64,000 bases of DNA, from the NCBI GenBank assembly GCA_026874595.1, contig CM049314.1, forward strand, positions 33,364,229-33,428,228, written 5' to 3'. The notes under the pieces are model-generated. The model had not been told where the DNA came from, did not search any database, and saw only the letters and a list, made by a program, of their open reading frames with translations. The stretch is from Sipunculus nudus. Taxonomy: Eukaryota; Annelida; Sipuncula; Golfingiida; Sipunculidae. Positions 1 through 64,000 of this stretch are shown in pieces (the stretch's first letter is position 1; every line of letters starts with the position of its first letter). A program made the translations under genes and the position numbers.

Positions 1-519
1 CATATGAAATATGGTGTTAGGGTACTAACTTAAAACAAATCAATAAACAATCACCAAACTGCACTTTTTATGCTACCACAGGGGGAGCTAGGTATAGTTG
101 AAATATGAATGACCTTGACACATTTTTCATGGTCACAGATATTATAATGCTAAAATGATGTCAATGAAAGAACTTGAAAAAAATTGGAGTCACAGTCTGC
201 TGTTAAACCCTCATCTTGCAAGCAGAAGCTGGAGGAATGCTGCAGATCATAGTAGGATTCAGTGATATAGTGAAGTCCACACCATCCAAGTCCGTGTGAA
301 AGTCCAGACCACTCAAGTCCAAGTCCAAGTCTTTGAGGTTTAAGTCAAAGTCCACCTTCTTCAAGTCTGAGTCATTTGGAACCAGAGTCCAAGTCAGAGT
401 CCAGCGCAAAACTCCTTATTTAAAGAAATTTTAAATAAAAATTTGAGATTGTCATGTTTATTTTCATGATGGTCCATAATACTCTTAATGGATTGTTTGT
501 TTACATGGTGCTGAACTTA

Positions 520-595
<76 letters not shown>

Positions 596-660
596 ATTTA
601 TGTAATTTTCTTTTATTAGTTTGCATATATATATATAATATATATAATATTATACATATA

Positions 661-692
<32 letters not shown>

Positions 693-961
693 ATGTCCAG
701 TCTGCGTCCAGAACCTTTGAGTGTAAGTCTACGTGTGAGTCTTTAAAAAAAATTGACTGGAGTCCAAACTGGAGTCCTTCGTAACTGGTAGGATTTCATC
801 TTCAGACAAAGGGAAAAATATCAAATTGACCTGCATTCAGTAGTGCCAGATTGATCTGTAACAGTAGTACTGCTTGAGGTTTACATTGAATATTAAAGAC
901 TCTGATAAAACTTTATATTACAGAGCACTTGTTTAGCCGGTCATGTTTTCATTCATTCCAG
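1..961. repeat. 5' window edge: GCC2 intron with degenerate AAGTCC hexamers and TA microsatellites
   Basis: Positions 270-410 and 697-780 are rich in degenerate AAGTCC/GAGTCC hexamers, related to repeats at 18815-19140 and 63838-63960. Alternating TA runs lie at 524-591 and 624-692. No exon is recognisable here. Confidence 0.7.
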
Positions 962-1048
962 GCATTGGAAGGAAAGCTCAAAGCCATGGAACGAGAGCTT
1001 GAGGCTGAGAAGACGATGAAAATACAGTTCCAGAGTCAGACACAACAG
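962..1048 (+). CDS. GCC2: GCC2 exon (29 codons, coiled coil)
   Basis: Bounded by attcattccag and cag|gtgaat, phase 0 at both ends. It encodes a charged helix starting ALEGKLKAMERELE. This is the first recognisable GCC2 exon in the window. Confidence 0.85.
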
Positions 1049-4000
1049 GTGAATAAATGGATGCTTAAACTTATTGCAAAAAGAATTCTTACTTTCCTGC
1101 AAGATCCTAAAAGGTTGCCATTTAAAAAAAATTGTGTAGGATGTCTGCAGGAGTTTGATGAAAGAGTCCTGGAAAACCGATTAGACCAAAGTTGAACAAA
1201 AAAACAATTGGTCAAGTTCAGTGAACAAAAGTGTTTGCATAGATCTACCAACTCATGTTATGGTATTCTTCCAATTTTTCAGTCATGCTTATTCCTAAAC
1301 TGACTTTAATGTTTGTTGAATTAGTGTCTGCTGATGATCCTGTCTCTTTTGCCACAGTTTCTTAAGAAGAATTATTGCCTTAAATCGTCACATATACCAC
1401 TATCATGGTAAATAGTTTGCCTTTAAAAAAAAATGCCAGAAAGTTCTGGAAATGTCCTTGAATTTTGTATTCCTTCATTTAGTAGTATATTCATTTTGAA
1501 TATAGTGAACATATATCACCATTTATGTGATACTTCTGGTGATATATCCAATAGGGGAATATTTTATCACAGTTAGTGATGATACATTATGCCAAAAAAA
1601 ATAAAAGGTTTGTTTCTTAGGCACCGCCCACATTAATTTTAACCCAAATCCCCCCCCCTATCAAAAATTTTTATTTTGATTTTCATCTTTCAAGAAGATA
1701 AAATAATACAATTTTGATAAGATTTCCTTTGTTATGTTGTGCATATTATTTATACCTGTTAAGGAAAAAAATTATCTTATTTTAATGCATTTCACTGATT
1801 ATGACATTTTTATCGAAACACAAAAAAAGGTTAAAAATAGAATATCGCCCGCCCGCACTGATTTCTGAAAAAAAGTGCATGAGAGCCATATATTTTTTTT
1901 GGCCTTATTATGTGCATTATGTGCATCATCAGACATGGTAATAACATTGCATGTTCCCTTTCAACACACTTAGATAATACAAATATTTTAATGTAGTGTC
2001 TTCCCTTCCTTTATTATAATGATTACACAAAATTTGTGAAAAACCACTTTTTAAAAATGACAGATTTTAGCTAATAAATGTTAAAATAGTTATTTTAAAC
2101 TCTTCATGAGTGGGCTTTTGTTAATATATGAGAGCCTTCTTATTTGCAATGTTGACTTTTCCTGATTTCCCCTATTCAGTGCTTCTCATGGGGTTTATTT
2201 TCACAATCTCCCTATTCAGAAGCATGCAGAGATTTGATTACCATATGATTTAAACAGGAATTTGAATATTCTCAGTGATTTTTGTATTCCAAAATCTAAC
2301 AAATTTGATAATGACCCCAGGGTAAATTGAAGTAGATATCAAGGTGAAATATCAAACTGTTGCCTTTAAATTTTCATAGCTGTATGCAAGGATAATGTAT
2401 ATGTATCAAAGAGGCGAGTGTTGGCCTTTAATTCATTAAGATTTAACTTTTTGCTGTAAGTTCTCTCTCATAAATATCACAAATTTGAAGGCCTCTCAAA
2501 ACATAAATCCAATCACAATACAGGTATAAATAAATAAAAAATAAAATTTGCCTCAGCAGGTCTCTTTCTAGCAATTTCATTATTGATACACAGTGAAACC
2601 TGTGTGACAAGACCACTGTGACTGACCAAAAGTGGTCTTAATACACAGGTGGTCTTATTAGACAGGTGGTCTTTAAGACAGTCTCCACTGTACCTGGATT
2701 TATATTACATTAGGCTGAGCAGCAGGTGAGGGAGTTACAACAGGACCTGGTAGACAACAAGGAGGCGAACGAGGAGATGGCAAACCAGCTGCGAGAACAA
2801 ATCAAGGCACTGCAGGGGAAACTGGAGGCTGCTCAGAAGGTGAGGAAAGTCTAATAAAAACAGCACACTTCAGTCACATGACCAGTGTCCAGTCACATGA
2901 TCACACCATGCAGTGATCACATAAGCACTCAATAAGGCCTTGCAGCTCAACTTTCAATCTGGTAATGACTTAGGCTCCAGATATGATCATCATCAATACT
3001 GCTATTTAGTATCATAGACAGGGATCGGTTCTTGTGAACTGACAGGGAGAAACTGGTATTTCCTACTTTTCATTATATATTAAAACAATTTAATATTATT
3101 AGTTTTACACAAGCATTTACACATGGTCCATGTTATCATTTTGCATCATTTATCGTCCTAGAAGTCTACATGCTTTATGTGTAATATCTGAATGTAATAA
3201 ACAATATCTGTTGTCATATTTCTAAATCTGATTATACAATAAACTGGGTGAATAGATACAATTAATCCACATTTTGTGTGCTACAAATTTAGTCAGACCC
3301 CAATAATATACAAGTGAAAATGGCACACTTGTTTTCGAAAGCCTGCTATACTGCAGTATTGTTTGTTTATATTAATTTTTCAATTGAATTTCAGGAGCCT
3401 GTACTAACTTGTTTATTAATTTGTTATTTTTATTTCATTGTTAAGGATGCCAGTCAGAGCAGCATGATGGACCTGGAGATCGCTGACTACGAGCGTACGG
3501 TACAGAACCTGAACGAAATGGTGAAACAGAAGGAGGAGTGTGTGACGCAACAGAAAAAGGAAGTGGAAAGACTTAACGAGAAAATCACGGCACTTAACAA
3601 ACAGCTTGGTGAGAACAGCAATTCTGAAATACAGCCAAATCCACAGGGTGACAAATAAAAATGGGGGGGGGGGGGGGGGAGATGTTGCTATTGAAAGAAA
3701 TAAAAAAATGGAGATGGTTAAGAAGCAAAGTAGAATGTTCATATATGTATTTAATACTGATGTCTATCATATTTATGTTGTTTTAAACAGTATTCACTAT
3801 ATTTATGGGTAGCAAAAAACTTTAAAAAGGGTCTCTGGCTATTCTTAGAAATTGATTTATATGACTAATGTCTTGTGTAATAGTCATCTAACATTAGGCA
3901 TAATGTACAGATTAACTTGTATCTTTGGGGTTTTCTATTTTATGACTGAATCAACAAAGAACAGAAGATAGAACCTTAGCTTACTAGAAAGAACATCCCT

Positions 4001-4236
4001 TCACCCATCTTTCACATACATTTGTGTAAAGTTGTCTTCCTAATATTGTTAAAATTTAGTAAAGGTTTGTTCCCAGTGTGTAGCTGATGATTTTATGGTG
4101 GTGATTTCAGAAACCTCTGAGAGCCAGTACCTGCAGGCAGAAGACAGAGGGAACAAGCTGAAACAGCTGCTGGTCAAAGCCAAGAAAGACCTGGCAGAGG
4201 CCAAGAAAACGGTGAGGGGAGGGAAATTATAAATAC

Positions 4237-4280
<44 letters not shown>

Positions 4281-7200
4281 GGAGGAAGAGAAAGAGAGGG
4301 AGGGAAGAATGGGGAGCTACCTTTAAAGTAAGGTGAATTTCATATACAAATATTAAGAGGTATTTAGAGTATTAGATAGGGTCAGATATGATGGGAGTAT
4401 CTATATAGGGATACAAATACAGTCTAACCAGTGAATCATGAACAGTGGTTTACCTGTATATCCTTTAGCAATGAGTCATTTCTACCGATATCAACACCAT
4501 GTCATGTATTTTGTACCTTTGCCCTTGTTTGCATATGTTTCTTTACCTTGGATTGGTTTTATCCCTTGACATGGTTTTTTTTAAGTTTACATATTTTTTC
4601 AGGAGAGTGAACAGAGGACCTGTGATGCTCAGTTACGAGGACAGCTGGAACACCTGACTCAACAAGCAGAGGACTACAAGGTAAATTAGAGGATGCTCAG
4701 CAGAGACCAAAATGCTTCCATCAGAATAAATCAGTCAGGGACATGTAAAAGAAATAAAAAAAAATATCTCAACTTATCAGTCTGAAACAAGGAATGTAAA
4801 GGATTTCTATTTTTAGATGTAACAGTAAAATGCCATTTCTGGCATTAACAAAGTACACTTAGCCTGTGTACTCACTTGTATCTGATGTGCTTGTACATAG
4901 TATAAGGTTTATAATGAATGTGTTTCCTGTGATAATGCAGTTATGATGGTCATGATCACACATATATTATAACATGCATGCACCACTAAGAGATATATTG
5001 TTACAACATAAGATTTATAACTGTAAATAACTGTTGAAACTTATTTCTTAATTCAGGAAAAGTGTATGAGACCTGAGAGGGGAAAAAAATGTTGAAGTCA
5101 GTGTTTTTTATGTTTTGTCCTATTTGCATACTTGCAGGTCCAGTTAGCTGAAGCTGTAGCTGAAAAACAGGTGGCTCAAGAGAAATTACGGAGTTCTCAA
5201 GAAACTCACCAGAGGGCACTCAGGTCACTTGAGACCAAGGTCATGTCTCTGACAAGTGACCTTGAACTGGCCAAAAGTGAACAGTCAGCCACTGTAGCAG
5301 AGTTTGACAGCTACAAGGTATGACATGCATTACAGTTCAGTAAGGGTGTAACAATACATCAAAAAAACACATTGAATTGAAAGCCCTCAATTAAACTATA
5401 GTTGATTATTAACCTCTGAAACAATTCATTTCGATTATTATTTTTTTTTTTCATATACCATCCCATTGTTCTCTGTGAGATCTCAAATTTTATGGGGCAG
5501 TTCATGATGTTGAATTTATTTATGGCATATATGCCCCAAATCATCTAAATATTCACTGGTGGACCACTCCACTCCATCCTACATTTGTAGAAATTTACTA
5601 ACCATTGTTTTGATAAAATTGCCTTTACTTTTGATTTAAAAAGTCAGAAAATTACTACTCAAGTAAGAATTAATGGAGAATTAAATCAAAGGTTAAGAAT
5701 GGATTATTGAATAGATTCAAAGGGCCCTCGCTATTCACACGCCTACAATTAATTCTGTTAGAAACATCCTGATCAATTAGATGTTCATGCTCAGAAAATT
5801 TCAAGAAGTTACCATAAGAACACCCTTGGGTGAACTAAAAGCATTCACATTGGTTATAACTGACCTGTCTTATTAGACCACCCATGATTTAAGGCCACTT
5901 CTGGCCAGTCCCATTGGTAGTCTCATAACACAGGTTTCATTGTAATCCATTTGTTGAATGTCAACAAGACAATAAGCAGTTGTAGACTTGCTCTATAAGT
6001 AGTGAAAAGAGCTCAATATGACTTTAAAAGGAAATTTAAAATGTGATAATGTGAAAATAAAAAAATACCTTATGAACTCTGGAGCTGCCGCCGCTATAAT
6101 GAGACTAGTGTTGTGTTTGGTGGACAGTTATGTAACATACACCTGTACGCATGGAACCCAGCGAATGTTACATGCAAGCCTCTTGTCCACTAATGACCAA
6201 TAAATATCCAGTTTATTTTACAAACAAAATGTCCAGAGAACAAAAACATTCAGATCTCTTGAATATCATCTTATGTTTAAAGGAGGTCTTTTGCATTTTA
6301 TGGTTCATTCTGTGTTTGATTCATTTTCCTGTACATTTGGTGTTTTGTTGGTTCTTCTGTATTTATAAGTTAATTTATTTGCTCTCCTTTAAATACCAGG
6401 TTCGTGTTCATAACGTGCTTCGTCAGCAGAAGACAAAGGGACCAAATGAAGTCACAGCAGAACAAGAGAAACAAGAAAAGTGAGATATGATTTCATGATT
6501 CCTTCAGTCTAGATCATATTAATAATTGAAAGTAGAAATAATTATCATTTTTAATTTAAAAAAAAGCTATTTGGATATAATGAATAACATTATTTAGCAG
6601 ATATCTAGTTTTGTTTAAATGGGTTCATAGATTCAACTTTACTTTTTACAGCAAAGGTCTTCACGAATGTCATAGCTCCTACATAGCTACTTGGTTAATA
6701 TTTTACTCTTTGTGCAATGAAATTGACAACAGAACTTTCCCAGTTATTGGTATATACTTAATAGTAAAACCACTGAACCCATACACAACAGTTGCATGTG
6801 AATTCCTCATGTACCATTGGTGTATAATGTGTTAATGACAAAGCTTATAATGAGTTTATTTTATGTCTTAATTTAAAATTTAAATGAATATTAACTTGCA
6901 ATGGAAACTTCATTTCAGGGAAAGACTTATCAAGGCTGTTGAACAGCTGAAGGGCAAGTTGCAGGAGACAAAGTAAGTTATCCATATGTGGATATATAAG
7001 CTCTAATGATGAAAGTTAAACTTATTCTACTGGATACTTATGTCTGTTACATCACTACAAATATTACTCTGTGCATTTTCTCCTGTAGTAGTTTGTATTT
7101 ACCTTTGTGTTTGTATAGCAGTTTTGTGATTTGTTAAACTCCTGTGTACAAATTTAATGATAACTTCTTAGTATAAAATATAATCTCAAGAGTTAAAACT

Positions 7201-10200
7201 GATTTTTTCCTAATATTATGAATTCAATTCAGTTGAGTGAATTTGGTGTCTTTTAAGTAATTTGACTTGGGAAGGCAGAGATGCTGATCTTTTACAGAAA
7301 TATGGGTAACTTTAGCCATTCAGTTTTGCTTCCCGGCTAAAAGAATGGTCCTAGTGCATTAAACAGCTTTCATTTGTGCAGTGATCAGTTTGTAGTACTT
7401 TATGCGGAAAAACATAATATTCATCAGATATTTTTTAGCTCAGCAGACTATGTGACCTGAGCTGAAGCAATCACCCACATCCATATTCTGTCTAGTTGTC
7501 CAGCTGTAAGTCTGTTGAAAGGGGACTAATTTTAACCATTAGACCTAGAAACTTCTAACTGTACATCCAGGGAGGTCCTAGGAAAATCTCCTTGGAAACC
7601 TGAAATAAGGTCATGGTGACCTATATATTGCGGCCTATAGGAAAAAAAATATATCATATAAGCACCCTGAGTGTCAGTAAGGCACAAATTGTATTTGTTA
7701 TGCCTGGAATTTTCTAATGCAAGATCTGGGGAGGTTCAAGGCAAATCCCCTTGGAAACCTGAAATAAGGTCATGGTGCCGTATATTTTGGGACCTACAGG
7801 CCAAAAACATGATTATGACCATCCAGACAGTCAGTCGCGAGGCACAAATTTTATCCATTGGGCCTACAATATTCTAATGTAAAATTCAGGGAGGTCCTGG
7901 GCAAATGACTATGGAAACTTGAAATTAGGTCACCATGACCTATATTCTGCAACATTTAGGAAAAAGATGTCATATGAGCACCAAGACAGTCAGACTGGGC
8001 ACAAATTGTATCCATTAAGCTTAGAATCTTCTAAAGAAACATCCAGAGAGATCCTCGAAAAATCTCCTTTGCAACCTGAAATTAGATCATGGTGACCTAT
8101 TTTCTACAAGCTACACACCTTAATTTGTATAGCACATGCCAAATACAGTCAGATAGGGAACAAATTGTATCCTTAAGCCCTAAAATCTTCTAACACAACA
8201 TCTAACACATGTCAAAATGCAAAAAAAAATTTATTTTCCATCTGTTTTACAACATAGTAACGTTAGCCTTAGGCTATTCTCACAGATGATATATAACATT
8301 AATAAAAGAAATGAGCATCTGGTCAAATTAAGCTGAGTGTCATAGCCCATGGGTCACTTGTTACTGTTCCACTCCTCACATGAACATTTTATGGCTCTGA
8401 TTATATCATCCAGAATATTTATATTTCTTCTGTTTACAGTCATTAGTTTATGTGTCTGAGAGGAGAGAATGATATTCTCCAGATCTAGATGATCTTAGAC
8501 TCCCCCTGTTTACAGTGATTAGGTCATGGCTGGAAGCTGAGAGAATGATATTCTCCAGAAAATGCTACATTTTCTCCATTTACAGTGATCAGTTCGTGGC
8601 TTTGAGTGGAAAGAATGATATTCTCCAGATAATCTTTATTTCCTTTGTTTCACAGTGATCAGTTTGTGGCTCTGAGCGGAGAGAATGATATTATCCAGAT
8701 AATCATATATTTCTTTTGTTTCACAGTGATCAGTTTGTGGCTCTGAGCGGAGAGAATGATATTCTCCAGGAGGAACATGAGAGGCTGGTCCAGCGACACA
8801 CCAAACTGTTACAGGATTCAGAACAGAAAGAACTCATGTGGAAACAAAAGTGATTATTTACATACATTTTCATTAAAACATTTCTTAAGTAAATATGACT
8901 GGTAATCTCACTAATATCATGCAAAATTCACTTTTTATTTACAACAGTAAAATGAAATGTCATTTGAAAGGGGAAAGGTTCACAGAATTGGATTTATTTC
9001 AGTATTTTAATTATTTGTTATGGAAGGAGCTAAGGAGGCAGGGGTTCTGTATCTCCAAACTGCTAATGTTTGCTGTCTCACTCTCAGATTTTATAAGGTC
9101 TGAAAAATAATCTACACCTGTGTTGTATCTTTTAAAAGTGACTCATCCAGATAACTTGTAAAAGAAGGGACAATCTTCCTAACAATATTCCCGTTGTAGA
9201 CTTGAGCAGATGAGGGCAGACACATCAGCCAGCAGCACGGAGAACTCAGAAACCATCAAACAGCTGACCCTGCAGAATGAGAGCCTCACTCTCACGTTCA
9301 AGGTAAGTACTCATCACCCTGCACAGAGCGAAGGGTATTGTTTTCAGTCTTTTCTGAAGAACGGTTCTGTAGATGTAGCTGAAATTTGTCCTATGTGTTG
9401 GGAGTGTTTAAATGGCCAAGTGATTAAATTTGATGAATACCTCACCGATCTTCACTGTTAACACACCACAGGTTATTTTGGGGACATGTTATATCCTATT
9501 TAATGGCAAAATTACATTTTTAGCTCAGCTGACTATAAGTCATCTGAGCTATAGTCGTGGTCCATTGTCCGTCGTCCGTCCGTCTGTCCGTCCGTCCGTC
9601 CGTAGATGTGGCACGTTTTAAAACCGTAAGACTTAGGAATCCAAAATTCAGCATTATGTTAGATGTCCCCAAGATCACCTACCAAGCCTAAAACTGGGTC
9701 TTTGCGACTTCGTTCCTTTGAGAAATAAAGGAAAAACCTCAAATTTTTTATTAAAAACCTATTTTCACTCTTCAGGACTGCCTAATATCAAAACCACTCA
9801 TCTGTTTTTCCTCATATTTACCATAAATATTCTTCTATATAGTTCCTATGTACATGCCAGAAATTAAGTCTGTTAAGTATAAATTCTTTAAGTTATGGGC
9901 CTGAACATAATAGACTTTGTAAAAAATCAGGAAAAATATTTACTCACTTAACATGAAAAATTTTGAAACTAGAGTCTATTTTCCCAAGTATATAACTATG
10001 TTTAATTAAGATTTAATTGTTTACCCAAAATTAGATCTGAATTTTGTAAATTTTTTAAGTTATTAGCATAAAAATAAAATCAGTACCTTAAATTTAGCCC
10101 AACTTTGACCATGGCACGTTTTTCTCCTGTATGTACCATTGATTTAATTTTCACAGCATGTAAACATAAATATTTAATTTGTTTAAATCTGAAATTTGAA

Positions 10201-13200
10201 AATAAAAGCTTGAAAATTAAGCTAGTTATTGATTTTTTTTCTTGAGGCTCTACTGTAGTCATTTGCTTTGATAACAGATTACAGATGCAGGGTCCAACTC
10301 CAGGTCACTGGAATTCGGGCTATGCCAAGGTTTCTGATTTGTTGCAGTCACTGGGGGAGACCCCCTGCTGTGACAGGTGTACAGGTGTTCTAATATCACC
10401 ACACCAACCCCCCCCCCCCCCCCCCCCCCGGCAAACCCAACCCACTAAGTGTAATGCAGTAATTGTTATTGTTTTCACTGTATTTCCTTAATTGTAACAC
10501 TGTTTCCACTCCAATATACAAAAACTTTCCTTAAAAAAGTAATTCAAGTGTAATCCAGAAGATGCCATGTTGTGTTAATGTAGCATTTTTAAAGAAATTA
10601 ATTTTCTTTTAAATGATTTTAACAGATATAATTGAACCCATCAGTATGCTTAAATTTATAAAATATGAAGCACATTATGGATAAATAAAGACACAATTGA
10701 AAATTGTGAAATCTAAATCAAGTATTATTTTTAGATATTTATTGTTTTGCAGATTTAAAAGATATATTTTTGTGGTGAAAAATAAATAAACATTTGTATG
10801 CATGTTGTGGTGTTATATGACAAGATTGAGATTTATGATGATGCAATTGAGAATTATGAATCAACTTTTATATTCAGATGTATCTGTTTTATTGGAAATG
10901 TATAGAAATATAAACTTAAATTAAAAAAAATTGATGTGATCAAAAAATTAGGATTTAATACAAACATTTGTTCATTATTTTCCTGCCACAGCAGAATTTG
11001 AGATCAGGCTTTGTTTGCCCTGTTTTATGTTGTTAATTAGTTATATTTCATCTGTATACATTTCATAAAAAAATACATATAATTAATAATATATATTATA
11101 CAAAAAAAATATTCAATTAAACAAATTTGTAAACTACTGAAATGTCAACAGTTAATCAAAAAGCCAACTGATGATCATGGTAATAGTACAGATCATTGGT
11201 TCACAAACTGCTCACATGCTTCAGTTTCAACATTAGGAAACACATGGTCAGGTCACAAAATATTATTTGCAACAATTTCTTGCTCATCAATACAAACCAA
11301 TCATATAAACCAACCATGGCCTTTATTACCTCTTCCTCTTACACTTGATCTCCATTTGATATTATTTTAGATTTTTACCTTCAAGGTCAACTTCAGCTGA
11401 GCACAGTGACCTATAGGTCCCTTGTTCATTGAGTAAAATGTGTGTTGAGGGGAGGGGGGGGGGGGTATAAGATGGTGATATATATATGGTGTATACCTCC
11501 CAATTGAAAATTTTTGGAACAGACATTGCCCCCCTGTTGAACACTAAATGGTGCCCACATCAGTGATTGTCATGCAGTGTTTATGTGGAATGGTCACAAA
11601 ATGAATGATGTGTGACCACAGTTTGAGGCAGAAGGCTTATACCAAAAGTTTAGACTTTGCATGTTGAAAATACTTCTGTGGAATATTTTGGATATTAAGC
11701 AGTGTTTTGTTGAGGTTTTTGTCAGTGATTGCCATGAGGTTTGATTAAAATCCTCCTTTTACCTGTTCGGTGTCCCAGGAACAGATGCGCAGCCTGCAGG
11801 AAGATCACCAGCGGTTGGTCAAGATGTTAAACCAGCAGATAGAGACGGGAGAGAAGGAGATCTTCAGTCTCAGGAGGGAGATTCAGCACCTCCAAAGGTC
11901 AGGGTCAGCAGCCAGTCCGGTCCAAGGCCGGCAGGAAGATGCTGTCCCTGAGGTTGTACGTGATCCACGACAGATAGAGCGGGAACAAGGAGAGGTTAGT
12001 CAAATAATTACTGCCACAATGCAGTGAGGACAGGGAGAGGTTAGTTAAATAATTACTGTCATAATGCAGTAAGGACAGGGAGAGGTTAGTTAAATAAGTT
12101 CTTAGGCAGTGAAGTGGCGGCAGGGAAAGTTAAGTAAAAAATTATTAAGGCAATGCAGTTGGGATAGGGAGATGTGAGTATGCTAATTACTAACTAAGAG
12201 AAATTAATCAATTGATAATTGTCTGCGGCAGTAGAGTAAGGGAGAATAGCAAAATAATCACCAAATCAGTTGAGTGAAAACAGGAGAGGTTATCAATATA
12301 ATTACTGAGTCAAGTTAAGAGGGAAACAGAGAGAGGCCATTCAGATCATTAATAAGGAAGTAAATTTGGAATTTGAAAAAGTCAGATAATTACTGGAGCA
12401 ATGGAAATGGAAATATAAAGGCCAGGAAGAGGTAGGGCAAAGAATCACTGCAGCAGTGGCCTGTTGCAGCTAAAACATGTTTATTGTTTTGTATAGCAAG
12501 GTATGATATATATAGTTATAGAGTTTTTTAAGTTTTAAGGAATAACAATCCAGAGTACTTCCACAAAAAATATCAAAGCACCCCTTTATCATTGGTACTC
12601 TGTGTCAGTAGATTCCTTGACCAGATTTAAATTTACTTTTGCCTCTAAGTCTGGGTCTTTGAAACTAAATGGTCATGTTCAGGTCATAATTGACAATACT
12701 GATATAGAACATATGGCAGAGTGGGGTATTTAGAGTACCAGCAGATGCTATTGCTGTGATAATTATGTTACACTTTCAATGATTGGGGTTTTTTTTCCAG
12801 AATATCTCCTTGATGTTTGAAAATTATGTTGTATTTTCAGGGTATGGAGAACCCCACTATTGAGCAGTGTCAGACAGCTCAGGGAAAGCTCCGCTCCCCG
12901 ACCGGGCCACAAATCATGCCGTTTGAACGACTCCTCAGTTCATCAGACCTGGCATCAGGTAAAGAACTGTCAATCAGAAATATGCAGCATTAATAGTAAC
13001 ATGGTGGTCATCATCTGAGTTATTATGCATAGCTTTTCTTGGATCTGTACAACCCATATTTGTAAGTCACTTTGTTAGGAGTTCATTTAAGTATTACAGT
13101 GGAACCTGTCTGAAAGACCACCTGTCGAAAAGGCCACCTGTCTATTGAGACCACCTGTCTATAAAGACCACCTGTCTATTAAGACCACCCTTGACCATTT

Positions 13201-16200
13201 CTGGCCAGTCCCATGGGTGGTTTCATAACATGGTTTCACTGTATTGTACATAATCTGTGACATATAGTTGAAAGTCCCATTCTTTGAATTTATAAAAGGG
13301 GGCCATTCATTTTACCATGTCCATCTGTTTGTCATTCTCTGTGTCTGTCTGTCCATCTGTCAAGTTTGTTTTTGAGTGATAACTTTCTGAAATATCATCT
13401 GATTTCATTGTATCCGCCAAAACCGAGTTTGCGGATACTATGTTTTCAGCTGCACGCCGCCGCCGCCGCCACGTAGGTGTCCGGGGAACTCCTCCGTAAT
13501 GGCTGGGCGGAATTTTACGAAACCAGGGATTATGTTCGGGTCACATGTGAACTGCTGCGCCCCGATTTTGTTTTGACCTCTGACCTTTCCTCTGCACTCT
13601 GCCTCCGTTTGTGCGTCTGTTTCCACACATATTTGCACAGTGTCCAACTGTTCGTCTGCCTTGGGTTAAAATCACTCATATCTCTGCAGTGACTTGACTA
13701 ATTCACCTGAAATTTGGCATGCGTATACATCCTGGATAGCTTTTCTGATTTTGTGACAAGTGGCGCCACCTACATTCATGTTTACGCTGCAGACATCCAA
13801 GCTCATATCTCGGGAACCGTTTGACCGATCAGGAAAATTTTTTTGCACAAATGTAGCCCTTGGAGAGCTTTATAACATACACAAAAAATGGTGGCGCCAC
13901 CTGCAACCATGTTTGCACAGTGTCCATCTGTTCGTCTGCCTTGGGTTAAAATCACTCATATCTCTGCAGTGACTTGACTAATTCACCTGAAATTTGGCAT
14001 GTGTATACATTCTGGATAGCTTTTCTGATTTTGTGACAGGTGGCGCCACCTACATTCACGTTTACGCTGCAGACATCCAAGCTCATATCTCGGGAATCGT
14101 TTGACCGATTGGGCCAAAATTTTGCATGTGTATAGATCTTACATAGCTCTTCATCATACGCAAAACTGGTGGCGCCACCTGCAGCCATTTTTGCACAGCT
14201 CCTGTCTGTTTGTCTGCCATGGGATAAAATCACTCATATCTCGGCAGTGGTTTGACATATCTGGCTAAAATTTTGCAGGTTTATACATCCCCGACAGCTC
14301 TCTTGATTTTATGACAGGTGGCGCCACCTGCATTCTAGTTTATGCAGCAGACATCCAAGCTCATATCTTGGGAACCGTTTGACCGATTGGGCCAAAGTTT
14401 TGCATGTGTATAGTTCTCACATAGCTCTTTATCATACGCAAAACTGGTGGCGTCACCTGCAACCATTTTTGCTCAGCATCCATCTGATTGTCTGCCACAA
14501 GCTAAAAAACTCATATATATGTAGTGGTTTGACTTATCTGCCTTAAATTTTGCATATGTATACAACTTGGACGGCTTTCTGGATTTTGTGGTAGGGGGGG
14601 CAACCTTCATACACAATTTGGTTGCAGACATCCATGCTAATATGCAACACTTCACTCTATTTCCCCTTGCCACTTAATCCATGCCTCACTTCACCCCTTC
14701 CACTCTGAATTAGGCGGATACACATAGTCGCTTGTCGACTACCCGTATTCTAGTTTTAAATTTATATACAACTGTCCTAATCAGAAGTGATTAGGTAAAA
14801 ATTGATTTAAATTCACACAAACCAAATTGATCTCAGCAATACCTGGGTCACATTAGCATTGGTTTTGGATATGCTCTGGGAATTTTCAAAATTAGCCCAA
14901 GTAACAATCAACCTGAAGCTGCTCTGACATTATTACCCTGTCAACAATATTTGAATGAGAAAGGAAGGCAAAATAAAACAATATTCACAACACTGCACCA
15001 TGATTGTCAAACAACAGGTTATTTAGTCAACATTTTAACATTTCAGTTTATTATCATACTAAAATTTTGTATTTTTCCTAATTTGTCTTTATTGATCCAA
15101 ACTAAATGGAGTTAAAATAAGTATGGGTGTAAAACCTTGTGTTACAACTATGTAGACAAAGGCACTTGAAGGGACTGTATATGTATTGTATATATTATTA
15201 TAATTTCCACAGAATCCGGCATGTCTGAATCTCAGGATGAGAGTGAGCTGAAGGCGAGTGTCACAGCAGCCAGGAAGAGGATAGAACACTTGACAGAGGT
15301 AGGCTGGCAGCTACAGGGGTAATAATGGTTTGATGCTCATTATATGTTTTATAATTGATGGTGGCACTAGCGCCATTTTGGTCCTCTGATGATAGAGAGT
15401 CTAAAACCAGCATACTTAGGATCAGAGTACCTTTATATCATGCATTGAGGACCACACTTGAATGGTGTATGAGGATGCAAATACTTTCATCATTTTTGGC
15501 AAAAATGGCCTAAAAGTATGGTGTCACTTGTCATAAACCAGACCAATTGTTAGCTCGTATAGTATACTTTCAAACAGCACCTACCATGTGAGAGGAAAAG
15601 TCCATGACATACATAGTCATGGAGACCTGCCCAACACAAAAATGTGTAATTTGCTAGTGTTTATAATGACAGGTCAAGTTACGTGACTTGTGTTGTGATC
15701 TTCCCCACAAGATTGATAGAGATAAAAGGTTCTTTCTGTGGTTGTTTTGTGTGAGTGGGCCCATGCTTCAGTTATACCTGATCAGATGCTTCGTACATAG
15801 TTATAGCATGTTGTATGGATACCTAAATGAATGTCCTGAGTTATTAACCAGCCAAACTTATTGCTAATAATTCATGTATATTGAATGTTGACTGAAGTAC
15901 ATAATTTTATTTAATTGAGCTTTTTTATGGTAACAGGATACAGATACCACTGTTTGTTCTGGCCAACTGCAGCAATTTTCAGATGCATTGTATTTTTGTT
16001 ATACAGCTTCTTAATGAGAGTGAGGCTACTGTCCTGAGGCTGACGGAACAGGCAAAAGTGTTGAAGGATGAAATCAGAAGACTTGAGCGCAACCAAGAGC
16101 GAGAAAATTCAGTTTCTAACATGGAGTATCTTAAAAATATCATTCTGAAGGTAAGATTTTAAAATTAATGTGCATAAAATTAATATAAGAGGAAACAGTC

Positions 16201-19200
16201 TGATATTTTTTTCACTTAAGGTTATTATTTTCCTATTTTATGCCAAATTATATATCTGTACATCTTTATTGAATCAATCTCTGAACCTGGGATTTCCATA
16301 GATATTTTACTGAAAGTGAGTAAACAAATTAACTTTGTTTATATAGTTCATCAGAGAAACCAGTACCTTATATGGAATATTAAAAAAAATTATTCTGATC
16401 AGGGTTTGTGCAATCTTAAAATTCCTGATAAAAGATTATGAAATTTGTATGTTGAAATTTGAACACTAATTAAATCATGGGATTTTAGAATGTACTCTGT
16501 GCAAGAGGTTTGTGAAAAAAAGAGAATGCCATGTTATGTTTCAAGACTGGGTAAAAATTTATATTAATGAGGTACCAACCAGTATTAATTTTGCTGTTAT
16601 CTTTTTCAGTTTTTGAGTCTGAGGAGTGAGGATGAGCGGTCTCAGTTGATCCCCGTCATGACGACGATGCTGAGACTGAGTCCAGATGAAATTAAAATGC
16701 TCAACCAAATCTCTCAAGGTCTGTACACTGTCTTTTTATCAATTCTTGTTCAAAGAATTTTGATCCCTCAGTCAGACTAGATAGATTCAGTATTGTGTAT
16801 CATTATGAAGTGTTTTTTTTTTAATTATTTCTTAGATCAAATTGTACCTTTTTCCTTACCATTGTGGATTTTTATTTTTTTAATTGTCATTTGTCATTTT
16901 TCCTCCTAATCACACATTGATTAGAATTGAGTTAACAAGACTTGCTTAATATCATATGATAAAGATAAATATATGTTCAATAATGTATTCTTTGGTACTC
17001 ATAGTTAACACATTTAGAACCATACAGGAGCTATAATTGAAAATTTGAAAAAAAAAATTTTTTGTCTTGCTGGAATAAGAATGTTGGTGATTTAGCAGAA
17101 ATCACCACAAGGAGAGATTTTAAATAATAAATTAAAATAAACCATTCTAACCAAGTAGACTCACTGCAACTCACATAGAATGCCTTGGGGCCACTGTTTC
17201 TGATGGAGGATACTATTGGTTTATACTTATTAACTGATGACTTTTATTTCTAGGTTCAGGGGAACAAGGTATTGACGTGGTGATATTTAACCTTTTCCAC
17301 TAATAGTAGTATAGGTTTTAACACTTTTAGATCTCTAAGGGGTTTCCTGTCAGGTTGTTCATGCATGGATCCTTTTTGCATGATGTTCATATTCAGGTTG
17401 TAGGGTTCTTGTTTCATATTCTCTGTTGCTCTTTGGGATTTTATCTATTTGAAAACATGCAGGAACCTGCCTCCTACAAAATTCAAATGTAGTCAGATAC
17501 TGGTTTAAATTCATCATAAAAACCTCTCACTAACATAACCACCCTCTAACACAACCACTTTGACTGGACTCACAGATAAATATGTTAGTGAGCTTTTCAC
17601 TGTATATAAAATTATATATATATATTTCTATATATTTCTATATATTTATTTTACACACTTAAAAATCATGAAAAATATTAAATTCTAAATGTGTATTTGA
17701 CCATGAGGGGTTCTGTAATCAGGATAGTATTGACCAAATTAAAATCAAGTGGCCTTTTTATCTCTGTTAAGGGTACTTCATGTGCCTGTGAAATATGTGT
17801 TACTCGAAGTGGATGTACCCTGTAATAAAAGCTGCATTATAATGACCAAAAAATGTTTGTTTTTTTTTTACAATCAGTTGTTAACATTTCTGGTCATTTC
17901 CAGTTATGCTTTTCCACATGCTGGTGCATTATTTTCTTATGAGCTGGTAGACACCACCTAACACACCTGCATGTCACCAGTAATATTACTAGTATTTAAC
18001 AGTCAATAACCAGAAGTTTATGAATGTGTGATGATTTATGGTATATTTCTTGTTATGATAATGATAAGATTGCATTTCATAACTGTCGCAGAAAGCTTGT
18101 ATTGAAATTTATGGAATCATTAGGGTAGCTTGAGACACTAGATATAAGTTCAAGAAAAGTGACAAAACAGATACAATCACACTTTCAATGGGAAAAACAC
18201 ATAGGCTTAAAATTCATTTATAGAACTCACACTCCAGATTTATGTTTCATTGCCATTAGCCGTTTCATAACACATTTGCCTGCAGCAAATTTATATCTAT
18301 AGATACTGGATAAGGACAGAATGTTTCCTATCATAAAAACATTTCTTTTCTGATTTATGTGCCATCTGGAAATTTTTGTGATTTGTGAAGTAGCTGACAA
18401 CACCTCTGTGCACCCTGTGTGACAAGAAATCCTACATCACCATAAAATAAGATGTTTCTGCCACTATCAGCACAATTTGTTTTAGAAAATAATAAACTTT
18501 TGTCACCGGAAAAAAATCATTTCTAGATGCAGTTCATGACATCACACTTGCCTCAACCAATCACATCAGGGCCCTGTCTATGGCCTTTTCTCAAATCTTG
18601 TATATATAATGCTTTAAACTGGCTCAACCCATTTTCAGGAAATTTCTCTTGGGGCCTCTCTCATGCCTAGGTTGCCAAATCACTGTTTGGTGATTTATTT
18701 GTTGATTGGCTAAAAAATTGAATATAGATGTAGACACCTCAGATGTTTGTGCAGTTTCAAATGTGTATGTTTGTGGAGCTAGGTAGGATAATGGGTATCC
18801 AAAAACATTACCTGATTCGGACTCGAGTACTTGTTACCATGGCAATGCTGTTAAGATCAAACGGACATCTGTTTACTGATGCAAAATATGCATATATTTG
18901 ACTTTGTGACGGCTTAACTTTATCCCAATGAAGGAATAGATATATGTCATAACAAGACCTCTATTAATTTGACTAGCATATTTTTAGAGCCCTATGCCAG
19001 ACTACAATAATGAATAAATAGGCCTTCAGACTGCCCGTAAATTTGCAGTAATAATCAGATATGCATGTACATACACGAGTACTCAAGTCCAAAATTTGGA
19101 CTCAAGTACTTGGTAAGTATAACCCAGACTCCAGTACTCCTTTCAGCCCTGGTAGGCGCTTGACTCGTGATTGCGAGTTGTGGGTTTGCATCCCCCTTTG

Positions 19201-20056
19201 ACCAACTTTAGAACACCTTACATGGCCAAAGTCTTTACCACAAGGTTCCTCTGTCAACCCAGGTGTGAATGGGTACTGGTCATGGGCAGCAGGCTAATAT
19301 AGAACAATTTCAAGACCAGGAAGGCAAAGTGTAAAGTGACTTAAGTGGAATAAGACTGACATCATCGGTGGTATCAGACTATAAACCCCCACCCTTAACC
19401 TTTATTAAAGTCAATATTGTTCAGACACAAGTAATACAAAGAAATACTCCTGATAAGCTTCATTCAGGTATGATAACATCAGCTGCTGAGTCTGATCAGT
19501 GAGGTCGTCACTGTAAGCAGGCTACTGGTAGATAGGTCTTCTGGTGAAGGGTGTATGTCTGTCTGTTCATGTGCCTTGGTATTTCAACTTTTTCTTCAGT
19601 TATTTTGCAAAGTTTCAATAGTGTGCCAATAGTAAAATGGCACAAATCCATAGCCACAACATTTTCTAAGAAGTGCAAACATAATAAAGGGTTGATATAT
19701 CAGAAGGTCATTCAAATTTTATTTTGCTTGGCCTGTTTTTTGGATACACTGCATTCTGTCTTCGTGCACCCCAATGAAAGAAAAATAATTAATGGTTTAT
19801 TACTTCTTATATTCTTTTTCACTTTCACTATTTGCATATATTAGAGACAACACCTGTTTTTTTTCCGAGTGCCTGAATCTTACTGTGTTAACTGCTCAGT
19901 AATTTGTTGTCACCTTAGTTAACTGTTACATTCCTTATGGTATAAGATGGTGTATGAACTTTATTTGTCTCTATTTCAGGAGATTCAAAGGAACAAGTTG
20001 GGGAGGCTGCAGCTGGCTGGAGCGGTTACTTCCACAGGTGGTCAGGGATCATGTGA
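962..20056 (+). CDS. GCC2: GCC2 (GRIP and coiled-coil domain-containing protein 2), C-terminal 614 residues, 16 exons
   Basis: A golgin that tethers endosome-derived vesicles at the trans-Golgi network; its C-terminal GRIP domain binds the GTPase Arl1 (known for the family). Exons: 962-1048, 2714-2839, 3446-3608, 4111-4211, 4603-4680, 5138-5317, 6400-6479, 6919-6972, 8727-8849, 9200-9302, 11779-11994, 12841-12958, 15213-15298, 16007-16150, 16610-16718, 19980-20056. All joins keep phase and sum to 1845 nt including the TGA stop. The first ~435 residues are heptad-rich coiled coil (Q, E, K, L), then a Ser-rich linker, then EIRRLERNQERE, EYLKN and the GRIP core (MLRLSPDE), ending in GWSGYFHRWSG. 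Order and motifs match animal GCC2 rather than GCC1 or golgin-97/245. The 5' exons lie outside the window. The last intron's donor (gtctgt) is weak. Confidence 0.95.
2591..2690. mobile_element. Short MITE with CAGTGAAACCTG-type terminus
   Basis: Begins CAGTGAAACCTGTG and ends TCCACTG followed by TA. Inside are repeats of GTGGTCTTA/AAGACCAC. It resembles the 145-bp element at 13097-13241 and a remnant at 5850-5945; probably a pogo/Tc1-type non-autonomous element. Confidence 0.5.
2714..2839 (+). CDS. GCC2: GCC2 exon (42 codons, coiled coil)
   Basis: Acceptor ttacattag, donor aag|gtgagg, phase 0 at both ends. It encodes AEQQVRELQQDL followed by Glu/Gln/Lys heptads. Confidence 0.9.
3446..3608 (+). 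CDS. GCC2: GCC2 exon (phase 0 in, phase 1 out; coiled coil)
   Basis: Acceptor cattgttaag, donor ttg|gtgaga. It encodes DASQSSMMDLEIADYERTV then Gln/Lys/Glu-rich helix. The poly(G) run just downstream is intronic. Confidence 0.9.
3663..3679. repeat. Poly(G) run (17 G)
   Basis: Homopolymer in a GCC2 intron; comparable runs occur at 10408, 27989, 36738, 40491 and 59629. These are sequencing-error prone. Confidence 0.9.
4111..4211 (+). CDS. GCC2: GCC2 exon with conserved KLKQLLVKAKKDLA segment
   Basis: Acceptor gtgatttcag, donor acg|gtgagg. The NKLKQLLVKAKKDLAEAKK stretch resembles the LLVK(T/A)KKELA region of animal GCC2, an anchor for the family call. Confidence 0.95.
4232..4310. repeat. GA-rich microsatellite
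   Basis: AG/AGAG and GGAGG repeats just downstream of the donor of the exon ending at 4211. Confidence 0.85.
4603..4680 (+). CDS. GCC2: GCC2 exon (26 codons, coiled coil)
   Basis: Acceptor attttttcag, donor aag|gtaaat, phase 0 at both ends. It encodes ESEQRTCDAQLRGQLEHLTQ and continues into the next exon. Confidence 0.92.
5138..5317 (+). CDS. GCC2: GCC2 exon (60 codons, coiled coil)
   Basis: Acceptor catacttgcag, donor aag|gtatga. It encodes VQLAEAVAEKQVAQEKLR and ends SATVAEFDSYK, which matches the conserved EF-SYK-RVHNVL junction region of GCC2. Confidence 0.95.
6400..6479 (+). CDS. GCC2: GCC2 exon with VRVHNVLRQQK
   Basis: Acceptor aaataccag, donor aaaa|gtgaga, phase 0 in and phase 2 out. 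VRVHNVLRQQKTKG is strongly diagnostic for GCC2. The apparent TGA after the last Lys belongs to the intron donor. Confidence 0.95.
6919..6972 (+). CDS. GCC2: GCC2 exon (54 nt)
   Basis: Acceptor catttcag, donor aaa|gtaagt, phase 2 to phase 2. It encodes ERLIKAVEQLKGKLQET, matching the family's short helix after RVHNVL. Confidence 0.92.
7437..8364. mobile_element. Interspersed repeat family A copy 1, with ~150-bp internal tandem block
   Basis: Opens with AGCTCAGCAGACTATGTGAC and closes with AGCTGAGTGTCATAGCCCAT then GGGTCACTTGTTAC. Between are about four diverged ~150-bp units marked by TTGGAAACCTGAAATAAGGT and GGGAGGTCC. The same boundaries occur at 9522-11436 and, for the right end, 60327-60360. 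No ORF for a transposase is visible. Confidence 0.65.
8424..8771 (+). repeat. Fivefold tandem copy of a GCC2 3' splice site plus exon start
   Basis: Unit of 70-76 bp with pyrimidine tract, ACAG|TGATCAG and GGAGAGAATGATATTCTCCAG. Exon-start positions are 8440, 8516, 8586, 8656 and 8727; the last is the real exon. The spacing is not a multiple of three, so earlier acceptors would shift the frame. Confidence 0.9.
8727..8849 (+). CDS. GCC2: GCC2 exon with multiplied acceptor
   Basis: Acceptor tttcacag|TGAT, donor aaaa|gtgatt, phase 2 to phase 2. It encodes DQFVALSGENDILQEEHERL, then QRHTKLLQ. Only this last of five tandem acceptor copies (8440, 8516, 8586, 8656, 8727) continues into the conserved QEEHERLVQRH sequence. 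Confidence 0.93.
9200..9302 (+). CDS. GCC2: GCC2 exon
   Basis: Acceptor cccgttgtag, donor aag|gtaagt. It encodes LEQMRADTSASSTENSETI then KQLTLQNESLTLTFK, equivalent to the SQLTSQNE region of the family. Confidence 0.92.
9522..11436. mobile_element. Interspersed repeat family A copy 2 (~1.9 kb)
   Basis: Starts AGCTCAGCTGACTATAAGTC followed by a (GTCC)n block and ends AGCTGAGCACAGTGACC...TAGGTCCCTTGTT. The part 9640-10262 is repeated at 58661-59560. It fills most of the GCC2 intron 9303-11778 and includes a poly(C) run. There are no coding signatures. Confidence 0.65.
10408..10429. repeat. Poly(C) run (~22 C)
   Basis: Homopolymer inside family A copy 2. Confidence 0.9.
11779..11994 (+). CDS. 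GCC2: GCC2 exon (72 codons) with multiplied donor
   Basis: Acceptor ggtgtcccag, donor gag|gttagt. It begins EQMRSLQEDHQRLVKMLNQQ, matching the family's QVRHLQEEH helix, then passes into a low-complexity linker. The 3' end and donor are repeated every 45 bp in the intron; use of any later donor reads into TGA at 12025-12027. Confidence 0.95.
11984..12190 (+). repeat. Five 45-bp tandem copies of a GCC2 5' splice site
   Basis: Donor-like sites at 11995 (gttagt), 12040 (gttagt), 12085 (gttagt), 12129 (gttaag) and 12174 (gtgagt). Each is preceded by GGGAGAG-like and followed by AAATAATTAC/AATGCAGT. Copies decay further to about 12460. Confidence 0.88.
12841..12958 (+). CDS. GCC2: GCC2 exon (Ser-rich linker before GRIP)
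   Basis: Acceptor gtattttcag, donor cag|gtaaag, phase 0 in and phase 1 out. It encodes GMENPTIEQCQTAQ and ends FERLLSSSDLAS, which aligns with the family's LEQLLNS linker. Confidence 0.92.
13097..13241. mobile_element. 145-bp pogo/Tc1-like MITE flanked by TA
   Basis: CAGTGGAACCTGTC at the left and ATGGTTTCACTG at the right form imperfect terminal inverted repeats, flanked by TA on both sides. The inside is repeats of GACCACCTGTCTAT. Too short to code. Confidence 0.65.
13410..14753 (+). mobile_element. Non-autonomous Helitron-like element with ~281-bp internal tandem repeats
   Basis: Left part has GTATCCGC...GCGGATAC (8-bp inverted repeat, 13411-13437). The right end has GGCGGATA (14713-14720), a TAGTCG-CTTGT-CGACTA hairpin (14725-14741), and CTAG at 14750-14753 followed by T. 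Between are about four copies of a ~281-bp unit (starts near 13640, 13920, 14202, 14478) containing GGCGCCACCT and CACTCATATCTC. Hairpin plus CTRR terminus is the Helitron 3' hallmark. No Rep/helicase ORF is present. Confidence 0.6.
15213..15298 (+). CDS. GCC2: GCC2 exon
   Basis: Acceptor atttccacag, donor gag|gtaggc, phase 1 in and phase 0 out. It encodes an acidic Ser/Glu stretch (SGMSESQDESELK), then TAARKRIEHLTE. Confidence 0.92.
16007..16150 (+). CDS. GCC2: GCC2 exon, start of GRIP domain
   Basis: Acceptor tgttatacag, donor aag|gtaaga. It encodes LLNESEATVLRLTEQ, then EIRRLERNQERE, and ends MEYLKNIILK. The Tyr in EYLKN corresponds to the conserved GRIP tyrosine that contacts Arl1 (family knowledge). 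Confidence 0.97.
16610..16718 (+). CDS. GCC2: GCC2 exon, GRIP domain core
   Basis: Acceptor tctttttcag, donor aag|gtctgt. It encodes FLSLRSEDERSQLIPVMTT, then MLRLSPDEIKMLNQISQ, the second half of the GRIP fold. Confidence 0.97.
17254..17268 (+). CDS. GCC2: Possible 15-nt microexon of GCC2
   Basis: In the last intron, ttttatttctag is followed by 15 bases and then gtattg. The exon would be phase 1 to phase 1 and add five residues (GSGEQ) between GRIP helix and C-terminal tail without breaking frame. It rests only on splice-site appearance and phase. Confidence 0.3.
17510..17605. mobile_element. MITE-like fragment ending in TTTTCACTGTA
   Basis: ACCTCTCACTAACATAACC and CACAACCACTTTGACTGG then GTGAGCTTTTCACTGTA resemble the CAGTG-terminus MITEs at 2591 and 13097. 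The left terminus is unclear. Confidence 0.3.
18810..19150. mobile_element. hAT-like fragment with GAGTACT/GGACTC subterminal repeats
   Basis: Degenerate GGACTCGAGTACTTG and AGTACTCAAGTCC motifs surround 18815-18835 and 19075-19140; the right edge reads TTTCAGCCCTGG. CAGGGCTG-type ends with degenerate subterminal hexamers are typical of hAT non-autonomous elements. Related hexamers occur at both window edges. Confidence 0.4.
19145..19370 (+). repeat. tRNA-derived SINE
   Basis: A tRNA-like head reads GGTAGGCGCTTGACTCG (box A-like) and GGGTTTGCATCCCCC (box B-like, 19182-19196). A body with CCCAGGTGTGAATGGGTACT follows, a layout typical of animal tRNA SINEs. It lies in the last GCC2 intron. Confidence 0.65.
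19980..20056 (+). CDS. GCC2: GCC2 terminal coding exon
   Basis: Acceptor tctctatttcag. It encodes GDSKEQVGEAAAGWSGYFHR then WSGIM and TGA (20054-20056). The C-terminal GW-x-x-YxHxWSG signature matches GCC2 orthologues. Confidence 0.97.
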
Positions 20057-21190
20057 GCACATGACACAATACTCACAATTGCAATGCATCAGGGATCATG
20101 TGATCACATGACACAATACCCACAATGCATCAGTGTGTCCTGGCAATCTCTAGAGAGGACCTCTTTGTCACTGCTTTATATGATGTTTATCCATTCATGG
20201 ACAAAATTGAAACAGCATATGGAATTTTTGTATTCATTGAGGTGTAAATTATAATGTAGAAGATATTTTTAAAGCCAAAGGAATTTTGAGATTTGTTTGA
20301 GTAATTATGTGAGATGTGTTTTTTCAAATACTCTAACATTATGATTGGCAATTTGTGTGAATAATATTTAAAGCACCTCTCAGTTTACATATTAAAAATG
20401 TAAAGGGACTGAGCACTGTCATGTCACATGAATGTGATGTTAAGTGTAAAATATGAAATCAGACTGACTGCTATCTCATATTTGACACACAACTGGGAAT
20501 ATCTGTGCCAGAGAAGAAGATATTGGATTACCTTTTTACAAGAATGTGATCTATTTTCTGAAGGACACACTTTACTATGATGATATATATTCATTAATGT
20601 GTGTGTGTGTGTAAGTTAGAGTGTATATGACAAAGTTTTTTTTTCAGTTTGATTTGTATACTGGAATGTACATAATAACACAACAAGGCTAGTGTCACTT
20701 TGTATTTTTGGTATTTATTATAATGTTTATGTTTTTCAATATGATGACATTTCATGAATATTTGCAATGAATACTCAGAGAGTGTTCATGAGAAAATCTG
20801 TGGACACAGTATAAAACTTATGTTGGTGTAATTGAATTCATGTGATGATGTATCTTGGACACCCTAGATCTTTATTCCTTCTCCAATTTGCTTAAAGTTT
20901 GCTTTGCCTGAATTGAGCATATCAGTCTCTCTTGAATAAGCTTTAAGGTGAGCGGATAGTCACATTATATACATGCATATACAGGAAAACCCTTCAGTTA
21001 TTGGCGTCGGCTTGACACAGTCATAGAAAGGATTCCATGTCAGAGAAAGTGCTGACCAGGGGGGTGGATGAAAATTCCAAAAGATATCAGAATAGACTAA
21101 TAATAGTGCCTCTAATACAAACAGTCCTTCCATGTTGTATGTAATTATGTTTGCCCCTGAAATATGTAAAATAAAGAGCTGTGTCCAGAC
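20057..21190 (+). other. GCC2: GCC2 3' UTR (end uncertain)
   Basis: Noncoding AT-rich sequence after the TGA. An AATAAA hexamer at 21170-21175 is a plausible poly(A) signal; the exact end cannot be fixed. A near-duplicate of ~25 bases (catcagggatcatgtga) sits around 20041-20105. Confidence 0.45.
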
Positions 21191-21971
21191 CTCCAGTGTC
21201 AACTTACCAACAGGTAAAGCATGACAGTTAGAGAACTATAAATTAGTTATATATTATGCTACCAGGTGCCAGCACCAGTCCTTGATGTCACCATACAGCC
21301 AGAGTAAATCTTATAAGCTTTACCAACTGTGCCAGTCTAATAATACTGGATGACCCTGAGGGGAGGTGTTTGCCATAGTTTCAAACTGTAGATACATGAG
21401 CCACAGGTAAAAACATACATCATTTGATGTGAGAGATATATTGAGATATACATGTACCATAGATATGCACCCGGAAGGTGGCTTAATGAATAATGTATGT
21501 CTTAACAGTGTCATATCTAACCATTATCAGTTAACATTCCATGTTTTATCATGCATGATACAGTCCAGACACATGTACTATGCATGCTTCACACAAAACA
21601 AAGTTTGATTTGAATACCACCACAGTAGATATGCAAAGTGACCATTTTGCCACTGATATATTGCATCTGCTATACCAAACAGTCTTATGTTGCAGCCGCA
21701 TGCAACCTGAAACTGGTGTAATGCAGTGTAAATTTAGACACAGACCTCATAATAACCATAGTCAGGTGTCAGATTTATCATGTGTAAATATTATCATGTT
21801 TTCCTTAATAGTAAATCTTGTTTCATTTATCTGTAAAAATGTATTTATTCGATATCAAATATTTTTGTATAGTTTGCTGCATTTTCACCTATTTGAGAAG
21901 ATAGCATGCATAATTCATGTTTTCTGGCCCCAAAACCCAGCATGACTTTATCATGGTATAAAGATGATTTT

Positions 21972-22073
21972 GTTATAAAGATTAGTTCGTTATAAAGATT
22001 AGTTTGTTATAAAGATTAGTTTGTTATAAAGATTAGTTTGTTATAAAGATTTGTTTGTTATAAAGATTAGTTT
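21972..22073. repeat. 17-bp tandem repeat, six copies
   Basis: GTTATAAAGATTAGTTT repeated six times with two substitutions. Confidence 0.95.
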
Positions 22074-22398
22074 TCATTAAGTTAATACTTGTACCACCAA
22101 GGACCACCAATAATGTATATCAATTGTGTTACACAAGTTTTAAAATCAACTCTCAGAGGTTTCTGTCATGGTCTTGCATGTTTGATATCCTTTTTTTTTT
22201 GTCCTCCCAATGTTATAAATTAAATTGTATTTAAATAAAAAAAATTTTAAGTATGAAAATTCAGGTCACTTTGATTCCATGAGGTTTCAGTTACTGTACT
22301 GGGAATCAGAAACATGATTTTGAAAATACAGTTGCAATTTGTGTTAATATGTGCATCTTAAATCACTTACGGTTCTTGAAATATATTGATCTCAGCTT

Positions 22399-22650
22399 GA
22401 CAGGTACCAGGTATGAGCCCTTTTTGTTCAAGTGTACATAGTAATCAGTATGCCAGGGGTGTTTATAGCTGATGTGCACATTAACACCAGTGATATTAAT
22501 TATATGACAGCAATTCTTTGGTATATTCAAGATATAAAATATAAGAGGTGATTGTATGTAAATACAGATGTACAGAGAAGGTGGTTTTGTGAACTTAGTG
22601 AAGCTGAATATTGTATATTACATATTTTCACTTTTTCTTTTGACTTTTCA

Positions 22651-22702
<52 letters not shown>

Positions 22703-22800
22703 AGTAATTTTATTAACAAGAAGGGCTCTGTTACCATGGAAATTGCATGAGAAAAATTAGTTGTGCATCAAGAACTGAGTTGCCTTTCTTGTGTTTAAGG
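22399..22800. repeat. ~400-bp direct duplication, copy 1
   Basis: Starts AGGTATGAGCCCTTTTTG and includes TACAGATGTACAGAGAAG, a TA microsatellite (22653-22700) and TGCATCAAGAACTGAGTTG. It is closely similar to 23557-23940. Confidence 0.9.
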
Positions 22801-23556
22801 CCTTATGATCGTCAAACAGCCTTGGTTTAATTTAGCTTTAGAATTCATATTAAAATGAATTTTAGCCACAATGGTATATACATATTTGAAATCCTTAGAA
22901 TATCTGCTGTTGGATGAGATATATATGAAGATTGTCTCAGATTTTTCTTTGAAGAGGTTAAACTTTGAATTAATTATTTTATATTTTTTTAACGCGATAT
23001 ATCTCGATCACATTTGGCAAAGAGTATGTATGTAAAAATAGTATCACATAGAAGTACATACAAATATCTCCAGGCGTTTTTTTTTATTGTGTGTTTATAA
23101 TCCTTTTTTCCTATAGAATTTTCAATTTTAAAAAGATTTATGATACAAACAATGCATTTTTTTTTAAATGGGGTGTAACTCCTAAACTAAAACAGATATA
23201 GAAAAAAATGAAAAAAAAACGCATTTTAGATAACATGTCAACTGGCCAATATGCAAAATTTGAATACTCTGCTTGTGGTGGTTTTTGAGAAGTTTTTGAG
23301 AAAAAACGCGCCGAAGACCGTGCAGTCTGTTGAGTTGTTTTGAGAAAATGGCCAAAAACTGTTTGGGAAGAGTTATCTCATTTTCAACGGAAAACAAGAA
23401 TATCAGAGCAAGTGACAGTCGTATATTTTCATTATATATTCTGATCGTAATTGGTTTCAATAAACAAAATTGACAATTTAATAGTTTGTCATGGTGAAAA
23501 AGACGAAATTTTCACATGAAATGACATCTCAAGAACTGTCAAACAGAAGTAGGCGG

Positions 23557-23800
23557 AGACAGGTACAAGGTATGAGCCCTTTTTGTTCAAGTGTACGTAG
23601 TAATCAGTATACCAGGGGTGTTTACACCAGTGAAATTAATTGTATGAGAGCAATTCTTTGGTATATTATTAAAATTATAAAATAAAACAGGTGATTGTGT
23701 GTAAATACAGATGTACAGAGAAGATGGTTTTGTGAATTAAGTGAAGATGGATATTGTATATTACATATTTTCACTTTTTCTTTTTGATTTTCACTCGTGT

Positions 23801-23865
<65 letters not shown>

Positions 23866-23940
23866 AGGGCTCAGTTACCATGGTAATTGCATGAGATAAG
23901 TTGGCTGTGCATCAAGAAGTTGCCTTTCTTTTGTTTAAAG
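23557..23940. repeat. ~400-bp direct duplication, copy 2
   Basis: Same order of blocks as copy 1, with a short deletion after GGGGTGTTTA and a TA/CA microsatellite at 23805-23865. The 23.0-23.5 kb spacer is unrelated. Confidence 0.9.
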
Positions 23941-24375
23941 CAACTGCGTTATTGATAAATGCTTGATTATTGTTTTGAGAAGGGAGGTATAGCGTTTATA
24001 TATTTTTGTATGCTTTATCATGCAGTGATTATGGACATAATAACTGCATAACAAGAACTAGCTGTGACAAATATATTGTTGAATAATTTTGGTGTCTTCA
24101 TAAAGTCAGCACCAACGTTACCAAATAGCCATCCGACTCCTCGTAGACATTTAATATTACAGATGAAAATATCACTTTGAAGGTGACATGAGATAGTTGG
24201 AACAAATCATGTTTATAAACGTAAATTACTCTGTTAGACGTTAAAAAAATAACCAGGTTTAATTAGTTCATACCTTAGTAATTAAGCATTGTATATGGTG
24301 CCTGCGATTTCCCTTGCGTTATTTTTACTTTTAATTTAACTGATCTGTGTAAAACACAAATGTTACTCAAAGCTG

Positions 24376-24388
24376 CCACCAGATGGTG
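24376..24388 (+). promoter_or_regulatory. CTCF-like motif
   Basis: CCACCAGATGGTG fits most of the bilaterian CTCF core (CCASYAGRKGGC). Sequence match only. Confidence 0.3.
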
Positions 24389-25224
24389 TGATGGTTGACA
24401 AGCAAGAGGACTGTCAAGTCGATCCCGCATGTACGACCAGCGTAATTTTTGCATTTAAAATGAGGAGTTTTGTTCCCGGTCATGATTGGCTTGAGATGAA
24501 AGTACGTATATATTTGAATATACAGAGGGGTGGGGGAATAATAACAGACGATGATGCATTCGCAGCCATTTCATATTTGGTTGGTTAATTTCACCCAATC
24601 ATAAAAATTTTAAGTTGGGACTATGCACCTGGTTATAAAGAGAGACCCACTCGGCTATAGAATGAAATACCCTCCATATATATGATATAAAGGGCGAGAT
24701 GTTTTTTGTACATGTATGTATGTGTATGCATATCCGCGCCAGCATTTACACTTTTAACGCCATTGTAACACTTTCTTATAATTAATTGTATAATTATGTT
24801 GTCTTTATTCCGGACCACACCTGCTACGGGGCTTGTTCACTTTAATATACACCGGTACTTCATTAATACGCAAGTCACATTTATACGCACGTCAGATACA
24901 CATAAAAAAAGAGACTGTTTACAATATATAGATATATGGCTGGGTTTTTATTGGAGGTTTTGTTTGCTTTGCCATATTTATTTGGGGAACTTGAAATGTT
25001 CATTGTTCGTTGTAACCAAAGCACTGTCACTGCATTTTAAGATGTGAACAGATGGGAAAATAAAATTGTGGTAAAGAAAGTTGTGCCATTTATATTTTAT
25101 TTGTTTGCTGAACACAACCAGACAACATCCAGTTTATGAGAACAAATTTAAGTGAGAGTTCACCAGAGTATTTTTCGTCCATTTCTGATAAATTTGACCT
25201 ATCGGTGATTTGCAATAATTGCAA

Positions 25225-25335
25225 TGAATTATGATACCATTGAAAACAATACCATTAAAATACGGTACTAATGAAATACGATATCATTGAAATATAGTAC
25301 CAATAAAATACGGTACCAATGAAGTACGGTATACC
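25225..25335. repeat. Degenerate ~17-18-bp tandem repeat
   Basis: Repeated ATACGGTACCAATGAA-like units, about six copies. Confidence 0.75.
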
Positions 25336-25509
25336 ATTGTGTTCTGCACTGACAAATAGTGATATAATGACAAAAACCGGATATTCAAGATAAATTAAAA
25401 TTCTGGACAAGTAGGCTTTTTATTGTTAACTTTAACAACTGGGTCGAGACTTGTCCTCGATGCTTCCAAGATAATTTTTTTAAATAATTATTTTAGGCCC
25501 CCACCGTAA

Positions 25510-25523
25510 GGTCACGTGTGACC
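25510..25523. promoter_or_regulatory. Inverted repeat GGTCA-CGTG-TGACC containing an E-box
   Basis: GGTCACGTGTGACC: 5-6 bp inverted arms around CACGTG. Possible bHLH or nuclear-receptor site; no context supports either. Confidence 0.25.
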
Positions 25524-27498
25524 GTCGGTCCCACCTCAAATATCTGTAAAATCCTGCTGCTCTCTCGACCATATTTTACAGACATACTCCGTACATGACT
25601 GAAATGTGCATGATTATAACATGCATGCACATGACGTCAGCCCTGTTTAGCGACTCTCTGCGGTTCAAAATGATTTCTTTTACTTTCCTTCAGATAAGTC
25701 CGTAAATAAGAGTCTTCTTATCATAAAAAAAGGATTCCTTGAAGCTAAAGGGATTCAATGAATACTATATTAAACGGAATTATTTTCAGACTGATGTCAC
25801 CACAGAACTTCGATTTTTTTATTTTTTCATAAATGGGGGGAAAAATCTTTCAACTTTTACCAATTATCTCAGCAGGAGCTGTTAGCATAAAATGTTGCAG
25901 ATTTATTTCTGGGTCATAAACATGATAGCCATCATTATTGATAACCTGTCCCTCGGGTTCTCTTTTTTCAAACTGTTTAGTTTACAAATTCGTCCCTGTT
26001 GCTCCCAGTTAAAACAGGTTTATCAGGGTAACTAAATAGCGGAGCAGTCCTTTTTCCTTTTTGAAATCCAGTTTGCATTTTGCGAGTATTTTGAATTTAT
26101 ATGGGGTTCTTATTATGGTTGGGGGATGTTTGGGTGGGGACCAAACTATCAGGGATGGCGGGTATATAACTATATTCGTGCCTCTAGGGCCTTGTTTTAT
26201 AGTGTAATAAAATATTTCGATGCACAGTAAGAAAGACCAAGCTTTAAAATTAAATGGGATGATGTTTAAACCAGGTATTGTAAGAAAATGGTGTTTCATT
26301 CAACTGACTCTGAGACACATATTACCTTAATTAAAGTATACAGTGCACTGCAGATTCTCTTAAGAACTTTAAATTAGGTCCCTCCGGAATTGCTCCTTTT
26401 CAAGACAGTCGAGTAAGAACTACCGGTAGTAATGAGTTCTGTCCGCCGGCGACCCGGGTTCTACTATGAAAATTCGAGATCCTGTTGAGCTCAAGCTTGT
26501 TTACCACACTCGACCACAAAGTATATTTATTCGGCTTAAATTAATATTCAACCCTGGCCTATAATCAGCTACTGTACGATATGTTGCGAACCGTGTTTGG
26601 GGGATTTTGGGGTTATTATACAGGTCATGCATTCATGAATTTGATAGGGTCATTTGTTGCAAGTCTTAACTACTTGTAAATATGGTAAATTACTTTAAAA
26701 TTAACAGTCGTAGTTTAGTTTGGCTTTCAGATATGCACCAGGGATTTCATTTAAAACATTGATAATTTTAATACATGTATATAAAAATATCATGGAAACT
26801 ATTTATATATTATTCAGGGTATTGGCTGTTAAAACAAGAATGGATCAGTATTTTAGCCAGCTGACCTTATCGAGCCATATACTATATTATTGCTCCAGCC
26901 TGTCTTCTCTCGCACCTTTCGCCAGCCCTTAAAATAAATATACCAGTAAGAAAACAACGCAGCGGCGAGTTATTGTCTGTTTCGCTGTAGACTTTAATTT
27001 TCCATATATTGTGTTCGCTTGAACTTCGCATCCACAGAACCTTGAAATACCCAATATGGAAGTCAACTTCACAAAATACTTACCTTTGCAGCATGCCGGG
27101 CCCTGTAGTGTAATTAGTTCTAATTGATCGAGGATGCACACATATCAAATCTCACATAAAAGATATAAAGTGTAATTTAAAACTGTTTAATAAAAGATTT
27201 AAAGCTCGCCATATCAGTTTATTGTAAAATGAAGTGTTTGTGTAGGCCTATATATACATAGATACCGGTATATCTAAATTAATTCATACCTTGAATAATT
27301 TTTGGTTGATCTAGAATTGCAAACAAAAGAGAATATTCTCAAATTTGGACATTTCATTGAAATTTTGGTCAAATACTTTTTTGTTACCAGCTGCTGCCAT
27401 TTAGCCCACTCTCAATGAAAGGTGCAGTGCTATTTTTAGCTAATAATTAGCCAGCATTTCACAGCTGGCGCACCTGTTTGGCACCCTGTGACCCCCCT

Positions 27499-27512
27499 AG
27501 CACCATCTGGCG
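27499..27512 (-). promoter_or_regulatory. CTCF-like motif, opposite orientation
   Basis: On the minus strand CGCCAGATGGTGCT shares CCAGATGGTG with the site at 24376. It lies ~240 bp upstream of the SELENOT start. Confidence 0.28.
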
Positions 27513-27744
27513 ATCGTCAAATAATATACTACATTCAATAATAATATTTTAAATGAGCTAAAACGTTCCATTTTCTGGAACAGGTCATGAAAAAATATAG
27601 ATTATTATCCCTGTTATCAGTCACTTTTGTTTAAATTTTAATATAACCATAATTTACGATATTAGTGAGCTGCGTCAATACGAAACTAAAATTGTGACAC
27701 GTGAGCCTGTCGGTTTGTGCAAGGGTCATCGCGTGCAGGAGAAC

Positions 27745-27762
27745 TGGCTCAACATGGCGGAG
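27745..27762 (+). promoter_or_regulatory. SELENOT: SELENOT start region with YY1-like site over the ATG
   Basis: CTCAACATGGCGGAG places ATG 27754-27756 inside a YY1-type AANATGGCG motif. Position -3 is A and +4 is G, a good Kozak context. YY1 sites overlapping start codons are common in housekeeping TATA-less genes (general knowledge). Confidence 0.5.
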
Positions 27763-27917
27763 TGGTCGCACCTCGCGGCCGTCGCCGTATTTATGTGCTT
27801 TGCCTTGGTAACATGGAGAGACCTAGCTCAACCTGTCCAAGGGCAGATGACACCTAAAGATATTCCAGCCCCGAAATTATCTAAGTTTGCGGGGCCAACA
27901 CTCAGATTTTTATTCTG
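27754..27917 (+). CDS. SELENOT: SELENOT exon 1 (signal peptide region)
   Basis: 54 codons plus TG; donor ctg|gtaggt. It encodes MAEWSHLAAVAVFMCFALV and ends GPTLRFLF-C, the strand before the redox motif. Confidence 0.95.
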
Positions 27918-30900
27918 GTAGGTATTATCATGAGTACGTGATTGATCGCGAGGTCTTGATCGTGATTGTGATGTACAGGTTCACGTTTGGGGGGGAGGGG
28001 GGGGGGGGGGTTGTTATAGCATGACGTAAACGTACAAAGGCCGGAAATTCCGATGTAAATTTGGTTTACATCAGAGTACTAAAGTGTATTTTGTCTGATT
28101 GTACAGTGTCAATACATTGACACACTACACTGTCTGATTAAAATCTCAGATTTAAACTTTGATGGAAGATCATTAAATGATGTGGACCAAAATTTTGAAC
28201 AGTTTATCATGTGAACAATCAGAAAGTTTAATGTTGTGTTTTTTTATTTGAATCTATAGCAGTCCTTTTAATTAAATTTATTTTGTTTACATTATTTCTT
28301 TTTAAAGTATTAATGAGCACTTTTCAAATTTAATTATATATATGAAAACTTGAACACCCTATCACTAAAATTCATTGGTCCAATTCCAAACTGCACTTTA
28401 TTCCAGCTTTCTTTTTGAATGATATCTTTAAAAGAACACCAAGTTAATATAAGCTTAAAATTTCTCTTTAACACAAAAACAAAAAATCTGGCTATTAATA
28501 AGATAAAAAGTAATACTATATCATGTGAAAAAGTATTGTTTTATTGGGACATAAAGTACAAATGACTCTGTGAATCTTTAACTATTTGGAGATGCACAAA
28601 CCTGACATCAGAGGGGATCCACCCATTGCTTTTAGTTAATGCATGCAACTTTGTAATGATAGATCCTCCCAGTGTCGGGGTTGGTGTAATTGTAATAACC
28701 TATAATCGATTACAATTTTTCAAATAATTGAATGTAAATTGTAATTTGGCAAAGTTTGATCACCAGTTAATGTAATTGTAATGATTACAAGGATAAGAAT
28801 AGATGTAATTTCAATTTATTTCCAATTATTCATGGAAGAGCCAAAAACCCCTTTCCCTTGTCCTGTTTATTAAAACCCTTCTGGGTAAGGAATATGAGCT
28901 ATGATTAATTATTAAATATTACACATGTATGTAATAAGCTTGATATGTAGTATGCCTTCTAGTTATACATATATTATTTATTATATACTAGCCATAAACT
29001 TTTTTTTTCAAATTGACCTTGCAGCAATGTAGATTAGAATGCATACATATGTCCAGAGCTTCCTGACGACAAGTATGGGCTTTTTACATTTCACACTCAC
29101 TGATAGAAAGGATTATTTGGCTGGAACATACTTGTACTGATCTTATTACATCAGTGTATATCTGCTAATTAATTGCGTGAAAATCAGCTCTACCTTACCC
29201 ATCATCTTATTTAGTCCATATCTTCTAGTAAACCTTGTTAGTGAAACATTAGTCATGACAGTTCTACCTGAACACTATTTTCATAACCTGTTATGGCAAG
29301 GGGATAAGTGGCTTTGGTATAATACGTCGTCATTTTCAACAGCTATTTCATTGTGCGTTTGTATGAGCCATGACGCAGCTGCTCCCAAGGTGCTGCTGTG
29401 TGTGTAAACAACAGATTACTTGCGTCTGACACACAGACATATTACAACTGTGCACCATTTGGTTAGTTGGGCACCTTGAGTCCTAAGTGGTTAGGCAAAG
29501 GGATGATTTCTTAGATCCCAGGCAATTGTAACAGATTTGTATGCTGGTAAATTGTTATCCAACTAGATTTATCTTCTTTAACAATGAGAGAGTCACTGGA
29601 ACAAAAGAGGCTGATGATCTAGGAAGGATAGATAGATAAATAGATATATTTTATTCACAACAACAAACACATACAGATCACAATAAAATGGATAAATATA
29701 AAATATACATATATCTATCAAAATTATATTCATAAAATCTGCAAGTGTTAAAAGCCATGAAAAAGGAGCACTAAAAAGTAACCTTACATTTGTGAGGTAT
29801 ACTTATTTCCATAGTGGACCTTGAAACACATTTAACAAGATGGCAGACCATGCATACAATTTAGATAATTTATCATATTAGTTGATTTCAAAATGCTGAC
29901 TGAGACTATCGAACATGGAAACACTTAGTCATGTACATATGTCAGTCAGTTACATATATGTAAAACTATTGACTACAGTATTTTAAAAATTACAGTGATA
30001 ATAATAGTTACATGTATAGTTTAAAATGACTGAGTGTTCATAACTAAAAAAAAAAACTAAGAGTGACTAAGACATTCATGTAACTGTGAGTTACATCTAT
30101 TAAATACTGTGACTAAGAGATTCAAGGATAAAAAGTGACCAAGATTAATAATTATGTAATAAAAATTCCATTTTCCAGTTCCTTCATTTTCCTAAATAAG
30201 TAGTCTTTGCAGTTCTTCATAAATAATCTCTTACTGTTTGAAGTTTTAATACTAGATGGCAATTCATTCCATAATTTTATTCCATTAAATTTAAAACTAT
30301 ATTTACCCTGAGTTTTGACTTGAGGTACAACATAAGCTTGATTACTTCTTTGTGTGTTATAACAATGTCTAACAGGTTCCATATCACTAAGGTATGCCGG
30401 AGCATGATGAACATGAGTATTATACATTAGACCCAGTGTTAAATATTCAACCCTATGTGAAACATCCAACCATTTCAGCTTTTTAAAGTCACTTACTCTT
30501 AGGCTTTGTCTATTTGAATAATTTCTGACAAAACATACCATTTTATTTTGAGCAGTCTGAAGCCTAGTCTTCAGTTTTTTATGAAGTCCCCGGTACCAAG
30601 TGTTACAAGCATAATCAAAAATTCCCTGTAGTAGTGAAGAGCATAACAATTTTCTTTCCCTGAAATTCAAATTTGCATGTTTCCTGTACAGAAATTTTAT
30701 TCTAGTATTTATTTTACTTATGACTGTATTGCCCATGATGTTTCCAGAGAGGGTCTGATCTAGTACTACCCCTAGATATTTAACATGTTCTTTAGAGATA
30801 ATGTCCACAGAGTTACATTTAATGGATAACATGTTTCTTTTTCTTAATCTTCGGCTGGATGCAAATAAAATACTTTCAGTTTTACACAGATGAATGGAAA

Positions 30901-33900
30901 GCCTATTTTCCTCCAACCATACACACAATGACTCTAATTCAAGTGAAAGTTTACATTCTATCTCCTTAGGATCTCTCCCACTTACTATTAAAGCAGAATC
31001 GTCTGCATATAAGACTAAATCACATCCTACTGAACATTTCATATCATTTACATATATGGTAAATAACAAAGGTCCTAAAATGGAACCTTGTGGTACCCCA
31101 CATGTAACATTCTCATAATTAGACCGTACATTATTGATTTCCACAAATTGTCTTCTGTCATTTAGATAAGACTCGAACCATGAAACAGCGGAAGTATTCA
31201 ATCCAATTGCCTGTAATTTGGTAGTTAAAATATTGTGATCTACAGTATCAAAAGCCTTCTGCAGATCTATAAGTACCATGCCAGTGTAAATTCCACTATC
31301 CATATTAAATCTTATTTTATCTGTAAGATGTGTTAGAGCAGTGTTAGTGGAAAAACCAGGCCTAAATCCTGATTGATACTGATAGAACAAATTTTTGGTT
31401 CCAAGATAAGAATACAATTGATCATATGCTACCCTTTCTAAAATTTTGGATATGACTGGTAAGATTGAGACAGGTCTGTAATTTCCTTCATAATTTCTAT
31501 CACCTTTTTTAAAGAGTGGGACTACTCTGGCTATTTTGAAATCAGTGGGAACTGTTGACGTTTGTAGGGATAGATTTATTATAAAAGTAATAGGTGCTGC
31601 TATCGAGTATGCACCATCTTTAAGAAATTTTGCTGAAATTAAATTATTCCAGTAGATTTTGCAACATTTAACCCTCTTAATAATTTTACAATGGTTTCCT
31701 CATTGACCACAGAAAATTTGAATCCACTTGCAATTACAATTTGTTTCTTATAAAACTCAAAAACCTTTTTCTTATCATATGGCCTGAAAGTAAGTTTATC
31801 TACAAGTTTGCTTGCAATATTGCAGAAAAATTCATTAAATCTGTTTGCAACAAATTTTGGTTCAAAACATCCCTCTTCATCATTATTTTTCAGCCCTATA
31901 TTAATATTTCCTTTCTTTGTTTTAGTGGGGATGCCCATGTTTCTCAGTGTGTTCCATAGTCTTTTTGGTTCATTTTGGTTTTCACTTAATTCATTTCTAA
32001 CAAAATTTCTCTTGGCTTTACATATTTCTCTTTGCGTTTTGTTTCTAAGTTTCTTATACTCACTAAAAATACTGCTGTCTTTAGTTTTCCTGAATTTAAA
32101 CCAAGCTCTATCTCTCTCACTAATCATGTTTAAGATGTAGCTAGAGAACCATGGTTCCGTACCATTTTTAAGTCTAACAGTTTTAACTGGAGCAACACTG
32201 TCTACAACCTTAAGAAACAAGTCACTAAATCCTCTCCAGGCTAAATTTATATTTTCACATTTATATACAGCTGACCAATTTACCTGTTTCAGTTCATCAT
32301 TGAAACATGTAGCATTATAGTTTCTCATAGACCTTATTTTGGTTACATTGTGTTTGTTTATAATACCCCAAGCAATTTTTCGTGTGCAAAAGGTTACATT
32401 ATGGTCACTGATTTTAGCTGGGAGAACCCCATAATGTTTTATTTTTTCTGAGTCTGACACTAAGATTAGATCAATGCATGTTTCTGATGTATCAGTTATT
32501 CTAGTAGGTTCTTCTATGATCTGTTTCATATCAAATATCCTAAGAAAGTTATTTAAATCTTTTACAAGTTTATTTCTCCTTTTATTTAGAACATCAGTAT
32601 TGAAGTCTCCTAATATGTAACATTCCTGCTGTATCATTGCAGGGGAATTTATCAGATTGTCCTCTAGTTTATTATAAAAATCCAAGTCCTTAGGGGGTCT
32701 ATAACCCACCCCAAATAGTATAGGTTTAGTCTTTGGGAGTAGAATGTCCACAGCCAAAAATTAAAATTCTGCTTTACACAAATCCTCTCTGCGGTTGTAT
32801 GCAATATTGTTCTTGATAAACAGACACACTCCACCACCCTCACGGTTTCTGTCCTGTCTTTCAATGCAATATCCTGGTACACTTGCCTCGTCATCAGTGA
32901 CTGAACTGTCAAGCCAGGTCTCTGTTACAGCGATGGCCGCAGCGTTGTATGTCTTAGCAAGCAGGTGGATTTCATCCATTTTTGGCAAAATGCTACGAGC
33001 ATTAAAATGTATAAAATGCAAGCCTCGTTGTTGGAAACAGTCATATTGGTTGGTATAAGGTGTGGAAAGATCATTATCCTGAGGACTTAGTAATTGTTGT
33101 GATTCATCCTCTATGTTACTGTCGTTATAGATTTCAGTTCCATATAAAGATGAATTTGGCAGTTCTGACAGCATGCAGATGTCACATACAAAGTTTATCT
33201 CAGATGAATTATTATATTGAGCGTTTGTTATCTGTGACTGACAAGCTATATGAGTCCAATTGAAACAGTAGTCACATTCAATAGCACGGCTATTTTTTAC
33301 GAACGGCTTTACTGCATTTTGTACATGGATATTTGGGTTGACGAGTAGGCCCTGGGTTCACAGCAATATCCCCACTTCGTAATAAAATAATAGAAGTCAA
33401 AACTTCAATAGATTTTCCATACTCTTGGTACTTTGGGTTGTCATTATTGCGTCTAGGTTTCTTTGCCGCCATTGACATGGGCGATAATACAGTGTCCACA
33501 ACACTGAAAGGTCCAAACTTTGTTGAAGGAGTCCAGTTTTTGCTTAAGAGCCAATCTTCACTAAAATATCCATTTACTTGCCTGTTTACTTGTAAAATCA
33601 TGTTGTTGTGTTGGTCTATAACACGGTAAAAATATAAAATGGTCATCAAAACAAACAGGTTGCTATGCATGGCCGCCATCTTGTCACGTGATGATTATAT
33701 TAGAATTACCTTTAGTGCCTTTATGTGAATCACTGATTTGCAAGTATATATTATTGTATTTACTTCATGTTTACTAATATCATATATATACCTTGCTGTC
33801 TTCATTATGGCATGATGATCATCATGAAAAGGGGTGTTAACAGAATGTTTAATGAATAGTATAACATTTTTGCAATTGATACAGGTGTACCTTGTGTATT

Positions 33901-36068
33901 GAAACAAAAGTTGCTGTCTTCACAGGCATTTGTCTTGAACCAACATTTGATTAATTAGTGAGCACAAAATACTATTCATTGATGACCAATATCTCCTGGT
34001 GCTTGTCAAATTAATTGCAAATAACTGTCTCCTTGCCAGGTACAAGAGTATAAAATAAAAGAGTTCATAATACCATCTTAGCACACCTGATTTTATCTTT
34101 GTATTTTAATGACGGCCATAAATTTTAGATTAAATTGATAAGGAACATGTTTGACAAATTCTGCTTTCTCATGATGGTCTAGACAATTTCTTCAAGCAAT
34201 TAAAAGTGAACTTTTGCTATTTCTTCAACTTTCTTGTGATAAACGTGACTACTTTATGGGAAATAAACTTGAGATGAAACATGGGTTTAATATTCACAGT
34301 GTTCTCTAAGGTTAAAATTATTTTATTGTATCACACTCTGAATCTTTCCATAATAAACATAGTTAGGGAGTGCTATTTTAGTTCAGCAAAAATAGACATG
34401 TGCTTATTGAAGGGTTCCCAAACCAAGAACAAGTAAAGAATTTTGAAAATTAAAATTCATTTACTAAAATGCATGATTTCTGTTGGTAAATTTAGTAATA
34501 ATTTGATGAACCTCATGAACCACATTTTGCAATGAAATGGCCATAGTCATTTGTAAACCCCATTAATTTTAGTATTATGGTCATGAAAAAAGTTGTGAAA
34601 ATCTGTCATTGGCACTTCTGTTAAATGTTCCATCTTTTTCTGAATTATGGGTTAAAATGAAATAAAAAATTTAATGTGATTTTGTCTGATTCAAATTGTT
34701 TCTAAAAATATACTTAACCATTTCTTTGCAATATATATTCCGGGCTTGGCAATTCAACTGATCCCTTGCCTTGGTAAGTGAAAGTCTGGTGGTAGGACAA
34801 CCAAAACTGACTCACTTTCCCAACTTGGCAAGTGGGGCCAATATCATATTGATAATCCCTTGTTATCTAATATCACCACTGTTTATCTTTACAAATAATT
34901 AAATGAAATAGAAGTAACAACAAAAATTTACCAATGTTTATCATCAACAAAACTGGCAATAAAACCATGCGGAACATGCTATGTGTTTATGGCTGTTATT
35001 TTTGTGGGGCAAGTAAAAATTCATGATGGGCAAGTAATAGCTAGATATTACATGCCCAACTTTACAAAATGTTCATGCTGAGCACTGTGCCAAAATCAGT
35101 CAAACTTAATGAGATGTTTTTGTTATTTTTCAGTTATTCCTGAGGGTACAGGAAGGTGTATGAGCAGTTCGCCCACGCCATACACCAGAAGTACCCCGAC
35201 CTTACCGTGGTCGGAGATAACTACCCTCCCCCTCCCATTCAACAATACATCGCACAGTTCCTTGGTATATTTAAATTGATGTTGATATTCGCCATAGCCA
35301 TGGGCCAAAACCCCTTCCCATATTTAAATCAAGAGACCCCAAGCTTTTATCAGTGGGCCATGGAGAACAAAGTGAGTATATATTTTACATTTACTTTATA
35401 TTATATATATAGTAAATATATATATATTATATTTTCATAAATTGCTCTTTCTGATGATTATCAAAATGGAATTGTTCTGATTAACAAAAGTATTAACCGG
35501 TAGAATTCAGATAATCTGTGGTTTGGCAATAACTATTACGACTATGGATTAATCTATTTAAGTTCTAGATATGGAAATTTATCAAGGGATCCAGATCATA
35601 ATATATATATATATATATATATATATCATGAGCAAAGTATAATAATATTAATTATGTATTTACATTCCTAATGTTGTACTACTTTAAGAGAAGGAAAAAA
35701 ATCATGTCATATGAGTGACACACAGCTGGCATACTTGAAAATTTTTTAAATTGTGCTTATATATTCATTTATATAATGAAAGTACTATGTGATCAAGGCC
35801 ATGAATTTGAGCAGATTGGGGCAGGCACTGCCTTGGTCCTAGGATTCTGGCCGTGGGAAACATGTAGGCTCAGACTACATTTCTAGTTTACCCTGTGTTG
35901 GCCATCATTGCATGTTGTATGGATAATGTCTTACTTTTAAGATAAAAGTTCCATTTTTTCTTTTACAGATTTATGCCTGTTTGATGGTTTTCTTTTTGAG
36001 CAATGCAATAGAAGGACAGTTAGTGTCAACCGGTGCCTTTGAAATAAACTTCAATGGTAAGACTTGTC

Positions 36069-36120
<52 letters not shown>

Positions 36121-37123
36121 AATGAACTAAGAAATCTGGCAAAGTACATGCTTTATTAAATTTGAATGACAAATGTTGGATATACTCAAATATTTTATTT
36201 TGAAGGAGAATTTGCAATCATTTGACATGATAATTGTCAGGAAGGATACCAGTAGTTCATTAATATGTATTATTATAATGTAGTTTGAGTAAGTCAGAAA
36301 ACAGATAAATTGTTTATGTGAATAGTTAGCTTTGATCAACTTATCAAGATATATTCTTAAATACCACTGTATTAATAGGATGCTTGCAGATCCTTTTAAC
36401 CTATAGAAGGGCCAGATATAAAATTTATTCATTGAACATTTATTCCTTTGATTGTTTTATAGTTGATTCATAGATAAGTGCCAGTAGATTTGATGCGTTT
36501 ATCAAATTAATGTAATTGTGCAGTCAGAAAGTTCCATATCCCTTTGTTAAATATCCTGGAGACAATTTTAGATTGTTTGTATTGCTGAGTAAATGGAGCT
36601 TTGAAAATTGTAAACTGTAAAATTCCTTAATTAAAAAATTGTTACAACCCTTTGTGTAGTCAAAGCCAGGAAGTCATGAGTTCAAATCTCAGCTGTACCC
36701 CAGGAGCCATGTATGTCTCATTGAACAAGTGCATCTCGGGGGGGGGGGGGGGTCCTGAGTTTTTAGGACCCAGCAGTTTGGAATATTACTCACCCAGGAC
36801 CTGCAGGTGTGGTAGACACCAGGGTCAGGTAGCACCAAGGTATAAAATAGAAAAAAAGAAAAGAAAACGAATGCTACCACCACGTCTCACAGTCCCAAAT
36901 AGAAATGAAACTGCAGATGTGTGCATGCTCAGGTTAAAAACTAGATAAGTCAGCATTAAATATGGTAGCCTTCACCAAAAGGATTAACAAAATGAGAACC
37001 ACACATTGTCCTTTGCTTTCAGATGTACCTGTATGGAGTAAATTAGAGACGGGACGCATTCCATCACCACAAGAAATGTTCCAGATCATAGAAAACCACA
37101 TGAGGCTTAACCAGAGGGCATAG
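27754..37123 (+). CDS. SELENOT: SELENOT, selenoprotein T (196 aa with one selenocysteine)
   Basis: ER-resident thioredoxin-fold oxidoreductase of the Rdx/SelWTH group. Coding exons: 27754-27917, 35134-35371, 35969-36056, 37023-37123 (TAG). The protein is 196 residues, the usual length for the family. An N-terminal hydrophobic signal (AAVAVFMCFALV) is followed by the redox motif C55-Y-S-U58, whose Cys codon is split by intron 1 (TG|T). Then come GYRKVYEQFAHAI, YPDLTVVGDNYPPPPI, hydrophobic segment FLGIFKLMLIFAIAMG, and conserved MVFFLSNAIEGQLVSTGAFE and DVPVWSKLETGRIPS. Sec is encoded by TGA at 35141-35143. The ATG at 27754 was chosen over an upstream in-frame GTG because of Kozak context and the signal sequence. 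A LINE occupies intron 1 in antisense. Confidence 0.97.
28675..28835. repeat. Degenerate GTAATTGTAAT repeats, hAT-like left end
   Basis: Starts CAGTGTCGGGGTTGG then GTAATTGTAATAACC and ATCGATTACAATT. The style matches the AGTAAT-rich termini at 38343 and 40413 (CAGACAYGGKGT ends). No matching right end was found. Confidence 0.4.
30152..31417 (-). pseudogene. LINE reverse transcriptase fragment
   Basis: 421 residues from the first Met; the same frame is open upstream to about 31650 with RVVPLFKKGDRN and NYRPVSILPVISKILE. Motifs: SGFRPGFSTNTALTHL, IDLQKAFDTVDH, TCGVPQGSILGPLLF, LVLYADDSALI (catalytic Asp pair), and HVKYLGVVLD. The C-terminal region ends with FKFNGIKLWNELPSSIK, as in CR1-like elements. 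It is severed from the endonuclease by the frameshift near 31648. Confidence 0.93.
31639..32757 (-). pseudogene. LINE endonuclease C-terminal half and linker
   Basis: Contains FGVGYRPPKDLDF, YILGDFNTDVL, TCIDLILVSD and AKISDHNVTF (APE endonuclease catalytic Asn/Asp/His positions), then a Lys-rich linker. It is in the same frame as the preceding segment; only TAA at 32761-32763 separates them. It ends at the KSTG motif where the frame breaks. Confidence 0.9.
32761..33297 (-). pseudogene. LINE zinc-finger segment and endonuclease N-terminal half
   Basis: The open frame starts within the poly(A) run at ~33297. It first encodes a Cys/His cluster (IECDYCFNWTHIAC, FVCDICM) like the PHD-type finger of CR1-group ORFs. 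Then come LHFIHFNARSILPKMDEI, AVTETWLDSSV and GGGVCLFIKNN of the endonuclease. It terminates at the in-frame TAA. Confidence 0.85.
33290..33679 (-). pseudogene. LINE N-terminal segment with degenerate 2A-like motif
   Basis: 129 residues from an ATG inside the YY1 motif (MAAMHSNLFVLMTILYFY). Residues 103-111 (33347-33373) read GDIAVNPGP after a hydrophobic stretch (VLTSIILLRS). This matches the 2A recoding motif D-x-E-x-N-P-G-P except that the Glu position is Ala. YPCTKCSKAV then begins the zinc-finger region, which is lost to a frameshift. Confidence 0.8.
33672..33690 (-). promoter_or_regulatory. LINE 5'-end YY1 site and CACGTG
   Basis: On the minus strand CAAGATGGCGGC (33672-33683) is a full YY1 consensus, with CACGTG (33685-33690) just upstream. 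It sits at the very 5' end of the element and supplies the first ATG. Confidence 0.6.
35134..35371 (+). CDS. SELENOT: SELENOT exon 2 (contains the Sec codon)
   Basis: Acceptor ttatttttcag, donor aaa|gtgagt. It opens T-TAT-TCC-TGA-GGG, so the UGA is 8 nt into the exon, upstream of three exon junctions. It encodes YSU then GYRKVYEQF and ends QWAMENK. Confidence 0.97.
35141..35143 (+). other. SELENOT: In-frame TGA selenocysteine codon
   Basis: Reading frame runs through TGA on both sides with conserved family sequence: RFLFCYS before and GYRKVYEQ after. Position matches Sec of the CxxU motif in SELENOT. A SECIS at 40640-40723 lies 466 nt downstream in the spliced mRNA, beyond the minimal spacing needed. 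Confidence 0.97.
35598..35627. repeat. TA microsatellite
   Basis: Alternating AT run in SELENOT intron 2. Confidence 0.9.
35969..36056 (+). CDS. SELENOT: SELENOT exon 3
   Basis: Acceptor tcttttacag, donor atg|gtaaga, phase 0 in and phase 1 out. It encodes IYACLMVFFLSNAIEGQ and STGAFEINFN. Confidence 0.95.
36070..36118. repeat. TG/TA microsatellite
   Basis: TG run passing into TA immediately after the exon 3 donor. Confidence 0.9.
36640..36900 (+). repeat. Possible tRNA-derived SINE fragment
   Basis: GAGTTCAAATCTC (36679-36691) resembles a tRNA box B, with GTGTAGTCAAAGCC upstream in box A position. A G15 run (36738-36752) and an A-rich stretch follow. Weak. Confidence 0.35.
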
Positions 37124-37140
37124 ACCAACAACTCATCCAG
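37023..37140 (+). CDS. SELENOT: SELENOT exon 4 (C-terminus, stop, first 17 nt of 3' UTR)
   Basis: Acceptor tgctttcag. It encodes DVPVWSKLETGRIPSPQEMF and ends RLNQRA-TAG (stop 37121-37123). The exon ends at cag|gtaggt (37140), so the stop is only 17 nt from the final junction and should not itself trigger nonsense-mediated decay. Confidence 0.93.
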
Positions 37141-37377
37141 GTAGGTAACAGTGTATGGCACATTCATATCAGTCTGGTCAGTTCTAACCTATGTTATACA
37201 TGTGCTTTTGTAAATTCAGAACAAAAATCGACCAAATTGATGCAACACTTATGTTGAAACTTGAAAGCTCTTGAGTAAATGCAGGTATACTAGTTTTGAC
37301 GGTTGATATTAATATAATCAGTTAATAGATTTAATGCCTTTTGATTTCCATCCTAATTAAAGTGCAGTTTGGATATA

Positions 37378-37867
37378 CAGTCGTAACTTGATAATCCAGC
37401 ACTAAATGTAATACCCTAATTTATGTCGGATTGCAAGGCTGTTGGATTGTCAAATAAAAAAAAGCTGACGGAGGGTCAAGATACAATGTGAAATGAAGAA
37501 GCTCATGTCTGCCACATTCAGATCCAAACTGACTTAATAAGGGAGACAAATTGACTCAGTAATTGGTTCTAGTGTACGGTTAGAACAATACGCATCGCTG
37601 GATTTCATGCCTAATTGGTCAGGGTTTCGGTGCACGAGCCCGAAGACTGACATCAATGGACCATGCACTGCATATACCGGTCGGATTGTCAAGTCAGAAA
37701 ATACGTCGGTATCCTTGTTTGTGTTGGAAAATGTCATGTCAGAGTCAGAATCCAAGGCTGTTGGTTTGTCAAGGCTAATTTCTGTGGTTCCCGTTCGTTT
37801 TTTACCAAATACCGTCGGATTGCAAGGTTTTCGGATTGTTAAGGGTCGGAATGTCAAGTCGCGACCG
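37378..37867. mobile_element. ~490-bp pogo-like non-autonomous element
   Basis: Left end TA|CAGTCGTAACTTGATAATCC; right end GGAATGTCAAGTCGCGAC is its imperfect inverse. Inside, CGGATTGTCAAG/CGGATTGCAAGG is repeated. No intact transposase. Confidence 0.55.
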
Positions 37868-38342
37868 ACATACACCAAATTAGATTAATGGTTTTAAGAA
37901 ACTAGTTGATGTATTTTGATTGTGTAACTTCACTGTAGAATAGCTTCCTTTGATAATATAGTTTAAGTAAAAATATTTCTGTATGTTATATTCTCTGATG
38001 ACTTTATTACAAATTAATTACATTTATATACCAAGTTATGTTCAAAGTCTTTACGTGACACCATGTTTACAAGCCACTAAAGAGCACTCTAAATCGGCAA
38101 TTAGAATGCCATGATATGTATAGATTCTTTCAGGACAAAAATATTGCATATTATTTCTAAGTTTCAATGATTTTTCAATAATCTTCAGCAAACCCTCTTA
38201 GTGGGAACTGTTGAAAATTTGACAAAGATACAAAAAAAGCTTGAAAAGATATGGCTGTTAGTGTAAATATAAATAGTGTCAGAATTTGTCGGAAATCTAA
38301 AATAAATGTAAACAGTAAAGGGTTAATTACAGTGGTACTCAG

Positions 38343-40424
38343 CAGACATGGTGTAATAGTAATAAGTAATAGTAATAGTAATAGACTATTACAGCTTTTT
38401 CCATGGAATAGTAATAGCAATAGACTTAAAAATTTGAGCTGTAACAGTAATAGTAATAGAAACAGGAGGCAAAGTAATAGAGTAATACATATTACTTTCT
38501 ATTTCTTCCTGTTAACCCCTTGATCATGAAGCATATCAGCAGATAATGCTGAACAGACTCAGTTCTTGTCCAGTGATTGCCCAGGATGTGCCTACTGTTT
38601 TGGCAAGCATGGGCCAGCTGCCATACTGCTAGTGACCACTGATGCTAATTACAGAGCAGTACTAGACAGAGTACTGGACAGAGCAGGTCACAGCCAAATA
38701 AGTTACCTGGCACTATCTGACCTTCTATTATTAAACCATGGATACACAGAGGCATGTTCGATGTTAAGAGACAGATAAATAGTGCATTATTATTGTGACA
38801 TGTACCTCTTATATCACATCCATCAATTCATAAGCATATTCTCAAATGTACCTAGATTTGGTTTTAATAATACAGATTGCATTAACAAACATTTAAAAAA
38901 TATAATATGGAACCAGATAAAGTGCAGACCCAAAATGTTCAAGATAAACTTATGCTGTTTTCACTACCCATATTGAAGTATTGAAGCCTACAATGCTATG
39001 AACTTGTACCAGTACTACAATCACTTGGATAAATTCATGCAAAAAGCACATGTATTATATAGTTAATATTTACATATTCTTTTAAAACTATTCTTTTAAT
39101 ATTTGTCTGTTATTTTATAGTACCAATTTTGCAGACCTTCATTCAGCATAAAAAATTATGTTGACTTATATTTTGAAAAAATTAAATTAACCTATTTTTC
39201 ACGATATTAATTTGATTATATATTATGAGAATATAAATGACTGTTAATATTTTATTTTATTTTTAACTGAATATTTAGCTAATAATTATGAGAATCCTGT
39301 TTTTAAATGTACAAAATTTAAAGTACAAGATTGTTTAATACCAAATTTATTATAAAAAGTGATTTAAATAATATTTTATTTGTCTTGTCAAATTTATGTA
39401 AGTTTTAATATCTCTCCACATTTCTCAGTAAATTATCCCTTGCTAGTTTTGAAGGGCATGCCTGCGGAATGAAGGCCATGCATGCTACCAATATTGAAAA
39501 GTTATCTGCCACCTCTCTGTCCACTCCCAAGATGGAATGAAACATGGCATCACATCCAAATGAACATATACACCCGAGAAGATGGGGTACTTTTGTCCAG
39601 TTTGGTTCTGTCCAGAATCTTAATGTGATCAGTATTTAACTGAATATATTAATAAGGATTGGAAAATGGGACCCAGCCCTACATAAATTCCTATCCTGAT
39701 ACACACATAAAGGACTGAATTGTCAGCTATGATACTAAATATTAATATGCAATAATCATGAATAATTCCTTTAGTGACAATTTTAAGTTATACTGAAAGT
39801 CTTTGTGTATTGGCTACGAGAGAGAAGATGAAATTTTAACTGAAGTATATACTGTAAAATAAATTTATGTGAAATATTTATGAAGAAAAAAATGTACAAG
39901 TTTACATATAATCATAAATCAATATTTTACATATGCCAGGCCTTTACACTGGGTTGCTTTCAAATTACATGTTTTCAAGAGTTCATACAATTACCGGTAT
40001 GTTATATTTTCTACTTGAAACACCTCAATAACGAATATTGTGGTTTCAAAATGTAAAAGAACAGAATAAAAGAAGCTGTAATAATTAAGATCTTCAGTAT
40101 CATTAGGCTTTCTGTAAATGACAAACACATTATAAGAAAATTGTGTATGTAACTGGATGATATAGGTGCTTGTGATATTATTTAAACATGTGATTGTAGT
40201 GCTAGTTTATAGCACTCTTGGCTGCGCAAGGTCTAGAATCCTACCATCAGTATAAGTACATGTAATCGTAATAGTAATAGTAATAGATACCCCAGTAATA
40301 GTAATAGAAGATAAAATGTAATAGTAATAGTAATATCAGAAATTGAAAGTAATAGTAATAGAAATATCAGAAATTGAAAGTAATAGTAATAGTAATAGAA
40401 CAACTGTAATAGACCCCGTGTCTG
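38343..40424. mobile_element. ~2.1-kb hAT-like non-autonomous element with AGTAAT-rich ends
   Basis: Left CAGACATGGTGT (38343-38354) and right ACCCCGTGTCTG (40413-40424) are 12-bp inverted termini with two mismatches. Degenerate AGTAATAGTAAT blocks lie just inside both ends (38355-38490 and 40262-40410). I see no clear 8-bp target duplication. The interior has no transposase signature; one 70-codon ORF (38566-38778) is unrecognised. Confidence 0.5.
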
Positions 40425-40610
40425 GTCAGTCCCCGAAGTTTGTTATAAGTAATTTTGGGGTTCTACTGTATTTGCTCCTTGCAAATTGTACCCCCCCCCC
40501 CTACTCAAATTCATGATCTGCTCCATATTGTATCAATATATGTAGTGTACTGTATTAATTGTATAAGTAAGGTAAATTTGTCACTGTATACTATACATAT
40601 TCTTCTGCAG

Positions 40611-41650
40611 GATCACAGAAGAGACACTGGGAGCTTTCCGGAGGGTCAACAGCTTTATGAAGGTCTACATGAAAAGCAACGTGTATTGCGCATGTGGACT
40701 GGATCCTTTCTGTGTGACCCTTCAAAGTTTTTACTGGTGGATTTCTCTCACTGCTTTGTATGTGAAGCTGGAAAACTTGAGGACTGTGTTGATGTACAGA
40801 AAAATTATCGAAAATAAAAATAAAAATGAATAAAAAAATTGCATACATTTAAATAAAAAACCTCTATATATATACTGTATTATATAGGTTTGATAAGTAT
40901 ATATTATATATACACGTAAAGGAAAATGGAATTGTTTATATATTAATGTTTATACTTGTCTGTATATATGCAAAAATAGGGGAGAAAAGTCATGTAATTG
41001 AGTCATTGCAACAGATATTTTAGTGTTTACCTGAATGTGAAAAATGTATTACATAATTAATGAATAAATAATAATAAATTTTATAAGATTTTAAATAATA
41101 GTATACATTTTGGATGAATCTGTTCAGGATATAGATAAATATATGTATCTCGTGGTATCATTATATAATTAGCACTTACAATTACACACATTGGATACGC
41201 ATGCGCATAAGTATGCATTATATAAGAACTGGTCAGCTACTGAAAGTTTGTTAGTATCTTACAGCTGATGTAAAAACCATACTATATAGAGAAAAATTTA
41301 AACCTAATGTCCTTTTATGTAATATATGTGATGACTTGTACATGTAATCAGTGTTTTTGTAGTTAATAGAAAAAAAGTCTACCGTTTGCCAGAGATGTAT
41401 CTTTATCTGACGGGTGTTTCACACGACCATAGCATTTACTATAATTTTTGACCGATTAAATAAAGCTGCTGTTTTATGTTTGAAGCATAATTAAAACTCT
41501 AAAAGGGTGACACATCGGCAGATTCTGTGTTTGTTGAATCACATATATTTGTGTATTTACTGTCATGTCACTTTGTTTTCATTACTATAATAATTTCTCA
41601 GATGGTTTTATTCACACGCAATTGGTTCCAGGTTATTTGCTTCAATAAAG
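40611..41650 (+). other. SELENOT: SELENOT 3'-UTR exon with SECIS and poly(A) signals
   Basis: Begins GATCACAGAAGAGACAC after a strong acceptor. SECIS at 40640-40723. AATAAA hexamers at 41459-41464 and 41644-41649 are candidate poly(A) signals; earlier A-rich ones near 40828 and 41070 are possible. The end is uncertain. Confidence 0.75.
40640..40723 (+). ncRNA. SELENOT: SECIS element (type II fold)
   Basis: Helix I pairs GGAGGGTCA (40640-40648) and CAG (40650-40652) with CTG (40710-40712) and TGACCCTTC (40715-40723). An internal loop CTTT/CCTTT leads to the quartet ATGA (40657-40660) opposite GGAT (40701-40704). Helix II is ten continuous pairs including two G-U: GGTCTACATG (40662-40671) with CATGTGGACT (40691-40700). 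The apical region is AAAA (40672-40675) then a mini-stem GCAA/TTGC (40676-40679, 40686-40689), which makes it type II. The distance from ATGA to the apical A's is 11 nt, as expected for SBP2-binding SECIS elements. Confidence 0.93.
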
Positions 41651-42340
41651 TTGATCTTACCGTACCAGATGTTTTTTGTAAGTCATAACGTTTTGATACC
41701 GAAATGTAAGAGAATTTTAACAAAAATATTTTTACTTGTCAGATTTTGGGCCTAATTTTGGCGTAACCGATTTGCAGCCATGCTGATCTGGATAAATCGG
41801 TTCTTTCTTAAAGGTACATGAACATTTACATTAATATGTATTTATCTAACGCGATTTTTTTTCATTTAGTGGAATACAAAGGATACCCAGCAAAACTTCC
41901 TCGGACTTCCCTTCGCTCATTCGTCTCTTTTATATATTGTTATGGTTCTGCTTGTTAGTAAAGATTTCAGTTCATCCTTATCAGATCGTAGGGTTTCTCC
42001 CACGGTTATAATGCAACAACACCAACACTTTTAGATTATCAAAATGGTCGAAAGATCTGTCCAAATGTAGCATGGTCATTATTACTATTATACCAAAAGT
42101 GATTATATTGCAAGACCATGGGTTGTGGGCTACTAAGCTTATCATGCAGGATACTGGAGGTCATTACCCTGATGGGGTAGTTATGGCTGCACTGCATTCG
42201 GACCTGGATTGATAGCAAGTGAGATTTACAAGCACTGATTACTGGCTTGTTTTGAGTGTGGAAACAGATTCTCAGGTAAAAAAAAAAGGTGATATATTAG
42301 AATTTATTCTTAAAATTGTATAAAGGAGGCCTAGACGTCA
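41651..42340. other. Intergenic, no feature seen
   Basis: AT-rich sequence downstream of SELENOT without recognisable coding or repeat structure. Confidence 0.6.
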
Positions 42341-43115
42341 GGGCTTTTTTACATGTAATAAAGGAAAAACAAGGGTACCGCAAAGCGGAGCTTCCCCTCG
42401 CACGGGGCGAACTTGGAATAGGGTATTACACAGTGTGAAAATGAGGAGGACAGCTTTCTGGCTTGACCTTTGCTCCTGTGAACTCAAACTAAATAGGTTC
42501 TTAAACCATGGGTAGGTGAGCCATATGAGCAAGATGACAGGTGTTGTTCAAACCGTTTTAGCCTATAATGGGTCCACAAGCTTTTTCGCGAAGTGGGCCT
42601 TGTGGCCGTGACCGTTGACCCCGTGACCTCAAAATCGATAGGGGTCTTCATCAATGGGTGGGTGAGCCATTTGTGCAAGTTGAAAGGTTTTGGTGAAATT
42701 GTTTGGCTTAAAATGGGTCCACAAGCTTTTTTTAAGAAGTGATCCCTGTTGCCATGACCTTTGACCATATGACCTTAAAATCTATGGGTTTCCTCAACCA
42801 TCGGTCGGTGAGCCATTTGTGCAAGATAGAAGTTTTTTTTTGTAAAACGCTATGGCATTAAATGGGTCTACAAGAATTTTCAAGAAGTTGGTCCTGAAGC
42901 TGTGACCTTTGACCCCGTGACCTCGAAATTTATAGGGTTCTTCATCTATGGGTGGGTGAGCCATGCGTTCAAGGTGAAAGGTTTTGGTCAAACGGTTTGG
43001 CTTGGAATCAATCCATAAGCAAATTCTGGTAGGAAAGACGGACGGACAGACGGACGCACCAACAGAGACGTTACTAGATCCCTTGCGTAACTTCGTTACG
43101 AGGGGATAATAAATA
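42341..43115. mobile_element. Interspersed repeat with ~145-bp internal tandem units
   Basis: Three to four units carry GGTGAGCCATTTGTGCAAG, AATGGGTCCACAAGC and TTTGACCCCGTGACCT (starts near 42493, 42640, 42785, 42930). Left edge GGTACCGCAAAGCGGAGC; right edge GACGGACGGACAGACGGACG and CCCTTGCGTAACTTCGTTAC. ORFs inside are by-products. Confidence 0.7.
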
Positions 43116-43539
43116 CAGCCACGTATCCTGTAGGTACAAAGTCTTAGTGACTACTGTTAATAAAGGTGCCCATTCACCTACCTTTTGAAAAAGAATTTAT
43201 GTGAATTCTGGCTTCCTCTGTATATATATTAATTGAATCAACGGTATTTGGTTGTGAAAACTTCTTATAACGCCTTCGTTAAGGATGTATGAATTTGTTC
43301 ATCAACATATTATTTGCAAACACGGCAATGTTGACAAACGGGAGGAACATGTAACCTAAGGGGGTAGGTTGCGCATAGTATGCGGAGGTAGAAAGGTCAC
43401 TTATTGCAAAACCCCATTTGCAAAGCTGTGGCTTTGACTTGCTGCCAGATGCCCATGTTGAATTTGTGTTTGAATATTTTTGCGGGCCCCCACATGTTAT
43501 AAAGACGTTGATATAAACAAAACAAACAGCCCGAATGTG

Positions 43540-44900
43540 GTGATATCCACGTTTTCTGGCCTATTTAGCGAACCTGTGAGCTTATGCGATGGCGCAGCGT
43601 TGTCCGTCAGCCGTCCACCGTCGTCCGTATGTTAACCCATGCTATCTCAGAAACCGTCAGCGCTAGCAGCTCCAAATTGCATGTATGAATCAGTTACATG
43701 TCAAAAGTTATTGGATTGAGCTTATTTTTGGGTATCTGCATTATCTATGATTTTATAGGGAAAAAGCTTAAAAATTTTTTAAAAACTTCTCCGAAACTGT
43801 CCAGCCAAATTGTCCAATATTTCACAGAAATAATCCCAGATACAATCTCTCTCATGTTTGTTCGAATGGCTTCAGTTCTGTGATTTTTTGCCGCGTTACA
43901 GGAAGTTGTCATCTGTCCAAAAAAGACATACTTAAATTTAAATCTCAGAAACAGCTGGAGCTATCATCACCACATTTTATGCAAACGTTGATCACATGAG
44001 TCATATCTGAAATCGAGGTAAATAAATATAAAAAAGGTATTTATTGTACATGGATTGTACAAATAGTTATTATAACTAATCGCGGCACTCTCCATGGCAC
44101 CGGTGTTGGCGTTCGGTAGTCTGCAGGGGTGGTTGAAACCTGAGTACCCGGAGAAAACCACTGGTCTTGGACGGGCAACTACAACCCACTCTCATAGCCA
44201 CGCCGGTGATCGAACCCGGGTAGCCAGCGGAGAAAGCCAAGCGTTTTACCACTCAGCTGTTCAGGAGTTATTGGTGGCGCCATTTGCGTATGCACGGGGG
44301 TCATCATTGCCTGTATCATACTGAGGGCTCAAAAAAACTTCTCCTCTGAAACCATATGGCCAAATTGTTTAATATCGCACAGAAATGATAGTGCTTTCTG
44401 AAATTTGTTCAAATTGTCTTTGTTCAGTAAATTTTGGCTGAGTTTATGGGAAGCTGAATTTATTCATATGCCATAGCAGCCCATTTCAGCTTTGTGGCTA
44501 CAAAGATCTTCTTCTCAAAAACCACTGTACCAAATTCTTTAAACCTCACACATTAATTATTCTCCGAATCATAATTTTAATTTTTTGGTTCAAATGGTTT
44601 TGGCTCAGTGATATTTATAGCTGAGTTACGGGAAGCTGAACTAAGCCAGTTTTCTGTATCTTCCTATATGAGTTATCAGCCTGCAAAATGTTTTTTCGAC
44701 TGATGCCACTGAAGCCAATTTGTTTAACATCATACAAGAATAATCCCCACAATAATATCTTATAATAATTGTCCTAAAATGGTTCCACATGAATGATTTT
44801 TGGCTGAATTATGGAGATTGAATTTAGTCCTTTTACCATATATGTTAGCTGTGTGAAGCAGTTACATCTAGCCTGGCACCAGTTTATCAGCATCTATTAC
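43540..44900. mobile_element. Diverged GTCCGTC-type interspersed repeat
   Basis: ACCTGTGAGCTTATGCGATG followed by CGTCGTCCGT-rich sequence, then repeated blocks on the theme 'AACCATATGGCCAAATTGTTTAAT...CACAGAAAT'. This left end is widespread in mollusc genomes. A SINE interrupts it at 44085-44290. Confidence 0.55.
44085..44290 (-). repeat. tRNA-derived SINE
   Basis: On the minus strand a good Pol III promoter: box A ACAGCTGAGTGGT (44248-44260) and box B GGTTCGATCACC (44205-44216), inside CCCGGGTTCGATCACCGGCG. The tail has GTTTTCTCCGGGTACTCAGG. It is not a functional tRNA (no cloverleaf around box A). Confidence 0.8.
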
Positions 44901-45284
44901 ATCATGCAACTAGACATTTAGATTTCAGGTTATCAATGGTTAATATTGACAAAAATGTTTTTTAAAAGCTTTTAAAAATTTTAGATTTATGATTTAAATT
45001 GTTCATCATACCAGGCAATGTTAACAACCACAGTTATAGACCCTTCTGTGGCTATATAAGACGGCTGTACATGGATTATAAATAATTGGTATCCATACTC
45101 AACTCAAATTCAAGAATTTGCCATCATTGAGATGTAACTGTATTATAATTAAGCATTCAGTATGCATCTGTAATAATTTTTTATATATTCCTAATTTCTT
45201 GTTTTTTTTATAAAAAGTCAGCTTAAAACATTTTGTATTGTGAAAATCTATTTCAAAGTTATTTCAAGTAAGGGCCACGTTTGT

Positions 45285-46374
45285 GTACAGATGCCAGCAC
45301 TTGGATTACCATTGGCAGATCGCCAGGATTTGCAAGTGCCTTGATGTTGTGCCACTGGCCAAGATTATGTCAGCTCTATAAATAGCTTTGGCACAGTGCC
45401 AGGATCGGAAGAGGCCTATGTGCTGCAGTCTGACTACTATTAACAGCTTGATGTGGTGTTTTTATGGAAAGTTCATTGTATTATGTTGAACAAGTCAATG
45501 CAAGTCTGTTTAATTTAAATTTATTTCAAGTAGGGACCCTATATTTGAAATTTCTGAAATTTGGCATGTTCATCCATCCTAGAACGTTTTCTCTTAAGCC
45601 AGACAGGGGGTGCCACCTACCTTTGTTTTTGTAAAATAAACCAATGCCTTTTTCTCAGGAGTGATTTGCAGTAAATTGTGCATATCCATAACCCTTGGCC
45701 TCCTCTCTCTTGTACTCAAGACTTGTAGCACCATCTGCAATCGTTTTCCCATAGCGTCCGTCCGTACATGTATGTGCTTTGGGTGAAAATTGCTCATATC
45801 TCAGGAGTGGGTCAAGGTATTGGTCTGACATTTGGCATGATCATCCATCTTAGAAAGTTTCTTTTAAACAAGACAAGTGGCGCCACTGACATTTCCTTTT
45901 TGGTTGAATAAGTTAATGCCTGTTTCTCAGGAGTGATTTGCAGTATTGGCCTGAAATTGTGCATATTCATAGATCTGGGACTTCTCCATCTTGTATTCAA
46001 GACTGGAGGCACTACCTGCAATCGTTTTCCTGTGGCGTCCATCCGTACATGTGCTTTGGGTTAAAATTGCTCATGTCTCAGGAGTGGGTCAAGGTATTTG
46101 TCTGAATATCGGCATGTTCATCAATCTTTAAAAGTTTTCCCGTAAACCAGACAGATCGCACCACTTACCTTTCCATTTTTGTTGAATAAATCAATGCCCT
46201 TTTTCAGGAGTGATTTGCAGTATTGGCCTCAGTTGGTGCAACCTACAATCATGTTTACGTGGCAGACATCCATTTCACTCTATTTCCCTTTACAAATCAA
46301 TCCATGCCTCACTTCACATGTACTACTCTGATTTCGGCGGATAAAAGTAGTCGCTTTCAACTACCTGTATCTAG
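45285..46374 (+). mobile_element. Second Helitron-like element, 5' end unclear
   Basis: Repeated ~280-bp units with GTGCTTTGGGTNAAAATTGC, CTCATATCTCAGGAGTG and GTGGCGCCACT. The right end has GGCGGATA (46336-46343), a TAGTCG-CTTT-CAACTA hairpin and CTAG|T (46371-46374), matching the element ending at 14753. Confidence 0.55.
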
Positions 46375-47280
46375 TTGTTTCATGCATCTGTGCACAAACC
46401 GAAGAGTGGCTTGAAGCATGAAATTGTTTATATGCATGCATCTTAAATGGCTTTATCATACACAAGACAGGTGGTGCCACTTACATTCATTTTTTTTGTT
46501 GTGTGCACCTATGCCAGTATTTCAGCAGTTACCTTTGTGTAATGGGTGCATGCACTTTGGTTCAAAATGTTCAGTGTTTGCATTGTACTTATACATGTCA
46601 CACATGTACTTGATAAGTAACGGCCCAGCATGAAAGCATTATACCTGATGTATATCCCATTGCACAGGTTCGCATTAGGCCTTGGTTTCATAAAAGCTCC
46701 ATGGGATTACCTTTAGTTTATAAAGGTCGGATAGGTTATTTGGCCCCTTTAAATAACAGGTAACTAGAAGAAGCACCCCGAGAGCACCGACCTCGGATGT
46801 CACGAAGGATTGTGACTGAATTAATTATGCCTAAAAAAGTTACGTATTCAAATATGTTGAATTTGCACGTTTAACAATATATAGAGTAATTTGAAAGAGA
46901 ATTGACGCCTCTCCTTAGCATGAACGTCAGATATGATTTTATGCATCCCCGCTAGATGTCAATATCGAAATTGACTGCTCTTTGTCCACAACATGAATCT
47001 TCATCTACTATTGTAGGCCTAACGTTTTTAAATGTCTCCTAAAACTTGTAAAGATCATAATTCTGTAAAACAGAAATGGAATGTGTTGGTTATTACTGTA
47101 ACAAGAGTTTTCACAGATGAGATAAAAACGCATGAGTGAGGATTTCTATGTGGATAAGTTCTTTAAGATAGATGGGTGCTAGGTGATGTTGGCACTTAAA
47201 AGTGAGCAGTAACATTTTAAACCCATGAGATCACTTTCAGCAGTCGCGGATTCGGGAGTACGTTTGTGCAGGAGCCAGAT

Positions 47281-47388
47281 TACTCTTATTAAATAATAGG
47301 TCGAATTTTGCTCCCTCCACGGCCCCTCTTTGTCGATGAAGCGGGAACGCAGAGGGAGCATAATTCGACCTGTTATTCAATAAGAGTA
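47281..47388. mobile_element. 108-bp foldback MITE
   Basis: Arms 47281-47317 and 47352-47388 (37 nt each) are near-perfect inverted repeats starting TACTCTTATT and centred on a 34-nt loop. CCAGAT directly precedes the left arm (47275-47280) and occurs one base after the right arm (47390-47395), a likely target duplication. Confidence 0.8.
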
Positions 47389-47395
47389 CCCAGAT

Positions 47396-48420
47396 AGTAG
47401 TACCTAATACTTGAGGAGTACTCAGAATGAGTTTATAAAAAACATAGATAATTTTCGGGGAGGAAGAGTTTGTGTTTTTTTTTTATAAAAAAACCTTGTA
47501 TATGATATTTGATGCTAAGTGTTCAAAAGCCTGAATGAATGAATATCGGCAGGTTCTATTGTTTCTTCAGTTATCCGTAATACTAATAAATTAATGACTT
47601 ATAATATTTTATATAACGGATAAAAAAATCACAGTTTATTATAAATTTTATTAAGATTGTTAAAATGAATTTGTGTAGGCCTAATAAACTTAATAAAATA
47701 TGTGGATGTTATTCAATATATTTACAATTCTATTGACTATATTTCATGTTATTTTATTTATATTATTATATTTCTTTACCTTCATTATAATAAGTAACCA
47801 TGACGAGTCCTATTACCTGGTTTCAGAGTAAACTGCTGTATAATAGTCCCAATTAATGTTTACCAACTTCTATGTCAATCATTTTCTATATTTAAAATTC
47901 CATTTAATACAGTTATTATAACGGTAACTTGGAACATTATAATTCTGTAATTATGATTATTTTTACTTCAAACATTTGTTTAAATATATATTTTTAACAA
48001 ATGATATACTATATTTACAAAATAATATTACTAGGAACTACGTATATAGGCTTATAGCCAAACAAATGAAACATTTCCAAATGGTAGGTCTACATGTTTA
48101 TAAGCAAGGTATTAATAATGCAAATATACATAAGCCATAGAGATAAGGACATGGAGAGATATTTATATTTTGTGTTAAAATAATGAAAAATGAACACATT
48201 TTACGTTTTTCGGTGTAGTTGGTATAAGTTAGTAAGAATGCCTGTTTGACTGGGTCGGGAATTCGGTAGGTCTATGGACCTATATATAAAATCTACCTTG
48301 TACCTCTCTCAATGCAAGCTATCCAAAACGGCACCTTCCTAAGAGCAAAGTGCATCTCACGTGTTTATTTCTCAGTTAACAAACGTCACGTTTATATTCT
48401 GGGCTTTTTAGTACACCTGT
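47396..48420. other. AT-rich intergenic, no feature seen
   Basis: No coding region, repeat or RNA structure recognised. Confidence 0.6.
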
Positions 48421-48456
48421 AGATCTGCGCGTAGCACAGTTGATGCGGAACAAACA

Positions 48457-48473
48457 GCGCATGCGCATTGACT
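48457..48473 (+). promoter_or_regulatory. NRF1-like core followed by TTGACT
   Basis: GCGCATGCGCATTGACT. The palindromic GCGCATGCGC is the NRF1 core; the 17-nt composite recurs at 62520-62536 with one change. Located 38 bp before a possible first exon. Confidence 0.5.
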
Positions 48474-48494
48474 GTCAATAATCGTCTGCGGTGA

Positions 48495-48546
48495 ATGCCC
48501 GCCATTTATTTCGTACACTGTGGTAATACGTTCTCAGGCCAAGGCT
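48495..48546 (+). CDS. Possible first coding exon of an unidentified gene
   Basis: ATG followed by 17 codons (MPAIYFVHCGNTFSGQG) and a very strong donor gct|gtaagtatt, phase 1. HCGN resembles the first knuckle of a zinc ribbon (CxxC would need completion in the next exon). The NRF1-like motif upstream supports promoter character. No second exon could be identified. Confidence 0.35.
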
Positions 48547-49100
48547 GTAAGTATTCCATTTTTGCGTTTTATGTGTGTTTTCTTCCCAATTATCTAATGC
48601 CAAAGGTCTTGATATCTCCTGTTGTCCCTTTGGACATATAACACGATGAACAAACACATGCCCTGTTTGATTTAGTCACGTGACCTAGGACAGGATAATT
48701 AATGTCATGCAGCAATACATACAGCTGTTGTGCACATGTATTGTGACATTTGTATACAGATATTGAAGGAGGTATGTGTGCCAGAACTGTTGAAAGCTGA
48801 TCGGATAGGGAGAGGATTTTACTCGAAAAACACTTAAACAAACAAAATAAAAAACAACAAACAAACAAACAAAAACACTTTATATGATGAATAATACAGA
48901 ACGATCATAATAAGATATAATTTGATGGCCACCTGTCTGATGCCTTTCATTACCCCGAAAATAATTTGAAATCGTGGAAGGAAAATTCTTGTATCACAGA
49001 ATGTGGTCGTATCAACAGGGTTATCATGTTTGACATAGCAAATATTTGACAAATAAATAAAAAGAATAAGGTATGATCATGACAGCGGAGGGTTTTATAT
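48547..49100. other. No feature seen
   Basis: AT-rich sequence with an A/AAC-rich patch at 48836-48877; nothing else recognised. Confidence 0.55.
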
Positions 49101-49101
49101 A

Positions 49102-50165
49102 CAGTAGAACGCCTGTATTACGGTCACCATCGGGACTGGATGAAAGTGGCCGTAATACAGGAGTGGCCGTAATACAGGACTTGACCAGGATAGGGGGGTT
49201 AAAATGTAACACGAAACCAAGTTCAAATCTTTATTACAATCAACAAAATAAACGTATATACAGGGTATTAGTATAATTACTGTTATCAATAAAAAAAATA
49301 AAATATTTACAATCACGTCAACCCTATTTATAACAGTCACCAACAATATTTACGAATACAGTGTATGTCGTAAAATTACAAACATATTGTATATCCATGA
49401 TATTTGTACAAATGTTGAGAAGCTCTTTGTATCCATAAAGCATACTAATAGCACGGAAGTATCAGCATAAATATGTGAACATTCACAGAATACACTCTTT
49501 ACATCTGGTTAAAGAAAGCAGTTATGAAAGACTGTTTGTTACACACTTTCGAGTTCACAATTTCATCTTGTTAGGCAGATTCAAAATTCTTGGTGGCCAT
49601 AATGGTCAAAGTGATTGGGACAGAGTATGCGTAACATTTCTTACATGTAACATTGTTTATTTTGCATTCATAATTATTCATGTATGAGTAAATTGTGCGA
49701 TGTTTGCCGCACTGTTTTCGTTTGATGTACGTGTTCACGAGGACATTGAAGAAAGTTTAAAGATCAACAGTTTGCCCAAAATTTTTCTGATGACATAATC
49801 ATCGGGACCCGCTGGTTGTCGTTCGTTAATTAAATTACAAACACCCTGATTAAGATCCGGCTCGCTAGACTGATTCCCAAACACACGCAGGTGGTAACAC
49901 ATGCCTTACTATTGTGCATACTAACGACGCTGGCTACGTGTCAAACAACTCTGTCACGGTCGAGTGGTTACCTGCCCCTGACCATAATTGAGGCGTTTCC
50001 CGGCCTGCGGGACCGAGAGACCTGGCCGTAATGCGGAATAGAGGAGTGACCGTAATTGACAACAAAATGATTATGAAATATACGGTCGAAAATTCGGGAC
50101 CGGAAAATCTGACCATTATAGACGTATTGACCGTTATTGAGGCGCGGCCGTTAGCAGGCGTTCTA

Positions 50166-50168
<3 letters not shown>
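49102..50168. mobile_element. 1,067-bp Tc1/pogo-like non-autonomous transposon with perfect 14-bp TIRs
   Basis: CAGTAGAACGCCTG (49102-49115) and CAGGCGTTCTACTG (50155-50168) are exact inverted repeats, each flanked by TA, the expected target duplication. Subterminal GGCCGTAATACAGG and GACCGTAATTGA motifs are repeated at both ends. No ORF above 100 codons, so it needs a transposase in trans. Confidence 0.88.

Positions 50169-50225
<57 letters not shown>
50169..50225. repeat. TA microsatellite abutting the transposon
   Basis: Alternating TA run starting at the TA target site. Confidence 0.95.
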
Positions 50226-50227
<2 letters not shown>

Positions 50228-52238
50228 TTATATATATTCTATATATAGGAATGGTCTTCAAGTTGGATTTCAAGTAGCACCAATGGCTGAAATTCAGGTA
50301 ATCTTTGTGTAACACCGTGAACTTAGTAAAAGCGGCCATGTTTATTGCAAATGTGCCATCACATAATAGACTGTATAATGCATATATTGCACGGTGGATT
50401 CTGCCAAGTTAAATAACTAAGGGTGCCAGTCACTGTAACCTGCACATCACCTTGAGATGATTAACAAATAATATATGTAACATCAGAAGGCCGCATTTGA
50501 CAGAAAGTTATAGTTTTGCTTAACCTAAGATCAGTTGCCATGGCACCGCATCTGCTCATCAGCCATCCGTTCTCCTGACATGTTGACAGAATCTCAGCAC
50601 CTCCCTGACCTGTCAAGTTTCCATTTAATCATACTGTAACCCGAGACCCTGATTTTTTTTTACATATGCGTATATATAATTACTTGTTTATAATATATCG
50701 AAACGAGGTCAACTGTAACACGTACGCGGATACTTCGACAGGGGCGGATTTTGAAGGGGAATAGGGTGTAAAAATCTTGGAAACAGAAATATATACTTAT
50801 ATATTCTTATATATTCTTATTTCTCTTAAGTAATCTTATAGGACTGGGACATAAATGATTTTGAATACAATTGTGAGTTTGTTGGTCCCATATACAGCGG
50901 TCATATATACCATGTGAGTCGTGTGGTCAAAACTTTCCAATTCAGTCATTTTTATGGAGGTGACTTAAAGACAATGTTACTGGAATATTTATGTTTTAAA
51001 TTATTTTAAGTTATATTTTTTAGTAAAATTTTAAGGATATTTCTGTCCTAACGATTTTTGACATTGAACTTTCACTTGAACACGCATTGCTCTGAAGATT
51101 CAAAATACCTGTAAACTATAATATAAACAAATCTAAATCTAAAAACAATACTAAAATGCAAATAAATAAAAAAATAATTTGGAATACCAATAGTCTGGCT
51201 TTCCATTAACTATGTTCGGCGTTCGTTTAAGATGGAAGGCCTGTAATGATGTCCTTTGCTTAACATTTTACCTCTGGAAAAATTAGCCGATGCATCACGG
51301 TACGGAAACGTTTAAATAAATGTGATGTAATAATGTAAAAGGCTTATATTTGTCCATTGCTTATCAATCATTGCCAGGCCATTTTTAAAATAAAACATGC
51401 TAATGCTGATGTGTGTGCATGTGCATATATATATATACTTGTGTACCATACATATACCCATCCAGTTTGTTTAAAAGTCTCCGGCATCCTCTCTCGAACG
51501 GCTTCATGTTTATTTGTAGGGACACGAGCCTTGCGTGCTGTACACCTGAACACCACTACTAATCGTGCTGAGGTAGTAAAAGACAAACGTCGGTGTTGAC
51601 TGATACAAGTTTAATTCTCAGCATAAATCTTCACAATACAACTCCTTCCGGGACGAACATTTGGGCTTTAGGAGTGGAGTTCACCAATAACAGGTAAGAA
51701 TGCGTCCCATCCTTACAGCCAGACACATCCACATGTATATTCATCGATGTCACTTCCTCCCATTATTGTCAACAAGAAGCTGCAATTGTGGAGCTCTAAT
51801 TATTACATCATTTTCTTTCGGTTAGACAAATGAATGTATAAAGACTGCATAAACAGACTGCGTATGCAGAACTTAAACAAATTAAGTTTTTATTTGTATC
51901 GCTTTTTCCTCATATGCCATATTCAATCAAGTACGTCACATTAGTGAGAAATGTAATTTGTTAAAAATAAAACAGTACTGATTTCTCATTTCCCAGCATA
52001 GTCAGCTTTTTCGGGAGGTACGCCGGATCAGCTATGTTATACGCCACAAAGCAGACATAGAAATGAAGCCGCATAAGGGCATATACACATACATGTTATT
52101 ATGTCTTCAAGTGGCGTTCTCCTGTGCGTTCTTCTTTATGTGAAGTACCAATTTCTTCGTCATATTCAAGAGCAATCAATGAGCGTGTACGGTTTGCTGT
52201 GCAAGAGTACAATGTTCATTAGTTATGTGAATCGGATA
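50226..52238. other. Spacer before the minisatellite, no gene supported
   Basis: No recognisable domain in any frame. The ATG at 52101 opens a frame into the array, with a mildly hydrophobic start (MSSSGVLLCVLLYVKYQF), but nothing upstream looks like a promoter. Confidence 0.5.
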
Positions 52239-55200
52239 GTTCCCATGTGGCATATCTCCAGGTACAATGTGGCATATCTTCAGGTACCATGTGGCATACC
52301 TTCAGGTACCATGTGGTATATCTTCAGGTACCATGTGGCATACCTTCAGGTTCCATGTGGCATATCTTCAGGTACCATGTGGCATACCTTCAGGTACCAT
52401 GTGGCATACCTTCAGGTACCATGTGGCATACCTTCAGGTACCATGTGGCATACCTTCAGGTACCATGTGGCATACCTTCAGGTACCTTGTGGCATACCTT
52501 CAGGTACCATGTGGCATACCTTCAGGTACCATGTGGCATACCTTCAGGTACCATGTGGCATACCTTCAGGTTCCATGTGGCATATCTCCAGGTACCATGT
52601 GGCATACCTTCAGGTACCTTGTGGCATACCTTCAGGTTCCATGTGGCATATCTCCAGGTACCATGTGGCATACCTTCAGGTTCCATGTGGCATATCTCCA
52701 GGTACCATGTGGCATACCTTCAGGTACCATGTGGCATACCTTCAGGTTCCATGTGGCATATCTCCAGGTACCATGTGGCATACCTTCAGGTTCCATGTGG
52801 CATATCTCCAGGTACCATGTGGCATACCTTCAGGTACCATGTGGCATACCTTCAGGTTCCATGTGGCATATCTCCAGGTACCATGTGGCATACCTTCAGG
52901 TACCTTGTGGCATACCTTCAGGTTCCATGTGGCATACCTTCAGGTACCATGTGGCATACCTTCAGGTACCTTGTGGCATACCTTCAGGTTCCATGTGGCA
53001 TACCTTCAGGTTCCATGTGGCATACCTTCAGGTACCATGTGGCATATCTCCAGGTTCCATGTGGCATACCTTCAGGTACCATGTGGTATATCTTCAGGTA
53101 CCATGTGGCATACCTTCAGGTTCCATGTGGCATATCTTCAGGTACCATGTGGCATACCTTCAGGTACCATGTGGCATATCTTCAGGTACCATGTGGCATA
53201 CCTTCAGGTTCCATGTGGCATATCTTCAGGTACCATGTGGCATACCTTCAGGTACCATGTGGCATACCTTCAGGTTCCATGTGGCATACCTTCAGGTACC
53301 ATGTGGCATACCTTCAGGTACCATGTGGCATACCTTCAGGTTCCATGTGGCATACCTTCAGGTACCATGTGGCACACCTTCAGGTACCATGTGGCATATC
53401 TCCAGGTTCCATGTGGCATACCTTCAGGTACCATGTGGTATATCTTCAGGTACCATGTGGCATACCTTCAGGTTCCATGTGGCATATCTTCAGGTACCAT
53501 GTGGCATACCTTCAGGTACCATGTGGCATACCTTCAGGTTCCATGTGGCATACCTTCAGGTACCATGTGGCATACCTTCAGGTACCATGTGGCATACCTT
53601 CAGGTACCATGTGGCATACCTTCAGGTACCTTGTGGCATACCTTCAGGTTCCATGTGGTATATCTTCAGGTACCATGTGGCATACCTTCAGGTACCATGT
53701 GGCATACCTTCAGGTTCCATGTGGCATATCTCCAGGTACCATGTGGCATACCTTCAGGTACCATGTGGCATACCTCCAGGTTCCATGTGGCATATCTCCA
53801 GGTACCATGTGGCATACCTTCAGGTACCATGTGGCATACCTTCAGGTACCTTGTGGCATACCTTCAGGTACCATGTGGTATATCTTCAGGTTCCATGTGG
53901 CATATCTTCAGGTACCATGTGGCATACCTTCAGGTACCATGTGGCATACCTTCAGGTACCATGTGGGATACCTTCAGGTACCATGTGGCATACCTTCAGG
54001 TACCATGTGGCATACCTTCAGGTACCTTGTGGCATACCTTCAGGTTCCATGTGGTATATCTTCAGGTACCATGTGGCATACCTTCAGGTACCATGTGGCA
54101 TACCTTCAGGTTCCATGTGGCATATCTCCAGGTACCATGTGGCATACCTTCAGGTACCATGTGGCATACCTTCAGGTACCTTGTGGCATACCTTCAGGTT
54201 CCATGTGGCATATCTTCAGGTACCTTGTGGCATACCTTCAGGTTCCATGTGGCATATCTTCAGGTACCATGTGGCATACCTTCAGGTACCATGTGGCATA
54301 CCTTCAGGTACCATGTGGCATACCTTCAGGTACCATGTGGCATACCTTCAGGTACCATGTGGCATACCTTCAGGTACCATGTGGCATACCTTCAGGTACC
54401 ATGTGGCATACCTTCAGGTACCTTGTGGCATACCTTCAGGTTCCATGTGGCATATCTTCAGGTACCTTGTGGCATACCTTCAGGTTCCATGTGGTATATC
54501 TTCAGGTTCCATGTGGCATACCTTCAGGTACCATGTGGCATACCTTCAGGTACCATGTGGCATACCTTCAGGTACCATGTGGCATACCTTCAGGTACCAT
54601 GTGGCATACCTTCAGGTTCCATGTGGCATATCTTCAGGTACCATGTGGCATACCTTCAGGTACCATGTGGCATATCTTCAGGTACCTTGTGGCATACCTT
54701 CAGGTTCCATGTGGCATATCTTCAGGTACCTTGTGGCATACCTTCAGGTTCCATGTGGCATATCTCCAGGTACCATGTGGCATACCTTCAGGTTCCATGT
54801 GGCATACCTTCAGGTACCATGTGGCATACCTTCAGGTACCATGTGGCATACCTTCAGGTTCCATGTGGCATATCTCCAGGTACCATGTGGCATACCTTCA
54901 GGAACCATGTGGCATACCTTCAGGTACCATGTGGCATACCTTCAGGTTCCATGTGGTATATCTTCAGGTACCATGTGGCATACCTTCAGGGACCATGTGG
55001 CATACCTTCAGGTACCATGTGGCATACCTTCAGGTACCATGTGGCATACCTTCAGGTTCCATGTGGCATATCTTCAGGTACCATGTGGCATACCTTCAGG
55101 TACCATGTGGCATATCTTCAGGTACCTTGTGGCATACCTTCAGGTTCCATGTGGCATATCTTCAGGTACCTTGTGGCATACCTTCAGGTTCCATGTGGCA

Positions 55201-56808
55201 TACCTTCAGGTACCATGTGGCATACCTTCAGGTTCCATGTGGCATATCTTCAGGTTCCATGTGGTATATCTTCAGGTACCATGTGGCATACCTTCAGGTA
55301 CCATGTGGCATACCTTCAGGTACCATGTGGCATACCTTCAGGTACCATGTGGCATACCTTCAGGTACCATGTGGCATACCTTCAGGTACCATGTGGCATA
55401 CCTTCAGGTTCCATGTGGCATATCTTCAGGTACCATGTGGCATACCTTCAGGTACCATGTGGCATACCTTCAGGTACCTTGTGGCATACCTTCAGGTACC
55501 ATGTGGCATACCTTCAGGTTCCATGTGGCATACCTTCAGGTTCCATGTGGCATATCTTCAGGTTCCATGTGGCATACCTTCAGGTTCCATGTGGCATATC
55601 TTCAGGTACCATGTGGTATACCTTCAGGTACCATGTGGCATACCTTCAGGTACCATGTGGCATACCTTCAGGTACCATGTGGCATACCTTCAGGTTCCAT
55701 GTGGCATACCTTCAGGTACCATGTGGCATACCTTCAGGTACCATGTGGCATACCTTCAGGTTCCATGTGGTATATCTCCAGGTACCATGTGGCATATCTT
55801 CAGGTTCCATGTGGCATACCTTCAGGTACCATGTGGTATACCTTCAGGTTCCATGTGGTATACCTTCAGGTTCCATGTGGCATATCTTCAGGTACCATGT
55901 GGCATACCTTCAGGTACCATGTGGTATATCTTCAGGTACCATGTGGCATATCTTCAGGTACCATGTGGCATACCTTCAGGTACCATGTGGTATACCTTCA
56001 GGTTCCATGTGGCATATCTTCAGGTACCATGTGGCATACCTTCAGGTACCATGTGGTATATCTTCAGGTACCATGTGGCATACCTTCAGGTACCATGTGG
56101 TATACCTTCAGGTACCATGTGGCATATCTTCAGGTACCATGTGGCATACCTTCAGGTACCATGTGGTATACCTTCAGGTTCCATGTGGCATATCTTCAGG
56201 TACCATGTGGTATATCTTCAGGTACCATGTGGCATATCTTCAGGTACCATGTGGCATACCTTCAGGTACCATGTGGTATACCTTCAGGTTCCATGTGGTA
56301 TATCTTCAGGTACCATGTGGTATATCTTCAGGTACCATGTGGCATACCTTCAGGTACCATGTGGCATACCTTCAGGTACCATGTGGCATATCTTCAGGTA
56401 CCATGTGGCATACCTTCAGGTACCATGTGGTATACCTTCAGGTTCCATGTGGCATATCTTCAGGTACCATGTGGCATACCTTCAGGTACCATGTGGCATA
56501 CCTTCAGGTACCATGTGGTATATCTTCAGGTACCATGTGGTATATCTTCAGGTACCATGTGGCACACCTTCAGGTTCCATGTGGCATATCTTCAGGTACC
56601 TTGTGGCATACTTTCAGGTACCATGTGGCATACCTTCAGGTACCCTGTGGCATACCTTCAGGTACCATGTGGCATGTGGCATACCTCCAGGTACCATGTG
56701 GCATACCTCCAGGTACCATGTGGCATACCTCCAGGTACCATGTGGCATATCTTCAGGTACCATGTGGCATACCTTCATGTACCATGTGGCATATATTCAG
56801 GTACGCCA
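52239..56808 (+). repeat. Minisatellite: ~207 copies of a 22-bp unit, open in all three + frames
   Basis: A reference unit is 52391-52412; each contains GGTACC, CATGTGG and ACCTTCAG. Because 22 is 1 mod 3, every + frame reads the same cyclic 22-residue repeat (PCGIPSG, MWHTFRYH, VAYLQ), and a stop-free unit is open in all frames. Frames run 52101-56852, 52247-56980 and 52267-56811. The minus strand has TGA once per three units in every frame. Variation is confined to a few sites (GTA/GTT, CCA/CCT, GGCATA/GGTATA, ACCTT/ATCTT/ATCTCC), with variant blocks repeated at 352 and 396 bp. One 29-bp unit (7-bp ATGTGGC duplication) occurs near 56660. A protein product is not supported. Confidence 0.97.
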
Positions 56809-58660
56809 TGACTGCAAGACATGCCATCCTTTTAAAGAAATTGCCCAAATGAAGAAATTTTGGTCACAGAAACAAATTTATAATTCTACATACTCATTTA
56901 TTTTTTTTTCTATTTTCTTTACGAGTCGAGATAAAACACTGAATTTTACGAGCTTGCCTAGAAAAAAATATATAATATAAAAATGTTCTATAATTCTTGA
57001 AATGGCGTAAATTATCAACACAACATTTACAGTTCATTATCCATACTTTTCGTAATTCTTTTAAAGAAACTGTACCAAGGCACAAATTAGAACAATAAAA
57101 AGGACCCGGTCTTCATTTACAAACAGTTTATATTTGGTCCAAATATTAACCGATCAGTAGATACGGCGAATCCGTAGAACAATAAGATTTTGGATTGCAT
57201 TGGTCGCCCTTTTCCGACGTAGACGAAAAATCAATAGGAGGTACATGATCATGGTAACATAGTCTACCAAACATATAGAGAAAAAAGCATCTTAAACTGA
57301 GGTGTGTTACATTATGCATTCCAATGTTTTTTTAATACTTTGAGTAAATAGGGTTGAATTAGTGCCAATGAAATAATTTCCTACACTCATATACAAGATC
57401 TAGTGAGTCGCATTGTAATCTTGATGATCAAAAGTATTGTCCTTCACAGCAGCTGCAACATATCGCTTAATTGGTCATATCAACATCATCTTTGTTTGTT
57501 TAAGACGATATGCAAGAAAAGTGAGCTAGTATGTACAATCAGAATCATATATATGATGTTGCCTGTAAAGTATAGGAAACAAAGGCCGTCATAACACAGT
57601 GAGAAATCAGGACGTAGTAGGAACTGCTTGTTCTCCTTTTTTTTAATAATCAACACGGTTTGATAAATGAAACTGCGTAGGAGCCGACAAGTTCAGTTTA
57701 TAAACATACTCATATTACTCATAGTCATACGAACGATATATTATAATATATGCTAATTTTGTACAAGAGTAAGCCAATATTGGGACTTCCAAGTTCTGCG
57801 TGATAATATAAATTTTGTTTTCTAAAACATAACATTATCGCACAATATTTTTATCATAAAATAATTGCAACCTGAGTAATTTAACCTCTATCAGATACAG
57901 CATTTGTAACATTATATATATACCTATACATTTCCTGACTTCATACGTGGAAAATAAGCTGGCATTCATTATAAGAACCATGTGTTCCTTTGCCTAAAGC
58001 AAACACAAAAGAAACCACTGTCCGTTAAAACACAATGAGAATACCAGGCTGCTTCTGATTATGATTTATAGTTAGTTTGGTTATCTATTTAGGAAAAGTA
58101 AGAGGAAGCGCCTGAAAGAACCCACAAGCAGACTTCAGTAACATACCCATATCATTCATTCGAACATGTGTTAATAATATATGCTATTTGTATGTGTTGT
58201 ATAATGCAATTGCCAGTCGGACGTACTTTATGGTTTATTATGATTCTTAAGATCATTACTTCGTTTGCTAGTACTGCTGGCATCATCATCAGCATCATCA
58301 TCATCGTATTCATCACCATCATCTGATGGGTCTAACTAGCCCCCAACCAAGAGCACCTGTGTTTTAACTTCCTCCAGATACCAAATAAAACGAAAATATT
58401 TGGAAAACCAGTAAAAAGAAACCTTGGACTTTTTCAACTATGTACTTTTATATATGCATACTTTGTAAAGATTTTGGAGAGCTACAGAATGTACATATGT
58501 TCCTATGCTTAAAACATGTAGGCCTACATTCAATAGGCACCATTGATGAATCATTAGATATTTGTATACATACAGTTCATTACATGTACATGCCACCAAT
58601 TTTTTCAAGCTGGTACACATTTTATACAAGACAAAAGAAAATGACTATTGAAGGATCCCC
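56809..58660. other. No gene or repeat recognised
   Basis: AT-rich. A short (ATC)n-type patch at 58281-58320 is the only structure noted. Confidence 0.55.
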
Positions 58661-60360
58661 ACCATACAATTAATTTAATTTTCACAGCATGTACAAATAA
58701 GGATTTAATCTGTTAAAATCTGAAATTTGAAAATAAAAGCCTGATAATTAGGCAACTTATTGATTTTTTTGGAGGCTCTTGTTGTATTCCCTTGTCAAGC
58801 AGTCCACTTTGGTCACTGTTGGTCATTCAGTGCAGCTCTCTATGCTCCTCAGGTTGTTGGCATAATGTTAGATGTCCCCAAGATCTCCTACCAAGCCGAA
58901 AACTGGGTCTTTGCGACTTCGTTCCTTTGAGAAATTAAGGAAAAACCTCATTTTTTAAAATTAAAAACCTATTTTCACACTTCAGGAATGCCTAATATCG
59001 AAACCACTCATCTGTTTTTCCTCATATTTACCATAAATATTCCTCTATATAGTTCCTATGTACATGCCAGAAATTAGGTCTGTATTTTATAATTTTAAAA
59101 AATTATGGGCTCAAACATAATTCATTTTGTAAAAAATCAGGAAAGATATTTGATCACTTAACACAAACAATGTTAAAGCTAAGGACTTTTTTCCAGTAAT
59201 ATAACTTTAATTTATCAAAATTAAATTGTATACCTAAAATTAGATCAAAATCTTTTATTTTTTTAAAAATATGAGCAAAAACAAAAATTTGTTCCTTAAA
59301 TTTTGCCCAACTTTGGCCATGGCACGTTTTTTTTCCTGTAAGTACTGTGGCTTTAATTTTCACAGCATGTACACATAAGGATTTAATCTGTAATTTGAAA
59401 ATAAAAGCTGCAAAATTAGGCTTGGTTTTTTTGGAGGCTCTTGTTGTATTCCCTTACACTGTCAAGTAGTCCACTTTGGTCACTGTAGATCATTCAGTGC
59501 AGCTCTCTATGCTCCCCAGGCTGTTTGCATAATGTTATGTAATCCCATCACTAATGCAAGCCCTCTCTCCACTGGGTTGAGCTTGATCAGGCTGTCTGCA
59601 GTTAATACCACATGGAGCCTTTTTCTCTCCCCCCCCCCCCCCCCGTTCTGTTGACAGACCTGTACTATGAACTAGATGAATTTTATAATTAAAATTTTTT
59701 TCAGCAACGAGCAGTGACGACAGAGACCCCTCCCTCACCCACCCCTTCAATACACATGACTAATAAACAAGATGAATCTTATAATTTAAATGTTAAATAA
59801 ATTCTTTTTGATGAGACTTGGACAATTTTGATTTTTTAAAGAAAAAAAAAATGTTCAGGAATTTAATCCTAATATTCAAATGTGATAAATTATTAGGATC
59901 TACTGTAAGTGCTAATTAACAAGATTTAAGAAGAAATAAATACTTTCTAGCATTTCATTCACATCTCTTAAAGTTGGCGGGGCCTAGGTGTGAATAATAC
60001 TGTTAACTTAGTATTAAAATTAGGAATATTGGTCAAACTTTGTGGGATTAATCCTTAACTCATATGGCCATATATTTAACTTTTGAAAACTTAATTACCT
60101 TCACACATAATTTGTTTATGAAATGTTACTTTTATATAACACTTACCGTAGGCCCATTTTTTTCCCTTGGTGCATTACTAAATGGTTTAGCTCATATCCA
60201 TTATTCTTTAATTTACAGAGTTTCATTTTAGCAGGGCCATTTTCTCATAGCTTTTCAAATGATAATATACATGAAAAACGAAAAGAAATAAAAATATTTT
60301 GCAGTTACTAATATTTTCCTAAATTTAGCTGAGCGATGTGACCCATGGGTCCCTTGTTTT
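58661..60360. mobile_element. Interspersed repeat family A copy 3, with internal duplication
   Basis: 58661-58800 and 59340-59540 repeat each other (TTTTCACAGCATGTAC, AATAAAAGC, GGAGGCTCTTGTTGTATTCC). 58860-59330 matches 9650-10120 closely (TTAGATGTCCCCAAGATC, GGGTCTTTGCGACTTCGTTC). The right end AGCTGAGCGATGTGACCCAT then GGGTCCCTTGTT matches copies 1 and 2. Contains a C16 run (59629-59644). Confidence 0.7.
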
Positions 60361-62318
60361 TTCATTCCATTGAAAATAATCAGTGAAAATAGTAAAACTG
60401 ACTGAAAACGATAATGCAACTTCTGAGAATAAACTACTAAGTGTCAGAAAAAAGGGTCTTTGCTTGTCCTGTACAATAAATTGACGTTCATGATGCTATC
60501 TTTCAGTCTAGTTGAATTTTTATGTACAGGTGTGTGGGCCAATATTACTTCAAGAAAAGACATACGACTATGTAAAAACTACATTCAATAGTGAATTTAT
60601 GGAAGTTAAATTCTTTCATATAGTTACATTAATCTCATTTGTGTTTAGACCGGCTTGTGTGTTTCCTTATCTGTCTGTTCATTTAAAATTTTGTATCTTC
60701 GTACCTTATTCTGCCAGCAGTGATTACGCCACTAAATTTATAAATCCTCTTAAGACTTATTGGCTTTAGAAACACCGGTATTACCGGTTGTGACGTCAGA
60801 TTACCAAGCTATTACCTTGAGCCAAGACCTAAGTATTCAGGCAAATTGTTTCCTTGTGAAAGGTGAAGGAGTCTGTTAAGCTTTTTTACCGGCCTTCTTA
60901 TCAACATGAATCACCGTTTAACTCATATCGCCGTATGGAAGAGACGTCTTTCTCCATTTTCGTCTGATCAAATATACGCCATTTCTTAGAACAATATCCC
61001 CTGTCAGTTGGTATGTCTGCTTGTAAATACAATGCAGGAAATGTCCGTCATGAAATGTTTAGCTTGCGTTCTTGATACTCTTCTTTGCTGGGGTTTAGTT
61101 TGCAACTCAAATCAACCTGACAAATCGCTTACTTTTTTTGTTGTTTGTGGAAATACTTTCTTCATTTGTCTATTAATTAGAGAGAGATCTCAGCTCTTTT
61201 CTCAGTGCATGAAAGGATGATTCATTATATAATTGTGACGTGGATCCGGTTCCGTGGTATTTTATTTTGAACTAGAAATTTGTACTCAGACAGCGCAGTC
61301 CTAGGCCATTGAGATGGCATTGTCAGACATGCAGCAATTTTCCATTAGAATATAGTTTTTTTACCAGATGTTGATCCGGACAACCCAAAACTTTAATAAA
61401 TTGTTCCTTAGAGCTGAGGTATCCTGAATGTTGCTAACAGACAAATAGACAAACCAACTCCCGGGAAATAAAAAAAACTTAACATCCGCTTGGTGGAGGG
61501 AATTATCTAATAACTAAACTTTGCTCGAAATAAGTTTAGGAGAAATAGCACTATACTTTTATCACTGACCATTGAATTCATATTTGATACTATGCCATGT
61601 GCGGAGACCATAAATACATTAATTACTGCGGAGATATAAATCAATCTAAGCCAACAAAAAAAATCAAAGCGCATATTAACATCTCAATGCAGATGGAGAT
61701 ATCTCTTTAATGCTGCAATACGCCCACGACCGCGTGAGTCAAAATAAAAAGGAAGACAAGTAGCGGAAACCATGGTAAACACATGCTGAGCACGTTAACT
61801 GAATCTCTTACTGAGTGGCCCAGCAGCTGTTATAACGTAACTAATAATATATAGAGGGCAAACGTGCAGAGGAGGCTACAATTCCTAGAAATATTGCTGA
61901 GCTTTTATCAATTAGGGTGCATGTTTAGTAATGACCACGTAATAAGAACTGACGTATGTTTAATGCCAACACATCTGTTTACCCCAGATAATGGGTATAT
62001 GTCAGTATTTATGTGCCATATTTACAATATTAATCGACAACATTTACAATATTTATTTTCTTTACACATCCGGTTCAAGAAATTGGCTACAGAATGTTTT
62101 GTAGAGATAAAGTATTAGTTTTCAGTTTATAGATAGACTAAGCTGGGAACGTCTATAAGCCTATTTCTTAGTTAAATGCTCCTTAAAGAATTGAAGTTTG
62201 TGCATAGCTCTTTAAGCTATGTTTACTCCTGAAGGTTAGATTTCAGGTTGTACGGCAGCATTATTATTGATTATTTAGTGGTTATAATTTCTATACACAC
62301 TAGCCTTTTCTTATACGT
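60361..62318. other. No gene or repeat recognised
   Basis: Mixed-composition intergenic sequence; short ORFs show no domain signatures. Confidence 0.5.
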
Positions 62319-62322
62319 ATAT

Positions 62323-62375
<53 letters not shown>

Positions 62376-62380
62376 AACAC
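62319..62380. repeat. TA microsatellite
   Basis: Alternating TA run with a short ACAC tail. Confidence 0.95.
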
Positions 62381-62492
62381 GTATGCGTTATAAACATTTT
62401 CTTATACGGTCGGTGCCAGACTGTGCCTGGCATCGAGAACACAGGGCGCCAACTAATAAAATGCCAAAAAGCTCAAACTGACAGAGCTGTCC

Positions 62493-62536
62493 CCGGAAGA
62501 GAAACTGACAGCAAGAGCTGCGCATGCGCGTTGACT
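62493..62536 (+). promoter_or_regulatory. Promoter-like region: ETS site and perfect NRF1 site
   Basis: CCGGAAG (62493-62499) is an ETS/GABP core. TGCGCATGCGCG (62519-62530) is a perfect NRF1 consensus, followed by TTGACT. The region is locally GC- and CpG-rich, unlike its surroundings. ETS plus NRF1 is typical of TATA-less housekeeping promoters. Confidence 0.6.
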
Positions 62537-62704
62537 AAAGACGTCCCAGTTTTACCGACAGCGCCAACCGCTGCCCGGAGCGCTCTTTTGATTGTGATGT
62601 TTTTCAATGGTTCGCTGGTGTCCTTCACCGGGTTACCTTGGCAGTGTCGGAGTAGCTAGCGAGAGGAGCGGGAGGAATTGTTGTGCTTTACTGAAGGACT
62701 AACA

Positions 62705-62771
62705 ATGGAAGGGATTTATATCAGCCTGCGAGAGTCGCAAACCAATAGTTGCAACAGGGCTAACTGCGAAG
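62705..62771 (+). CDS. Possible first coding exon of an unidentified gene
   Basis: ATG in good context (aacaATGG), then 22 codons (MEGIYISLRESQTNSCNR, then ANCE) and donor aag|gtaaat, phase 1. It sits 175-200 bp downstream of the NRF1/ETS region in CpG-rich sequence. I do not recognise the peptide; downstream exons are not in the window or not recognisable. Confidence 0.45.
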
Positions 62772-64000
62772 GTAAATAAATAATGACGCATACCTAAGAT
62801 GTTTTTTAGTATTTTTTAATAAATATCTCTATACGTTAATATACTGATCATATAACTCTGTTTCCTGTGGGCAATCATTTCTAATATTTGTTTTAACATA
62901 CCGGTAATGTTGGCATTAATTAACAGTCTCAGCTATATTACCAGGACGAATACTACTATTAAATTTGTTTTTCAATGAAAATATTGGGAAAAATGTTTAT
63001 ATCTGATTTAGCCATTGCGAACCACACCACGGAACAATACATGCAGGGCTCACTGCATGCTGTCTAAAAAAATGATCGGGCTTAAATGCCTATCTTTAAA
63101 TGTTTATACGTCCATTGAAAGCCGCTTCATCGAGGCGTTTTAAATATTAAAGGGACCCATTAGGAGATCTGAATTCCACCAACTTAAGATAAATGAATCT
63201 TTTTGTAAGCATATACCAGAAAACACCGGTCCCACCGCAAACAGACATGTTTATAACATATGGGGTGCAACCAAAATAATCCAAACACATTCACTATCTG
63301 GTTGCAAGAGTTTTCCAACTACTGACCCTTCAACATCCGCATATATACATTCAACCAATACGTTACATATGTTCTTCTGTTTCTCAACATTTATAGATGT
63401 ACCGTGTTTACTAACAGCTCCGACATCATGTTTATTTATTGCCATGCGACGTTGAATTATATGTAAACGTTAGTCACACCTGTGTTGGTAAAAATAGTCT
63501 CACTACGGAGCGACATCCTAGTAGAGAGGTGGAGGTTATTTTCCTCACGTGGAAACAGTATTTCTGTCCCTTCTCCAATCTCACATAACTTAATATTGGT
63601 TCTTACTCAAACAAAAGAAGGTTGGATGCCCAGATTGGGAACACACTGTAGAGAATCATAGATGTGAGCTATTGACAGAATATTAAATGTTCAAGACTGT
63701 ATAGTCAAAGCTTTATCCCTGCATCTGATTCCAATTATATTTAAACAAAGTAAATGCATGTGTAAGCTATAACAGAAATATTTATGATCATCTCAAATAT
63801 CCAAGTTAAAGTATTTACAATAGAGATATTTTTATTGGACTCGGAATCGGACTTGGACTCGAACTCGGTGGACTTGGAGTCTAAAGAACTCTGATTCGGA
63901 CTTGGGTTCAGGTGGCCTGGACTCTATATTCGACTAGACTACAGTACTGCTTGTTACCATAAATAAACAAAGTATTACCCTGACTCATGAAATGTTAACA
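62772..64000. other. Right edge: presumed intron, with GGACTTGGACTCG hexamer block
   Basis: 63838-63960 has degenerate GACTCG/GACTTG hexamers ending ACTGCTTGTTACCAT, resembling 18815-18840 and the window's left edge. Nothing else recognised between 62772 and 63837. Confidence 0.55.

Follow-up and report, generated by a model that had tools for sequence, protein, structure and literature searches.

Long open frames without a coding signal in a 22-bp minisatellite of Sipunculus nudus

The DNA analyzed here, referred to as the window, is a stretch of 64,000 nucleotides from Sipunculus nudus (GenBank assembly GCA_026874595.1, contig CM049314.1, positions 33,364,229 to 33,428,228 of the forward strand). 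It contains a tandem array of about 4.6 kb (Table 1), for which TRF reports a period of 22, 207.0 copies, 92% matches and 0% indels. Decomposition into units yielded 207 units of 26 types, spaced by 22 bp in 205 of 206 cases and by 29 bp in one, which bears out a preliminary description of about 207 near-identical units with almost no indels. At the one irregular spacing, CATGTGG stands twice back to back, as it does at no second place in the window, and we read this as a 7-bp slip duplication. Compared with the consensus, the array has 190 differences of 15 apparent types. One of these, C1>G, is a pseudo-substitution, an artefact of the 29-bp junction that is counted among the 190, leaving 14 real substitution types. 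Eleven of the 22 unit positions never vary across the 207 units. At 0.485, the GC content of the array exceeds that of its flanks (0.351 and 0.337 over 5 kb), and the array is free of CpG. Single-stranded DNA folding of three consensus units and of their complement is unremarkable (z-scores of -1.1 and -1.3).

Table 1. Coordinates of the array and of the features that touch or adjoin it (positions in the window)
Feature	Position	Strand	Basis
Minisatellite array, 207 units, consensus CCATGTGGCATACCTTCAGGTA	52243..56804	+	TRF and unit decomposition
Single irregular spacing (29 bp), CATGTGG doubled at 56666	56643..56693	+	Unit decomposition
Longest frame between stops (1591 aa), including the upstream ATG (52101); not regarded as a gene	52077..56852	+	ORF listing
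Old dispersed repeat, starting some 90 bp beyond the 3' end of the array	about 56896..57144		Own-genome matches

In the animal's own genome (1,426,538,692 bases or 1.43 Gb, in 153 contigs), all 17 matches of a 401-bp array probe fell inside this array. The array is therefore probably confined to a single locus, as judged by this one probe and a search that skips simple repeats and very common words. The old dispersed repeat to its right, found in at least 39 other places at 68–77% identity among the matches listed (40 of 132 candidates scored), might suggest instead that the array belongs to the interior of a dispersed transposable element, or that it is one of the sites of a genome-wide satellite. 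The outcome of the probe search argues against this. So do the surroundings of related loci: the 22-bp unit is absent from all seven of the 39 listed copies of the right-hand repeat that were inspected together with some 1.5 kb of sequence to either side, and from all three loci that match the left flank, the best candidates having 6–9 mismatches of 22. The left flank itself (843 bp) matches, in the genome, itself and those three fragments of 38–111 bases, which are 71–92% identical. A dispersed origin is thus very unlikely.

The unit had no matches in viral contigs, and a 30-base pattern spanning two units had none in a prokaryote genome collection, as expected of a eukaryotic repeat. Four words of 13–14 bases from the unit did not occur in the literature searched. 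Scans of the window found neither an Rfam family, at the gathering threshold, nor a tRNA.

Several other repeats were noted in the window. A LINE-like retrotransposon lies in interrupted pieces at 30152–33357 on the minus strand, with a reverse transcriptase at 30152–31699 (Pfam RVT_1, 5.9e-35) and, up to 33357, weaker, below-cut-off matches to an endonuclease and a PHD finger; no relative of the reverse transcriptase was confirmed in viral contigs. Two arrays with units of 278 bp (13628–14643) and 277 bp (45553–46229) may belong to one dispersed repeat family, as pieces of 39–86 bases from or adjoining the second match the first at 74–87%. The stretches at 58665–59537 and 9651–10251 are copies of a dispersed repeat, about 83–86% identical, and a 17-bp period with differing units recurs in five short tandem arrays (2632–2673, 13104–13189, 21957–22073, 24861–24894 and 49145–49179).

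The array might act as a cis-regulatory or chromatin element, with units that putatively bind a protein many times over. It contains 189 copies of the word CATGTG, which we take to be E-box-like, and 204 copies of CAGGTA or CAGGTT, presumably splice-donor-like, and the invariance of half of the unit positions is consistent with such a role. However, recent homogenisation yields invariance as well. Moreover, there are 99 stop-to-stop ORFs of at least 55 aa nearby (68 in 40000–52000 and 31 in 57000–64000), and none of the 10 that were scanned has a Pfam match, although split exons could escape such a scan. A regulatory role seems most improbable.

The internal pattern of the array speaks for growth by duplication. 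The longest exact block repeat comprises 9 units at lag 20, whereas 100 shuffles gave a mean longest block of 5.75 and a maximum of 8, and the autocorrelation of unit types is raised at lags 20, 12 and 3 (z of 3.4, 3.0 and 2.8, the best of 79 lags). The variant C9T is crowded at the 3' end, where 16 of its 25 copies lie within the last 69 units. Rare variants, with one or two occurrences, are found near the edges: six of ten fall in the outer 11 units of either side (P 2e-4, for a width chosen post hoc), and widths of 5, 8 and 15 units give P values of 0.010, 0.005 and 0.001. The nine-unit block, the edge-biased rare variants and the 7-bp duplication, each modest alone, fit the marks expected of slippage and unequal exchange. 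We infer that a 22-bp word was duplicated and then expanded to 207 copies via replication slippage and unequal exchange; the distribution of the common variants (A3T, C9T, C13T, T16C and A22T) suggests that block duplication spread them.

There are no stop triplets on the plus strand of the array and 188 on the minus strand, and the stop-to-stop frames through it measure 1591, 1585 and 1523 aa. The preliminary description had noted both the stop-free plus frames and three overlapping frames of about 1,500 codons that encode one 22-residue repeat, and both observations hold. All three frames give the same repeat, shifted in phase, because the reading phase returns after every three units (66 bp, 22 codons). 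The openness itself follows from two properties of the unit: one of its strands is free of TAA, TAG and TGA, and three does not divide its length. It had rightly been cautioned that 22 equals 1 mod 3, so that a single open unit is enough to open all frames, and that open frames by themselves do not indicate coding. The openness of the founding unit is unremarkable as well, with a chance probability of 0.27–0.28. When random 22-mers of 48% GC are made tandem, 28% are open in every plus frame and 46% on at least one strand; the figures are 27% and 41% for shuffles of the array unit, and 21% and 37% for 22-mers starting at window positions 1–52000.

These three open frames, without a stop in 207 units, could nevertheless be taken for most of a gene that starts near 52101 and encodes a secreted repeat protein of about 1,580 residues, whose 22-residue repeat is kept in any frame. 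An ATG upstream of the array, to which attention had been drawn together with its hydrophobic start, is indeed present at 52101. This combination of ATG and hydrophobic stretch is equalled at only 43 of 1538 sampled plus-strand positions (2.8%). It is mildly unusual, yet one among several features that might have been picked.

A translated array should show selection in its variants. Each variant meets all three codon positions along a single frame, because 22 leaves a remainder of 1 when divided by three, and under selection in the translated frame the common variants should favor those units in which their phase makes them synonymous. We found no such preference. The phase chi-square P values of the five common variants were 0.17, 0.96, 0.76, 0.47 and 0.19. 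Among the 190 differences, 61, 60 and 67 are synonymous in the three frames, compared with means of 62.4, 62.8 and 62.7 in 3000 shuffles, so that a lean toward synonymous change is absent in all three frames. The earlier impression that the variation is restricted to synonymous-looking positions was mistaken, as 129, 130 and 123 of the 190 differences are non-synonymous.

The preliminary description had also proposed to weigh the number of stop-creating variants against neutral drift. The consensus allows 66 single changes. Ten of them introduce a stop, whereas none of the 14 real substitution types does (P 0.10–0.12, depending on the share of transitions). C1>G would create a stop in an ordinary unit context but creates none at its 29-bp junction. 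We simulated neutral arrays by block duplication, deletion and mutation from an open consensus, with one transition/transversion setting, and compared the array with the 8602 of 67224 sampled states that matched it in having 11–17 substitution types and 0.5–1.4 differences per unit. Among these matched states, of which several stem from one run, so that they are not all independent, 9.3% were free of stops, with a range of 6.8% to 13.6% between parameter sets with at least 44 matched states. A cruder neutral model, also started from an open consensus and likewise with one transition/transversion setting, gave zero stops in 7.5% of 400 runs, at a diversity below that observed (0.20 versus 0.92 differences per unit). 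The lack of stops thus lies within neutral expectation, on its low side (7–12% by estimate): stops are mildly few, but not significantly so (P about 0.07–0.11).

At the protein level, a Pfam scan that covered 2058 bases from the beginning of each frame gave whole-protein scores above the curated cut-offs for YoaL (37.3 and 30.3; cut-off 27), FhuF (37.8 and 25.8; 25.2), RFX5_N (34.2; 25) and HTH_psq (21.7; 20.4), with a best E of 2.9e-9. In contrast, no single stretch of these frames passes, the best fragments spanning 12–37 residues. We infer that the whole-protein scores add up a single weak chance fragment that recurs many times, and joint scoring by four unrelated families is to be expected of such sums. 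A PDB search with 220 repeat residues in one frame gave nothing up to E 1, and Pfam recognises nothing in the 54 aa that directly precede the array. For 220 residues, AlphaFold2 without an alignment predicts a regular structure rich in beta-strands (mean pLDDT 72.9, pTM 0.61), with mean pLDDT values of 63–67 for the other four models. One study reports that AlphaFold2, when given random sequence repeated perfectly, returns confident but unrealistic beta-solenoids (PMC11795689).

The open frames, the hydrophobic start, the summed Pfam scores and the predicted fold are thus what a secreted repeat protein has in its favor. Against it stand the missing synonymous bias in every frame, a lack of stops that neutrality produces at P of about 0.1, the empty PDB search, the failure of any lone Pfam stretch, and an upstream segment that resembles no Pfam family. 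On balance, such a gene would be a great surprise. We hold a translated, frameshift-proof secreted protein, in which any internal indel would return the same 22-residue repeat, to be equally implausible; if it existed, copy number would be free to change without breaking the product. The hint of coding that lingered in the preliminary description finds no support in the lack of synonymous bias, the stop absence (P about 0.07–0.11) and the want of a protein relative for any single stretch. As far as its sequence can tell, the array is, with little doubt, a non-coding minisatellite of a large eukaryotic genome, probably at a single locus and in all likelihood without a sequence-specific function.

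Minisatellites are variable-number tandem repeats with units of roughly 10–100 bp. With 207 tandem units of 22 bp, the array falls into the class of repeats whose units of about 10–100 bp extend over hundreds to thousands of bp, and it resembles other minisatellites in its unit length, its kilobase size, its near-identical units with few shared variants, its block duplications and the position of its rare variants near the edges; we found no difference from them in the one assembly at hand. A further comparison is offered by the “mirage” minisatellites of amphioxus. The report on these describes tandem units, many with AG/GT splice signals, whose homogenisation is weaker at the boundaries than in the interior, with Adh3 units of 10–72 bp; they duplicate known intron-exon boundaries, and two haplotypes of BflGb6 have 3 or 6 units of 150–160 bp (PMC3087553). 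Our array is like the mirages in its tandem units with splice-signal-like words, in a homogenisation that weakens toward the edges and in a unit length within the Adh3 range, and unlike them in having 207 units and no gene boundary that we could find.

In itself, the array matters little. It is of use as a clean case in which very long open frames with a periodic peptide, but no coding signal, arise from a repeat unit whose length three does not divide. Gene prediction, whole-protein Pfam scores and interpretations based on AlphaFold2 can all be misled by such frames. Ohno (PNAS, 1987) is said to have pointed out, for genes built from oligomeric repeats, that a unit not divisible by three yields the same periodic peptide in every frame, reportedly as a proposal on coding sequences. 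Our array departs from that proposal in that we found no coding signal, and agrees with it in that its 22-bp unit gives one periodic peptide whichever frame is read.
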